Origin: Verrucomicrobiaceae bacterium
Lineage (GTDB): Bacteria > Verrucomicrobiota > Verrucomicrobiia > Verrucomicrobiales > Akkermansiaceae
Reading direction: 5' to 3'
Assembly: GCA_027485995.1 (NCBI GenBank)
Contig: JAIXPW010000034.1
Span: 1 to 52,783 of the forward strand
Length of the DNA stretch: 52,783 nt
Below the pieces are notes generated by a model. It worked only from the letters and a program-made list of their open reading frames with translations, made no database searches and was not told the DNA's origin. A program made the translations under genes and the position numbers. Below are positions 1-52,783 of the stretch, one piece after another; positions within the stretch are counted from its first letter, which is position 1, and each line of letters opens with the position of its first letter.

Positions 1-1629
1 GAGAGCCGTGAAAGTGCGCCGGAGATCTGTCATCGTGATCGTTCCTACGAGGCCGGCTTTGCCGAAAACGAGATCATCCCGATTACCCTGCGCGAGCTTT
101 CGAGCTACATCGACTGGACCCCGTTCTTCCATTCATGGGAGTTGCGCGGTGTGTGGAAGATGGATGAAAAGCGCTTCCAATCGACCAACCCGGAAGTCGT
201 CGTCGAGGCCCACAAGCTGCACGCCGATGCGCTTCAACTGCTCGACAAGATCATCGCCGAACAGCGCTTCACCGCACGTGGCACCTTCGGATTCTTCCCG
301 GCGAATGCCGAGGGCGACGACATCATCGTGTGGAAGGATGATTCAAGGACCAGCGAGCAGACCCGTTTCCACGCGCTGCGCCAGCAGATCAAGAAAGAGA
401 GTGGGAAACCGAATGAAGCGCTTAGCGACTACTTCGCGCCCGTGGCGGCGCTTTCCAAGCGCCAAGCCCCCATCGCGATCACGAGCACACAATTCGTCGA
501 TCGAGAGAAATGGGGCAATCTCCCGCATTGGTATCTGGATGGAGCCACCTATGCTGTTACCTTCCGTCTAGCCGATTCATTGCCTTCGAAAGTCATCAAT
601 GACTACCGAACAGAGAAGCATCGCTTGATGACGGATCTGAAGTCAGCCGACGAAGCAGGCGACCACTCCCTTGCGGAGGATTTCAGAAAGAAAATCGCAT
701 CGCTGTATGACGATTGTATCGAAGACGCCCTCAATCAAGGCCATGGCGAGTGCTGGATGAAGCAACCGGAAATCGCAGAAGTGGTGAAGGAGTCCATTCT
801 TCACTTCGCGGGGGAGCGCTATGATCTCGAAGCCTGGTGTGTGATGCCGAACCACGTCCATCTTCTCCTCCAGCCTCGCAGTGGCCACACACTTCCCGAT
901 ATCCTTCATTCCATCAAACGGCACAGCGCCAAAGTCGCGAATGAGCTTTTGGGGCGAAGTGGCGAGTTCTGGCAGAAGGAATCCTACGATCATCTCGTTC
1001 GGGGGCCCGAGGATTTTTCGAATCAACGGGACTATATTCTGAATAATCCGATCAAGGCCGGGCTGCCTGATTGGACTTGGGTCTCTGAAAAGGCATGGCG
1101 CTTGGAAAGCGCCGCCACGATTCATGATTATATCGGCTCGTTCGTCGTCGGCATCCATGGCGCAGACGAACTCGCAGCCGAATTCGATGCTGCCAGCGAT
1201 CCTTATCAATCGATCATGACCAAGGCCATCGCCGACCGTCTGGCCGAGGCCTTCGCCGAGCTGCTTCACCATCGCGCCCGTGTCGCGTGGGGATACGAGC
1301 GTCCGGACGAGTTCACCAGCGAGCAGCTCATCAAGGAAAACTACCGTGGCATTCGTCCCGCGCCGGGCTATCCCGCGCAGCCGGACCACACGGAAAAGCC
1401 GATCCTGTTCGATCTACTAGGGGCATCGGAGAAGACCGGCGTCACCTTGACGGAAAGCATGGCCATGCACCCGGGCTCCGCTGTTTCCGGCCTCTACTGC
1501 GCACATCCCGAAAGCCACTACTTCATGATCTCGGAACTGCAGAAGGATCAGATCGAGGACTACGCGAGGCGCAAGGGCATCACGGTCGAGGAGTGCGAAA
1601 AATGGCTGGCTCCGTGGCTCGGCTATTGA
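1..1629 (+). CDS. metH: Cobalamin-dependent methionine synthase (3' part), C-terminal activation domain interrupted by an in-frame RAYT transposase
   Basis: The frame is open from the first base, so the gene starts upstream of the window. MetH transfers a methyl group from methyl-tetrahydrofolate to homocysteine; this part is the AdoMet-binding reactivation domain. Visible MetH signatures are YIDWTPFF near base 106, FFPAN, RFHALRQQ and DYFAPVA before base 447, then DYIGSFVVG from base 1126, ADRLAEAFAE, IRPAPGYP (the AdoMet-binding R-x-x-x-G-Y) and ARRKGITVEE at the end. Between DYFAPVA and DYIGSF, where E. coli MetH has only a few residues, lie about 225 residues of a Y1/HUH transposase (FRLADSLP, PNHVHLLLQP, YILNNPIKAGL). 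The frame is kept throughout and there is no stop. Whether the chimera is still a working methionine synthase cannot be told from sequence; the MetH residues on both sides look intact. Confidence 0.93.
   Translation, partial: ESRESAPEICHRDRSYEAGFAENEIIPITLRELSSYIDWTPFFHSWELRGVWKMDEKRFQSTNPEVVVEAHKLHADALQLLDKIIAEQRFTARGTFGFFPANAEGDDIIVWKDDSRTSEQTRFHALRQQIKKESGKPNEALSDYFAPVAALSKRQAPIAITSTQFVDREKWGNLPHWYLDGATYAVTFRLADSLPSKVINDYRTEKHRLMTDLKSADEAGDHSLAEDFRKKIASLYDDCIEDALNQGHGECWMKQPEIAEVVKESILHFAGERYDLEAWCVMPNHVHLLLQPRSGHTLPDILHSIKRHSAKVANELLGRSGEFWQKESYDHLVRGPEDFSNQRDYILNNPIKAGLPDWTWVSEKAWRLESAATIHDYIGSFVVGIHGADELAAEFDAASDPYQSIMTKAIADRLAEAFAELLHHRARVAWGYERPDEFTSEQLIKENYRGIRPAPGYPAQPDHTEKPILFDLLGASEKTGVTLTESMAMHPGSAVSGLYCAHPESHYFMISELQKDQIEDYARRKGITVEECEKWLAPWLGY
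441..464 (+). repeat. Left REP-like hairpin of the metH-embedded RAYT
   Basis: A GTGG tetranucleotide (442-445) precedes the stem GGCGCTT (447-453), loop TCC (454-456) and AAGCGCC (457-463). The whole 24 bp is an exact inverted copy of 1096-1119. It is translated as part of MetH. Confidence 0.9.
1096..1119 (-). repeat. Right REP-like hairpin of the metH-embedded RAYT
   Basis: Stem GGCGCTT (1097-1103), loop GGA, stem AAGCGCC (1107-1113), with the GTGG foot on the minus strand. It is the exact reverse complement of 441-464, so the transposase lies between two REPs in inverted orientation. Confidence 0.9.
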
Positions 1630-1723
1630 TGTCAGAAGTGGTCGGCCCAACCAACCGGTGCTTTCCCGAAACATTCCAGGCCTCCTCGACGTTTGATGCC
1701 GGTCAATTTCTTTGTTTTCTGAT

Positions 1724-4243
1724 ATGCTTCGCCATCTTGCCCCAGTCCTCTTCGTTGGATTCTCGGCCCTGACCCAAGGCCAGGTTCCGCTTCCCGCCTC
1801 AATCCAACAAGCTCAGGGCAAGTTCACCCTGAAAGCAGAGGATCAGATCCAAACCAACTCTCCCGCAGCCGCCAAGGAGGCCGAGAAGCTCGCGGCGGGT
1901 CTGAGGCTTCCCACGGGATTTCCGCTGAAGGTCGTCTCCACCGAGGCTCGCGTGCGAATCGGCATCGATGAGAGCCTGAGGGCATCCGCCGGAAAGGAAG
2001 GCTATCAGCTCAACATCACGACCGGCCAGGTGCAACTGACCGCGTCGGACAGCGAAGGCCTTTTCCATGGCATCCAGACGTTGCGGCAGCTTTTCCCTCC
2101 AGCGGCATTCTCCCCGACCAAGGTTGATGGCATCGAATGGTCGGCCGCCTGCACCCGCATCAAGGATCAGCCGCGCTTCGGCTGGCGTGGGTTCATGCTC
2201 GATGAGTCGCGGCATTTCTTCGGACCCGACTACGTGAAGCATCTCCTCGATGCGATGGCGGCGCGGAAGATGAACGTCTTCCACTGGCATCTCACCGATG
2301 ACGATGGCTGGCGCATCGAGATCAAGGCCTGGCCGAAGCTCACCGAGATCGGTGCCTGGCGCGGCACCGAGTGCAAACTGCCCAACACCCGCGAAGGCGA
2401 AACCCACAAGCGTTACGGCGGCTTCTACACCCAGGAGCAGATTCGCGAGATCGTCGCCTACGCAGCCGAGCGCCACATCGACATCCTGCCGGAAATCGAT
2501 CTTCCCGGGCACTGCCTCGCCGTGACGACCGCCTATCCGGAGACGCTGCCTTCCGTGGGAGATGATACCGTTTCCGTGCAAGGTGTGAAATCGAACGTCA
2601 TCTCGCCGGCCCGCGAGGAAAACTATCGGATGGTCGATGACATCATGCGTGAGGTCGCCTCGCTTTTCCCGTTCCAATACATCCACATCGGCGGCGATGA
2701 GGTGAACCACGAGGCGTGGTCGAAGGACCCGGCGGTCAAGGAGCTGATGACTCGTGAGAAGCTCGCCAACCTCAGCGCGGTGCAGAACCATTTTACCCGT
2801 CGCCTGGAAACCATCATCGGTGGTCACCAGCGGCGGATGATCGGATGGAATGAAATCCTCGGCGGTGGCAAGCTGCGCGAGGATACCACCGTCATGGCCT
2901 GGACCGGAACGGGACCCGGCTTCGAGGCCGCGAAAAAGGGCCACCCGGTCATCATGGCGGCTGGTCCGTTCTGTTACCTCGACATGGGTTACGGCGGCCC
3001 CGACGAACCCAAGGGCCACTGGTGGGCGGGAAATATCGAAACCTCGAAGACCTATTCGTTTGATCCGATCTCCGGTGGCAATCTGACGCCTGATCAGCAG
3101 TCGTCGATCATGGGACCCCATGCCGCGCTGTGGACCGAGTTCGTCACCGATGGCAACGGCGCGGACTACAAGATTTTCCCGCGACTTTGCGCGCTTGCGG
3201 AAGTCGGCTGGACCCCGCAGGAACGTCGTTCGTGGGAGGACTTTTCCAAGCGGCTCGGACCCGATCTCGAGCGGCTGAATCATCAGGGAATTGCTTTTCG
3301 AGTCCCACCTCCGACCGCGACTTGGAAGGAGGGCAAGGCCCGACTCATCGCACCATTTCCAGGTGCCGACCTGCGCTACACCACGGACGGCAGCAAGCCG
3401 ACCGCCGGGTCCCCACGATACACCGCGGCCATTGCAATCGAGGACCCGTCCAAGCTCCGCTATGTGACCCTCTTCCAGGAGCGTACGAGTCCTGCGAAGA
3501 ATGGCGCGGAACGTGAAGGCTTCGCCAAATGGACGCCGCAAACGGTGACCACTGATTGGAAATCGACTGACTTCGATGCTACTACCGCCATCGTAGGTGA
3601 CGGCATTCATCGCGCCAATTTCCAGTACAGCAGTGGCGGACAGAAGCTGATGATCCGCAAGGTCGAACTCGTCCGGGATGGCAAGGTGATCGCGACCGAC
3701 ACTCATGATGGTGAAACCGGAAGCCGATCGAGCAACAACAGCTATCGTCTCGCGGTCGAGGGTCACCGGAGCGGAGCCAAGTACACTCTTCGTGCCGAGA
3801 TCAAGGCCGACGGCGGCAACGATTCACATGGGTCGATCTCGCTTGAGCGGTCCTCATGGCTGGAACCGCTCATGAAGGTGGAGACCTCGATCCCGCACTA
3901 TCAGGACCATGACACAAAGGCTCTGGAGTCGTGGAACCCTGGTGCGTTCTTCTGGTCGAGTCGCCCGCTTTCGAAAGATGAAGTCATCACATTCACCTTC
4001 GAAAAGCCCCTGGCGCTGGATCACGTCGAACTCCCGACTGGTGAAGCCTCCGGCACCAAGGATCAGATCCAGAACGCGGTGCTGGAGGCATCGTTCGATG
4101 GGAAGAGTTTCACCAAGATCGCCGACTTCGCCTACGGCAATGCCAAGGCCGAACTCAAGGGCAAGCCGGTTGTCGCGATCCGCCTGCGTGCCACGGGCCC
4201 GCACGCCAGTTGGTGCATCGTCCGCCCTCCACAACTCCGCTGA
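1724..4243 (+). CDS. Secreted beta-N-acetylhexosaminidase, glycoside hydrolase family 20
   Basis: Hydrolyses terminal beta-linked N-acetylhexosamine from chitooligosaccharides or glycoconjugates. The ATG at 1724 is preferred to the in-frame TTG at 1712 because it begins a clean signal peptide (MLRHLAPVLFVGFSALTQG); export to periplasm or outside is inferred. Domains: GH20b-like region (about 20-140), GH20 barrel (about 150-500) with GWRGFMLDESRHFF and NVFHWHLTDDDGWR, and the catalytic Asp-Glu pair in HIGGDEVNHE near residue 325. A chitobiase C-terminal type domain follows (ADLRYTTDGSKPT), then a C-terminal beta-rich region of about 200 residues resembling a carbohydrate-binding F5/8 module. 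Substrate could be chitin, peptidoglycan fragments or host glycans; the sequence does not decide. No strong Shine-Dalgarno is seen. Confidence 0.92.
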   Translation: MLRHLAPVLFVGFSALTQGQVPLPASIQQAQGKFTLKAEDQIQTNSPAAAKEAEKLAAGLRLPTGFPLKVVSTEARVRIGIDESLRASAGKEGYQLNITTGQVQLTASDSEGLFHGIQTLRQLFPPAAFSPTKVDGIEWSAACTRIKDQPRFGWRGFMLDESRHFFGPDYVKHLLDAMAARKMNVFHWHLTDDDGWRIEIKAWPKLTEIGAWRGTECKLPNTREGETHKRYGGFYTQEQIREIVAYAAERHIDILPEIDLPGHCLAVTTAYPETLPSVGDDTVSVQGVKSNVISPAREENYRMVDDIMREVASLFPFQYIHIGGDEVNHEAWSKDPAVKELMTREKLANLSAVQNHFTRRLETIIGGHQRRMIGWNEILGGGKLREDTTVMAWTGTGPGFEAAKKGHPVIMAAGPFCYLDMGYGGPDEPKGHWWAGNIETSKTYSFDPISGGNLTPDQQSSIMGPHAALWTEFVTDGNGADYKIFPRLCALAEVGWTPQERRSWEDFSKRLGPDLERLNHQGIAFRVPPPTATWKEGKARLIAPFPGADLRYTTDGSKPTAGSPRYTAAIAIEDPSKLRYVTLFQERTSPAKNGAEREGFAKWTPQTVTTDWKSTDFDATTAIVGDGIHRANFQYSSGGQKLMIRKVELVRDGKVIATDTHDGETGSRSSNNSYRLAVEGHRSGAKYTLRAEIKADGGNDSHGSISLERSSWLEPLMKVETSIPHYQDHDTKALESWNPGAFFWSSRPLSKDEVITFTFEKPLALDHVELPTGEASGTKDQIQNAVLEASFDGKSFTKIADFAYGNAKAELKGKPVVAIRLRATGPHASWCIVRPPQLR

Positions 4244-4262
4244 GAATTCACGGCGACCCTCA

Positions 4263-4694
4263 TCACTTCCATCCGAACTGCACCGCCGCCACCAGGCCGT
4301 AGAGGGTGGTGAGGTAAATCCAGACCAGGGTGAACCAGTAGTGAATCACCGTGTCCCTCGGATTTCCTTTCCACAGATCCGAGCGATAGACGAACCACTG
4401 GCAATACAGCCGAATGAACCAGAAGGCCGACCAGGAAACCGCCGTCCATTTCCCCAGCATGCTCTTTTCCAACAGGGCCTGCGGAGTCAGCAGTGAGGGC
4501 AGGCCCATGATCACCAGGATCAGGCAGACGAAGAAGGTGTGGACGTGAAAGACCGACTCGTTCATCGGTGAGAGGCGTTTGCCCTCCTCCTTCCATTTCA
4601 GCTCACGGCTGATCGGAACATGCAGCAGGGCAAGCAGGATCAATCCGGCTCCGGCCACACGAAGGGGCCATTCGAGGGTGTCAGGTGCGATCAT
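4263..4694 (-). CDS. Small integral membrane protein, unknown function
   Basis: A 143-residue protein with about four hydrophobic segments (LRVAGAGLILLALLHVP, TFFVCLILVIMGLPSLL, a tryptophan-rich segment around AVSWSAFWFIRLY, and a last one around WFTLVWIYLTTLYGL). Its ATG overlaps the stop of the upstream methyltransferase gene in an ATGA, which fixes the start and implies translational coupling. It is the last gene of a four-gene minus-strand cluster (LuxR regulator, DUF2071, methyltransferase, this gene). I do not recognise the family. Confidence 0.75.
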   Translation of the reverse strand: MIAPDTLEWPLRVAGAGLILLALLHVPISRELKWKEEGKRLSPMNESVFHVHTFFVCLILVIMGLPSLLTPQALLEKSMLGKWTAVSWSAFWFIRLYCQWFVYRSDLWKGNPRDTVIHYWFTLVWIYLTTLYGLVAAVQFGWK

Positions 4695-5434
4695 CGGGCG
4701 GTGAGGATGAAAACCCGGACCCAGGGTGAAATCCGGAAGCTCTCTTTCAAACGAAAGCCAGCTTCCTGCCAGGATTTCTCCCAGGTTCGGATGGAGTGGA
4801 AATGCAGGAAACCCGGGCCGAAGACGATGAAATTCGCGGCGTCGCGGACGTGCTCGATCACGACCACGCGTCCCTCGGATGCGAGCACGCGACGGGCTTC
4901 GGTGAACCATTTCACGCGGTCCGCGTGGGTGCGGAGTTCATGGATCGCCAGCAGCCCGAAGATGCCGTCGATGGATTCATTCGCCACCGGCCAGCGATCA
5001 AAGGGAGCTGACAAGGTTCCGGGCAGCGGCGGATAGAGTTTCTTCGCACGATGGATCGAGGGCTCGCTCATGCACACCGGGTCAAAGTGATCGAGGACAG
5101 TCCACTCGCCGGGCAATCGTTCCTTCAAGGCCCGGGACGTTTCATCAAATCCCGAGTGCGCATTGATCCAACGACCAGTGGATTTCCCCGCCGCCCGTGT
5201 GAGCCAGCCATGGCGATGCAGGTCGGAAACATCGTACACCCACCAGGAGGCGAGCAGGGACGCCAGTGTCAGCCACAGGGCAATGGAGGTTCCTGTTAGA
5301 ACCATGGCAGCCAGCCAATTCGTGAGATGAAAGCCGAGGAATGCTCCGACCATGATCGTGATGGTGGAGGCGACGTAGAACGGCCAGTTGAACCGGATGA
5401 CCGCTGAGACACCTTGGAATCGTCTGCGGTTCAT
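4691..5434 (-). CDS. Class I SAM-dependent methyltransferase with N-terminal membrane segments
   Basis: The ATG at 5434 gives MNRRRFQG and overlaps the preceding stop in an ATGA, so it is preferred over the start 14 codons upstream. Residues about 10-65 hold two hydrophobic stretches (FYVASTITIMVGAFLGFHL and AMVLTGTSIALWLTLASLL), so the enzyme is probably membrane-anchored. The rest is Methyltransf_11-like: a post-motif with DGIFGLLAIHELRTHADRV, and the strand-helix ARRVLASEGRVVVIEHVRD. The glycine-rich AdoMet loop is weak (WTVLDHFDP), which is unusual. The substrate is unknown; a lipid or quinone-like methyl acceptor would fit a membrane anchor but is only inference. Confidence 0.78.
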   Translation of the reverse strand: MNRRRFQGVSAVIRFNWPFYVASTITIMVGAFLGFHLTNWLAAMVLTGTSIALWLTLASLLASWWVYDVSDLHRHGWLTRAAGKSTGRWINAHSGFDETSRALKERLPGEWTVLDHFDPVCMSEPSIHRAKKLYPPLPGTLSAPFDRWPVANESIDGIFGLLAIHELRTHADRVKWFTEARRVLASEGRVVVIEHVRDAANFIVFGPGFLHFHSIRTWEKSWQEAGFRLKESFRISPWVRVFILTAR

Positions 5435-6192
5435 GAGGGATCCCCTCCCGGAGTCACGAGCCGTCCGCGCTCCCAACGATAGGGGACGCCTTCGACCATG
5501 AAGGCATTCGCCAGCACCGGTGTGATTCCGGCAAAGAGCTCTTCGTCAAACATCGCGACTTTCCAGGCCTTCACCCCGACCGGCCTCGGCGTCCATTCCG
5601 ATCGCTTGCCCTCGATCACCACGAAGCGCCCATCGCCATGGTCATCAAACGTGAATGGCATCGGTCCGGCAAACCGTCGGGCGGTTCTCCAATCTGGAAA
5701 GGGAGAACCTTCTGGCGGTGCCTCGGGCATCACTGCCGTGTCGACCTCGATGTCCAGCGACGCCTTCCCATCACGGGAAAACGTGCGAACCCGAATCACC
5801 CCATCGCGCTCCTCGAGCTTCACCTCAGCGAGGCGGTAGTTGTAATGTGTGAGGAAATTTCCCGAGACCACCATGCCTGTGCGGTCAGTCTCGCTGCGGA
5901 GGATCTTCAGTCCGCGCAAGCGTCTTCCTTTGTCATCGCGCATCCGCACGAACACCCGGAACCCGGCAAGGAAGAAATCGCGGCCCAGCCATCTCGGAAA
6001 TCCCGCAGGCCGCAGATCTTTCGTCCAGACCAGAGCGACCGTGATGAAGCCGGAACCGTTGTAGGCATCTACTTCCAGCTTTGGAGAAATCAGTTGCCTC
6101 GCGATCGATTCCGGCACGGCAAAGCTGAGGGCGAGCACCCGGTCAAACCACGCCTCGACCGGAAACGGATGTTGTTTCAGCCATTTCATCAT
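5431..6192 (-). CDS. DUF2071 (YqjF-like) protein
   Basis: A 253-residue protein resembling the DUF2071/acetoacetate-decarboxylase-like fold. Visible family features are the opening HPFPVEAWFDRVLALSFAVP, the FITVALVWTKDLRPAGFP segment, FRVFVRMRDDKGRRLRGL and the late WRTARRFAGPMPFTFDD. No catalytic role is established for the family. It starts 8 nt after the LuxR-type regulator gene and its stop overlaps the next start (ATGA), so it is in the middle of one transcription unit. No signal peptide or membrane segment. Confidence 0.75.
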   Translation of the reverse strand: MMKWLKQHPFPVEAWFDRVLALSFAVPESIARQLISPKLEVDAYNGSGFITVALVWTKDLRPAGFPRWLGRDFFLAGFRVFVRMRDDKGRRLRGLKILRSETDRTGMVVSGNFLTHYNYRLAEVKLEERDGVIRVRTFSRDGKASLDIEVDTAVMPEAPPEGSPFPDWRTARRFAGPMPFTFDDHGDGRFVVIEGKRSEWTPRPVGVKAWKVAMFDEELFAGITPVLANAFMVEGVPYRWERGRLVTPGGDPS

Positions 6193-6200
6193 GGCCGTGA

Positions 6201-7259
6201 TCAGCCTGGAGGATGGGAGCCGAATCCCCCCTTCGCCTCCAGGTAGCTACGCATCGCGGCCACCCGGTTCTCCACCCCGAGGCGCTGGAACACGGCTTCA
6301 AGATGCTTCTCCACGGTGCGGGGGCTGATCTCGAGGATGATTGCCACCTCGGCGCTGGTCTTGCCTTCGGCGATCCAGTCCATGATGTCGCATTGCCGGC
6401 GGGTCAGCATCGGCACGGCACCGGCGGACACTGTTTGTCTGGAGGGGGGAGTGAAGAGCAGCAGGCAGCCGCCATCCGGCCTTGCCAAGGCTCCGACCGT
6501 GATCGGACCGCCGCCAAGCTCCAACTCCACTTCCACCCAGTTCGAATTGACGGGCGTGTCCCATGCATCTGCGAGCTTCTCGTGAAGTCTTGCGAGAATC
6601 TCGGGAGCCAGCAAGAACTCGACGTCGTCCTTTCCCCAACAGGATTCGGCGTAGGCGACTCCTCCCGGGTTGTAAGGTCTCACACGGTCTTCCTGGATCA
6701 TGAAGACGGCGACGACGGCCTCCCTGCGGGTGTGGATGAGGCGTTCAAGGCAGCGGCGATCATACCCATCATTCTGGATCCGCCCCAGCACGCAGCGGGC
6801 AACGAGCACGGCGGCAAGCATTCGTTCCCGTTCCTCCTCGGTGAATTGCCCACCTTGACGAAATGCGGCGAGACAGGCGCTGCGATAGCGTCCTCTAACA
6901 AGACGGCCACCCATGATGTCGGTGCATCCGATGTTCTCCAGCCATTCCTTCAGTCCGGGGATGTCGGACAACTCCTCGCCAGTCGGCCCTTGGCAAAGTC
7001 CGGTGGAGTCATCCTTCAATCGGGAGGCCCTGGCTTCGACCCATGCCATCAGGCCATCCGGGCGTTGCCTGAGTTGCTCCGCCACGGGACCCTCGCCGAG
7101 GATGTTGGCATTTTCCAGACCCTCCCCAAACTCAACGATGATCAGATCGAAAGCATTGATCAACGGTCTGAGATCCTCACACAGGAGCGATGAAACCGAA
7201 GAGAATCGAGTCGCCTCGGCTAGTGAGTGGCCGATGGCGAAGAAAGATGAACCCAACAT
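6201..7259 (-). CDS. LuxR-family transcriptional regulator
   Basis: A 352-residue protein whose last 70 residues are a LuxR/GerE helix-turn-helix: LTRRQCDIMDWIAEGKTSAEV, ISPRTVEKHLEAVFQRLGVEN, AAMRSYLEAKG. The N-terminal 280 residues resemble a ligand- or redox-sensing PAS/GAF-like region but match no domain I can name; no phospho-acceptor receiver domain is visible. It is the first gene of the minus-strand cluster and probably regulates it. Its promoter should lie in 7260-7483, shared with the divergent pseudouridine synthase gene. Confidence 0.85.
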   Translation of the reverse strand: MLGSSFFAIGHSLAEATRFSSVSSLLCEDLRPLINAFDLIIVEFGEGLENANILGEGPVAEQLRQRPDGLMAWVEARASRLKDDSTGLCQGPTGEELSDIPGLKEWLENIGCTDIMGGRLVRGRYRSACLAAFRQGGQFTEEERERMLAAVLVARCVLGRIQNDGYDRRCLERLIHTRREAVVAVFMIQEDRVRPYNPGGVAYAESCWGKDDVEFLLAPEILARLHEKLADAWDTPVNSNWVEVELELGGGPITVGALARPDGGCLLLFTPPSRQTVSAGAVPMLTRRQCDIMDWIAEGKTSAEVAIILEISPRTVEKHLEAVFQRLGVENRVAAMRSYLEAKGGFGSHPPG

Positions 7260-7483
7260 TCAACATGCTATGGAACTGGTTGCGAGCTTTGTCAACCTAC
7301 GCAATCATGTGGCACGCACAGCACAGGACGCGGGTGCTGCGATCCAGTTCGGTCGGCCATGGTCATGGGTCATCCCTTGAAGGGGGAGTCTCATCGGGAT
7401 GGCGACCTCGTCAGCCTGCGGAAAGGGACCTCGCTTTCGAGAGTCTTGCCGCAGAGGTGAATGGAGCTTAACACCTTCCGTCC

Positions 7484-8050
7484 ATGCTGCTCGCCTTCTT
7501 CAAGCCCTACGGGGTCCTGACCCAGTTCACCCCCGACCAGCCGGGACAGCGCACGCTTGCGGACTTCGGATTTCCGCCCCGGGTTTATCCCTTGGGCAGG
7601 CTCGATCTGGATTCGGAAGGGCTCCTGCTGCTGAGCGATGAGCCAGGGCTCAATTCGCGTCTGCTCGATCCCGAGTCCGGCCACCCGAGAACCTACCTCG
7701 CGGAAGTGGAGGGAATCCCGAGCCGTGAGGCCATCGATGCACTGCGGAAAGGAGGCATCGACCTGAAAGGCCATCGGACACGGCCGTGCAAGGCCGCGTT
7801 GCTCGAAGGGCCGCCGGATCTTCCTCCGCGCGATCCTCCGGTGCGTTTCCGCAAGTCGGTCCCGACTTCCTGGCTTGAGCTGACCCTGACCGAGGGCAAG
7901 AACCGTCAGGTGAGGCGCATGACGGCAGCAGTGGGGTTCCCGACACTCAGGCTGGTCCGGGTGGCGATCGGCCAGCTTTCCCTCCCGGACCTCGAACCGG
8001 GAAAGTGGCTTGAACTGGATGCCGCCATGAGGGCCTTGATCTGGCGCTGA
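7484..8050 (+). CDS. rluE: Pseudouridine synthase of the RsuA/RluE family
   Basis: Isomerises a uridine in 23S rRNA to pseudouridine; RluE acts at position 2457 in E. coli. At 188 residues it has no N-terminal S4 domain, as in RluE. It starts with FFKPYGVLTQFTPD and carries the catalytic motif GRLDLDSEGLLLL with Asp41, then RTYLAEVEG and the C-terminal LTEGKNRQVRRMTAAVGFPT and LRLVRVAIGQ motifs. Start is the only sensible ATG. It is monocistronic, divergent from the LuxR gene and convergent with the DUF5107 gene. The choice of rluE over rluF/rsuA rests on length and motif wording. Confidence 0.87.
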   Translation: MLLAFFKPYGVLTQFTPDQPGQRTLADFGFPPRVYPLGRLDLDSEGLLLLSDEPGLNSRLLDPESGHPRTYLAEVEGIPSREAIDALRKGGIDLKGHRTRPCKAALLEGPPDLPPRDPPVRFRKSVPTSWLELTLTEGKNRQVRRMTAAVGFPTLRLVRVAIGQLSLPDLEPGKWLELDAAMRALIWR

Positions 8051-8198
8051 GGATTCCGAATCGGGGTCCTGTTGAGCGATCCTCTGGAGACGATCAATCT
8101 CTACTCCCCAATGCCCGCCTGGGAGATTCGAGCGGATCCCACCATGGAAGCACAATTCGATTCAGGGGTCTTGAGTGGATCAGTCGCCAAACCGGTCC

Positions 8199-11100
8199 TC
8201 AACCATGTCCTGGAGCGCCCATGAGGTCCGCCGCGAGCGCGTGGCTGGGGTCACGTTCCAGCACCTGCGCGAGAAGCGCCCTGCCTTCTTCAAGTTCTTC
8301 AAGGCCCAACAAGGCCTGCGCACGAAGAAACAAGGCGGATGTCTCCTGACGGAACTGAAGATCGTCATCGAACAACAACATCGTTGGCAGCGAGGTGGCG
8401 AAATAATCAATCTTCGCTTCGGAGGCTTGCAGCTTTTCTGCATGGCCCGCCAGGTCGTGGAGCAGTTGATCCGCCTTGGCCGACTGTCCGAGCTCCCTCC
8501 ACGAAAGGGCCGAGTAGTAGGTCATTTCGGAAAACGCACGCACGCTCATTTCCTGGAAGTCGCCCTTGAAAGTCGCGGCTATAGCCCAATGGCGTTCAGC
8601 CTCCTCGGACTCGCCAGCGGCGGCCAGCGCCCTGCCCAGCCAGTAGTGGATGTCGCTCTGGTTCGCCAGCAGATGTTTCGCCTCACCTAGATTGGGCGGT
8701 GCGTTCAATGCTGCTGTGAAATGCTTACCTGCCTTCGCTGGCTCTCCTGCATTGAGCGCCTCCCGGCCGAGCATGAGATGGGAGCGCACCCACTGTCCGA
8801 GCGGACCGCCTTCGCCGCCCTCCCATGGCTGGAAGTTTCTGGAGGAAACGAGATCGAGCGCGTCGCGATGCCGCCCGGTCTGATTGCAGAGCGCGCAGAG
8901 TTCGATGCTCAGATCATCCCGACTCGAAACGAGTTCCGGATGCTTATCCATCTCATTGAGTCGCTTCGACGGACTTTCCCCAAGCCGCTTCCAGAGCTGG
9001 TCGCGTTCATAAAGCAAGCGGGCGTCCGATGGATTTGCGGCGAACGCCTTGTCATAACAGTTCCGGGCCTTTCGTGCATCATGACCGATATTGAAACTGC
9101 CGATCCCCAGGTTGCGCCAGACGATGGAGAATCCTGGGTCGAGCGCGGCCGACGATTCCCAGTGCCGCATTGCCTCCTCATGACGGCGGCGATCGTAAAG
9201 CAGGTTCCCAAGATAGTAGGGTGCGCGAGCATCCGCCGGATTTGCGGTGATCGCCGACTCAAGGATTTCAATTTCCTCCAGACGAGCGGGAAAGCAGTAA
9301 TCTGCGGACGCCTTCGACGCCCTCCTGTAGCATTTCAACGCTGCCTTCTGATTCCCGCACTTCGCATGCAGCCAACCGAGCGTGTATCCGACCAATGGCA
9401 GCGCGCCGAGGCTTTGGTCCGGGAGGTCGCGGGACCGGATCTCGACATTCTCTAACAGATCGATCGCTTCCTCCATCCATCCAGCGCGTGCAAGATCATG
9501 GGCAAGGTCGATCGCTGCCTGGGCGTCGCCCTTGAATTTCCTGCCGGCAAGCACGCGGGTCCAGCCGTCGAGAGGATCGAGCGCGGCGGTTTCCTTGAGC
9601 AGCGCATTCGACTCCCGCTTGCGCTTGAGTTTCCGCAGCACAAGCACCTTGAGACTGCGGGCGCGGAGATGGTCGATATCGTGTCGCAGGGAAAGGTTCA
9701 GGTGTCCCAGCGCCGCCCGCCAGTGGCCACGACAGCAATCGATCTCGGCGATGGCGTGATAGCCCGCCGCCATCCACGCCTGGTTCCAACAGCCCTTGTT
9801 GAAGGCATCGTAAGCCTCGTCGTCGCGGTTCAGAAACCGAAGGGTCAGGCCGAGATGGTAGTAGGCCTCGCCATCGTAGGGATTCGCATTGCGACGGGTC
9901 AGGCGACCGATCGCGATGCGGAAATGCAGCTCCGCCACGCTGAATTCTCCACGCTTCAGATGCCAAAGGCCCAGCGCGTTGTTGCAGCGGGAATCCTCGG
10001 GGTCGCGCCGGATCGCCTCCCTCCAATAGTCGACCGGAGAGCGGGTCGCATGCCGATATTGATCGAGATGAAGTCCGGTGATGAAGAGTTCGTCAGCGCT
10101 GGATATATCCCCCGGGGCTGGAGGTTCGGTGGCCGCAGCCGGAATCTCCTCCATCACGCGGACTTTCGGCTGATGGGAAATGATTTCCATGCCTTTGCGA
10201 TCGGTGACGCGGAGGATGACCTCACCCATGTTCAGCGGCTTCCGTCCCTGCTTGAAGGTTTCGGTGAAGGGCTTTCCAGGAGAGAGATCGATGGTGCGCG
10301 AATAGGAACGCTTCCCATTGGAGTGCTCGATCGTAATGACCGCCTTGGGGTAAGAGCGGGTGACGGCGACACCGAGGCTGACCTCCATTTCCCCCAAAGT
10401 CAGCCGCACCGCCGCATCGAGGTTCGCATGATGCGCCGGGCCGATCTCGCGAATGGGATACCAATACTGGCTCCAGGTCTTCGTTTCCCCCGGCTGGAGG
10501 AAGCTGAAGTCGGGTTGGTTGTCGGTATAGACCCCGGCCATGATCTCGATGTAGGGAGGAAACTCCCGGTTCGGCCTCGCGTCTGTTAGATTGCGGTCCC
10601 ACGCATGACCGAACTCGTGGTTGCCCCAGGTCCACTGCTTTTTTCCGGGGGAAATGTGGTGGTTCGCGACATGAACGATGCCTGCCCGCTCGCGGTGATC
10701 GTAGCCACCGAAGAAGTCCTCCTTGCTGCCCATGCACATGTAGGACGTGGGGACCGGGATGTTCGCATAGAACGACAGGTCGTTCGCGCCAGGCCCGCCG
10801 CTCCTTCCCCGCTCGCCATAGTCCACGCCGTAGTAGTGGCCCTGCGCCAGGGGATACTCGCTCATCGCCCGCTTCGCGTGGTCTGCCACAAAACAGACAT
10901 CCGGCGGGAAAAAACTCTGATAGGCCTCATGCACTTCGGTGGCGACATTGGCCCACCACAGGAAGGTCTGCACAAAGGGCGTGCGGTTGTAGGCGCGCAC
11001 GCGCAGCTCCATCGCCGAGCGACCCGGCCGCAGGCATACGCCGTGCATTCCCTTCATGCGACACATCGGATCGTGGTCGCTGCACCACACCGTCACCGAT

Positions 11101-11522
11101 CCATCGTCGCCCTTTTCAATCTCCACCTCCGTCGGAAGGAAGGTCGCGGGGCGATGATGCTGCGGCCAGTTGAACTCGATCCCGCCGGAAACCCAGGGCC
11201 CGGCGAGACCGACGAGGGCAGGCTTGATGACATCCTGACGGTAGATTGTGTCGTAGCCGTTGGTCTTGTCGATGATCCGATGGATGCGCCCGCCCAGTTC
11301 GGGGAGCACCAGCACCTTGAGATACTCGTTCTCGATCCAGATCGCCTGCCATTTCCGTTCCACGGGCGTTTCGGCGATCCGGTCGGTGAAGGGCAGGGGG
11401 TAGACCTTTCCGCTGCTACCCTGATACACCCGCTTCTCCAGAAACATCGGGTTCCGGTCGGGCACGGCCGGAAGATAGGTCGGAAGAACGAGGGTTTCGG
11501 ATCTGACTCTTACGGGTTTCAT
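8199..11522 (-). CDS. DUF5107 and tetratricopeptide-repeat protein
   Basis: A 1107-residue protein. The first 430 residues match DUF5107: VLPELGGRIHRIIDKTNGYD, WVSGGIEFNWPQHHRP, LWWANVATEVHEAYQSFFPPD and GYDHRERAGIVHVANHH. This fold is galactose-mutarotase-like, so carbohydrate binding or processing is likely. Residues about 480-1090 are TPR-like helices (for example YLGNLLYDRRRHEEAMRHWE). No signal peptide is seen, so it is probably cytoplasmic. It is divergent from an AraC-type regulator 56 bp away, the usual arrangement for a sugar-responsive pair; the sugar is unknown. Confidence 0.85.
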   Translation of the reverse strand: MKPVRVRSETLVLPTYLPAVPDRNPMFLEKRVYQGSSGKVYPLPFTDRIAETPVERKWQAIWIENEYLKVLVLPELGGRIHRIIDKTNGYDTIYRQDVIKPALVGLAGPWVSGGIEFNWPQHHRPATFLPTEVEIEKGDDGSVTVWCSDHDPMCRMKGMHGVCLRPGRSAMELRVRAYNRTPFVQTFLWWANVATEVHEAYQSFFPPDVCFVADHAKRAMSEYPLAQGHYYGVDYGERGRSGGPGANDLSFYANIPVPTSYMCMGSKEDFFGGYDHRERAGIVHVANHHISPGKKQWTWGNHEFGHAWDRNLTDARPNREFPPYIEIMAGVYTDNQPDFSFLQPGETKTWSQYWYPIREIGPAHHANLDAAVRLTLGEMEVSLGVAVTRSYPKAVITIEHSNGKRSYSRTIDLSPGKPFTETFKQGRKPLNMGEVILRVTDRKGMEIISHQPKVRVMEEIPAAATEPPAPGDISSADELFITGLHLDQYRHATRSPVDYWREAIRRDPEDSRCNNALGLWHLKRGEFSVAELHFRIAIGRLTRRNANPYDGEAYYHLGLTLRFLNRDDEAYDAFNKGCWNQAWMAAGYHAIAEIDCCRGHWRAALGHLNLSLRHDIDHLRARSLKVLVLRKLKRKRESNALLKETAALDPLDGWTRVLAGRKFKGDAQAAIDLAHDLARAGWMEEAIDLLENVEIRSRDLPDQSLGALPLVGYTLGWLHAKCGNQKAALKCYRRASKASADYCFPARLEEIEILESAITANPADARAPYYLGNLLYDRRRHEEAMRHWESSAALDPGFSIVWRNLGIGSFNIGHDARKARNCYDKAFAANPSDARLLYERDQLWKRLGESPSKRLNEMDKHPELVSSRDDLSIELCALCNQTGRHRDALDLVSSRNFQPWEGGEGGPLGQWVRSHLMLGREALNAGEPAKAGKHFTAALNAPPNLGEAKHLLANQSDIHYWLGRALAAAGESEEAERHWAIAATFKGDFQEMSVRAFSEMTYYSALSWRELGQSAKADQLLHDLAGHAEKLQASEAKIDYFATSLPTMLLFDDDLQFRQETSALFLRAQALLGLEELEEGRALLAQVLERDPSHALAADLMGAPGHG

Positions 11523-11578
11523 CGCAATGAAGGTAGCCTCAACCCCGTCCCGCTGACAATGGAGCGAAGAACCTTTTG

Positions 11579-12520
11579 ATGGACGATCCCACCCTCTCTG
11601 GCGCTAGATCGATCCCAGCCATGAAACGCGAATTCAAGCGCGACGGATTCTCAAATCAGATCCAACAGGTCATTCCCGAGCCGATCCGGAAGCGGACAAG
11701 CCGGCACATCCTGGTCTCAGGCCTCCACCCCACCGACATCGGCTGGTACCCGCAAGCCCGCCAACATTTCCGAATGCGCCCAACCGGATGCGGCGAGCAC
11801 ATCCTGATCCTGTGCATGCGCGGCTGCGGCTGGTTTGAGATCGGTGGGACCCGCGGGTCCCTGCAACCGAACGAGGCTCTGCTAATCCCGGCCGGCACCC
11901 CTCATTCCTATGGCGCGAGCGACGACGACCCCTGGAGCATCCACTGGCTGCATTTCCTTGGGACAGAGGCTCCCCTTTTCCTCACCTTGCTGAAGCACGG
12001 TCACCCGGTGGTGCCCGTGTCCGGGGCTCTGGTTTCGCGACTGGAACACCTTTTTCAGGAAACCTGTAAGATCTTGTCCGATGGCTTCTCGCAAGAGGGA
12101 ATCATCTGCGCTTCCCAGTCGGTGCGGCACCTGCTCGCCCTGCTTTTCTTCAGAAACTCCTCGTTTCACCCACGCACCAAGGCCCCGCAGACCGAACGCA
12201 TCGAACGCACCTTGCAATACCTTCGGGAACGGGTGGAAAAACCGCTCACCGTCGCGGAAATGGCGCGCGAAGCGGACTTGTCCGAAACCCATTTCGCAAG
12301 GCGCTTCCGGCAGCACACCGGATTCTCTCCGATGGACTATTTCATCCACCTGAAAATGCAGCGCGCCGCACGCTACCTCACGCTCTCAAACCTTCAGGTG
12401 AAGCAAATCGCCGCGCAACTTGGATACGAGGACGCCTACTACTTCTCCAGGCTGTTCCGGAAAATCATGGGGACCTCCCCGGCCGGATACCGAGCCACGA
12501 AGATCGGAGCTACAGGCTAG
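11579..12520 (+). CDS. AraC-family transcriptional regulator
   Basis: The N-terminal cupin-type sensor has HILILCMRGCGWFEIGG, LQPNEALLIPAGTPHSYGA and WSIHWLHFLG, the pattern of sugar-sensing AraC arms. The C-terminal 100 residues are a double HTH: LTVAEMAREADLSETHFARR, then VKQIAAQLGYEDAYYFSRL and FRKIMGTSPAGYR. The ATG at 11579 (with GGAG 14 nt upstream) and the ATG at 11621 are both possible; the latter begins MKREFKRDGF. It probably activates the divergent DUF5107-TPR gene. It is the last chromosomal gene before the island. Confidence 0.88.
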   Translation: MDDPTLSGARSIPAMKREFKRDGFSNQIQQVIPEPIRKRTSRHILVSGLHPTDIGWYPQARQHFRMRPTGCGEHILILCMRGCGWFEIGGTRGSLQPNEALLIPAGTPHSYGASDDDPWSIHWLHFLGTEAPLFLTLLKHGHPVVPVSGALVSRLEHLFQETCKILSDGFSQEGIICASQSVRHLLALLFFRNSSFHPRTKAPQTERIERTLQYLRERVEKPLTVAEMAREADLSETHFARRFRQHTGFSPMDYFIHLKMQRAARYLTLSNLQVKQIAAQLGYEDAYYFSRLFRKIMGTSPAGYRATKIGATG

Positions 12521-12591
12521 ACGGCGATGGGATCATCGAGCCAGTCGTGACACCAAACAGAACAGAGAATCGAAGTTCGATTGAAAAAGTA

Positions 12592-12616
12592 CGAGGACTG
12601 GGACTCGAACCCAGGA
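12592..12616 (-). other. attL: displaced 3' fragment of tRNA-Lys
   Basis: 25 bp identical to the tRNA-Lys 3' part (T arm and acceptor strand) at 32549-32573. The next base outside differs (A at 12591, G at 32548), after which AAAAGT again matches. The similarity stops at 12616, so this is a truncated tRNA copy and not a functional gene. Confidence 0.9.
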
Positions 12617-12653
12617 TTCAATTCACCCCCTTAGAGCTGTATTAAAATCCTAT

Positions 12654-12681
12654 TTGTATCAAGGGCCCCGGACACTATTAG
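12654..12681 (+). promoter_or_regulatory. Possible integrase promoter
   Basis: TTGTAT (12654-12659), a 16-nt spacer and TATTAG (12676-12681), about 55 nt before the integrase ATG. The match is moderate. The TGCACA repeat at 12704-12721 lies between it and the gene. Confidence 0.3.
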
Positions 12682-12703
12682 CTCGCAACGACAAGATCGG
12701 CAA

Positions 12704-12721
12704 TGCACAGTTTCATGCACA
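12704..12721 (+). repeat. Island-end repeat, left copy (candidate integrase arm site)
   Basis: TGCACAGTTTCATGCACA, 88 bp inside attL. The right end of the island has the same 18-mer with one change at 32464-32481, in the same orientation, 67 bp inside attR. Each copy holds two TGCACA units. Confidence 0.6.
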
Positions 12722-12736
12722 CCCCGCCCCCTCACG

Positions 12737-13984
12737 ATGGCATCAATCTACAAGCGCCCCGGCTCCAAAACGTGGCAGGCCTCTTTCTACGTCACCGATC
12801 CCGAGACCGGTCTGTCGAAGCAAGTCAGGCAGTCCACCCACAAAACCAATGAGCGCGAGGCCAAGAGCGCAGCAGCGGATCTTGAGCGACTGGCTCGGGA
12901 AGCGGCCGGTGGGGGCGACGACAAGTCGAGGAGGATCCTCGCGGTCCTGCAAAGGGCGGGACAAGAGGCCCAAAAGGAATCGCTGAATGCGAGTAGCGCC
13001 CGAAAGTTGCTCGCCGAGATCCTGCTGATTTCGAGCGGTGAGGATTTTCCGTCCTTCACGATCGACTCATGGCTGGATGAGTGGTTGCGACGGAAACATG
13101 ACGTGACCGACATCGCCACCCAAAAGCGCTATTCTGCTAGCGTGAAGGCGTTCAAGAAGTGGCTCGGCACTCGATCCAAAAAGCCGTTGGAAGTCCTCAC
13201 GATCGCGGACATGCGGGCTTTCCGTGAAACGCTGCAAACCAGCGGGCTTTCCGCTCGAACCTGCCAGCACTATGTCCGTGACGTTGGAAGCGCGTTGCGG
13301 TCAGCAGTGCGTGAAGGCCTTCTTTTTCACAATCCGGCGAGTGGCCTCGACGCCCTCGACACCTCCTCCTCAACGGGCCGGCTTCCTTTCACCTGGGAGG
13401 AAATCGCAAAGCTCGCCAAGGCTGCCACTTCAGACGACTGGCGGGGCCTGATACTTTTCGGGGCGTTCACTGGACTCAGACTCGGCGACGTGTCGCGCCT
13501 CAAATGGAGCGCCGTCGATCTTGCTGAGGGCACGTTGCGACTGATTCCCGCCAAAACCAAACGGAAGAAGCGGGAGATCTGCATCCCTCTCCACCCCGAG
13601 CTCAAGAGTTTCTTGGAAGAGCATCCGAGCGCTGATGACGCAGACGCGCCTGTGTTTCCTTCCCTCGCCAAGCGCAGCGTTTCAGGCAAGCGCGGCCTTT
13701 CAATGACGTTCGCGGCCATCATGGGGATCGCTGAGGTTTCGCGTGGCAAGGCCACGGTGATCGCCAAGGACTCAGCTGGGCGGACCACGCATGAGCGCGG
13801 CTTCCATTCACTTCGGCACACCTACGTTTCGGCCCTTGCAAACGCCGATGTGGGAGAGGACGTCCGCATGAAGCTGGCCGGCCATTCAGACTCCAACGTT
13901 CACGCGGTTTACAGCCACCACGATGTCAAAACCCTTGCCGCGGCTATCGAGAAAATGCCGGGTCTCAGCGCCCTTCAGCCATGA
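12737..13984 (+). CDS. Tyrosine recombinase/integrase of the island
   Basis: Catalyses site-specific integration and excision at the tRNA-Lys att site. 415 residues: an N-terminal arm-binding-like region (SIYKRPGSKTWQASFYVTD), a SAM-like core-binding domain (about 105-205), and the catalytic domain with Arg248 (TGLRLGDVSRLKW), His357 and Arg360 (HSLRHTY), His383 (AGHSD) and Tyr392 (VYSHH). All catalytic residues are present, so the enzyme looks functional. Its stop overlaps the next ATG (ATGA). Position just inside attL and orientation away from it are typical of integrative elements. Confidence 0.93.
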   Translation: MASIYKRPGSKTWQASFYVTDPETGLSKQVRQSTHKTNEREAKSAAADLERLAREAAGGGDDKSRRILAVLQRAGQEAQKESLNASSARKLLAEILLISSGEDFPSFTIDSWLDEWLRRKHDVTDIATQKRYSASVKAFKKWLGTRSKKPLEVLTIADMRAFRETLQTSGLSARTCQHYVRDVGSALRSAVREGLLFHNPASGLDALDTSSSTGRLPFTWEEIAKLAKAATSDDWRGLILFGAFTGLRLGDVSRLKWSAVDLAEGTLRLIPAKTKRKKREICIPLHPELKSFLEEHPSADDADAPVFPSLAKRSVSGKRGLSMTFAAIMGIAEVSRGKATVIAKDSAGRTTHERGFHSLRHTYVSALANADVGEDVRMKLAGHSDSNVHAVYSHHDVKTLAAAIEKMPGLSALQP

Positions 13985-15048
13985 GTAGGCAAACGTGGAA
14001 CTTTCCTACCGACGAAATCCTGTCCGTCATGACGAGTCGGAAGCTCTGCGAAAATCACGATGGCGTGATTTTCCTCATGGATTTCCTGCTCGGCTGTGAG
14101 TTGCCAAAAGGGACGCATGAGGCAGCACTGCCAAAAGTCGCCGCACTGATCGCTGAACAACTTGAGTGGGTGAGAGGTGCGGAAAAATCGTTCGAACACT
14201 TTCAAGGTGAACCCTGCGACTGGCTCAAAATGCAAATCGCGGAGCACGGCGAAAGCCATTGGTTGTTGGGGCCTCACCCGTCTAAATCATCAGAGTTGCC
14301 TGAGTCTTGGGACCCAATGCCTTCAGTGAAAGTGATGGACCCAGCGAAGAAAATGACCATGGAGGAACGACACGCGCCTTATGTCGATGCAGCGAAAAGG
14401 TGCCAGCTCGATTGGGGCGACGTGAACGACATCAACAGTGAGGCCGTTGAAGCGGTGGGGGCACTGATGCGGCTATCTGTTGGCGGCTATGAATCTGCAA
14501 TCGAGATGCTGCGGGACTTGGCTGTCAGCATCACCCGGCATCTGCACGCCCACCACAGTGAGTCGATGGAACATGCTCAAGAATTCCCAGCAGTGCTTTC
14601 CGCAGGCAATGAGCAACGGCAGCAGGAACTCGACGCATACAAGGCATTGCCGATAGGAAAACTTGTGGGCTTTCCGCATCGACCAGGGAAGAAGCCAGGA
14701 ACATCCTACGATAATAGTCCGGCGGGTTTCTGGCGGGAGACTCAATTCTGGCTCGATGCCGTGCGCAGGTTGATTCAGGCGGCCCGAAGAGATCCGTCAT
14801 CGATTTTCAATGGTGAAGGACTGCCCTTCGATGTATCTCCGCCGTTGGTTGAAAAAATCGCAGCACTTCAAGATTTCGGCGGTGAGGATAAATCTGAATG
14901 GTTAGGCGTCGCGCTCCAATTTGTTGCGGAAAATCCATGTATGGTGCCGGATTGGATAAGCGTTCGCGCAGCAAATAGCGAGACGGGCAGGTCGTCTTTG
15001 AGCAGATCGATTCTGACTGCCGGTTTTGGGTATTGCTGGCCCCGGTAA
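13981..15048 (+). CDS. Hypothetical protein, translationally coupled to the integrase
   Basis: 355 residues, not recognised. The ATG overlaps the integrase stop (ATGA), which decides the start. The protein is soluble, with no signal peptide or membrane segment, rich in Trp, Glu and His (for example ITRHLHAHHSESMEHAQE), and has a helical N-terminal half. Base composition is somewhat less GC-rich than the flanking chromosome. Nothing in the motifs gives a function; position suggests a role in mobility or as a cargo gene. Confidence 0.65.
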   Translation: MSRQTWNFPTDEILSVMTSRKLCENHDGVIFLMDFLLGCELPKGTHEAALPKVAALIAEQLEWVRGAEKSFEHFQGEPCDWLKMQIAEHGESHWLLGPHPSKSSELPESWDPMPSVKVMDPAKKMTMEERHAPYVDAAKRCQLDWGDVNDINSEAVEAVGALMRLSVGGYESAIEMLRDLAVSITRHLHAHHSESMEHAQEFPAVLSAGNEQRQQELDAYKALPIGKLVGFPHRPGKKPGTSYDNSPAGFWRETQFWLDAVRRLIQAARRDPSSIFNGEGLPFDVSPPLVEKIAALQDFGGEDKSEWLGVALQFVAENPCMVPDWISVRAANSETGRSSLSRSILTAGFGYCWPR

Positions 15049-15116
15049 GAATCCGTCGCGATCTTTACCGGCCGTCCACTTCCGTTCACTGGGGGTGATC
15101 GTGTTCATTCTGGCTC

Positions 15117-15347
15117 ATGTCGGCCACCCAATCCCAAGCAACAAAACCAGAGCGGCCTGAATGGCTCCGCCCAAAGCAAGTCCCGCACTACTTCGGCGTA
15201 GGCCGGAGCAAACTCTACGAACTGATTGCCGAGGGCAAGATCAAGTCCGTGTCCATGAGAGCCCGTGGAGCCAAGCACGGGACGCGACTGATTTCCTTCG
15301 ACTCGCTGTCTGCATACCTCGAAGGACTGGCCACCCTCGACCAATAA
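15117..15347 (+). CDS. Small HTH protein, excisionase/AlpA-like
   Basis: 76 residues with a helix-turn-helix of the excisionase (HTH_17/MerR-like) type: PKQVPHYFGVGRSKLYELIAE, followed by a basic wing KSVSMRARGAKHGTRLISFD. Such proteins steer excision or act as the master regulator of satellites. It lies between the integrase pair and the replication ATPase gene, as in many integrative elements. The ATG at 15117 is the only suitable start. Confidence 0.78.
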   Translation: MSATQSQATKPERPEWLRPKQVPHYFGVGRSKLYELIAEGKIKSVSMRARGAKHGTRLISFDSLSAYLEGLATLDQ

Positions 15348-15348
15348 T

Positions 15349-15379
15349 AACCCCCGCCGCGTTGTCCACGGCAGGGGTT
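15349..15379 (+). terminator. Hairpin after the excisionase-like gene
   Basis: AACCCCCGCCG (15349-15359) pairs with CGGCAGGGGTT (15369-15379), one mismatch, 9-nt loop, starting 2 nt after the stop codon. There is no following T run, so it may be a terminator, an mRNA stabiliser or a regulatory structure before the ATPase gene. Confidence 0.4.
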
Positions 15380-15443
15380 GGAAGCATTTCGAAGTGCCCG
15401 TCTCTACCACCCGGATCCCGCTCGGTCAACCTCACCTTGACCT

Positions 15444-17114
15444 GTGCCACCCGCATCATCACCGCAACCGGACGACAATCCGCTCGTCACAGCGTTCGTT
15501 TTCAACCCCGACGCCTGCGAGCCTCCAGAGGAGATACAGGCCGCCACGCTGCGCGTCGTCGACGACGTCGCGCCACCATACCGCCCGCCGCCGGTGGCAG
15601 AATCGTTATTTGATCACGGCAGCCATGTAGCCCTTGAAGCGAGGGCCATTGCGAATGCTGAGCGGGTCTTGGCGGCCACGTTCGAGCACGGCCCTATCGG
15701 GGTTCTCGATATTGATCCCGAGAGCTTCCCCACCAAGGAACTCGTCGATGTCGCCAAGCTCATCCAGAAGGAAGAAGGTCGACGCGGATGGCACGAGTTC
15801 GCTGGCCTCGTCTGCGAGCAAGGGCTCGATGAGGCAGATTCCGCAACGCTCCGAATCGCGATCGCCACCATCGCTCAGCGACCGGTGGAGAGACCTGAGG
15901 CTTTGGAAGGAGCGGCGCGCATCGTTCAGGAGTTCAACGTCGCCCGATGGCGGCAGCGCCTCGCTTGGAGGTTGAAATCTGCACTCGAAAGCGGTGGCGA
16001 CGTTACTCCCATACTCCGCGAGATTGAGGCGCTGGAGAGGGTGCAGCAAGCCGGTGGCATTGATCGGTATCGCGTCGATCACGCATCGACCGTCGATCTA
16101 GGCTGGGCTGAAATCGAGGCACTCCGGCCTCCGTTTATAATCGATGGATTCGTTCGTCGTGGCGAGGTCTTGCTCCTTGGAGCTGAGTCGAAGAGCCGGA
16201 AATCATGGTTGGCCCAGGACGCAGGATTTTGCGTTGCGGCTGGAATACCATGGCTGGCTGATGACGACGGAGTAAATGGCTTCGCTACCGCGAGAGCGAA
16301 GGTGATTGTTCTCGACCTCGAACTTTCGCCAAGCGAGATGCTTTTCCGATTCGCGAAAGCGCGAGGCAATCGGTTTGAGGGGGACTTGGTGCGACAGAGG
16401 GAGATTACCGACTCCGTCGCGGCCTACTCGTTTGACGGAATGAACGTCGCCGACATCCTTCCGTTGATTGAGAAAATTGCCGTCACGGTTGCGCCAGGAG
16501 ATCTCGTAGTCATCGACTGCCTCTATCGCTTGGTTCCTGACGGCAACGAAACAGCGGACGTAGCCGCGATGTTCGAGGTCGTGAAGCGTTTTGCTTCAGA
16601 GACTCAGGCCGGGGTGATCTTGGTTGATCATTTCAGAAAGGCTGGTGACGAAAAGGCAAGGAATCGTTTCGCAGGAACTTTCGTGAAACAAGCGTCTGCG
16701 TCGACGTTGGTCGCCATCGAGGTGACGGCTGACGATGTGCTTTCAATGAGCATTGATGCGCGAACCTTTCACGGCTGCCCACGTGTGTATGCTCGCTTCG
16801 ACCTCGACAGCTACGCCTTCCGCCGCATTCCAGATCTTGAGATCCAGGTGGCGAAAGACTCCAAGGCGAAGGCCGAGGAGGAAGGATGGATCGTTAGTCT
16901 GTGGCGGTCGAAGGCCTTCGATTTTCAGATGACCGCGGTCGATGCAGGCAAGCGATGGGGCGTGACCCGGCAATCCTCAGCGCCACGGCTCCGCAAGCTC
17001 GTAGCGCGCGAATGGCTGACCGAATCAGATCCGATTCCCGGCAAAGCCACGACATGGGCGCTCACCCCCTCCGGCAAGGCCGTCGTCTCGTCAGCGATCG
17101 GCCTAACCCACTGA
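15444..17114 (+). CDS. RepA/DnaB-like AAA ATPase (replication helicase) of the island
   Basis: 556 residues, GTG start. The N-terminal part (about 55-140) resembles the DnaB N-terminal helical domain (HEFAGLVCEQGLDEADSATL). The ATPase core, of the hexameric RepA/AAA_25 type, has Walker A LLGAESKSRKSWLAQ (near residue 250), an acidic strand VIVLDLELSPSEMLFRF, Walker B LVVIDCLYRL and the motif GVILVDHFRKAGD. A winged-helix-like tail follows (AVDAGKRWGVTRQSSAPRL). It probably loads or drives replication of the excised island. The repeat field immediately downstream is the likely origin. No separate primase domain is evident. Confidence 0.78.
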   Translation: MPPASSPQPDDNPLVTAFVFNPDACEPPEEIQAATLRVVDDVAPPYRPPPVAESLFDHGSHVALEARAIANAERVLAATFEHGPIGVLDIDPESFPTKELVDVAKLIQKEEGRRGWHEFAGLVCEQGLDEADSATLRIAIATIAQRPVERPEALEGAARIVQEFNVARWRQRLAWRLKSALESGGDVTPILREIEALERVQQAGGIDRYRVDHASTVDLGWAEIEALRPPFIIDGFVRRGEVLLLGAESKSRKSWLAQDAGFCVAAGIPWLADDDGVNGFATARAKVIVLDLELSPSEMLFRFAKARGNRFEGDLVRQREITDSVAAYSFDGMNVADILPLIEKIAVTVAPGDLVVIDCLYRLVPDGNETADVAAMFEVVKRFASETQAGVILVDHFRKAGDEKARNRFAGTFVKQASASTLVAIEVTADDVLSMSIDARTFHGCPRVYARFDLDSYAFRRIPDLEIQVAKDSKAKAEEEGWIVSLWRSKAFDFQMTAVDAGKRWGVTRQSSAPRLRKLVAREWLTESDPIPGKATTWALTPSGKAVVSSAIGLTH

Positions 17115-17125
17115 CTGCGCCACCG

Positions 17126-17311
17126 CCTGCACCCGTCCATGAAATCCCTAAGATACCAACAAACCCGGGAGGTGCAGGCAACCTGCACCATTGCCTGCAC
17201 GTCCTCAAAACGAATGCGTGCACGCGGGGGCGATTCAGAGCCCCCGCTTGCACCTTTCGAGGGGGGTGCAGGGTGCAGGCGGAGCTATAGAGCCTGCACC
17301 TTCAGCCTGCA
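17126..17311. repeat. Cluster of CCTGCACC-type repeats (iteron-like; candidate origin or operator)
   Basis: Ten TGCA cores lie in 184 bp at 17128, 17173, 17184, 17196, 17219, 17249, 17267, 17274, 17295 and 17308, most within CCTGCAC(C) or its complement GGTGCAGG. Two form a perfect palindrome, GGTGCAGG-CAA-CCTGCACC (17171-17189). A separate 8-bp stem lies inside the field. The cluster fills the whole gap between the replication ATPase gene and the next gene. Confidence 0.7.
17224..17247. other. Perfect GC hairpin within the repeat cluster
   Basis: GCGGGGGC (17224-17231), loop GATTCAGA, GCCCCCGC (17240-17247). No T run follows. In an origin context it could be a single-strand initiation or primase site; alternatively a transcription terminator after the ATPase gene. 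Confidence 0.55.
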
Positions 17312-17327
17312 CAACCTGTAAATCACA

Positions 17328-17678
17328 ATGAATCCAAATCCATCGAGTGAATCACCCAGCCAACGTCTCGCTGCCGAATTGGCAGCAGGTGTCTCTCCGG
17401 AGCAGGTCCTCCATACGATCCACCAAGCAATGAGCGCTGACACCGTGGCGCGTGATGGGAGCAGGCAGCCAGACCACCGCACGCGACTGGATGCCGCGAA
17501 GGTCCTGCTCGCATACGCAGTCGGCACCCCTGTGGCCAGGTCAGAAAGTGTCAGTGTCTCAGTGGATGCCGACTCCACCGCCGACTTGTCCGAGCGATTG
17601 CGGCACTCGCCGGCTCTTCGGGCGCTCTTCCGCAAGATCCTGGACTCCGCAGAGGGCCCCCCGGCGATTGACGCCTGA
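17328..17678 (+). CDS. Small hypothetical protein of the island
   Basis: 116 residues starting 16 nt after the last TGCA repeat. It has a low-complexity Ser/Pro start (MNPNPSSESPSQRLAAEL), then HRTRLDAAKVLLAYAVGTPV, a phrase reminiscent of small phage packaging or repeat-associated proteins, and an acidic tail. The function is unknown. The stop TGA is followed in the same frame by 49 open codons that look like the end of an AlpA-type regulator. Confidence 0.6.
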   Translation: MNPNPSSESPSQRLAAELAAGVSPEQVLHTIHQAMSADTVARDGSRQPDHRTRLDAAKVLLAYAVGTPVARSESVSVSVDADSTADLSERLRHSPALRALFRKILDSAEGPPAIDA

Positions 17679-17828
17679 TTCGTCCTTTCGAGCCCCACAG
17701 GAGAGTCGTTCCCTGTTCGAGTCGGGAGATTCGGGACGGGGCGTAAGGTCTCCGAGATCGACGCTCTGCTGCCCGCCAAACTGCGTCCCGCCACCGCGGT
17801 CCACGCCCAGGAACTCGTGGCCTCGTGA
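17679..17828 (+). pseudogene. Possible AlpA-type HTH remnant (C-terminal half)
   Basis: In frame with, and immediately after, the TGA of the 116-residue gene there is an open stretch of 49 codons reading GESFPVRVGRFGTGRKVSEI and DALLPAKLRPA. This resembles the wing and last helix of AlpA excisionases (the FPxPVRLG...W/R-xSEIDAWL pattern). There is no start codon and no recognisable first half. It is a remnant, or less likely a readthrough extension. Confidence 0.35.
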
Positions 17829-17965
17829 AAGCCTGATCAAAAAGCAAAGCCCGTCACCGGGTGCTCCGTGGAGCGCTTACTTCGAATCCAGGACCTACCC
17901 CGCTTCAGGCAATCACGTGGAACGCCACTTCGGCACCGCATTCTCTGCATGTCGTCATTTTCTCT
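17829..17965. other. Convergent intergenic gap
   Basis: 137 bp between the left plus-strand module and the end of the minus-strand cargo operon. I see no gene. A weak GC-rich inverted repeat near 17848-17862 (CCCG...CGGG) might contribute to termination. Confidence 0.4.
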
Positions 17966-18544
17966 TCAACGTTCGTCCTTCAGCCACTTCCGGCCCTTGT
18001 CGGAGATCTCCCAAACGCCGTTCTTCGTTTTCTTCATCCGCCCATCTTCGTTGACCATGGTGTTGCGTGCCCATTGGGCGGAGTTCCTCCAGCGGATGGA
18101 CTTCCCGTCGGATGGCAGGACGGCGTGATCGAGAGGCTTGAAGACGGACTTCATCTTCTGTCCCACTCGGTCGAGCACATCGCGGGTCTTTCCGCTCCCT
18201 CCCATCTCGGCCAACGATTCGAGGATGGCCCGGTAGAATGCGGTGTGCGGCGTCACCTCGCCCTTCTTGCGCTTACCGAAGAAGCGCTTGCTGACAATCT
18301 CCTGCACGGCCGGACTGGCGGTGTCGCGCAGGTCTTCCAGCTCATCCCACTCCACCACCAGTCCCTCCACCTTTTTCTCAAAGGCCAACAAACGCCTGGC
18401 GAACTCGATGACCGAGGTGGCGGTGTCGTAGTCGCCTTCCTGCATGGCCTTGGCTCCCTCATTGCGAATGCGCTGCTCTTCCTCGGCGAGCGAATCGCGG
18501 AGTAGTCCGAGTGCTGTGAAAACGTCGTTCTGGTCGGTGCTCAT
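17966..18544 (-). CDS. Mrr_N-type winged-helix protein
   Basis: 192 residues. The ATG at 18544 overlaps the stop of the upstream gene (ATGA). The N-terminal half is helical and charged (AEEEQRIRNEGAKAMQEGDY). The C-terminal 90 residues match the Mrr N-terminal winged helix (PF14338 type): HTAFYRAILESLAEMGG, SIRWRNSAQWARNTMV and KTKNGVWEISDKGRKWL. Mrr itself is a modification-dependent restriction enzyme, but no nuclease domain follows here, so this is probably a DNA-binding or regulatory partner. It is the last gene of the cargo operon. Confidence 0.72.
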   Translation of the reverse strand: MSTDQNDVFTALGLLRDSLAEEEQRIRNEGAKAMQEGDYDTATSVIEFARRLLAFEKKVEGLVVEWDELEDLRDTASPAVQEIVSKRFFGKRKKGEVTPHTAFYRAILESLAEMGGSGKTRDVLDRVGQKMKSVFKPLDHAVLPSDGKSIRWRNSAQWARNTMVNEDGRMKKTKNGVWEISDKGRKWLKDER

Positions 18545-18621
18545 GGAGTGGAATTTGATGATTTTGTAAACCAATGGCTGGACTCGCTGAGGTGCAGGAG
18601 GCGCTCAATGTGGCAGGCGGC
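18519..18621 (-). repeat. Direct repeat, distal copy of the metallopeptidase gene 3' end
   Basis: 103 bp aligning without gaps to 19642-19744, with about 15 differences. It covers the last 26 codons of the GIY-YIG gene, the ATGA overlap and the first codons of the Mrr_N gene. Confidence 0.85.
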
Positions 18622-19521
18622 TGCGTGGGCGTGGCGGCATAGAGGCGCAGGAGAGAGCGTCATCGTAGCGCCAAACGTCATGGAAAAAGCCAGCATCATG
18701 AGACACCCACTGCCACTTTTTTGTGCGGGGGAAGTGGATGCCTGTTCGCCGAGCTGCGAGGGTGCCAGGCTCGGTGGTTGCGGGGCAGAAACATACGGAC
18801 GCGAAACCGGGTTGAATGCTCCTTGCTGCTTCAGTTCCGCCAACTCAGCCGCAGTAACCTTTTTCCTGCCCACCCCATCCGATGAGTGGTTGTAGCCGTT
18901 TGTGTAGGTGCCAAGTTGTTGGATGTGGTAGGCCTCCCGCTCCAAGAGATCCCCTTCCTTGAGTTCCTCAACCAGGTGAAACGCGAAGGTGGCCGCGCCA
19001 TGCCTGATCCAAGCCGCCGAGAGCAAGTGATTGCCGTGTTCTCCGTTCAGGAGATCATCCAGGTGATTGCTCAAGCGCTTGCCGATATCAGCCGACGAGC
19101 CGATGTAGCTTTTCTGGTCGGCTGAGTTCGAAATGCGGTAAATGCCCCTGACCCGCTTCAACGACGCAGCGGTGCGCTGCAATTCATCGATACCGGGTTG
19201 TTCCGGCATGTCGTGGAGACACAGATCAACAGCGATCGACGGATAGGATGTGCCGTTCTTCGTCCTTGTGCCGAGATGGGCGACAGTTGCCGAGTAGCGC
19301 CCGCCGGAATCAAGATAGGCGGCAATTTCAGCGGAAAGGTTTTTCGGGAGATAGCCTAGCTTGCTTCTCCCGGCGAAAGCTCTGACGGCGTTTTTGTCGT
19401 ATTTGCAGTCCGGCTCTCTCCGCAAAGCCAGTTCCTGCCCTTCGGCGAGGTTGCCTTCTTTGAGCAACTGGGATGCGGAATACTCCCAAGTTCCCATCAC
19501 ACTGATGTGGCGCTTTCGCAT
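18541..19521 (-). CDS. HIRAN plus GIY-YIG nuclease-like protein with membrane segment and borrowed C-terminus
   Basis: 326 residues. Residues about 8-90 are HIRAN-like (EGQELALRREPDCKYDKNAV, KLGYLPKNLSAEIAAYLD), a domain that binds DNA 3' ends in SNF2/HLTF proteins. Residues about 122-215 are a GIY-YIG nuclease domain: RGIYRISNSADQKSYIGSSA, IGKRLSNHL, and the later Glu in LLEREAYHIQQLGTYTNGYN. A hydrophobic segment (CLMMLAFSMTFGATMTL) lies near residue 280. The last 26 residues (HIERLLHLSESSHW...) copy the C-terminus of the metallopeptidase encoded upstream, so the 3' end was replaced or fused on insertion. Likely a defence nuclease or accessory; activity is inferred from motifs only. Confidence 0.8.
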   Translation of the reverse strand: MRKRHISVMGTWEYSASQLLKEGNLAEGQELALRREPDCKYDKNAVRAFAGRSKLGYLPKNLSAEIAAYLDSGGRYSATVAHLGTRTKNGTSYPSIAVDLCLHDMPEQPGIDELQRTAASLKRVRGIYRISNSADQKSYIGSSADIGKRLSNHLDDLLNGEHGNHLLSAAWIRHGAATFAFHLVEELKEGDLLEREAYHIQQLGTYTNGYNHSSDGVGRKKVTAAELAELKQQGAFNPVSRPYVSAPQPPSLAPSQLGEQASTSPAQKSGSGCLMMLAFSMTFGATMTLSPAPLCRHAHAAACHIERLLHLSESSHWFTKSSNSTP

Positions 19522-19571
19522 GGTGATTGGTTGCTCCGAAATCTAACCGAGGTAGCTGGAATAAAGGGATC

Positions 19572-19667
19572 TCAAATGCTCGGGAATTGCTTTCCCAGTG
19601 AAAGCCGTTGAAAGAGCCGGTGGCCCGACCGGAGGGCGGCAAAAACGTTGTTTTGATAGGTGCTCAT
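19572..19667 (-). pseudogene. 31-codon orphan start of an Mrr_N-type gene
   Basis: The ATG overlaps the metallopeptidase stop (ATGA), and the first 12 codons read MSTYQNNVFAAL, matching MSTDQNDVFTAL of the intact downstream gene. The frame then diverges and stops after 31 codons. This marks the place where the Mrr_N gene once directly followed the metallopeptidase gene. Confidence 0.65.
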
Positions 19668-19744
19668 GGAATGGAACTGGATGACTTTGTAACCCACTGG
19701 CTGGACTCGCTGAGGTGAAGCAGTCGTTCAATGTGGCCGGCGGC
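19642..19744 (-). repeat. Direct repeat, proximal copy (3' end of the metallopeptidase gene)
   Basis: Gap-free partner of 18519-18621, about 85 percent identical. It covers the last 26 metallopeptidase codons, the overlapping ATG and the start of the orphan ORF. Confidence 0.85.
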
Positions 19745-20554
19745 ACGGGTGATAGCGTAGAGGTCGAGCCCTTCGGCGGATTCACCGCTCTCGACGTAGG
19801 CGCTCAGGTACTTCTGCGAGCGACATTCGACTCCATTGCGGTGGCAGACGATGTAGGCGACAGACTCGGCCTCGATCTCACGCAGCCTGTGAATCACGAC
19901 GCTTCGGTCCTGGATGCCCATCTTGTTGTCATCGCCCAAATGCCCGAGAAACAGGTGTCCCAGCTCGTGCGCCAGCGTCACGAATGACATGGCGGCACTG
20001 TGATTCCGATTCAGTCCCAGCTCGTAGGTGGAGTAGGTCTTTTTGTCTTTTGCACGTGTAAGGCGGCGGATGAAGCCTGCGTCGTTGTCGCCCTGATCGT
20101 AGGGTTTTGTGAAGATCAGCTTTCTCTCCAGAATCGCCTTGAAGGTGTCGATCCGAGTACCGTCAATCCTCCCCTTGGCGTAGAAAGCGAAGGCGTCCTT
20201 TGGCAATTCAGGCCCTTCGGTGTCGAGCATGTCGAAAACGAGGGCTACAGGTCCAAAAGGCCACATGATGAGGAGCGGGCGTGCCTTTTCCTTCACGGTG
20301 CGCTGGAAGCGATGTTTCCAATCATAGGCGGAGGCGGCGTAGTTCAGTCCCGGCTTCTGAATTTGCAGTAGCATGGCATTGAAGGGAGCCATGTTGCGGA
20401 GGCGGATAGTGAAATCGAGAAGCTCCTGAAACTCCTTGCTCGATTGGTAGAGCTTGGAATCGATCAGGAGCTGATCGAGCAAATTGCGTTCGTAGGTAAC
20501 GTCTTCGAACGGTAGTTCTGGCTGTGCTTCAGGGTCGATCGTTGGCTCGCTCAT
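19664..20554 (-). CDS. ArdC/ImmA-IrrE-like zinc metallopeptidase
   Basis: 296 residues. The N-terminal part (about 20-110) resembles the ArdC ssDNA-binding domain: MAPFNAMLLQIQKPG, AYDWKHRFQRTVKEKARP. The zinc site is AHELGHLFLGH (His196, Glu197, His200), with the third ligand probably Glu228 or Glu230 in REIEAESVAYIVC. ArdC proteins protect incoming mobile DNA from restriction; ImmA/IrrE proteins cleave phage-type repressors. Either role fits an island that also encodes a methylase and helicase. It starts 4 nt after the zinc-finger gene, so it is co-translated with it. Confidence 0.8.
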   Translation of the reverse strand: MSEPTIDPEAQPELPFEDVTYERNLLDQLLIDSKLYQSSKEFQELLDFTIRLRNMAPFNAMLLQIQKPGLNYAASAYDWKHRFQRTVKEKARPLLIMWPFGPVALVFDMLDTEGPELPKDAFAFYAKGRIDGTRIDTFKAILERKLIFTKPYDQGDNDAGFIRRLTRAKDKKTYSTYELGLNRNHSAAMSFVTLAHELGHLFLGHLGDDNKMGIQDRSVVIHRLREIEAESVAYIVCHRNGVECRSQKYLSAYVESGESAEGLDLYAITRAAGHIERLLHLSESSQWVTKSSSSIP

Positions 20555-20558
20555 CGTT

Positions 20559-21437
20559 CTAGACCTCTTTCGTCACGATTTCTTCGATGAATCCGGTCCC
20601 TTTGCAATCCGGGCAGTCGAAATCTTCGTTCTCTCCCTCACAATCCGGGCATAGCACTTCGTCTGCACCCTCACAGTCAGGACAGCATGACGGTGTCTTG
20701 ACCAACCCTGATCCCTCGCACTCGACGCACTTCACTTCTCCGTAAAAATTGAATGCGATCACCTTCTTGTTGTTGCATAGAAAGCAAGTCTCGGTGGGCT
20801 TGGAATCCCGGCATCTTTTGCATCTCACGACCGAGACATACTCAGATCGATCCAGGAGAAGCTTGTCGTTATCCTTCATGTCCGAATACCAGTCACTTCC
20901 AAATCGGGCTTCGATGATCGCTCTGATTTCTGATTTTTCCCAAGCGCGACAACTGATGGCAAGGGGATCTCGCGCAATTGATGTGCCAGCGCCCGCGCAT
21001 CTCGTGCAACTGACCAAACAATAGTCCGATACCTTCCAATCCGGCGCGTCGGTAATTCCGGAGCCTTCACATCTGGGGCAGTTCGAATAGCCTGTTCCCT
21101 CACAGTTCTGGCATTTGATCGAGCGGGTTCCTTCGCACCTGGAGCAGACTGACTTTGACTTGTAATCCTGAAGCAGGCGAACCTGAAAGCCGCGGCCTTG
21201 GCAAACCGCACAGTTCATCCGATCCAACGGGGCGATGGATTTGAGGCCTTTGCAGGTTGGACAGACCTCGGGTTCATTAGCCTGACTGAGGATCCACCCG
21301 ACTCCCGAACATCCTGAGCACACTACATTGGAAGACTGGTCCGATCGAACTGCACCGGTCTCGTCACAGGCCGCGCAAGCGACCCTTTGAAGGTAGCGCT
21401 CTCCGACTGAGACTAGGTTTGGCGGCTCTTCGTCCAT
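20559..21437 (-). CDS. Cysteine-rich protein with 14 CxxC zinc knuckles, DnaJ zinc-finger-like
   Basis: 292 residues containing 14 CxxC pairs, many as CxxCxGxG (CQNCEGTG, CPRCEGSG, CPDCKGTG), the zinc-finger repeat of DnaJ. There is no J domain and no substrate-binding domain. A cysteine-poor helical insert of about 50 residues (WEKSEIRAIIEARFGSDWY) separates the first eight knuckles from the last six. Likely a protein-binding scaffold or chaperone-like partner for the neighbouring nuclease proteins; this is inference. It starts 15 nt after the CpXC-like gene. Confidence 0.75.
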   Translation of the reverse strand: MDEEPPNLVSVGERYLQRVACAACDETGAVRSDQSSNVVCSGCSGVGWILSQANEPEVCPTCKGLKSIAPLDRMNCAVCQGRGFQVRLLQDYKSKSVCSRCEGTRSIKCQNCEGTGYSNCPRCEGSGITDAPDWKVSDYCLVSCTRCAGAGTSIARDPLAISCRAWEKSEIRAIIEARFGSDWYSDMKDNDKLLLDRSEYVSVVRCKRCRDSKPTETCFLCNNKKVIAFNFYGEVKCVECEGSGLVKTPSCCPDCEGADEVLCPDCEGENEDFDCPDCKGTGFIEEIVTKEV

Positions 21438-21452
21438 GGTGGCACTACTGAC

Positions 21453-21593
21453 TTATTGCGAACGTGCCGACCACTCAAGAAGCGGTCCTTTGCGGCTGGA
21501 ATCGAGATCGACGCTCACCGAGTTCCAGATCGTGAAACTCTGCTGATGCTGGCATTTCGGGCAGGTTATGCGGGTGGTGTTGCAGCTACTCAT
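21453..21593 (-). CDS. 46-residue CpXC-like zinc protein, half length
   Basis: The ATG lies inside the end of the HNH gene (8-bp overlap). The sequence ITCPKCQHQQSFTIWNSVSV resembles the start of the CpXC domain (CPxC, then a W-x-S-x-x-V strand), but the protein ends before the second Cys pair expected in that family. It may be a truncated gene or a small one-knuckle protein working with the adjacent 14-CxxC protein. Confidence 0.5.
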   Translation of the reverse strand: MSSCNTTRITCPKCQHQQSFTIWNSVSVDLDSSRKGPLLEWSARSQ

Positions 21594-22449
21594 CAGATTT
21601 GCCTTTTGGGGCTGGCGAAAATTGGCGAGCGAACTCCAGCAATCGCAGGTTGAGTTCATCGCAGTCCCGAGAGAAATGTGCCTCACGGTGGCAGTTCGGG
21701 CACAGGGCGACACAGGTCCAAGCACGGTCGCTCTTCTCGGCACCGAGGATGTGGTGGACATCGAGGAAGCCGGGGAAGTCGCGGCTGGCACCGCAACCGG
21801 GGCGTTCACAGGTGCCCTTGCAGCGCTTGATGACTTCACGACGGACGGCGGGGTCCCGTTTCACGCCGGAGACGGTCTTGAGAGCCCGCTGGGCCTCGTC
21901 GCGGCCGAGTAGGGTCAGATCAATACCAGCTAGGTCGTTGAAAGTATCGTCGTCAGGGCTTGCTGTGAAGGCATCAGGCCCGCTTCCACGCTGCAAGCGG
22001 CACAAGCCGCTCTCTTCATTGTAACTGTCAATGTGCCAAGGCTCTGGATCGAGGCCGCGACATTTGACCGAACGGTCACCATTTTGGTCGGCAGGTCCAT
22101 CCAGGATGATGGCTCGCACAGGGAGATGCTTTTGAAAGGCGGTTCGAAATGCCTCGTCCATGCGCTTGTAACGCGTCTTGTGGATGGAGCTTAGTTCCGG
22201 GCGTTGGACCAGAACTTTAGCATAATTGAGGATCTGGAAGGCCCCGCTGGTGTCTTCCTTCATGTCTCCAAACCACAAGCAGATCACGACCCGATCCTGT
22301 GTCACGAAGCACCACTCGTAACAGTATTTGGGGTTTATCTCTGGTGATTCGGGACGCTTGTAATTCGACCAGTCAGAGACATCGACGCCTGCCTGGCGAA
22401 CCAGATCGTAAACACGCAGACGCTCAGTGGGCTTCAGGGATTGAATCAT
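21586..22449 (-). CDS. HNH endonuclease domain protein
   Basis: 287 residues. The last 85 residues are an HNH nuclease: RREVIKRCKGTCERPGCG, FLDVHHILG (first catalytic His pair), then TCVALCPNCHREAHFSRD. The two CxxC/CxxxxC pairs bind structural zinc. The N-terminal 180 residues (YEWCFVTQDRVVICLWFGDM...) match nothing I can name but look like a substrate-recognition domain, as in McrA-type modification-dependent enzymes. The gene follows the ATPase gene after an 86-bp gap holding a fragment of the methylase 3' end. Confidence 0.8.
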   Translation of the reverse strand: MIQSLKPTERLRVYDLVRQAGVDVSDWSNYKRPESPEINPKYCYEWCFVTQDRVVICLWFGDMKEDTSGAFQILNYAKVLVQRPELSSIHKTRYKRMDEAFRTAFQKHLPVRAIILDGPADQNGDRSVKCRGLDPEPWHIDSYNEESGLCRLQRGSGPDAFTASPDDDTFNDLAGIDLTLLGRDEAQRALKTVSGVKRDPAVRREVIKRCKGTCERPGCGASRDFPGFLDVHHILGAEKSDRAWTCVALCPNCHREAHFSRDCDELNLRLLEFARQFSPAPKGKSDE

Positions 22450-22456
22450 GGGAAAT

Positions 22457-22528
22457 CTATAGCTGGTATCCTTGCTTCCATACGCGACCCTCCTGATTGA
22501 TGATCCCGAGGAGGGCTTGGGGATTCAT
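22457..22528 (-). pseudogene. Duplicated 3' tail of the methylase gene, between ATPase and HNH genes
   Basis: A 23-codon reading frame contains ALLGIINQEGRV, matching LLAIIKQEGRV at the C-terminus of the methylase. It lies directly upstream of the HNH gene, suggesting the HNH gene once followed the methylase gene directly and the ATPase gene came in between. Confidence 0.65.
22479..22514 (-). repeat. Direct repeat, distal copy of the methylase 3' end
   Basis: 36 bp matching 24222-24257 with 4 differences. Confidence 0.75.
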
Positions 22529-22535
22529 CTAGGCA

Positions 22536-24224
22536 TCATTTCAGGAGCGTTGCTTCGAGACGTGCGACCAAGGTCAGGGCCTTCTTTACCTCGGCAATGT
22601 AAAGCGGAGTTTCAGACCAATGGGCGGCGGGGTTGAGAACGCGGTCTTTCATTTGGAGGACCGCGTCGAGGACATCGATCGCATCGAGAGCTTTCCACGC
22701 CTCTTTGGTCATGAACTGCTTTAGCTTTTCGCGCTGTTGCTTGAGCAACGTCTTCTCTTCTGAAGTGAGAGCTGCATCGGCATCGAAGTCGTCGTCGTTC
22801 ATTCGGACAAGCTTGTCTCTATGCACCTTGGGAACCTTGGAACAAACGTCCTTGAACATCTGAATGGGAAGCTGGTTCAGGAGGATATTCTTCGCCTTAT
22901 CCAGTTTTGCGGAGAGTGAATGAAACTCACCTGGCTTTGGGGCCTTGCCCGTTGCCATCCTCAAGTAATTTTGGGCAGTGTCCTCAGCAGCTTTTCGAAG
23001 TTGCAGGGCGGCCGCCTCCAAGTCGTGCCCGTTGAGGTAGTCAGTCGCCTTCTCTAGTGCGTCCTTCTCCTCCTTTGGGTCGATTCCATCTTTGGGATTC
23101 CCTTGGAGCATTCGAAAGCACCAATCTGTGTGAGCAATGCCAATCATCCTGCGAAACTCTTCGAAGAGTCCCCGGTCGTGGGTGAGGATGATCTTCTGGT
23201 AATCTGCAAGTGAGGAATCGGTAAGGAGGATTTCGACGACCTTCATCCGGTTGCTCATGTCGAGGCTGACGAGAAGGTCGTCAAGGACAAGGAGCTTGAG
23301 GTCGGAGTCGTGCAAGTTGACGAGTGAGGCGGCGAAGCGGACGGAAAGGGCGAGTTGTGTGAGCTTGGCTTCGTTGAGGAAAGCCTGGGGGCGATTGACT
23401 ACTGCGCCCGCGACCTGAATGCCGAACTCAATGACGGGCTTGGTGAAAATGAAATCCTGCTGCGTGGACCCAGTTGCTGACGGTAGCGTGGTGACGCCAA
23501 GCTTCAATGTTATCGTGGCAGGATCGTCGGCTGCGAAATGCTGGTCGTAAAACCGCTGTGCCTCAACGCTGATGGAATTAACGATGGTCGGAAGGATGGT
23601 GGCAAAGATGGCGGTGTTGCGCTTGAATAGGTCGTAATTGTACGTTCCGCCAGGACCACGGCTGCCGTAAGGGTTCGGGTCGCCATTCTTGATGGCATTC
23701 CAGCAGTCCAAGGGCACGTTGCCACCGGTGGAAACACAAAACGGCAAAATCTCCTTCTCAAAGAGTGGCCACAGGTTGAACCTCTCCGAGTTCCGAAAAG
23801 CCGTAAAGCCGAAGAAGAACCGATAGGTGATGAAATCGCTGGCGAGATCTCCTTTGAGGATGGCCGGTTGATGGTGCGTTCCGTGGACGGTTTCACCATT
23901 TGAATCTCGGCCAATTCTGTAGGTGGTGTCAGTCTTCGTGGCAACATCGCGAAGTGTCATGGCGATCTGTCCGGGCTTTGGCAAAGGGCTCGCCTGTTCG
24001 TGGATGTTAAGGAGATTTTCAGGCCCTCCGGGATCGAAGTATTTGGCAATGGAATTCTTCAGCTTCCGTGCGCTTTGGAGGAAGGTATAGAGTGCCCAGT
24101 AGAGTGAGGATTTGCCAGCTCCGTTGTCGCCGTAAACGAGGAGGTGGCGGCCTTCGAGGTCGAGGGTGAACTCTCGAAATGCCTTGAAGTTCGTTATTTG
24201 GATCTTCTGTAGGCGGGCCTTCAT
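22536..24224 (-). CDS. RecF/SMC-like ATPase of the defence operon
   Basis: 562 residues. Walker A is YGDNGAGKSSLYWAL (residues 31-45), preceded by the typical ITNFKAFREFTLDLEGRH. Near residue 290 lies an ABC-signature-like region (LTQLALSVRFAASL), then Walker B LKLLVLDDLLVSLD (about 306-319) and an H-loop ILTHDRG. The C-terminal 180 residues are helical (ALEKATDYLNGHDLEAAALQ) and could be a HEPN-like or coiled-coil partner domain. It overlaps the methylase stop (ATGA). With the helicase and methylase it forms the core trio; it may sense DNA ends or phage replication intermediates (inference). Confidence 0.85.
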   Translation of the reverse strand: MKARLQKIQITNFKAFREFTLDLEGRHLLVYGDNGAGKSSLYWALYTFLQSARKLKNSIAKYFDPGGPENLLNIHEQASPLPKPGQIAMTLRDVATKTDTTYRIGRDSNGETVHGTHHQPAILKGDLASDFITYRFFFGFTAFRNSERFNLWPLFEKEILPFCVSTGGNVPLDCWNAIKNGDPNPYGSRGPGGTYNYDLFKRNTAIFATILPTIVNSISVEAQRFYDQHFAADDPATITLKLGVTTLPSATGSTQQDFIFTKPVIEFGIQVAGAVVNRPQAFLNEAKLTQLALSVRFAASLVNLHDSDLKLLVLDDLLVSLDMSNRMKVVEILLTDSSLADYQKIILTHDRGLFEEFRRMIGIAHTDWCFRMLQGNPKDGIDPKEEKDALEKATDYLNGHDLEAAALQLRKAAEDTAQNYLRMATGKAPKPGEFHSLSAKLDKAKNILLNQLPIQMFKDVCSKVPKVHRDKLVRMNDDDFDADAALTSEEKTLLKQQREKLKQFMTKEAWKALDAIDVLDAVLQMKDRVLNPAAHWSETPLYIAEVKKALTLVARLEATLLK

Positions 24225-27200
24225 ACGCGGCCCTCCTGTTTGATGATGGCGAGGAGGTCGGGGCTGTCGGCGGAAAGGCGGAGCAAGCGGTTGCGCACTG
24301 AATGGCTCGGGGCGTTCAGCGTGGCGTGCAGATGGGTAAGAAAGTAGCGCTGCTGAGCTTCGCTGGCGTCGGAATTGTAGGCGTCGAGGTGCAGGGCCAC
24401 GGTGTCATGGAATAGCAGGTCGCGCTCCGCCATGTGGTCGCGGAAGTAACACTCCATCACGCAGGCGTCGATGAGGTCTTCGAGGAAGGCGGCGGCTCCG
24501 GGGCTGGCTCCGGCATCGGATTTGGCAAACTGGATGAGGTTCGTAAGACTCCCGATCAACTTTGATGAAGCGTCCGACAACTCGGGCATAGGGAGTCGCA
24601 CGAGATGTCCTTTTTTCACCTGTGCCAGAGCCTCACCCACCTCTGGGTTTACTACCTTCCGGTAATACCACCGAAGAACGGATGAGTTCAGAAGCGCGAG
24701 CAAGCATGGCAACGTATGGGAGCCCGTTCGCCGGCGGATGGTGTAAAGATTGTCCATGGTGACAAATTTCTGGGTGTCCAGCGCTGCAATCAGAGTGTCT
24801 CCAGTTTGCCTGATTACAATTTTCTCGGGTTCATCAAATCCAGCGGACTCTCTCGGCTCGGCCAGCCAGGTTCCATACTTTACCCAAAGGTCTCTATCCC
24901 ATTTAATTTGAAAAGGAACGACATGCTTTCCCCGAAGCAGGGGTCGAAATCCGGGTTTCTCATGGTCCGAGGTAAAGGGTTTCAGATCGACGCATTCGCG
25001 ATTTTGCGGCGGCACACCTTTCCCTGTTTGATAGAGCTTGGAGCCTTGGGTGACTACGAAGAGATCCCCGAGGGTGGAACTGCCGGAAATTTGAGCGGCT
25101 ATTTTCGTGAGACTCGGCGTGAGCGCGACACTGATTGGCTCACCCGGCCTGAGATTCCATTCACTTTGCTTCTGCAGATACAGCAGTTCGAATCCAGCGT
25201 CTGTGTATGCGTAGATGGGGAAAATATTGTCGGAGGAACTGAGGTTTCGATGGGTCAGAATTGTCGTGTCAACCACAGCGGCGAATACTGCGGTTCGAAT
25301 ATCGGCCAAGCTGACCAATGTGGTTGAGCCAACCACAAACTTCCTTATGGATTTTAGCATCAGAGAAGGCAGCCAAGTGTTCGGGACGATGAACGATTGA
25401 ATGCCGGTCCTCCGAAGCAACTGGATGCCTCGCTCAACAAACAACAAATAGGTATCGAGTTGGTAATCTTGGTGTTTGTAAGCCCTGCCGACTGCTGCCT
25501 TTGCCAACTCGGTAAGAACAGCCCCATAGGGTGGATTGCCGATTACAATATCGAAGCCTTCCGCGAGTGATTTTCCGAACATCCAGTGTGGATCGAAGAA
25601 GTCGGCAGAGGATTGCGGATCAAATGGATCCCATTCTGCGATGTGTGCGGATTTTTTGCGAGACATGAGACTCTGGGCCAGAACATCCGCCATCTCCTTT
25701 CGGAGGGCTTTTACTTTGCGTTGGTTCGCCAGCTTTCTGTCTCGCCGCTGCTCGGAGAAATGGTTGTGGTAGAGGGTTTCGATGTCGGCTTCGATTTTGT
25801 AAACGCGCGGGTCGACCAACTCCATTTGATCAAGCTCCGGCAGGCCTATGAGGGTGTCGGCGGCGACGAACTTGGTTTCCAGATTGGGCAGGGGGCGGAT
25901 GCCGTGGTTGTCCTTTTTGTTACGGTTGGTCTTCTGGTCACAGACGAGGGAGATGAAGAAGCGGAGCTTGGTGATCTGGATGGCGATGGGCTGGATGTCC
26001 ACGCCATAGAGGCAGTTTTCGATGAGGTAGAGCTTGCGGCCGTAGTCGTCGTTGTTGTCGGCAAAGGCACGTTCGAGTTCCTCGCGCATGGGGGCGGAGT
26101 CGAGCTTGGCGAGCTGGGTCTGCTTCCAGCGATCGTTGTCGGGGTCGAGCTTGCCAAGGATATAAACGAGCTTGTGGAGGACGCCCATTGGGAAGGCCCC
26201 TGAGCCGCAGGCGGGGTCGAGGATCTTCAGTGCGTCGATGGCGACGATTAGGGTGGCGACTTCGGTGGGGTTGAAGGCGTGCTCTTTCTCGGTGTAGGCG
26301 AAGAGGAGGTCGAGGCCGGCGCGGGCATCGGGTTCTTTCATGCGTGCCGTCTCCACGAGGGCGAGGGTGAGGTGGGCCTTGAGGGACTCGTCCACCATGT
26401 AGTCCACGATGGGGCGCGGCGTGTAGAAGGAGCCGGTCTGCTTGCGGGCGGTGGTCTTGGTTTCCTCGTTGTAGGAGGCGAGGAGGTTTTCGAAGACTTT
26501 GCCGAGGAGTTCGGGATCAAGGGCGATTTCCTGATCGATGGGGGTGTTCTCGACGATGGTGAACTTATACCGGTTCAGGATGGTGATGAGGCCGGTGACT
26601 TTTTCGGCTTTGCGCTTGGTGTCGCCGTAGGCGGTGGAGAGGTCGGCGGTTTCCCCGCTGTCGAAGAAAAGGCGGTCGGGGACGTGGGGGCGCTTTTTGG
26701 CGTTGCGGGAGAACCCGTCGAGGTAGCGCTTTTTGTCGGTGCCGTCCTCGGTGCGGTCGAGACACTCGAAGAGGCCGCCATTGAGGAAGGGGATGTCGGC
26801 GAAGTGGGTGAGGGCTTCCTCCTGGGAGGCGGTGAAGAGTTTCTCGTATCGGTAGAGATTGTTGATGTCGTAGGTGGCGCGATTTTTCTGGAAGCCTTCG
26901 TCGGTGGCGAAAATGCGGTAGGGGTTTCCTTTGCCGTCCTTGCCCATGCGCTGGTTGAGCGTGGCAAAGAAGAGGTTCTGGAGAATGGCCTGATAGTAGG
27001 TGGAGCTGGATTCGCTCTCGGGATCGAACCCCTTGAGGATCTTAGAAAGGTCGGTGGGGTGGAAGAGTTTCTCGGGGATGAGGCCGTCCTTTTCCTTGAG
27101 GAACCAGCAGAAGATGAGGCGGGTGAGCAGGCGTATGAGGCCGGTGGCGTTACGCTTCTCCTTGTCAGGCTCCAAGTCGGCAGGGAACTCGACCTGATCG

Positions 27201-27919
27201 AGCGCCCAAAAATACCAGTTGGAGAGTTCCTTGTAGAAACGGCTGTTAAGTAGCTCGATGTTGAAAACTTGCTCCCACGCAGCGTGGAGGGTGTCGAAGT
27301 CGGTGATGGGTAGCTTCTTGGGATGAATGAGGTTTTCGACTGCGAAGGACGCAAGAATATCGAGGTGGCCGCGATGGGGTTCGGTGAGCGAGATGTCACG
27401 GATGAGGGTGACCTTTTCCAGCACGTCCTTTTCGGCATTGACCTTGTTGCGGCGGCGGTTGATGACGGCGATAGAGAGGCACTGGCCATGCTTGAGTATG
27501 ACCATCACGGGCATGGGGAATACCCTGTTGATCTGACGGGCGATGGAAGTGAGCTTGCCTCGTGCGTAGTCCTTGCCTTTCAGCTCGATGGCGAAGAAAA
27601 GGTAGGATTGGAGTAGGCTCGGAAGAACCGTGGTGTCCTTGAAGAGGCTGCGCTCTCGGGAGATGTCCGCGTCACTTAGCTGGAAAAGGATGTCGGCGGA
27701 TTTCCAATCAGAGAAAAGGGCCTTGGATTCGTCGAACTTGGTTTCCCCACCTTGGGAGGAGATGAGGTCGAGGAAGGCTTGGGGCTTTGAGTCTTCGAGG
27801 TTGAGGGTGCGGTCGCTCTCGTAGCCGAGGGTTTTGAGCAGGCCTTTCGCCGCGTCCCGGAGCGGGCCGGAGGCAAGGGCTGAGAGCGCGGAGTGGATGG
27901 CAGGGCGGAGATCGGGCAT
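24221..27919 (-). CDS. Eco57I/PglX-type adenine DNA methyltransferase
   Basis: 1232 residues from the ATG at 27919, 5 nt after the helicase stop; an upstream in-frame start would overlap the helicase gene. AdoMet motif I is ILDPACGSGAFPMGVLHKL near residue 565, and catalytic motif IV NPPYG near residue 792 marks an N6-adenine methylase. QTGSFYTPRPIVDYMV precedes them, as in type IIG and PglX enzymes. The last 350 residues resemble the target-recognition part (RPLLRGKHVVPFQIKWDRD, MDNLYTIRR). The N-terminal 200 residues contain FFAIELKGKD, which could be a degenerate PD-(D/E)xK site, but I cannot confirm a nuclease. Role: marks self DNA for the defence system. Confidence 0.87.
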   Translation of the reverse strand: MPDLRPAIHSALSALASGPLRDAAKGLLKTLGYESDRTLNLEDSKPQAFLDLISSQGGETKFDESKALFSDWKSADILFQLSDADISRERSLFKDTTVLPSLLQSYLFFAIELKGKDYARGKLTSIARQINRVFPMPVMVILKHGQCLSIAVINRRRNKVNAEKDVLEKVTLIRDISLTEPHRGHLDILASFAVENLIHPKKLPITDFDTLHAAWEQVFNIELLNSRFYKELSNWYFWALDQVEFPADLEPDKEKRNATGLIRLLTRLIFCWFLKEKDGLIPEKLFHPTDLSKILKGFDPESESSSTYYQAILQNLFFATLNQRMGKDGKGNPYRIFATDEGFQKNRATYDINNLYRYEKLFTASQEEALTHFADIPFLNGGLFECLDRTEDGTDKKRYLDGFSRNAKKRPHVPDRLFFDSGETADLSTAYGDTKRKAEKVTGLITILNRYKFTIVENTPIDQEIALDPELLGKVFENLLASYNEETKTTARKQTGSFYTPRPIVDYMVDESLKAHLTLALVETARMKEPDARAGLDLLFAYTEKEHAFNPTEVATLIVAIDALKILDPACGSGAFPMGVLHKLVYILGKLDPDNDRWKQTQLAKLDSAPMREELERAFADNNDDYGRKLYLIENCLYGVDIQPIAIQITKLRFFISLVCDQKTNRNKKDNHGIRPLPNLETKFVAADTLIGLPELDQMELVDPRVYKIEADIETLYHNHFSEQRRDRKLANQRKVKALRKEMADVLAQSLMSRKKSAHIAEWDPFDPQSSADFFDPHWMFGKSLAEGFDIVIGNPPYGAVLTELAKAAVGRAYKHQDYQLDTYLLFVERGIQLLRRTGIQSFIVPNTWLPSLMLKSIRKFVVGSTTLVSLADIRTAVFAAVVDTTILTHRNLSSSDNIFPIYAYTDAGFELLYLQKQSEWNLRPGEPISVALTPSLTKIAAQISGSSTLGDLFVVTQGSKLYQTGKGVPPQNRECVDLKPFTSDHEKPGFRPLLRGKHVVPFQIKWDRDLWVKYGTWLAEPRESAGFDEPEKIVIRQTGDTLIAALDTQKFVTMDNLYTIRRRTGSHTLPCLLALLNSSVLRWYYRKVVNPEVGEALAQVKKGHLVRLPMPELSDASSKLIGSLTNLIQFAKSDAGASPGAAAFLEDLIDACVMECYFRDHMAERDLLFHDTVALHLDAYNSDASEAQQRYFLTHLHATLNAPSHSVRNRLLRLSADSPDLLAIIKQEGRV
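24222..24257 (-). repeat. Direct repeat, proximal copy (methylase 3' end)
   Basis: Last codons of the methylase and the ATG of the ATPase gene. Partner copy at 22479-22514. Confidence 0.75.
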
Positions 27920-27924
27920 GAGGA

Positions 27925-30900
27925 TCAGGAAGGTTTTACGATGGCGAGCCAAGTGACGAGTTCCCAATCGCCATGGTCAGCGGTGACGGATTCTTCAGCG
28001 GTGGGTATGAGCGCCGCACGGCTGCCAAGGAGATTGACCGCCACGCGTTTCTGGAAGGTGGTTTCAATCGTACGCAGGGCACTGCCAACCAGGGCCGCGT
28101 AGTGGTTCATGTCCGCACCGTTGCTAGTGACGGAATCGAAATGGGCGCAGAGCTTGGTGAAGGCGCTGGTTTTTCCAGCGGCGAGGGCGCGGAGGAGATT
28201 GAGGGTTTCCTTCGGTTGGGCGAAGGAGAAGCGGACCGTACCGTCGTCGTGGATGTAAACGAGGAAGTGTGGGGCGAGTGGGTTAAGCTTTTCCCCGGTG
28301 CTGGATTTCATGTCCACCTGGGAGGCACGACGAAGACAGAACAAGGCACCGGGTTGGATGGGCGGCGCGTGTTTCTCTGGTGGCGGTACCACGGCGTAGA
28401 GGCCAAGCGGGGCTTCCTCCATTTCGGCGCGGCGGGTGTCGAGGAATTGGAGGAGTTCGATGCGGAACTCATCGAGCGAGAAGCTGGTGAGGCTTGGTGA
28501 ATCGTCGAGGTCTTCGAGGTCGAGGACCGAGTTCTGAAGCGCTTTGAGTTGCTTGTTTCTGAACTTGAGATCCTCGTCGATCAGGTCTTCAAGTTGATCG
28601 ACTTCCAACAGATTGTCCGTTTGTGTAGCGGAAAGGTCCGCAAGAGCCATGCGAGCCTCGACGCGGTGTTTGACGTTGAGATATTTATCGAGGTCTGCAA
28701 CGGGCCAGAAGTTGACGAGCTGGACGGAATTATTGAGCGAGCCGATCCGGTCGATCCGGCCGAAGCGCTGGATGATGCGGACGGGGTTCCAATGGATGTC
28801 GTAGTTGATGAGGAAATCGCAGTCCTGGAGATTCTGGCCTTCCGAAATGCAATCGGTGGCGATGAGCAGGTCGATTTCCTCCACCTGATTTGGAAAGCGG
28901 TTCTTCTGTTCGGTCCGGCGTTTGGCTATGGGTGAGAAGTTGGTGAGGATGTCGTCGTAGTCCGCAGTGCCGAGGGTGGTGGCGTTGTCGCCATCGCCGA
29001 GGACGCGGGCGAGATGGATGCCGAGGTCGTTTCGTGCCCAGTCCTTGATCTGAGCGTGGAGGTATTTGGCAGTGTCGGCAAAGGCCGTGAAGACGAGAAT
29101 TTTCCGGACGGACCCGCCGTTGCGGTTGATGTTGGGTTTCGCGACCTTTTGAGAAACCAGTTCCCTTAGTTGGGCGAGCTTGGCGTCCCGCTCTGGAGTG
29201 ACCTTCTCGGTCTTGTCGAGGAGGTATTGGAGCTGGGCCTTGTCGTGGCGGACAGCTTTCAGCCATTCGTCGCGCTTGAGGTGACCGAGGTGCAGCTTGC
29301 GCCGACCACCGATGGTGAATCCCTTGACGAGGTCCGGGTCGATGTCTGGATCTTCAAACTGGTCCGGTAGAACGGAATCGAAGTCGAGATCACCGTTTTC
29401 GTCGGCGTGGATCTCGAATCTTTCGATCTTGGCTTCGAGAGTGTCGATCTTCTCGATGGTGCGCTTGAGCGTAAGTCGGAATGAATCCACCGAGCTTTCC
29501 AAACGCTTGAGGAAGTTGATCTTCATCATGGCGACCAGAATGCGCTCCCGGCCCTGCTGGGTGAATCCACCGAGGATCTTGTCTTCGTAAGCGGCTCGGG
29601 TTGCGGCTGGAAGGTCGTCTCGCAGATAGCTGGTTGGGTGATAGAGTGCGAGGCTGAGAGCGTCGATCTCCTCGTTGAGCTCCTCGAAGGAGAGGAACTT
29701 GTTGCTGAGGTCGATGGGCGGGTGGATCGAAATCGGAGGCTGCCTATCTGGGAAACCACCCAGCTTCGTCATCTCATTCTTGTAATAATTGACAATCTGC
29801 GACCGCGAACGGGCGATGCTGAGGCCGTCGAGGAGCTTAAAGAAGTCGCCGCCGATCGTTTGGAGAAGATCCTTGGTCGTGCGCTCCTCCGGTTTTTTCT
29901 TCGACCAGGTGGTAAAGTGGCTTTGGGCAATGCGTGTGGTGTCCTTGACGGAGGCGATGCCGAGGGACTCTTGAAACGATTGGTTGGCAAGTTCACTGCG
30001 GGTCACGTCGCCGCCGGCGATGAAGGAAATCTGGTTCCGGAGGTCGGCGAGCTGGTTGTTGACCGGCGTGGCAGAGAGAAGCAGGACCTTGGTGCGGATG
30101 CCTTGTTGGATGATGTCCTCCATGAGCCGCTGGTAACGCGTGCGGCGGACGGACTCGTCGGGGTCCTTGGCTTCGCGGATGGCGTTGTTTCGGAAGTTGT
30201 GGGACTCGTCGATGACGATGAGGTCGTAATTTCCCCAATTGATGGTGGCCAAGTCGATGCCATCGACATCACCCCTTTCCCGCGAGAGGTCGGTATGGGA
30301 CAGCACGTCGTAACGGAAGCGGTCCTTGTCGAAGAGATTCAGCGAACTATTTGAGCGATAGACGGTCCAGTTCCGACGGAGCTTTTTCGGGCAGAGAACG
30401 AGGACCCGCTCGTTTTTAAGTTCGAAGTATTTGATGACCGCGAGGGCGGTGAAGGTTTTGCCGAGGCCGACGCTATCGGCGAGAATGCAGCCATTTGTGG
30501 CGAGGATCTTATTGATCGCGGCTTTAGCTCCGTCCTTCTGGAAGGAGTAGAGTGTTTGCCAAATTTCGGTGTCAGGGAGCGCCGTGCGAGTGAGGGCGTC
30601 GTCGAGATCCTTCGCGCCATCGATGTAATCGCGGAAGAGGTGGAAGAGCGTGAGGTAGTAGATGAACTCCGGCGCATGATCGGAATGGAGGCGATCCAAC
30701 TCCGCGAGGACCTTCTCGCGAACATCGCTGGTAATGGATTGGTCATTCCAGAGTTCATCGAACCATGAGCGGAGATCCGTGAGATCGCGCCTGGAATCGA
30801 CGATGAGGTTCAATTCGACGTTGTTTCCAAAGGATTTCAGGCCGAGGCCGGGGACGGTGAAATTCGAACTGCCGAGGATGGCGTTATCCACCCCGCCATT

Positions 30901-31305
30901 CCGGATGTGATACAGCTTGCCGTGAAGGAAAGCGGATCGGGAAACTGAGCGAATTTCGACCTTGTCTCTAATCCATGCAGCGCAATCGCGTGCGACCTGC
31001 TTTTGGGTTAGCTGATTCCCCAAGGTCAGCTCCTGCCGCTCATTGCCGAGCACGAAATGGCGGGCCTGCTTCTTTTCCTTCTCCAGATTGGTCACGGACG
31101 AAGGATCGCCGAATAGAAAGCGGAGATGGTCTGCCGCCTCCAAGGGCTCCTTGAGGGCCGCGTAGGCGTGGACTGTGAAATAGGCCGAGACGAAGGAAAG
31201 TTCGCTGCCAGCGCTGATGTGCTCCTTCAAGAAATCTCCCGCACTCCCACGGGAATGGTTGTCCCGAAGGCCTGAGTTGTTGGGCTGGGTAGGTGTGTGG
31301 CTCAT
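27925..31305 (-). CDS. PLD-SNF2 helicase of the defence operon
   Basis: 1126 residues from ATG 31305; a start at 31431 is also open. The N-terminal domain is phospholipase-D-like with one HxK signature, HGKLYHIRN...GSSNFT (about residues 125-147), as in PLD nucleases. The SNF2-type helicase follows: Walker A LADSVGLGKTFTAL near 273, DEAH-like VIDESHNFRNN near 360, LLLSATPVNN, and the C-terminal lobe with LIATDCISEGQNLQ near 812 and QRFGRIDRIGS near 850. It probably translocates on and cleaves or remodels unmodified DNA. First gene of the nine-gene minus-strand cargo operon; its promoter must lie in 31306-31560. Confidence 0.87.
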   Translation of the reverse strand: MSHTPTQPNNSGLRDNHSRGSAGDFLKEHISAGSELSFVSAYFTVHAYAALKEPLEAADHLRFLFGDPSSVTNLEKEKKQARHFVLGNERQELTLGNQLTQKQVARDCAAWIRDKVEIRSVSRSAFLHGKLYHIRNGGVDNAILGSSNFTVPGLGLKSFGNNVELNLIVDSRRDLTDLRSWFDELWNDQSITSDVREKVLAELDRLHSDHAPEFIYYLTLFHLFRDYIDGAKDLDDALTRTALPDTEIWQTLYSFQKDGAKAAINKILATNGCILADSVGLGKTFTALAVIKYFELKNERVLVLCPKKLRRNWTVYRSNSSLNLFDKDRFRYDVLSHTDLSRERGDVDGIDLATINWGNYDLIVIDESHNFRNNAIREAKDPDESVRRTRYQRLMEDIIQQGIRTKVLLLSATPVNNQLADLRNQISFIAGGDVTRSELANQSFQESLGIASVKDTTRIAQSHFTTWSKKKPEERTTKDLLQTIGGDFFKLLDGLSIARSRSQIVNYYKNEMTKLGGFPDRQPPISIHPPIDLSNKFLSFEELNEEIDALSLALYHPTSYLRDDLPAATRAAYEDKILGGFTQQGRERILVAMMKINFLKRLESSVDSFRLTLKRTIEKIDTLEAKIERFEIHADENGDLDFDSVLPDQFEDPDIDPDLVKGFTIGGRRKLHLGHLKRDEWLKAVRHDKAQLQYLLDKTEKVTPERDAKLAQLRELVSQKVAKPNINRNGGSVRKILVFTAFADTAKYLHAQIKDWARNDLGIHLARVLGDGDNATTLGTADYDDILTNFSPIAKRRTEQKNRFPNQVEEIDLLIATDCISEGQNLQDCDFLINYDIHWNPVRIIQRFGRIDRIGSLNNSVQLVNFWPVADLDKYLNVKHRVEARMALADLSATQTDNLLEVDQLEDLIDEDLKFRNKQLKALQNSVLDLEDLDDSPSLTSFSLDEFRIELLQFLDTRRAEMEEAPLGLYAVVPPPEKHAPPIQPGALFCLRRASQVDMKSSTGEKLNPLAPHFLVYIHDDGTVRFSFAQPKETLNLLRALAAGKTSAFTKLCAHFDSVTSNGADMNHYAALVGSALRTIETTFQKRVAVNLLGSRAALIPTAEESVTADHGDWELVTWLAIVKPS

Positions 31306-31560
31306 CGCAGAGTAAAGGGCAGATAGCAGGTTAGACGGGGAGTGGATTCCCTCCAACTTCTCATCCCCCAAGTTCAGACTAACGCCAGGAGCGAGGGAAG
31401 CCGGATCACCCAGAAGTGGAGGATTTTGCACATGCCCCCCAGACCGTCGAGCTTCTGGTTCTCATGCGCTCGGAAACAGCGGGAAGCCGGACTGGAGTTG
31501 GGGCTAGCCAATTGAATGAAACAAACTTGCTCCAATGGAGGAGCGATTCTGGTCATAACC
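31306..31560. promoter_or_regulatory. Divergent control region between helicase operon and terS-like gene
   Basis: About 255 bp without a convincing gene unless the helicase uses its upstream start at 31431. It must hold the promoter of the cargo operon on the minus strand, but no strong -35/-10 pair is seen there. Confidence 0.4.
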
Positions 31561-31589
31561 TTTACACTTTGTCGAAACGGCGCTATAAG
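31561..31589 (+). promoter_or_regulatory. Promoter of the terS-like gene, probably leaderless transcript
   Basis: TTTACA (31561-31566), 17-nt spacer, TATAAG (31584-31589). The ATG at 31597 is only 7 nt after the -10 box, so transcription would begin at or next to the start codon, which fits the absence of a Shine-Dalgarno sequence. Confidence 0.6.
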
Positions 31590-31596
31590 TCGCTGC

Positions 31597-32010
31597 ATGT
31601 TAGGAATCGAAGGGTCAGAGAAGAAGGGCTCCAAGCGCGGACGCCCGAGCAGATTCAGCGATGCACTTGCGACCGTGATTTGTGCGAGGCTGAGCGAGGG
31701 TGAAAGCTTGGTTAGAATTTGTGAGGACGAGACGATGCCAGCACGTCGGACGGTGCTCGGTTGGATGGCAACCGATTCGAATTTCTGCACAAGTATCGCG
31801 CGTGCGCGTGAGGAGCAGGCGGAGCACCTGGCTGAAGAGATCGTGAACATCGCCGATACATGCACCGATCCTCACAAAGCCAGGTTGCAGATTGACGCCC
31901 GCAAATGGTATGCCGCGAAGCTCGCGCCGAAGAAATACGGGGACAAGCTGGATTTGGATGCGAGCCACTCCGGTGAAATCAGGGTCGTCATCGGCGAGTC
32001 CATCGACTGA
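31597..32010 (+). CDS. Phage terminase small-subunit-like protein
   Basis: 137 residues from ATG 31597. The family pattern is clear: GRPSRFSDALATVICARLSE, LVRICEDETMPARRTVLGWM (HTH that binds pac/cos DNA), AREEQAEHLAEEIVNIAD, ARLQIDARKWYAAKLAPKKYGDK. In a phage, TerS picks the DNA for packaging by the large subunit. Here no large subunit, portal or capsid gene is present, so the gene stands alone as in SaPI/PICI satellites, where a satellite TerS redirects a helper phage packaging motor. It sits at the right end of the island with its own promoter. Confidence 0.8.
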   Translation: MLGIEGSEKKGSKRGRPSRFSDALATVICARLSEGESLVRICEDETMPARRTVLGWMATDSNFCTSIARAREEQAEHLAEEIVNIADTCTDPHKARLQIDARKWYAAKLAPKKYGDKLDLDASHSGEIRVVIGESID

Positions 32011-32031
32011 CGCTAGATCGAGTTCAAGACG

Positions 32032-32307
32032 TCACCTTCGACCGTAGGAGAAGCGGGGTTTTCCGCCGTTCCCTTTGCCGGTGGGAGGGCGCATGCCTCG
32101 GAAAGGGTGCCGGAGCCACAGGCGAAACGTGCGCTCGGCCTTGCCGGTCTCCCGGGCCTCAACAACCGCCTGGGCGAACTCGGGGTTAGCGCGGGCTCGC
32201 TTCTGGAAACCCTGCTTGGTCATGCCGGCGGCCGCCGCTGCCTCGCGTTGGGTGCAGCCCTCCTCGAACTTCGTCAGGATCACGCGGGCTTTCCAATCGA
32301 GGGGCAT
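32032..32307 (-). CDS. Small HTH DNA-binding protein, terminase-small-like
   Basis: 91 residues from ATG 32307; the frame is open further upstream. TKFEEGCTQREAAAAAGMTK and NPEFAQAVVEARETGKAERT resemble the HTH and following helix of phage TerS-like or Cro-like proteins. The basic tail (RGMRPPTGKGNGGKPRFSYG) suggests nucleic-acid binding. It is convergent with the terS-like gene, 21 bp apart. Start choice is uncertain. Confidence 0.5.
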   Translation of the reverse strand: MPLDWKARVILTKFEEGCTQREAAAAAGMTKQGFQKRARANPEFAQAVVEARETGKAERTFRLWLRHPFRGMRPPTGKGNGGKPRFSYGRR

Positions 32308-32463
32308 CGTGGGGTGGATGCTACCGTCAAAACCGGATGGGATCAATCCCGTGTGCGGACGGGCGCGGGGAGGTGGGCAACTCAGCGCTTTGAGGCCCTC
32401 CCTCCATGTGCCATGTGACACCACCGGACAACCATGGACAAAATGATTCAAAAACAAACAGGA

Positions 32464-32481
32464 TGCACACTTTCATGCACA
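32464..32481 (+). repeat. Island-end repeat, right copy (candidate integrase arm site)
   Basis: TGCACACTTTCATGCACA, one difference from 12704-12721, same orientation, 67 bp inside attR. Confidence 0.6.
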
Positions 32482-32546
32482 ATGGTCAGTCTCAACGCTG
32501 GGCCAAATCTCATAATCGGCATACAATGAAGGCATTACAATAAAAG

Positions 32547-32619
32547 TGCGAGGACTGGGACTCGAACCCAGGACCAATTGGTTAAAAGCCAACTGCTCTA
32601 CCGACTGAGCTATCCTCGC
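32547..32619 (-). tRNA. tRNA-Lys (anticodon TTT)
   Basis: 73 nt on the minus strand. Acceptor GCGAGGA (5') pairs with TCCTCGC (3'). The D arm has GCTCAGTCGGTAGAGC, the anticodon arm GTTGG-CTTTTAA-CCAAT reads TTT, and the T arm is CTGGG-TTCGAGT-CCCAG. The discriminator is A and CCA is not encoded. The gene is complete and serves as the island integration site. Confidence 0.95.
32549..32573 (-). other. attR: crossover region within tRNA-Lys
   Basis: 25 bp shared exactly with 12592-12616, spanning the acceptor 3' strand and T arm of the tRNA. The island joins the tRNA gene at its 3' end, the standard target of tyrosine integrases. Confidence 0.9.
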
Positions 32620-32677
32620 ATGGATGAACCGCGACTGGCGGGCGCCGGAGTAGGAGCCGGGGGCAGGTTTTGCAAGA

Positions 32678-33373
32678 TCATTTTCTCGGGGCTCCGGATT
32701 GGATCCACTCCAAGGCATCGCAAAGGGTGACGCGGGGCCGATCCAGCAGGAAGGCACGGATCCCCACATTTTCGGCCCCCGCCAGATCCGCCGTCGCGGA
32801 ATCGCCGATGTGAATGACTTCCGAGGGCCAGAGGTTCAGGTGGTCCAGCGCGTGATGGAAGATTCCTGAATCCGGTTTTCGCGAACAGGCATCGGCCGAG
32901 GTCACGATCGGGCAGAACCAGTCGGTCAGCCCTAGATCCATGAGAATCCGGTGCAGCCGATTGTCGAAATTCGACACCACCGCAAGCTCGAATCCTTCAT
33001 CCTCCCTCATGCTGCGCAAAACGGATTCGACCTCGGGAAACACCCGCCAGGCGGCACCGACCGCGTAGTGATCGAAGAGGGAGTCGAACAGCGCGGCCGA
33101 GCCTGCGACTTCTTCAGGCAGGCTGCATTGAATGGCGGTCGCCCTGACCACCCCACGCCACCAGGTCCTCTCGGCCTGATCGCCGCAGCCCTTTGCCGGG
33201 TAGGCCGGTGGAGGCAGTTCGAGGAAAACCCTCCCGAAGGCCGTGCGGATCTGGCTTTCCTCCACGGTGAATCCCGCGTCTGCGAAGTGTCGGGCATACA
33301 CCACCGCAACCGGTTCCGCCGGCTCGATCAAGGTGCCTGCGGCGTCGAGGAGGATGGCTCGGGGTGGGCTCAT
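32678..33373 (-). CDS. HAD-superfamily hydrolase
   Basis: 231 residues from ATG 33373 (MSPPRAILLDAAGTL). Motif I is normally DxDxT; here it reads LLDAAGTL, so the second Asp is replaced by Ala, as in the HDHD3/REG-2 subgroup of HAD proteins. Motif II is VVSNFDNR, the motif III Lys is in CSRKPDSGIF, and motif IV is HIGDSATADLAGA. Probably a phosphatase of unknown substrate, or weakly active given the missing general acid. First chromosomal gene right of the island, divergent from nusA. Confidence 0.85.
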   Translation of the reverse strand: MSPPRAILLDAAGTLIEPAEPVAVVYARHFADAGFTVEESQIRTAFGRVFLELPPPAYPAKGCGDQAERTWWRGVVRATAIQCSLPEEVAGSAALFDSLFDHYAVGAAWRVFPEVESVLRSMREDEGFELAVVSNFDNRLHRILMDLGLTDWFCPIVTSADACSRKPDSGIFHHALDHLNLWPSEVIHIGDSATADLAGAENVGIRAFLLDRPRVTLCDALEWIQSGAPRK

Positions 33374-33493
33374 GGAGATCAGGGTGCTTTCAGCGAACGC
33401 GGATCGGTCTTCCCCGCCAAGACCAGATTCCACTTGCAAGTCAAGGATTTCCGGGATACGCGGAGCGCCGCACAAGCTTCTAGCGCAAGATGG

Positions 33494-33518
33494 GAGTGGG
33501 TCTATCACCCACTCTTTT
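33494..33518 (+). terminator. Intrinsic terminator hairpin in the nusA leader
   Basis: GAGTGGGT (33494-33501), loop CTATC, ACCCACTC (33507-33514), then TTTT. It lies 45 nt before the nusA ATG, with no plus-strand gene ending upstream, so it looks like an attenuator of the nusA operon. Confidence 0.65.
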
Positions 33519-33562
33519 GCGTCTATGGATCTCTCAAGCGCCGATTTTAGCCACCGCCCGCC

Positions 33563-34831
33563 ATGACCAACGACATCGTCGCCCTCATCGACTACTACGA
33601 GAAGGAAAAAGGCATCGACCGGGACAAGGTCGTTGCCGCCCTCGAATATGCCTTCATTTCCGCTTATCGGAAGATGGTCCCCGGAGCTGACGCCATCGAG
33701 ACCCTGCGCGCCGCCGTTGATACCAAGAAAGGTGAAACCAAGATCTGGGCCAGCCTCGCGGTGGTGGCGGATGAGGATTACAGCGACAAGTTCAACGAGG
33801 TCCCGCTTTCCACCGCCTCGAAAAAGAACGCCTCCGCCGAGGTGGGTGACATCCAGGAATTCAACGTCACGCCGAAGGACTTCGGGCGCATCGCGGTTCA
33901 GACCGCCAAGCAGACGATGATGCAGCGTCTCCGCCAGGCCGAGAAGGAGATGATCTATGAGGAGTTCAAGGATCGCGCCGGGGATGTCGTTTCCGGAACC
34001 GTCCGCCGCTTCGAGCGCAATGACGTGATGATCGACCTAGGCAAGTTCGAGGGCATCATGCCGAACCGCGAGCGCGTGCAGGGCGAGGAGTACAACATCG
34101 GCGACCGCATCCGCGCCTACGTTCTGGCAGTCGAGAACGAAGGCCGTGGACCCGAGATCATCCTTTCCCGCAGCCACCCCAACTTCGTGCGCCGCCTGTT
34201 CGAAGCCGAGGTGAACGAAATTTCCGACCGCACCGTGGAAATCCGCGGCGTCGCCCGCGAGGCCGGTTTCCGCACCAAAATCGCCGTCTGGAGCAACGAC
34301 CCCAAGGTCGATCCCGTCGGGGCCTGCGTCGGCCTCCGTGGCGCGCGGGTGAAGAACATCGTCCGCGAGCTCAACAACGAGAAGGTGGACATCATCCGTT
34401 GGAGCGAAGACCCGCGTGAGTTCGTCAAGGAAGCCCTCAAGCCCGCCGAGATCCGCTCGATCACGGTCGATGAGCCCGCCAAGGTGGTGAATGTCACGGT
34501 CGATGAAATCGATCTCAGCAAGGCCATCGGCCGCAAGGGTCAGAACGCCCGCCTCACCTCCCGCCTGATGGGCTGGGACGTGCAGGTCCGCAAGGACGAG
34601 TCGAAGGAAGAGCAGCTCAAGGCCAAGATCGGCGGAGCCGCCCACACGCTTGGCGAACAACTCGGCCTGACCGACGCGCTTGCGGAAAAACTCACCTTCG
34701 CCGGCGGTGCCTCCGCCGAGCTTGTCGTGGACATGCCCGCAGACTACATTGCCGGTGCCCTCGGGATCACCGACGATGAGGCGGAAACGATCCTCGAAAA
34801 GGCTCGCGCCCTGGTCGCATCCGACGTTTGA
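33563..34831 (+). CDS. nusA: Transcription termination/antitermination protein NusA
   Basis: Binds RNA polymerase and nascent RNA to control pausing, termination and antitermination. 422 residues: NusA N-terminal domain (about 1-125), S1 domain (GDVVSGTVRRFERNDVMIDL, about 137-205), KH1 with VGACVGLRGARVKNIVRELN (about 250-285) and KH2 with AIGRKGQNARLTSRLMGW (about 325-345), then a short acidic C-terminal helical part. First gene of nusA-infB-rbfA; the rimP gene often found upstream is absent here, replaced by a divergent HAD gene. A terminator-like hairpin in its leader suggests autoregulation. Confidence 0.96.
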   Translation: MTNDIVALIDYYEKEKGIDRDKVVAALEYAFISAYRKMVPGADAIETLRAAVDTKKGETKIWASLAVVADEDYSDKFNEVPLSTASKKNASAEVGDIQEFNVTPKDFGRIAVQTAKQTMMQRLRQAEKEMIYEEFKDRAGDVVSGTVRRFERNDVMIDLGKFEGIMPNRERVQGEEYNIGDRIRAYVLAVENEGRGPEIILSRSHPNFVRRLFEAEVNEISDRTVEIRGVAREAGFRTKIAVWSNDPKVDPVGACVGLRGARVKNIVRELNNEKVDIIRWSEDPREFVKEALKPAEIRSITVDEPAKVVNVTVDEIDLSKAIGRKGQNARLTSRLMGWDVQVRKDESKEEQLKAKIGGAAHTLGEQLGLTDALAEKLTFAGGASAELVVDMPADYIAGALGITDDEAETILEKARALVASDV

Positions 34832-34876
34832 TTTTCATCCCCGCATTTATTCCCTCGCAACCAGTAGCAACGTTTG

Positions 34877-37000
34877 ATGCCCAAAGACAGCGACAAGACT
34901 CCCGAAAAGCCGAAGGTTCTCGATTTGATTGAGGACAAAAAGAAGCCATCGCGCCGCGAACGCCAGCGCGTCGAGGCCTCGACGGTGAAAACGGTGGATG
35001 ATGCCAAACGGGAAGCTCTGGACCTTTTCGCCGAGGAGAAGAAGCCGAAGGTCCGCAAGACCGCCCAGCCCGGGAAGTCGGTCCTGCCGACGATCTCGAA
35101 GCTGCGCGACGAGGAGATCGCGGTCGAAGCCAAGGTTGTGGCCGCCGCCGCCGCTGCTGCGGCCCCGCCGCCGCCGGTTGCCCCCGTGGTGGAAGAGATC
35201 GTCGAGGATCCCGATGATCCGAAGCTCGTCATCATCAAGCCCCCGATCCTTCTCACCGAACTCGCCACCCGCCTCGGCCTCAAGCCGTTCCAGGTGATGG
35301 CGGACCTCATCAAGCTCTCGGTTTTCGTCAACCAGAACCAGCCGATCGAGCCCGAAGTCGCCGCCAAGGTCTGCGAGGTTCACGGCTTCCGCTTTGCCCG
35401 CGAAAAGCGCGAAAAGGGCGGCGGTGTCCACAAGGTCGAGGAAGTCATCAAGGAGCCGGAAGTCGTCAAGGAGGAGCCGGAAGACCAGCTCAAGGTCCGC
35501 CCGCCGATCATCACGATCATGGGCCATGTCGATCACGGCAAGACCACCCTGCTCGACAAGCTCCGCAACTCAAAGATCGCCGCCGGGGAAGCCGGTGGCA
35601 TCACCCAGCACATCGGGGCCTATCAGGTGGAGCACAACAAGCACCTGATCACCTTCCTCGACACGCCGGGTCACGCGATTTTCTCCGACATGCGCGCCCG
35701 TGGTGCCGACATCACGGACATCGTGGTGCTCGTCGTCGCCGCCGATGACGGCCTGATGCCCCAGACCCTGGAAGCGATCAAGCACGCCAAGGCCTCGAAA
35801 AAGACCATCATCGTCGCCATCAACAAGTGTGACCTGCCCGCCGCCAATCCGATGCGGGTGAAGACCCAGCTCGCCGAGCAGGGGCTCCAGACCACGGACT
35901 TCGGTGGAGATACCGAATTCGCGGAAGTCTCCGCGCTTACCGGAATGGGCATCGATGACCTGCTCGAACTCATGGCCCTTCAGGCCGAGGTGCTCGAGCT
36001 GAAGTCAAACCCCAAGGGCACCGCTCGCGCTGCGGTGATCGAGGCCCGCATCGTCCAGGGCCGTGGCGTCACCGCCACCGTCATCGTCGAGTCCGGCACC
36101 CTCAAGATCGGCTCACCCTTCATCTGCGGCCCATTTGCCGGCAAGGTCCGTGGCATGCTCAATGACCGTGGCGAAGCCGTGAAAGCCGCACCTCCGGGCA
36201 TGCCGGTGGAAGTCATCGGCTTCGACGAACTTCCAAACGTGGGCGACCATCTCACCGAGATGAAGAGCGAGCGCGAGGCCAAGTCCCTCTCCGCCGAACG
36301 CCAGGAGGAACAGCGTCTCGCCCGTCTCGTCCCGCAGCACCGCACCCGCATGGAGGACCTCTTCACGATGGTCCACGAAGGCGCGGGCAAGGCCCAGCTC
36401 AAGCTGATCCTCAAATGCGACGTCCAGGGCTCGGTCGAGGCGATCAAGAAGGCCGTCCTTGCGATCGAGTCGAAGAAGGTCGAATGCCTCTTCATCACCG
36501 CCGGAGCCGGTCCGATCAGCGAGTCCGACATCCAGTATGCGGCTTCCACCGATGCCATCGTGCTGGGCTTCAACGTGAAAGTCGAGACCAAGGCCGTGAA
36601 GGCCGCCAAGTCCGAGGACGTTCAGATCAAGCTCTATTCGATCGTTTACGAACTCATCGATCAGGTGCGCGATGCCATGCTCGGTCTGCTCGATCCGCTC
36701 ACCCGTGAGAAGATCATCGGTCACGCCGAGGTCCGCAAGGTGTTCAAGCTTTCCAAGGGCAAGTCCGCAGGCTCCTACGTCACCGACGGCCGTGTCCACC
36801 GCAAGGCGCACGCCCGCGTCATGCGCGGCAAGATCCCGGTGTTCGATGGCAAGATGTCCACCCTCCGCCGCTTCCAGGACGAGGTCGAGGAGGTCAAGAT
36901 CGGGTACGAATGCGGCATCCGCCTCGGCGATTTCAGCGACTACCAGGAAGGCGACATCATCGAGTGCTACACCCTCGAAAAGATCCCGCAGACGCTTTGA
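34877..37000 (+). CDS. infB: Translation initiation factor IF-2
   Basis: GTPase that positions initiator tRNA on the 30S subunit. The ATG at 34877 is preferred over the in-frame TTG one codon earlier. 707 residues: a basic, low-complexity N-terminus with an alanine/proline run (about 85-105), IF2_N-like region (about 120-165), and the G domain with [14 protein letters not shown] (G1, about 216), DTPGH (G3) and NKCD (G4). Domains II to IV follow, ending in [20 protein letters not shown] and [19 protein letters not shown]. The family length is normal for bacteria with a short N-terminal extension. Confidence 0.96.
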
Positions 37001-37010
37001 AGAAGGTTCT

Positions 37011-37092
37011 AGTTTTCAGGTTCAAGTGTTCAGGTAGAGCTGGACGCTTGAATTTCTCTTCACTGAAAACCTCAAACTGAACACTGAAAACT
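37011..37092. repeat. AT-rich imperfect inverted repeat between infB and rbfA
   Basis: AGTTTTCAG (37011-37019) pairs with CTGAAAACT (37084-37092). The interior repeats the GTTCAGT/TTTTCAG words in both orientations. It fills the 99-bp gap and differs sharply from the GC-rich surroundings. It may be an intergenic repeat family or an RNA processing element. Confidence 0.5.
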
Positions 37093-37099
37093 TTTCCCG

Positions 37100-37465
37100 A
37101 TGTCCAAGCGCCTTGACCGTGTGAATGAACTGCTCCGCCGCGAAATCAGCGCGGTGGTGCAGAAGGATTATGAGTGGCATGGCAAGCTCGTGACCGTGAA
37201 CGACATCGAGACCACCCAGGACCTGAAGGAGGCCAAGGTCTGGATCAGCGTTCTCGGTGGCAGCGCGGCGGGGGTGATTGAGAAGCTCAACCACGACCAC
37301 GGCGCGATCCAATCCAAGATCATGAAGCGGATCGTCCTGAAATCCACGCCGGTGCTCAGCTTCCGCTACGACAGCTCCGCCGAGCGCGGGGTGGGGGTCA
37401 TCAACCTGCTTCAGGAAGTGGACAAGCTGCCGAAGGCCCCGGAGATCGACGAGGAACCGGGCTGA
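37100..37465 (+). CDS. rbfA: Ribosome-binding factor A
   Basis: Assists late 30S maturation at the 16S 5' end. 121 residues of the KH-like RbfA fold: RLDRVNELLRREISAVVQKD, LVTVNDIETTQDLKEAKVWI, then a weakly conserved middle and VLSFRYDSSAERGVGVINLL near the end. Third gene of the nusA operon. The usual truB/ribF are not next; a large secreted-protein gene follows. Confidence 0.93.
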   Translation: MSKRLDRVNELLRREISAVVQKDYEWHGKLVTVNDIETTQDLKEAKVWISVLGGSAAGVIEKLNHDHGAIQSKIMKRIVLKSTPVLSFRYDSSAERGVGVINLLQEVDKLPKAPEIDEEPG

Positions 37466-37566
37466 GCAGGGGATTGCGCCCTGTTGCCATCATCGTCTTG
37501 GAATCCGCGCCGAACTACTACTGCTCTCGTAGGTTTCGAGCGGCGGGTGAGGGTTGTGGAAGTGTG

Positions 37567-37587
37567 TCACGGGCAGTCCGCCCGTGA
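37567..37587. repeat. Perfect inverted repeat downstream of rbfA
   Basis: TCACGGGC, loop AGTCC, GCCCGTGA. GC-rich and without a T run. It may end the nusA operon transcript or belong to an intergenic palindrome family. Confidence 0.5.
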
Positions 37588-37693
37588 AGAAGGTCTGCTG
37601 CGGGCGGGCCACCCACGCCCCTCCAATGAAGTTGAGATCCTCCATTTCCATTCCTTCCTTTTCCCCCGGGAGATGTCGGCTAGGATGCCAACC

Positions 37694-40600
37694 ATGAGAA
37701 TCCTGCTCATCCTTTTGTTCGCCACGTTTTCCCTGCGCGCGAACCCGGATCTATTCCGCGAAGGCTTTGCTGATCCCGCCACGCGCACAGCAGCGATCGC
37801 CACCCTCACGCCCGGAACCCGCGACCACTTCTTCTTCACCGCCCTCGATCACCAACTCAACGGCCGCGAAAAGGAATACGCCGACACCATCACTGCGTGG
37901 AAAGCGGCTTCGAAGACATCGAAGAATCCCATTCCGGACTCCGGCCTCGCCACCTTGGAGAACCGCCGCATCCTCCTCGCCTACGACAAGGACCCCAAGG
38001 CCGCACTCACCGAGCTCAGCCGAGTGCTCGATCTGAAGTTCGACGCCACCAAGCCGGACTCCGCCGCCGCCAACAAGGCGCTCCCGACCGTCCTCGATCC
38101 CGCGCTGATTTCCCCCGCAGCCTTCCAGAAGATCAACGAGCAAGCGAACCCCCGAGAGCCCTATATCTTCTACTCGCCCGCACTCCTCTTCACTGAACTC
38201 GACTCGCTCCCGACCTTCTCCCCCGAGCGCATCCGCTGGTTCGCGGAGCACGCAGGGTGCACCCATCACCCGCGCTTCACCGAACTTCTCGGCAAGGCCC
38301 TCGCCCTCAAGCCGCCCATCGATGCCGACAGGATCGACTACTCCAGTCTCTCGCTTTCCCAGCTCGATGAGCTGAAAAAATCCACCCCGGCCCCGCTTTC
38401 CAACACCGCATTCAACAAGGCCTATCTAACAAAACTGACCCCTGCCTACCCGGCTCAACTGGATCGCCACCCGGAGGCACACGCCGCCTTTCTGGCCGCC
38501 TGCAAGGACCACGTCCTCACCCTTCCGTCCACGCAGAACAGCCTCAAGGCCCACATCCTCTACCAGCACCTCCGATTGCAGGAAATCATCGGCAATCATC
38601 CCCTCGACGACCTGCTCGCCTATCTCGCCCTGCCTCGTCAATCGCATCCGATCATCGTCCCGACCAAGGAGTCGGACCACTATCCCGCTCCGGACCGCGA
38701 TTCCTCGAAAATCACCCTCTGTCCCGACAACGTGCCCGGCGATGACTCTCCGCTCATCGAGTCCTATCTCTTTCATTTCCTGAAGGACTCCGACACCGCG
38801 CAGAAGCCATTCATTCCCTTCATTCAGGAAAAGCGCCTCGCCGTCCTGCACGCGCAGGCCCGCCTCCTCGCCGGCGCCGATCCAGCTCTCTGGGCCGCCG
38901 CATTGACGCCTGACACCTACAAGTCCCTCCGTGAGGAAACCCGCATCTCCTTTGCGCCCTCGATTCATGAAATCTTCAGCGCGGACGAGAAGGTTTCGCT
39001 TCCGCTCGATCTCAAGAATACCCCATCGCTCCTCATCCGCATCTTTGCGATCGACGCGAAGGAGGGTGACTCCGCAGGGACCTTGCTCGAGCTCGACGGC
39101 CTCGTCCCGCATCACATCCGCAGCGTCACGTTCCCGCAGGCGCCCCTGGTCCTTCATCGGGAAACCCTCGACCTCCCCGAACTCTCCGGAGCCGGCACCT
39201 GGATCGTCGAGTTCGTCTCGGATCGCATCTCCGCCCGCGCCCTGATTCGAAAGGGCAACCTCACCCCTTATCTCAGCCGCACGCCCGCCGGACAGATCGT
39301 CCGGCTTTTCAATGAGAAAGCAAATCCGGTCGCCGATTTCACCCTCACCCTCGGCGACGAGACCTTCACCTCCAAGGAGGGCTCGCTCACCGTCCCGAAT
39401 GCCCCGAACCAACCTGTCACGGAAGGCACCCTCACGGCTGGAAACCTGGTTACGAACATCGCTCTCGAGGACCGAGGCGATTCGTTTGAACTCGAAAGCG
39501 CCTTCCTCCTCGACCGCGAGCAGCTCCTTGCCGATCTCAAGACCACGCTTCATCTCCGCACCCGTCTCACCAATCACGGCCAGCCGGCTCCACTCGAAAA
39601 TCTGGAGAATCCGACGCTCGTCCTCAAGGCGCGACTCCTTGGCGGCGTCACCACCGAGCGCACCCTCGCCGATCCGCTTGCCCTCGCCGCCACTAACGAC
39701 ATCCCCATCCTCATTCCCGCCGATCTGCTCTCGCTGACCCTCACCCTCTCCGGCACGGTCACCTTGCCCACCACCGGGGAAAAGAAAACCCTCACCGCCA
39801 CTGAGACCTATCAGCTCAATGGCGCGCTCCAGTCCTCCCGCATCGCCACCGCGCTTTTCTCTCCGACCAGCACCGGCCACCGACTTTCCCTGCGCGGCCG
39901 GAACGGCGAGCCTCTTCCCGACCGTCCCATCACCCTGAACCTCGGGCACAAGCTATATCAGAAGCCGATCACCACTTATCTCCGCACGGATGCCTCCGGC
40001 ACGATCGAACTCGGGAAACTCGAAGGCATCGCCTCTCTAACAGCCTCTTCTTCCGACATCGAGGACACCTCCTACATTCCTCCCGCCCGGGAACTTGCCA
40101 TTCCCTCCCGCTACAACATCCCGGCCGACCGCGAGCTGCGCATTCCCTTGCTTCGTCCATTGGAGAAGCCGGATCCCTCGCGCATTCAGTTCCGACAAGT
40201 CATCGACACCGAGATCCAGGAGGGAATCGTCACCCAGGATCTCTATTCCCGTCTCAAGTTCACGGACGGGCAGATCGTCATCAGCGGCCTCGCGCCCGGC
40301 GATTATGATCTTCTCCAGGATTCGGTCATTCAGGCACGCATCACCGTCCTCCCGGCGGACAGCGTGCGCGGCGACCTCCTCGTCACCGCCGACCGCATTC
40401 TTCCCCTCACTGCACCCGCCACGCCGACCATTGCCTCCGCGAAAGTCGAAGGGGAAACCCTCGCCGTCCGGATCGCTGATGCCACGCCGGAGACCCGGGT
40501 CACCCTCATCGCGAAGCGCTATCAGATCAGAGGCTGGGATGCGGGTGATGCGCCCTATCCCTTCGCGCTGGGTTTACCCGATGATCTCACCCGGGCCATC

Positions 40601-43600
40601 CGTCCCTCGAGATTCCTCACCGAACGTCGCCTCAGTGACGAGATGCGCTACATCCTGGACCGCCGCAACGCCAAGACCTTCCCGGGCTCCATGCTCCCGC
40701 GCCCCGGCCTCCTTCTCAATCGTTGGACACCGGAGGACGTCGATCAGGAGAACCAGAAGGGCAGGGACCAGGGAGACGGAGCCACCGGACAGGGACTGGG
40801 CAGCGGAGGGGCCAGTCGACCCACGGCAGGGAACAAACGCCAAGGACGTGACTCCAGTTTCAGTCATCCCGCCGTCATCGACTTCCTTCAATTTCCTGCC
40901 GCCGTCTCATTCAATCTAACACCCGATGCCGATGGCACCCTCAGTGTTCCTGTTGCCAATTTCCTGGGCGCGCAGTTCGTCGAGATCATCGCCGCCGACA
41001 CCGAGGCATCGGACAAAACCTATCTGCCGCTTCCTCCTTCGGAAACTCCCCTGCGCGACCGCCGCATCGCCCGTCCGCTTGATCCGAAGGCGCACCACAT
41101 CGCCACCCGCTTCGCCGCCGCCCTCGGGGCCGGGGCCGAGGCGAAGATTGAGAACCTCCTTGATGCCGATTGGCGTGCCTTCACCACACTCGGTGAGGCC
41201 CACCAGTTCCTGCTCGCCACCACCGGCGACGACCGCCTCCGCACCTTCAACTTCCTCACCACCTGGCCCACCCTCGATGAAAAGCAGAAGCTCGTCCTGC
41301 TCGCCGAGCACCACTGCCACGAGCTGCATCTCTTCCTTTCCCGCAAGGACCCCATTTTCTTCGATGCCCATGTGAAACCCTTCCTCGCCGCGAAGCCGGA
41401 GCCGAAGTTCATCGATGACTACCTCCTCAAGCGCGACCTCAATCCTTATCTCCGCCCCTATGCCTTCTCACAACTCAACGCCGCCGAGAAGGCCCTCCTT
41501 GCCCAGGCCATTCCGGCCTCCCGCAAGGACATCTCCCGCGAGTTGGACTTCCGCTGGAAACACATCGCCCCATCCCCCGAAGCAGAGACCATCCTCTTCT
41601 CCCAAACCCTCAAAGGCGCGGACCTTTCGCCCAACGACTCACTCGGCCTTGTCGAAAGGAAGCCTGAGGCCGGTCTCCAGAATCGGTTGAGCGCCGCTTC
41701 TGGAGAGGGAGATCAAGTTGATCGCGGCCAAGCCTACATCACGTCCAAGCTCCGCAACATCATCATTCCGCAGATCAACTTCGAGGACACCTCACTCGAG
41801 GAAGCCATCGACTTCCTTCGTCTCCGGGCGGTCGAGCTGGATACCACCACCACCGATCCCTCCAACAAGGGCATCAACATTGTCATTCGCCGACCCTCGA
41901 AGGCCGGCACAGCCGATGATCCTCTCGGCAGAGCGGATCCCGGTGCCTTGCGCATCAAGGGGCTCCGTCTTCGTAACGTGCCGCTGGCGGTGGCTTTGAA
42001 GTACATCTGTGATGCGACCAAGCTCCGCTACAAGACGGATGAGTTCGCCATCAGCCTCGTCCCTCAGACGGAGACTGCTGAAGATATCTTCACCCGTAGT
42101 TTCAAGGTTCCGCCGGACTTCGCCGCGAGCCTCGCGGGAGATGGTGGAGGTGGCGAAGTGGACCCCTTCGCATCCGGCAGTGGCAACGGTGCTGCCAAAC
42201 TCACAGCCCGCAGGCCGATTGCCGAACTGCTCAAAGCTGCCGGAATTGCCTTTCCGCCGGGTTCTTCCGCATCGCTTTCGGCCGATGGCACGCTTCTCGT
42301 CACAGGCACACCCACGGAGTTGGATAAGGTCGAACAACTGACGTCCATGAGAAAGTCGGCGTCCGATCCCTTCGCAGCGTCGGAGAGCCTCGAGGAAGAA
42401 GGACGCACCCTCCTGTTCCCTGATAGCACCCGACTCTGGCTGGAAGCCAACTACTACAAACACCGTGGAGAGACCGATGAGTCCCTCATTCCGCTGAACC
42501 GCTTCTGGCTGGAGCTTTCGGCCTGGGATGGCAAGGGCGGCTTCACCTCGCCGCATTTCAACGCCTGCACCCACTCCGCCGCCGATGCCCTGATGTGCTT
42601 GGCCCTGCTCGACCTGCCCTTCACCGCCGACAAACCCGAGGTCGCCGTCGAGGACAGCACCCTGCGCGTCAAGGCCCGCGCCCCGATGCTTCTGTTCTAC
42701 AAGGACACGCGTCGCACCGAGAAGCTCGCGGCCGATTCCCCATTGCTGCTCCGCCAGTCCTACCATCCGCTCGGCGAGCCTTTCCTCACCGATGCCCAGG
42801 GCCGCAGGATCGAGAACACCGTCACCGGCAGCTTCCGCACGGGGGTGCCTTATGGCCTCTCGCTCGTCATCACCAATCCCACCGGCACCGAGCGCCGCAT
42901 CGAGACCCTCGCCCAGATCCCGGCGGGAGCCATCCCCCTGGCCACCAACCGCAATCAAGTGCCCACCACGGAATTTGGAGTTCTACCTCCCATTCCCTCC
43001 GCAGAGGACATGCACGCTCCGGAGACGCTGTCGACCTCGCACCAGCTTGCCCCCTATGGCGTCGTCCAGCTCCAGCTCGCCTTCTATTTCCCGGCCCCGG
43101 GCGACTACGCGGCCTATCCCTTCCACGTCTCGGAAAACGATACCGTCCTCGCCCATGCCGCGCCGCGCACCCTCCGCGTCAGTGCCGACCCCGCTCCGGA
43201 GGATTCCGCTTCGTGGTCCGTCATCGCCCGCGACGGCACGGATGATGCGGTGCTGAACCAACTCTCCACGGCCGATCTCGCCACAGTCAAGTTGGGCGAC
43301 ATCCTCTGGCGGCTCAGGGATCGCGACTTCTTCCTCAAGGCGACCGGGATCCTCCGCAAGCGGCTGTGCAACCCGACGTCCATTTTCTCCTACTCGGTTC
43401 TCCACGACGATCCGGCCACGCTTCCGGATTTCATCGAGAACACCGCACTCAGAAAGAATCTCGGCCAGTGGTTTTCCTCGAAGCTCATCTCCATCACTCC
43501 CGCCGTCCATCACGGCTGGCAGACCATGGAGTTCGATCCGCTGGTGAACCCGCGCTCCCATCCCTTCGGCGAGAACCCACGGCTCTCCCACGAAGAGGCC

Positions 43601-44527
43601 CACGCCCATTATCTCGCCTTCCTCGACACCCTGATCTGGAAGCCCTCGCTCACTTCCGCCGACCAGCTCACGCTTGCCTATTTCCTCTTCCTCCAGGACC
43701 GCACCGGCGAGGCGCTGGAGCGCTTCGCGGAGATCAAGCGTGCCGATCTAACAGATCCGCTTCAGTATGATTATCTCCACACCGTCGCCCTTTTCCATCA
43801 GGGCAAACCTGCCGAGGCAAAGGCCATCGCCACGCCCTATCTCGCCAAACTCCCGCCCGGCACCTGGCGCGACCGCTTTGAGGCCGTTTCCGCCCAAGCC
43901 GACGAGATCGCCCAGCCTCTCGCCGCCGTCCCCGCCGAGAAGGAGAACACCAAGCCCTCCCTTGAGATCCAGCGCGAGGGGACCGATGCCGCCATCACCC
44001 TCCGCCACGCCAATCTCAGCTCCGCGAAGATCCGTCTCTATCAGATCGATCTCGAAGTCCTGTTCTCGAAGGATCCCTTCCTGAAGCAAGGTGCCGGATC
44101 GGCCCTCCCACCCATCGCGCCGAACCTTGTGGTCGATGTTCCCTTCGAGAAGGGCAGCGCCTCCACCACCTACCCGCTGCCGCCGAATTTCCGCCAGGGC
44201 AACATCCTCATCGCGGCTGAATCCGAGGACACCAAGAGCCTCAAGATCCTCGACTCACAGCAGTTGGAAACCCGCATCAACCCCGCGGATCGCAGCATCC
44301 AGATCATCGACCCCGCCGCCAAGGTTCCGCTTCCCGGCACCTACCTCAAGGTCTATGCCGAGTCCCGCGATGGCACCGTCAACTTCCACAAGGACGGCTA
44401 CACCGACCTGCGCGGCAAGTTCGACTACCTCTCACACACGGCCATCGATCCTTCGACCATCCGACGCATCGCGATCCTCGTCAGCCATCCGGAAAAGGGT
44501 TCGCTCACCCGCATCATCAACCGCTGA
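37694..44527 (+). CDS. Very large secreted protein with an STN-like insertion
   Basis: 2277 residues from ATG 37694, which has AGGA 8 nt upstream and begins a signal peptide (MRILLILLFATFSLRA); longer starts exist. The N-terminal region is helical, followed by beta-rich repeats (about 400-1100) of an alpha-2-macroglobulin-like character. A conserved helical block reads CHELHLFLSRKDPIFFDAHV. Around residues 1350-1550 lies an STN/secretin-N-like stretch: LRNIIIPQINFEDTSLEEAI, then GLRLRNVPLAVALKYICDAT and an Ala/Gly-rich linker. The earlier beta-rich style resumes after it to the end. I cannot name the family with confidence. Location is periplasmic or surface; envelope maintenance or protease trapping are possibilities. 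Confidence 0.75.
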   Translation: MRILLILLFATFSLRANPDLFREGFADPATRTAAIATLTPGTRDHFFFTALDHQLNGREKEYADTITAWKAASKTSKNPIPDSGLATLENRRILLAYDKDPKAALTELSRVLDLKFDATKPDSAAANKALPTVLDPALISPAAFQKINEQANPREPYIFYSPALLFTELDSLPTFSPERIRWFAEHAGCTHHPRFTELLGKALALKPPIDADRIDYSSLSLSQLDELKKSTPAPLSNTAFNKAYLTKLTPAYPAQLDRHPEAHAAFLAACKDHVLTLPSTQNSLKAHILYQHLRLQEIIGNHPLDDLLAYLALPRQSHPIIVPTKESDHYPAPDRDSSKITLCPDNVPGDDSPLIESYLFHFLKDSDTAQKPFIPFIQEKRLAVLHAQARLLAGADPALWAAALTPDTYKSLREETRISFAPSIHEIFSADEKVSLPLDLKNTPSLLIRIFAIDAKEGDSAGTLLELDGLVPHHIRSVTFPQAPLVLHRETLDLPELSGAGTWIVEFVSDRISARALIRKGNLTPYLSRTPAGQIVRLFNEKANPVADFTLTLGDETFTSKEGSLTVPNAPNQPVTEGTLTAGNLVTNIALEDRGDSFELESAFLLDREQLLADLKTTLHLRTRLTNHGQPAPLENLENPTLVLKARLLGGVTTERTLADPLALAATNDIPILIPADLLSLTLTLSGTVTLPTTGEKKTLTATETYQLNGALQSSRIATALFSPTSTGHRLSLRGRNGEPLPDRPITLNLGHKLYQKPITTYLRTDASGTIELGKLEGIASLTASSSDIEDTSYIPPARELAIPSRYNIPADRELRIPLLRPLEKPDPSRIQFRQVIDTEIQEGIVTQDLYSRLKFTDGQIVISGLAPGDYDLLQDSVIQARITVLPADSVRGDLLVTADRILPLTAPATPTIASAKVEGETLAVRIADATPETRVTLIAKRYQIRGWDAGDAPYPFALGLPDDLTRAIRPSRFLTERRLSDEMRYILDRRNAKTFPGSMLPRPGLLLNRWTPEDVDQENQKGRDQGDGATGQGLGSGGASRPTAGNKRQGRDSSFSHPAVIDFLQFPAAVSFNLTPDADGTLSVPVANFLGAQFVEIIAADTEASDKTYLPLPPSETPLRDRRIARPLDPKAHHIATRFAAALGAGAEAKIENLLDADWRAFTTLGEAHQFLLATTGDDRLRTFNFLTTWPTLDEKQKLVLLAEHHCHELHLFLSRKDPIFFDAHVKPFLAAKPEPKFIDDYLLKRDLNPYLRPYAFSQLNAAEKALLAQAIPASRKDISRELDFRWKHIAPSPEAETILFSQTLKGADLSPNDSLGLVERKPEAGLQNRLSAASGEGDQVDRGQAYITSKLRNIIIPQINFEDTSLEEAIDFLRLRAVELDTTTTDPSNKGINIVIRRPSKAGTADDPLGRADPGALRIKGLRLRNVPLAVALKYICDATKLRYKTDEFAISLVPQTETAEDIFTRSFKVPPDFAASLAGDGGGGEVDPFASGSGNGAAKLTARRPIAELLKAAGIAFPPGSSASLSADGTLLVTGTPTELDKVEQLTSMRKSASDPFAASESLEEEGRTLLFPDSTRLWLEANYYKHRGETDESLIPLNRFWLELSAWDGKGGFTSPHFNACTHSAADALMCLALLDLPFTADKPEVAVEDSTLRVKARAPMLLFYKDTRRTEKLAADSPLLLRQSYHPLGEPFLTDAQGRRIENTVTGSFRTGVPYGLSLVITNPTGTERRIETLAQIPAGAIPLATNRNQVPTTEFGVLPPIPSAEDMHAPETLSTSHQLAPYGVVQLQLAFYFPAPGDYAAYPFHVSENDTVLAHAAPRTLRVSADPAPEDSASWSVIARDGTDDAVLNQLSTADLATVKLGDILWRLRDRDFFLKATGILRKRLCNPTSIFSYSVLHDDPATLPDFIENTALRKNLGQWFSSKLISITPAVHHGWQTMEFDPLVNPRSHPFGENPRLSHEEAHAHYLAFLDTLIWKPSLTSADQLTLAYFLFLQDRTGEALERFAEIKRADLTDPLQYDYLHTVALFHQGKPAEAKAIATPYLAKLPPGTWRDRFEAVSAQADEIAQPLAAVPAEKENTKPSLEIQREGTDAAITLRHANLSSAKIRLYQIDLEVLFSKDPFLKQGAGSALPPIAPNLVVDVPFEKGSASTTYPLPPNFRQGNILIAAESEDTKSLKILDSQQLETRINPADRSIQIIDPAAKVPLPGTYLKVYAESRDGTVNFHKDGYTDLRGKFDYLSHTAIDPSTIRRIAILVSHPEKGSLTRIINR

Positions 44528-45103
44528 GCGGTGCTCCAAGGTTTCAGGCTTCGGAGGGAATCAGAAACCACGAAAGTCACGGAAAGCACGAAAGAAGAAG
44601 TCGGGGTGATCATTTCCGCGCTCACCTGATGAATGAGTCCGATGTGGTTGGCGAACTGGCTGACTGTCGCGAGGTTTTGAGGACTTTGAGCTGACTCCGG
44701 GACCCAATTCCGGCCTTCAAGAGGACAAACATTAGTAAATTGGGTAAAATGGTATTTTTTCGGTTGACGGGTCCTGGATCCGAAGATATTCCGTCGCTCA
44801 GTTGATCGCGAGTGGGTCTGCAGCCTCTCAGCTCCAGAGTCTCCAATCCGATCCTACCTCTAGTCCCAGTGAACGCTCCGACCCACCTGATGCCGCCTGC
44901 CAGCCCGATTCACGGGCTCGGTGGCCTGTGTTGTTGTCGGAGCTGATTCGTTGCTCCGGGATCACGGCCCTGCTTCCGGGCCGCCCTTGGATCAATCCCA
45001 GCCGTGGTCGAGTTGGCCATGGTTCACCCGGCGGAAGGTTCTTGCCCATGTCTACCGCCCGACCTTTTCCGGGCTCCCACTCATCCACTTTCCATTCATT
45101 TCC
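44528..45103. other. Intergenic region of 576 bp
   Basis: No convincing gene. Just after the stop are short tandem words CCACGAAAG/TCACGGAAAG/GCACGAAAG (about 44569-44597). A relatively AT-rich block near 44730-44765 precedes a possible promoter: TTGACG (44764-44769), 17 nt, TATTCC (44787-44792), on the plus strand for the next gene. Confidence in that promoter is low. Confidence 0.4.
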
Positions 45104-45670
45104 ATGAAACTTCCCACTCCCCAGTTCTCCCGCCTCGTCACCCTCCTTGCCTTTGACATCCTCAATCCCTCGCTCGACTCGATGATCCTGGCCTGGGACC
45201 ACATCTCCAGCCGCTTCCTCAACCGTCCAGGACGCGACAGGGCCGTGTCGGGTCGCCTGGAGTCGATCCGGCTGCTTGCCATCCACGACGCGGTCCATGC
45301 GGTGCTCAATCCTTCCGGCGGTTTCATTTTCAACGAACAGTCGGCGGTCCATTCCCTCGACGCCGCCCTCGCAGCGGCGGCCAGGGCTTCGCATGACATT
45401 CTGGCGGCCGCCCTGACCTCGCCGGAGGATCTTGAGGCCCTCTCGATTTCCCTGGAGGAAAGTCTGTCGCTGGTGGGCAATGCCCATGACCGGGAGGCGG
45501 GGGCCGCGACCGGAGCGGCCAGTGCCGCGTCGTTTGTGCGGACCTTCGATCCCCTGGTGCCGGTGGAGAAAGGGCGCGCGGCGCTCGAGGTGATCGGCCG
45601 ACATGGCTCCTGGGCCGACCATCTTCTGGAGATCAACGCCGCCCGCTTCGGCCTGCCGCTCTCCGCCTGA
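45104..45670 (+). CDS. Vanadium-haloperoxidase/PAP2-like N-terminal fragment protein
   Basis: 188 residues from ATG 45104. PSLDSMILAWDHISSRFLNR and ESIRLLAIHDAVHAVLNPSG, then an Ala-rich helix SLDAALAAAARASHDILAAA, follow the N-terminal helical bundle of vanadium-dependent haloperoxidases. The full enzymes are over 400 residues and carry the vanadate-binding motifs later; these are missing and the protein stops at FGLPLSA. It is either a truncated gene or a stand-alone relative. No catalytic function should be assumed. Confidence 0.55.
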   Translation: MKLPTPQFSRLVTLLAFDILNPSLDSMILAWDHISSRFLNRPGRDRAVSGRLESIRLLAIHDAVHAVLNPSGGFIFNEQSAVHSLDAALAAAARASHDILAAALTSPEDLEALSISLEESLSLVGNAHDREAGAATGAASAASFVRTFDPLVPVEKGRAALEVIGRHGSWADHLLEINAARFGLPLSA

Positions 45671-45808
45671 TCAAGATTTCCGGGTGTGTGGACATCGCGC
45701 TGAGACGCCCTGGATTGGAGCTTTGGTGGTTCTCGCTCCGATCCAGGGCACAGGCGTCGAATGGCCCCGTTCCCATTCCTCTTGTTCCGCTCTTCATGCG
45801 GAACATCA

Positions 45809-45841
45809 AAACGGCCCTGATCCGCAAGATCAGGGCCGTTT
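45809..45841. terminator. Strong bidirectional terminator
   Basis: A perfect 14-bp stem AAACGGCCCTGATC / GATCAGGGCCGTTT with loop CGCAA, located between two convergent genes. It can terminate both transcripts, though the T tracts are short. Confidence 0.85.
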
Positions 45842-45872
45842 GTATGCCAAAACTGAATCAGTTCCCGCGAAC

Positions 45873-48800
45873 TCAGTTCGGCGGCTGGCTGGCGCGGAAG
45901 AACATCTTCTTCCAGGCGGTGGTCTGGTCGCCGCTGGCGGTGAACTCAGCGCTGATGACTCCGGAGCCGTCGGCGGTGAAGGTGCCGGCGCTGATCCAGG
46001 TCTGAAGGTCCGTGCTGTATTGGATCACGCAGCTCTGGTTGGCCTCTCCGAGGAATCCGTGGGTGACCGTGGTGTTTCCAGCGGCGAAGACCGGGGTTCC
46101 GATCGCGGTCAGCTTCAGGCTGATGTCCTGCTGGGCGACGGCGGCGGTGACCGTCACCGTGCCGGTCGTCGTCTTGGTGCCGTCGCTCAGGGTGTAAGTG
46201 AAGGTTTCCGGAGAACCTGCGGAAGGCGTGAACAGCACGTCCGAGCCGCTTAGGGTGGCCGTGTTTCCGGAACCGCTGGTCACGGCGGTGATGGAGAGGC
46301 CGGTGGAAACCACGGCACCTGTGCCATCGATCCGCGTGTCGTTGGCCAGCAGGCTGGCGACGGTGTACTGCGTGGCCGAGTTGTTGGCGGGCTTGGTCAC
46401 GCTGTCATTTGCGGCGATCGGTCCGGTGACGAAGTAGTCGTTGTTCGCGCTGCCAGTGTAGTTCGGATCGGTGGAGGTGGCGGTCACCGTGTAGAATCCG
46501 GCGGCGGTTGGTGCGGTGGCGGAGGTGTAGGTCGTTCCGTTCCGTCCGACGTAGGCGTAGGAGAAGCTGGCGACTCCACCGGAGCCCGTGACCACGCCAT
46601 CGGTGAAGGTCAGGCTGGGCAGGGAGGCGGGAGATACGGTGTTTCCGGAACTCGTGGTGACAATCGACTGCGGAATGATTGCCCCGGTGCTCGTGACGGG
46701 GATGACGACCGAGTTGTAGTCGCCTGCGGCTGCTGTGGCAGAGAGGCGGACATATAGGGTGCCACTGGCGGTGCCGCTGGAAGGCACGAAGTCTGCGGTG
46801 GCACCGTAGGTCGTTCCATCGGCCGAGACCTCGAATCCGCTCGGTGCGGTCGCGGTTAGGTTCCCCTGAAGCATAGATCCTGAGACGGAGAAGGTCTGGG
46901 GGGACGAGGGCGTGCCGTAGGTCGTGGTGAAGGCTGCTGGAGTTCCAACTGGGGCGGCGACCTGCGGGACGATGCCGATCAGCTCGATGGTATCGACCAG
47001 CCAGCGCTCGTTGACGTTGTCGTTCAGCGCGGTGATGCGGTACTTCAAGGTGGCGGACTGTGGCAGACTCGTGACGGTCACGGTGCTGTAGCCGTCGGTG
47101 GTCCTTAGTCCGCCTGCGGTTGGAGCAATCACGACGGCGGTGTTGTCGCCATCATAGGCCGTGGTGGCCGTTCCTGTTCCCGAGGTGAACGACCAGCAGG
47201 CATTGCCGTTGCCGTTGATCTGGAGGGTTTCCTTCCAGGTGGTTCCATTGTCGGTGCTGATCGCCACTTTGACATTGTCTGCGGCGTCTGCCCCGTTGCC
47301 GTTGGAATTGACGGAGAAGGAAGCGAGCTTGAATCTCAAAGACATCACCGATCCGGCAGAGGTGTCGAGGGTGTTGGAAGTGATCACGGCCGTTCCGCTG
47401 CTGACGCCCCGGGAATGCGAGCCGAGGTTCACGAAGCTTGACGAGGCCGGACGATCCCCGGCGGCCGAGCTGCCGCTATAATAGGCACCACCCGTGAGCG
47501 AGACGAAGCTGGCGGAGTTGTTCAGCCCTTCGGTGTAAATCACTGCGGGAGTCGGCGTTACCACCTGGCTGCGATCGACCGACGTTGCGGCGTTGTAGTT
47601 GCCGTCACCGGCCTGGCTGGCGGTGATGGTGGCCGTGCCGATGCCGACGAGAGTGACGGTGGAGTCGGCAATGGTCAGCACGCCGGTGTCGGGGCTGGAG
47701 AAGCTGACAGGCAGACCGGAGCTGGCCGTTGCCGTGAGCGAGTAGCTGGCGTCCGAGACATACTTGTTGGGAAGCGCGGCGAAGGTGATCGTCTGGTCGG
47801 CCTTGATGATTTCCCCGGTCAGGGTCGGCTGCGTGACGGTGTAGTTGGCAGCGTCCGCTCCGGTGAGTCCCATTGTGGTGGTGACGCTGATCCCCGTTCC
47901 CACGGTGGCCTGGGCGAAGGTGCCGGTCGTCGAGTTGGTCAGGCTGACCACATCCGGGCTGATGATCCCGTTCAGGGTGGCACCGGTGATCGCGGCGACC
48001 GTTCCGGCGTTGTAGGCTCGCGTGGTGACCAGCGCGTCAGTGACCGTCAGGGCTTTCGTCGTGATGTCGGCACTGAGGCTGGGCTGGGTGACCGTGTAGT
48101 TGGCGGAAGGGGCGGCGTAATCCCCCGTGCGGGTCAGCGCCTTGGCGGTGCCGGCGGTCCTGGTGGTGAATTCCCAGGTCACCGTGCCGGTGGGGGAAAA
48201 GTCGTCACCGTTGAACAAGCCACTGAAGGCCGGAGTGCCACTGACGCTGGCGGTGGTGGTGCCATCGTATTCCTTGGCGGCAGCCGTCAGGCCGGTGACG
48301 GTCAGGGCGGCTGGAGTGACCGAGCTGCTGGTGGTGGCGATCGACTGCGGATCGGCTCCGGTGCTGGTGAGGCTGACGTTGCCCGAATAGCTGCCGACGG
48401 CCGAGGTTTCCGCGAGCCTGACGTAAACGGTGGTGGTGGGAACCACGTTGGCGGTCGGAGTCAGGTTGATCGAGCTGGCAAAACCGCTGGAGGCGCTGGT
48501 GGAAACGGCGAATCCGGAGGGGGCCGTGACGACCAGATCAGCGCTCAGCGCGGCGCCGGAAACCGAGAAGCTGGCATTGGAGGAAGCCGTGCCGTAGGTC
48601 GTGGTGAGGGCGTCGAGCGACCCGGAAGCGGTGATGGTCGGCGTCACGGGAGCTTCCGGCGTGCCGCTGACTGCGGTGCTGGCGGCTCCATCTCCGGCGG
48701 CGTTGATCGCGAGGAGTTTCACGTCATAGGCGGTGGCATTGGTGAGGCCGGAAATCACCAGCGGGCTGGCGGTGCTGGCTGGCGAACGGGTGATGAAGTT

Positions 48801-49961
48801 CGCGCCGTTGTCGATGGAGTACTTGTAGTTGGTGATCGCGGAACCACCGTCGGCTCCGGCAGTGAAGGCCACGGAGAGCAATTCATTGCCCGGGGTGATG
48901 GTGGTGATCGTCGGGGCTGAGGGAGTCGTGCGCGGGGTGCCCGAGGTGCTGGCGGTGGCGGTGCCGTCGCCGATTGCATTGACCGCCTTGATCTGCACGT
49001 TGTAGGCGGTGCCGTTGGTCAGGCCGGTGATGAGGATCGGGCTGGTGGTGGCTGCCGGGGAGACGTCGGTGAAGCTCGTGCCGCCGTCGGTGGAGTACTT
49101 GTAGTTGGTGATCGCCGACCCGCCATTCGAGCCGGCGGTGAAGGCCACACTGAGCAGCTGGTCGCCTGGGGTGATGCCGGTGATGGTGGGGGCGGCTGGG
49201 GCGGTGGCTCCAGTGGCGGTGATCGAGAAATCATCGATCGCGAGGCCTTGGGTGTTGGTGTTGCCTCCGACACCTGTGTAGGTCCAGCGAAGGTAATAGG
49301 TCGTGCCATTGGCAATGCTCAGGCCGGTGATCGAAACCGACTTGGAGGTGCTGGTGGGTGGATTGGAAATGACGGTGTTGTTGGCATCCGACGAATAAGA
49401 CTGATTTCCCGATGTCTCAGCAGTGGCAGCAGTGGAGGTGGCTCCGTGGAAGAAGGTCCAGTCCATAGCCCGAGTTCCGGAGCGATATTTCTCATAATTC
49501 CACGAGATTGAGAGCGCCGTTACCGGACTTCCGGTGTTGTTGGTGAAGGCGTAGATGATGCTGCGTGGAGATGTGTAGGAGCCAGTGGAGAGGAATCCCA
49601 GACCCCGATCAGTCGATGAAGCTGTGACGCCATTCGCCCAGTTGATGGCACCGCCGGAGGAAGTGCCAGTCACGATGCCTGTACCACTGGTTCCATAGGC
49701 GAGCGTGGTCGCCGTTGTGCCAGTTGACCAATCCGTTCCGATCTTGAATCCTGTGGGCAAAGTCGCCGTGCCGCTGCTGCCCAAGCTGCTGAAATCCTGG
49801 GTGACGGCCGAGTTGGAGGTGATCGACTGCTGCGCCCCGACCTCCGAAGTGGAGGCGAACAGGCCGGTGACTGCGAGGAGGGCAGGAACGAAGGAGCGCC
49901 GCAGGGCCGCAGGACAGCTGCGGGACCAGAGCGAGGGAGGAGCTGGTGATTTCGAGTTCAT
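45873..49961 (-). CDS. Secreted FN3 and YDG/MBG repeat protein
   Basis: 1362 residues from ATG 49961; the signal peptide ends near residue 44 (LLAVTGLFASTSEVGAQQ). An N-terminal region of about 240 residues with SWNYEKYRSGTRAMDWTFF is followed by two near-identical fibronectin III modules (48.66-49.2 kb; SNGGSAITNYKYSTDGGTSF and ADGGSAITNYKYSIDNGANF). Next come MBG/YDG-type modules (KEYDGTTTASVSGTPAF; ITFAALPNKYVSDASYSL), a second domain like the N-terminal one (LKYRITALNDNVNERWLVDT), and a C-terminal sequence with SCVIQYSTDLQTWISAGTF that often ends verrucomicrobial exoproteins. Probably an adhesin or matrix protein. Transcribed alone. Confidence 0.82.
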   Translation of the reverse strand: MNSKSPAPPSLWSRSCPAALRRSFVPALLAVTGLFASTSEVGAQQSITSNSAVTQDFSSLGSSGTATLPTGFKIGTDWSTGTTATTLAYGTSGTGIVTGTSSGGAINWANGVTASSTDRGLGFLSTGSYTSPRSIIYAFTNNTGSPVTALSISWNYEKYRSGTRAMDWTFFHGATSTAATAETSGNQSYSSDANNTVISNPPTSTSKSVSITGLSIANGTTYYLRWTYTGVGGNTNTQGLAIDDFSITATGATAPAAPTITGITPGDQLLSVAFTAGSNGGSAITNYKYSTDGGTSFTDVSPAATTSPILITGLTNGTAYNVQIKAVNAIGDGTATASTSGTPRTTPSAPTITTITPGNELLSVAFTAGADGGSAITNYKYSIDNGANFITRSPASTASPLVISGLTNATAYDVKLLAINAAGDGAASTAVSGTPEAPVTPTITASGSLDALTTTYGTASSNASFSVSGAALSADLVVTAPSGFAVSTSASSGFASSINLTPTANVVPTTTVYVRLAETSAVGSYSGNVSLTSTGADPQSIATTSSSVTPAALTVTGLTAAAKEYDGTTTASVSGTPAFSGLFNGDDFSPTGTVTWEFTTRTAGTAKALTRTGDYAAPSANYTVTQPSLSADITTKALTVTDALVTTRAYNAGTVAAITGATLNGIISPDVVSLTNSTTGTFAQATVGTGISVTTTMGLTGADAANYTVTQPTLTGEIIKADQTITFAALPNKYVSDASYSLTATASSGLPVSFSSPDTGVLTIADSTVTLVGIGTATITASQAGDGNYNAATSVDRSQVVTPTPAVIYTEGLNNSASFVSLTGGAYYSGSSAAGDRPASSSFVNLGSHSRGVSSGTAVITSNTLDTSAGSVMSLRFKLASFSVNSNGNGADAADNVKVAISTDNGTTWKETLQINGNGNACWSFTSGTGTATTAYDGDNTAVVIAPTAGGLRTTDGYSTVTVTSLPQSATLKYRITALNDNVNERWLVDTIELIGIVPQVAAPVGTPAAFTTTYGTPSSPQTFSVSGSMLQGNLTATAPSGFEVSADGTTYGATADFVPSSGTASGTLYVRLSATAAAGDYNSVVIPVTSTGAIIPQSIVTTSSGNTVSPASLPSLTFTDGVVTGSGGVASFSYAYVGRNGTTYTSATAPTAAGFYTVTATSTDPNYTGSANNDYFVTGPIAANDSVTKPANNSATQYTVASLLANDTRIDGTGAVVSTGLSITAVTSGSGNTATLSGSDVLFTPSAGSPETFTYTLSDGTKTTTGTVTVTAAVAQQDISLKLTAIGTPVFAAGNTTVTHGFLGEANQSCVIQYSTDLQTWISAGTFTADGSGVISAEFTASGDQTTAWKKMFFRASQPPN

Positions 49962-50250
49962 GGGTTCGGGACGGTGGCTGGACTGAGATTCAAGCGGACG
50001 TGTGGAGATGGAAATTGGAAGAATCAGAAGGTCTTGTCGTCTCCATGCACTGAGGGAGCCCGAGGTCAACACTTGACCATGGGAATCATCCGCCGGGAGG
50101 CAAGCTTCAAAGTGTTGAACGTTGTCCTGTTCCGGGGGGATTCAAAGGGCGTAACCACCAAGGGAAGCACAAAGCGTGCAGAATCTTCGCCAACGTTCCA
50201 CAGGCGGCTGATTTTTTCCCGAAGCGTGGCGGCATGGCCGCTGGGTCTCT
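49962..50250. other. Intergenic region between repeat exoprotein and hflC
   Basis: 289 bp without a convincing gene. It contains the inverted pair TCAACACTT (50066-50074) / AAGTGTTGA (50110-50118), and near 50150 a short ACCACCAAGGGAAGCACAAAG word similar in style to the repeats after the 2277-residue gene. Confidence 0.4.
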
Positions 50251-51252
50251 TCAGGGCGACCCGCTGGCCTTTTCCTTCGCCGGCTCGATGTGCTTGAGCA
50301 GGCGGAAAAGATCGCTGTCGGTCGTGAACACGGCGGTGGTGTCCTTGGAGAGGGTCTTCTGGTAGGTCTCCAGGGTTTTCACGAACTGGTAGAAGTCGGC
50401 GGCGGAGGGGCTGGAATTGTAGGCGCTGGCGTAGATTCCGGTGGCCTGGGCGTCGGCCTTGCCCTTGATCTCCTGCTCCTTGCGGTAGGCCTCCGACTGG
50501 ATGGAAAGCAGGTCGCGCTCCTTGCGACCGAGGATCTTGGCGGCTTCGCCGGAGCCTTCCGAACGAAAGCGGTCGGCGATCTGCTGGCGCTCTGAGGCCA
50601 TGCGCGAGTGGATCTTTTCGATCACGCCGGGCTTGTAGTTGATGCGCTTGAAGCGGACATCGATCAGCTCGATGCCCCAGGGGCTGACCTTCGGCTGGGA
50701 GGCCTTGAGGATCTGTTCGTCGAGCGTACTGCGCCCATACTGGATCGGCGGCAGGACCCCGAGGTTGCTGTTGCTGGCGGCGAGGTTCTCATCGCGCACC
50801 GGCTTGCGGTCCTTCTGGCTGCGAATGACTTCGACGAGGTCGTGGGAGGCGATGACGTTGCGGGTCTCACTGCCGATGATGTCGTTGAGCCGGGAAAGCG
50901 CGCTGCGTTCGTCGCGGAGCTGCTCGTAGTACTTCTTGGGATCCGAAATCCGCCAGCGGGCGAAGTTGTCCACCGAGATGTAGAGCTTGTCGCGCGTCGG
51001 CATTTCCGTGGCCGGGCCATCCCATTCTAGGACGCGTTTCTCGATGCGGTTGACGCTTTGGACGAAGGGCTTCTTGAAATGGAGTCCAGCTTCATCGACT
51101 GCTGGGTCGGCATTGATCGGGTTGCCGATGGGCTTTCCGAACTCGGTGATGAAGACCTGCTCCGAGGGGCTGACGGTGTAGGCGCTGCTGGCGAAGAGGA
51201 TGAAGGCGAAGAATCCGGCGACGGGGACGGCCAGGAAGATGAACTGTTTCAT
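50251..51252 (-). CDS. hflC: Membrane protease modulator HflC (SPFH/band 7)
   Basis: 333 residues with one N-terminal membrane anchor (FIFLAVPVAGFFAFILFASS), then the SPFH domain starting YTVSPSEQVFITEFGKPIG, and VEVIRSQKD. A helical region follows with ASERQQIADRFRSEGSGEAA and IQSEAYRKEQEIKGKADAQA, the classic HflC pattern. HflK and HflC assemble a periplasmic cage around FtsH and limit its proteolysis. It starts 12 nt after hflK, so the two are co-expressed. Confidence 0.93.
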   Translation of the reverse strand: MKQFIFLAVPVAGFFAFILFASSAYTVSPSEQVFITEFGKPIGNPINADPAVDEAGLHFKKPFVQSVNRIEKRVLEWDGPATEMPTRDKLYISVDNFARWRISDPKKYYEQLRDERSALSRLNDIIGSETRNVIASHDLVEVIRSQKDRKPVRDENLAASNSNLGVLPPIQYGRSTLDEQILKASQPKVSPWGIELIDVRFKRINYKPGVIEKIHSRMASERQQIADRFRSEGSGEAAKILGRKERDLLSIQSEAYRKEQEIKGKADAQATGIYASAYNSSPSAADFYQFVKTLETYQKTLSKDTTAVFTTDSDLFRLLKHIEPAKEKASGSP

Positions 51253-51264
51253 GGAAGGCGTGCG

Positions 51265-52275
51265 TTAGCGTTTGGCGGGAGCGACGACTGCGCCGGGATT
51301 GAGGTTCATGAGCGGCAGGAACTGCTTGGCGTCCTCGTCGAGGATCACCTTGCTGCCGAGCTGGGGCAGGACCTCGTTCATGGTCTCAAGGTAAAGGCGC
51401 TGCTTGGTGATGGCAGGGGCTTTGTCGTATTGGACGAGGAGTTCCTTGAAACGGGCGACGTCTCCCTCGGCCTCGTTGATGCGCTGGACGGCGTAGCCCT
51501 CCGCGCCGGAGATCCGCTGGTCAGCCAGGCCCTTGGCTTTCGGGATGATCTGGTTGTACTGGCCATTGGCCTCGTTGATCATCTGCTCGCGCTCCTGCTG
51601 GGCGCGGTTGACATCGTCGAAGGATGACTGCACGCGAACGGGGGGATGGACATTGTTCAGCTGGATCTGGTCGGCGCGAATGCCCATGTCGAGCGTGGCG
51701 AGGATCTTCTGAAGCCGCGCCAGGGACTCGGCCTCGATCTCGGTGCGACCGATCGTCAGCACCTCGTCCACCGTGCGGTCGCCGATGACCTCGCACATCA
51801 CGCTTTCCGTCAGGTCACGCATCGTCGCGCCGGGCTCGCGCACGCTGAAGAGGTATTTGCGCGAGTCGGAGATCATGTAATGGACGATCCATTCCACATT
51901 CGCGGCGTTGAGGTCGCCGGTGACCATGTCGCGCTCGAGTTCGGGTTCGTCGCTGCTCTGGTCGGGATTGGTGGCTCCGGGGCTGGAAAAGCCGAACTCC
52001 AGCTTCAACTGTCGGCGGATCGGCACCAAGGTCGCGCTGTCCACGCCGAAGGGGATCTTGAAATGAAGGCCCGGTGGCTCGATGGTCATGAATTTCCCGA
52101 AGCGCTGGACCACGGCCTCCGACTCCGGGCTGACGGTGTAGAACGAGGAGGAGATGCCGATCAGGACGAAGATCGCGATGAAGGCCCCGGCGATGATGCG
52201 GAGGATCTTGCGTCCACGGCCCCGGCCTGAATCGCCTGTCGCCTGGGAGATGAATTGTTGGATCACGGCTCTCAA
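51265..52275 (-). CDS. hflK: Membrane protease modulator HflK (SPFH/band 7)
   Basis: 336 residues with a membrane anchor near 23-44 (ILRIIAGAFIAIFVLIGISS), SPFH start FYTVSPESEAVVQRFGKFMT, EPPGLHFKIPFGVD, and the helical arm REQMINEANGQYNQIIPKAK. Partner of HflC in control of FtsH. The frame opens at a TTG (52275); a GTG three codons later is an alternative, and neither has a clear Shine-Dalgarno at ideal spacing. The Gly-rich N-terminal stretch of E. coli HflK is short here (GDSGRGRGRK). Confidence 0.92.
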   Translation of the reverse strand: MRAVIQQFISQATGDSGRGRGRKILRIIAGAFIAIFVLIGISSSFYTVSPESEAVVQRFGKFMTIEPPGLHFKIPFGVDSATLVPIRRQLKLEFGFSSPGATNPDQSSDEPELERDMVTGDLNAANVEWIVHYMISDSRKYLFSVREPGATMRDLTESVMCEVIGDRTVDEVLTIGRTEIEAESLARLQKILATLDMGIRADQIQLNNVHPPVRVQSSFDDVNRAQQEREQMINEANGQYNQIIPKAKGLADQRISGAEGYAVQRINEAEGDVARFKELLVQYDKAPAITKQRLYLETMNEVLPQLGSKVILDEDAKQFLPLMNLNPGAVVAPAKR

Positions 52276-52399
52276 GCTAGGGGACGCCCCTCCAGCGGCA
52301 AGTGGAAGTTCATGCGGAGATCGGAAGTGCCATCTTCCTCCATCGCCCGAGCGCGGGGTGCTTGCGGGACTCCGCCTGTTTCGATAGGAATCTCATCCC

Positions 52400-52702
52400 A
52401 TGGAGGACAAGCCGCAGCCGAACATCCGCTTCTTCCGCACGAAGCGGTTCTGGTTCCGATGGGCGGTGCCGGGCTTGCTGCTGGCGTGTTGGGTGGAGGC
52501 ATGCCTCTATGCTCAGCAGATCCGGTTTAGTTTCATCACATCTACATCGCAGTCACTCTATTTCATTACTTCTGATAGAGGTAATTTTTGGATAGCTGTA
52601 CAGCGATTCCGGTATCTACCCGTTGCCGCAGGCTTTCAAGGGTTTGGAAATTTTAATGCTGGATTTCACGGGTGTCCGGTTGAATCGAATTTGAGAGTTT
52701 AG
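52400..52702 (+). CDS. Small membrane protein, hypothetical
   Basis: 100 residues with AGGA about 10 nt before the ATG. A basic N-terminus (RFFRTKRFWFRW) precedes one hydrophobic segment (AVPGLLLACWVEACLYAQ). The rest is aromatic-rich (ITSTSQSLYFITSDRGNFWI), probably extracytoplasmic. Divergent from hflK. The 81 bases after it show no gene. Confidence 0.6.
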   Translation: MEDKPQPNIRFFRTKRFWFRWAVPGLLLACWVEACLYAQQIRFSFITSTSQSLYFITSDRGNFWIAVQRFRYLPVAAGFQGFGNFNAGFHGCPVESNLRV

Positions 52703-52783
52703 AATGCTTTCCTGATGAGAGGCTTAGGTTTGGAAATCGATGTGACGGATTTGAATCCCGGAGCGTCAGCTTGCAGGATGTGC

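What the first reader, a model, noticed from the sequence alone, without database searches (positions are those of the whole stretch)
441..1119. A RAYT transposase lives inside the methionine synthase protein, in frame, between inverted REPs
The frame runs from MetH through a complete-looking Y1/HUH RAYT (HVH near 853; YILNNPIKAGL near 1033) and back into MetH without a stop. Both ends are exact 24-bp inverted repeats with GTGG feet and GGCGCTT/AAGCGCC stems. The transposase has no start codon of its own before its conserved N-terminus and no stop, so it can exist only as a MetH domain. RAYTs are known as stand-alone REP-flanked genes; use of an essential enzyme as a tolerated, translated home would be a new kind of selfish arrangement, like an intein but without splicing. 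The insertion sits where MetH families have a short loop in the AdoMet domain.
Basis: partly seen in the sequence, partly recalled or inferred. Interest (0 to 1): 0.93.

Follow-up and report, generated by a model that had tools for sequence, protein, structure and literature searches.

The report
Transposase nested inside bacterial core enzymes
The methionine synthase gene of this bacterium carries, in the same reading frame and without a stop, a REP-flanked transposase; relatives carry such transposases at the same spot, other bacteria carry them inside further core enzymes (some aminoacyl-tRNA synthetases among them), and they likely persist there as translated, unspliced passengers that move between strains.

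Summary
In detail: window 1-1629 is one open frame, the MetH activation domain split by a 675-nt REP/RAYT/inverted-REP element in a five-residue loop. It is no one-off. In 16 of 56 genomes with MetH (own included) a RAYT sits at this site, in frame, mostly with its own lineage's REPs. Close pairs differ by presence (flanks 92-97% identical); G012/G001 hold different RAYTs in 91-93% identical hosts; G014/G016 hold identical RAYTs in 77-85% identical hosts. Catalytic residues are intact in 199 of 200 embedded copies; insert dN/dS is 0.05-0.18. RAYTs also sit inside IspG, CarB, LeuRS, ValRS, AlaRS, Sua5 and restriction enzymes. Embedded RAYTs tend to cluster by host and site, like intein alleles, but without canonical splicing residues. 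Best reading: REP elements living as translated, unspliced domains of working enzymes and re-entering the same sites laterally. Translation, function and catalysis are untested. My paper searches found no description; one survey discarded long RAYT proteins as fusions or annotation errors.

The parts
1..1629 (+). C-terminal 542 codons of methionine synthase MetH with the RAYT inside; one open frame
   Evidence: frame runs off the contig's 5' end
88..450 (+). first part of the MetH activation domain (PF02965 positions 2-117)
442..1116 (+). inserted element, 675 nt (multiple of three), no stop; borders set by me from the alignment with relatives
441..468 (+). left REP arm (core 442-463, GTGG foot, GGCGCTT/AAGCGCC stem)
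508..1083 (+). RAYT (TnpA-REP) domain, residues 170-361 of the frame
   Evidence: 4er8 match
853..861 (+). HUH motif (HVH, residues 285-287)
   Evidence: invariant in alignment A1
1033..1035 (+). catalytic tyrosine (Y345, YILNNP)
1092..1119 (-). right REP arm in inverted orientation (core 1097-1118)
1114..1578 (+). second part of the MetH activation domain (PF02965 positions 117-273)

Best explanation
A REP-flanked RAYT transposase sits in frame inside MetH here, and such elements likely persist as translated, unspliced domains of still-working enzymes and re-enter the same sites by lateral movement, much as inteins do but without protein splicing. Shown from sequence: the open frame, the REP ends, the same site used in 16 genomes, REPs that differ between lineages, presence/absence and replacement at the site, intact catalytic residues, purifying selection, and no second copy of the host enzyme in nearly all genomes tested. 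Inferred: (1) the host gene's promoter and ribosome-binding site express the transposase as part of one long chain; (2) host and transposase fold side by side, with the REP-encoded peptides as flexible linkers, so the enzyme still works; (3) the RAYT cuts its own REP hairpins as single strands and helps the element enter an empty allele, with or without host recombination; (4) sitting in a conserved enzyme protects it, because a careless deletion would break an enzyme the cell needs.
For: Same site, in frame, in 16 of 56 MetH-bearing genomes: 14 in one contig, 2 cut by contig ends. MetH host tree (51 rows, 14 filled): filled/empty needs 8 changes; three RAYT labels that I set (clade A, clade B, G044's own) need 6 among the filled rows. 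Swap: G012/G001 hosts 93/91%, inserts 64%. G003/G007 insert dS 0.26, host dS 1.19. Orphan REPs: G011 has an empty MetH site and no cognate RAYT among its three hits, yet 17 window-type REPs against 16 in G000; of the other 57 genomes 55 have 0 or 1, G031 has 2 and G023 has 17. HUH+Y in 199 of 200 RAYT domains in frames of 330 aa or more. Insert dN/dS 0.05-0.18. Clustering by host and site: 26 changes against 91 for shuffled labels. AlphaFold: 405 of 542 residues at pLDDT 70 or more, low at 150-159 and 365-374 where the REP linkers lie; Foldseek finds 1msk (TMt 0.80) and the RAYT-REP complex 4er8 (TMt 0.64). One IspG per genome in 17 of 17; one LeuRS in 12 of 13. Cultured strains carry it: Roseibacillus persicicus KCTC 12988 (MetH), Luteolibacter pohnpeiensis KCTC 22041 (IspG).
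Against: No protein, RNA or activity data. pTM is only 0.55, so the relative placement of the two modules is unknown. Identity running 20-47 nt beyond the element fits plain homologous recombination of the host gene as well as RAYT-driven entry, so the transposase's own part in the movement is unproven. No target duplication or clean empty site could be defined because the loop itself varies. Exact flanking inverted runs of 14 nt or more are found for only 45 of 68 long-frame RAYTs and 17 of 27 short-frame ones, six contig-edge loci set aside; the MetH insert of G005 (L052) has none. Clustering by site is weaker for LeuRS (12 rows, 3 changes; 8 rows, 5 changes). G052 has, besides its RAYT-bearing LeuRS piece, a second LeuRS piece without insert that covers the site, so there the host may not be the sole copy. 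REP-like remnants at three empty sites (L034, L038, L040) are suggestive only. Of the five dN/dS pairs two share one insert sequence and have saturated dS.
Confidence: 0.76

Rival explanations
1. The RAYT domain is a host-recruited (domesticated) module that gives MetH and other enzymes a useful extra function, such as nucleic-acid binding or regulation, and is kept for that reason.
For: Purifying selection on the insert; TnpA-REP in general has been called a domesticated transposase (PMC8266576, start of abstract in the listing); some hosts carry two copies (11 of 358 proteins).
Against: Filled/empty changes at least 8 times on the MetH tree; two close pairs differ by presence; hosts are unrelated, from aminoacyl-tRNA synthetases to restriction enzymes; the window element keeps its REP ends and a genome-wide REP population.
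Confidence: 0.12
2. The insert moves only passively: homologous recombination between metH genes of related strains exchanges segments and carries the RAYT along; the transposase is not involved after the first insertion.
For: Identity runs 20 and 47 nt past the element in G014/G016; RAYTs tend to cluster by site, as expected if they rarely jump to new genes.
Against: Borders lie within tens of bases of the REP ends in the clearest case; catalytic residues stay intact in 199 of 200 copies, which passive passengers would not need; the embedded/stand-alone state changes 18 times on the wider tree, at least 7 forced by starred branches, so new entries or exits do occur.
Confidence: 0.3
3. The insert is removed after transcription or translation, as an intron or an intein-like element, so the enzyme is never fused.
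For: None direct. Protein splicing would also require a conserved frame.
Against: With the borders as I set them, first residues are V, C, G or T and last residues A, T, V or G in 14 of 14 MetH inserts, no terminal Asn/Gln; no intein domain in the Pfam scan of the window protein; removal at the RNA level would not need an open frame through the REPs, which all 14 keep.
Confidence: 0.05
4. Assembly artefact or decaying pseudogene.
For: The window's contig starts inside MetH and the assembly is 84% complete.
Against: Genomes of several projects, a single-contig 4.39-Mb genome (G003) and two culture-collection strains show it; open frames, dN/dS 0.05-0.18, no second host copy in nearly all genomes tested.
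Confidence: 0.02

Closest known systems
RAYT / TnpA-REP in a REPtron (rayt gene between inverted REPs)
   Same: HUH-Y1 domain, NHVH and YxxNNP motifs, GTGG/GTAG-footed inverted REPs at both ends, REP population in the genome
   Different: no stop of its own; read only as a domain inside another enzyme, at recurrent sites. In PMC2817692 (passages seen, one from the abstract) rayt ORFs are described as always flanked by two inverted REPs, as units like transposable elements
Intragenic REPs and Rickettsia palindromic elements (RPE)
   Same: palindromic elements inserted in frame in protein genes, including repair and tRNA synthetase genes; the verrucomicrobium Opitutus terrae has the most intragenic GTAG repeats (PMC3733652, sections 15 and 16 and passages read)
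   Different: those encode 20-82 residues and no transposase; here a whole transposase domain of about 190 residues is in the insert
Inteins with homing endonucleases (recalled)
   Same: in-frame insert with a DNA-cutting enzyme at conserved sites of core enzymes; alleles tend to cluster by site; two sites in one host; patchy presence, lateral movement
   Different: no canonical splicing residues, a different nuclease class (single-strand HUH), REP palindromes at the ends; the insert stays in the enzyme
IS200/IS605 insertion sequences
   Same: distant HUH-Y1 relatives
   Different: NCBIfam IS200 model far below its cut-off (26.5 vs 55 bits for L221) while the RAYT model is met (84.4 vs 80)

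Membership tests
RAYT (TnpA-REP) | HUH motif and Y1 tyrosine in a Y1_Tnp fold | tested here: met
   (4er8 TMt 0.64)
RAYT (TnpA-REP) | curated RAYT family score over cut-off (NF047646, 80 bits) | tested here: inconclusive
   window 75.1 (just under); Roseibacillus MetH copy 84.4, Luteolibacter IspG copy 80.7
REPtron | two REPs in inverted orientation flanking the rayt, with GT(A/G)G foot | tested here: met
   window. Among long-frame copies exact inverted runs of 14 nt or more in 45 of 68
REPtron | cognate REP population in the genome | tested here: met
   38 copies with up to 3 mismatches, 0 in control
REPtron | rayt is a gene of its own with start and stop | tested here: not met
   no stop before the MetH tail; a GTG is present at 442
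Intein | splicing residues (N-terminal Cys/Ser/Ala, C-terminal Asn/Gln, +1 Cys/Ser/Thr) and Hint domain; list recalled | tested here: not met
   no terminal Asn/Gln in 14 of 14 inserts; no such family in the Pfam scan of the window protein
Intein | lateral movement into the same site | tested here: met
   (so it works like one; it is not a member)
Intragenic REP / RPE | in-frame palindromic insertion in a protein gene | tested here: met
Intragenic REP / RPE | short (tens of residues), no transposase inside | tested here: not met
   675 nt with a RAYT domain
RAYT (TnpA-REP) | cleaves its cognate single-stranded REP | not testable with these tools
   needs a biochemical assay

The most novel reading that the evidence does not exclude
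RAYTs define a second class of homing protein-insertion elements beside inteins: single-strand nucleases that colonise fixed sites in core enzymes, are translated by them, never splice out, and spread allele to allele while seeding REP populations elsewhere in the genome, in Verrucomicrobiota, Planctomycetota, Acidobacteriota and beyond.
Probability: 0.5. Interest if true: 0.95.

Novelty: new variant of a known kind. Interest (0 to 1): 0.88.

Why it matters
It would give mobile elements a third way to live in core genes: not beside them (insertion sequences), not spliced out of them (inteins, introns), but inside the finished enzyme. It offers a possible answer to how some REP populations are kept supplied with transposase, since a RAYT locked in a core enzyme would be expressed free of charge and be hard to delete. 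It supplies a large natural set of domain insertions that enzymes apparently tolerate (LeuRS, CarB, IspG, MetH and others), and suggests that long RAYT proteins should not be thrown out of surveys as annotation errors. The steps are testable in culturable strains and in laboratory E. coli.

Tried and rejected
Rejected: single freak insertion (16 genomes share the site); artefact or pseudogene (cultured strains, single-contig genome, dN/dS); intein membership; a purely vertical history. My first impression that a 78-row clade holds only embedded RAYTs (0 of 27 stand-alone) was too strong: adding 25 short-frame rows (four Verrucomicrobiota, the others from other phyla or unplaced) put stand-alone copies into the wider clade, and only the narrower set of MetH, IspG, TPR and DinG copies (49 rows, support 81) stays all embedded.

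Led nowhere: a target-site duplication could not be defined, as the loop varies between species. REP-like remnants at three empty sites are suggestive, not proof of excision. A class-wide search with a strict cut-off (at most 8 candidates scored per genome) found matches in 14 of 384 genomes, 13 of 15 matches in frames of 444 aa or more; I did not identify those hosts beyond genomes already seen.

Rows dropped: shorter duplicate loci L017, L019, L031, L032, L046, L048; L074 for a 97-nt upstream flank (51 of 52 rows used); MetH site-2 P rows thinned to one in six and rows under 150 aa left out; a hand-picked subset with rows under 165 aa left out; six contig-edge loci. 'Embedded' means a frame of at least 330 aa or 400 aa (for L191-L270), so a few entries may be long stand-alone frames. 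Loci were mostly chosen for long frames, so their share of embedded copies is not a rate. Host families were scanned for 20 representatives, others assigned by BLAST clusters; L137, L144 and L168-L170 have no host family named. The lists were capped.

Full report
OBSERVATION. The window's first 1629 bases are one open frame of 542 codons plus stop. Pfam reads it as the MetH activation domain (PF02965, E 1.4e-101, two stretches) interrupted by a Y1 transposase (PF01797, 9.1e-8); NCBIfam's RAYT model scores 75.1 bits, just below its cut-off of 80. The ends of the insert are inverted repeats, 441-468 and 1092-1119, 28 nt, 96% complementary, with a 24-nt exact core. The REP core occurs 38 times in the genome with up to three mismatches, the reversed control 0 times. 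In the alignment with E. coli MetH (1msk) five residues stand where the insert is. The claim of no start codon is slightly off: GTG at 442-444, the REP foot, is in frame. There is no stop before the MetH tail. The contig begins inside MetH and the middle of the gene is missing from this assembly, so the full chain is not seen in this genome; relatives show it whole.

THE SAME SITE IN RELATIVES. Of 59 genomes searched (own included), 56 have a MetH match and 16 of these have PF02965 split near profile positions 108-123. All 16 hold a RAYT there, in frame: 14 in one contig, G009 and G048 cut by contig ends. The inserts fall into groups with different REPs: GTGGCGGCGCTTTCCAAGCGCC here, others in L050/L061, L051/L053, L056/L057, L058/L059/L063, L062, L064 and L065; L052 (G005) has no exact inverted run over 9 nt. 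In the single-contig genome G003 the RAYT-bearing MetH is the only match.

MOVEMENT. Close pairs differ by presence: window/G011 (flanks 92.5 and 95.6%) and G032/G021 (96.0 and 97.3%). G012 and G001 have 92.9/90.8% identical flanks but 64% identical inserts with different REPs, while G014 and G016 have 77.1/84.8% identical flanks and inserts identical over 666 nt. In that pair identity falls off 20 nt left and 47 nt right of the element. G003/G007 inserts differ by dS 0.26, hosts by dS 1.19. On the MetH host tree filled/empty needs 8 changes, and my three RAYT labels need 6 among the 14 filled rows. G011 has an empty site, three RAYT hits at 34-41% identity, none the cognate one, and 17 REPs of the window type, against 16 in G000, 17 in G023, 2 in G031 and 0 or 1 in the other 55 of 59. 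This points to loss in G011, though its assembly is 89% complete. G023 has neither a MetH match nor a RAYT match at E 1e-10, so its REPs cannot be assigned. G001, whose MetH now has a clade-B RAYT, holds 48 REPs of the clade-A type (up to 2 mismatches) and 9 of its own type (up to 1), which would fit a past swap.

ACTIVITY AND SELECTION. HUH and tyrosine are intact in 199 of 200 RAYT domains in frames of 330 aa or more, and in 27 of 27 in shorter frames; the exception is L157. Insert dN/dS is 0.05-0.18 in five pairs, two of which share one insert sequence and have saturated dS; host values are 0.03-0.05 where computable. AlphaFold on 56 sequences gives mean pLDDT 76.5 and pTM 0.55, with low confidence at residues 150-159 and 365-374, the REP-coded joints, besides the N-terminus and a few other spots. 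Foldseek finds the MetH activation domain (1msk, TMt 0.80) and the RAYT-REP complex 4er8 (TMt 0.64).

OTHER HOSTS. Pfam shows host domains on both sides of the RAYT for IspG/GcpE, CarB, LeuRS (editing domain), DUF5107-TPR proteins, Eco57I-type methylase and HsdR; on one side, as far as listed, for adenosine-deaminase-like proteins, glycosyltransferases, NUDIX proteins and RhuM. Protein searches restricted to long proteins gave 294 (MetH query; 109 of the 120 listed carry PF02965), 264 (LeuRS query; LeuRS and HsdR prominent among the 120 listed) and 1609 (CarB query; one listed) with E up to 1e-8. Of the 358 listed proteins 11 carry two full RAYT domains: among them MetH with a second site before the YIDWTPFF motif, and IspG at two sites. 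The genome collection added Sua5 (between its two domains), ValRS, AlaRS and type ISP enzymes with host domains on both sides, and chorismate-binding enzyme, DUF1156 and PglX-like proteins, in Verrucomicrobiota, Planctomycetota and Acidobacteriota. Hosts are single: in 17 of 17 genomes tested (of 18 with an IspG insert) one IspG was found, the RAYT-bearing one; in G001, G010, G025 and G036 it is cut by contig ends. For LeuRS 12 of 13 genomes show one gene (G018's lies on two contigs), other hits being weaker synthetase paralogues; G052 is the exception, with a second, insert-free LeuRS piece that covers the site, either a second gene or a strain variant. Cultured strains Roseibacillus persicicus KCTC 12988 and Luteolibacter pohnpeiensis KCTC 22041 carry MetH and IspG copies.

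SITE-SPECIFIC FAMILIES. In a quick tree of 139 RAYTs, labels of host and site need 26 changes where shuffled labels need 91; MetH site 2 (38 rows) needs 2, MetH site 1 (8 rows) needs 1, CarB (5 rows) 2, LeuRS (12 rows) 3. On a wider quick tree of 142 rows (52 short-frame, 90 embedded) the embedded/stand-alone state changes 18 times, at least 7 forced by starred branches, and LeuRS (8 rows) needs 5. So elements mostly stay with their site but do enter or leave genes.

KNOWN WORK. Rayt ORFs are described as always flanked by two inverted REPs (PMC2817692, passages). In-frame intragenic REPs coding for 20-82 residues are known in Opitutus terrae, Rickettsia conorii and others (PMC3733652, passages and sections 15-16). 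[quoted passage not shown] Biochemistry of REP cleavage is in PMC8266576 (passages). PMC8049555 (passages) models REPIN persistence. My searches list no paper whose title or abstract start describes RAYTs as in-frame residents of enzymes; most subscription papers and bioRxiv's own holdings are outside that library, and I read few papers in full text. Database names such as 'carbamoylphosphate synthase large subunit/REP element-mobilizing transposase RayT' show that automatic annotation sees the fusion.

VERDICT. Structure, distribution, lateral movement and selection are shown by sequence. Translation as one chain, function of the chimera and a catalytic role of the RAYT in re-entering the site are inferred. 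I call it a new variant of a known kind (a REPtron with a new way of life) and keep 'second class of homing protein-insertion element' as the bold reading.

Noticed in passing
window 19664-31431, minus strand: Defence-like cluster: type IV restriction-like protein (21586-22449), SMC-type ATPase (22536-24224), type IIG restriction-methyltransferase with Eco57I/TaqI_C domains (24221-27967), HKD+SNF2 helicase (27925-31431, PADLOC C3a139 E 3.8e-119). Pfam lists no Y1_Tnp in the three larger ones, although relatives' Eco57I-type enzymes carry one.
   Followed up: partly
window 37484-44527: 2347-aa open frame with no Pfam match; an fn3/YDG-domain protein lies at 45873-50072 (minus).
   Followed up: no
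window 1712-4243: GH20 beta-hexosaminidase gene directly downstream of metH; the same neighbour follows the empty metH of G011.
   Followed up: no
P0120: DinG-like helicase with three full tandem REP-coded peptides of about 30 residues (and part of a fourth) before its RAYT and two after it: repeated in-frame REP gains in one protein.
   Followed up: no
L062 (G025 MetH): Insert ends are a 45-nt perfect inverted repeat unlike the usual REP hairpin.
   Followed up: no
L034, L038, L040: Empty MetH sites whose loop DNA resembles REP feet (TGTAGC, ATGGCGGCG, GCCACG): possible footprints of lost elements.
   Followed up: partly
G052 genome: LeuRS appears both with the RAYT (C286) and as an insert-free piece covering the site (C89): a second gene or strain variation within the assembly.
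   Followed up: no
G011 genome: Window-type REPs lie 15 on one strand and 2 on the other as contigs are written; G000 has 8 and 8.
   Followed up: no
L267 (Candidatus Kuenenia record): RAYT inside a BREX PglX-like methyltransferase frame of 1537 aa; restriction and defence enzymes are frequent hosts besides core enzymes.
   Followed up: no
P0353: DUF1156 protein from a Methylococcaceae record with two RAYT domains, so the habit seems to reach Pseudomonadota.
   Followed up: no
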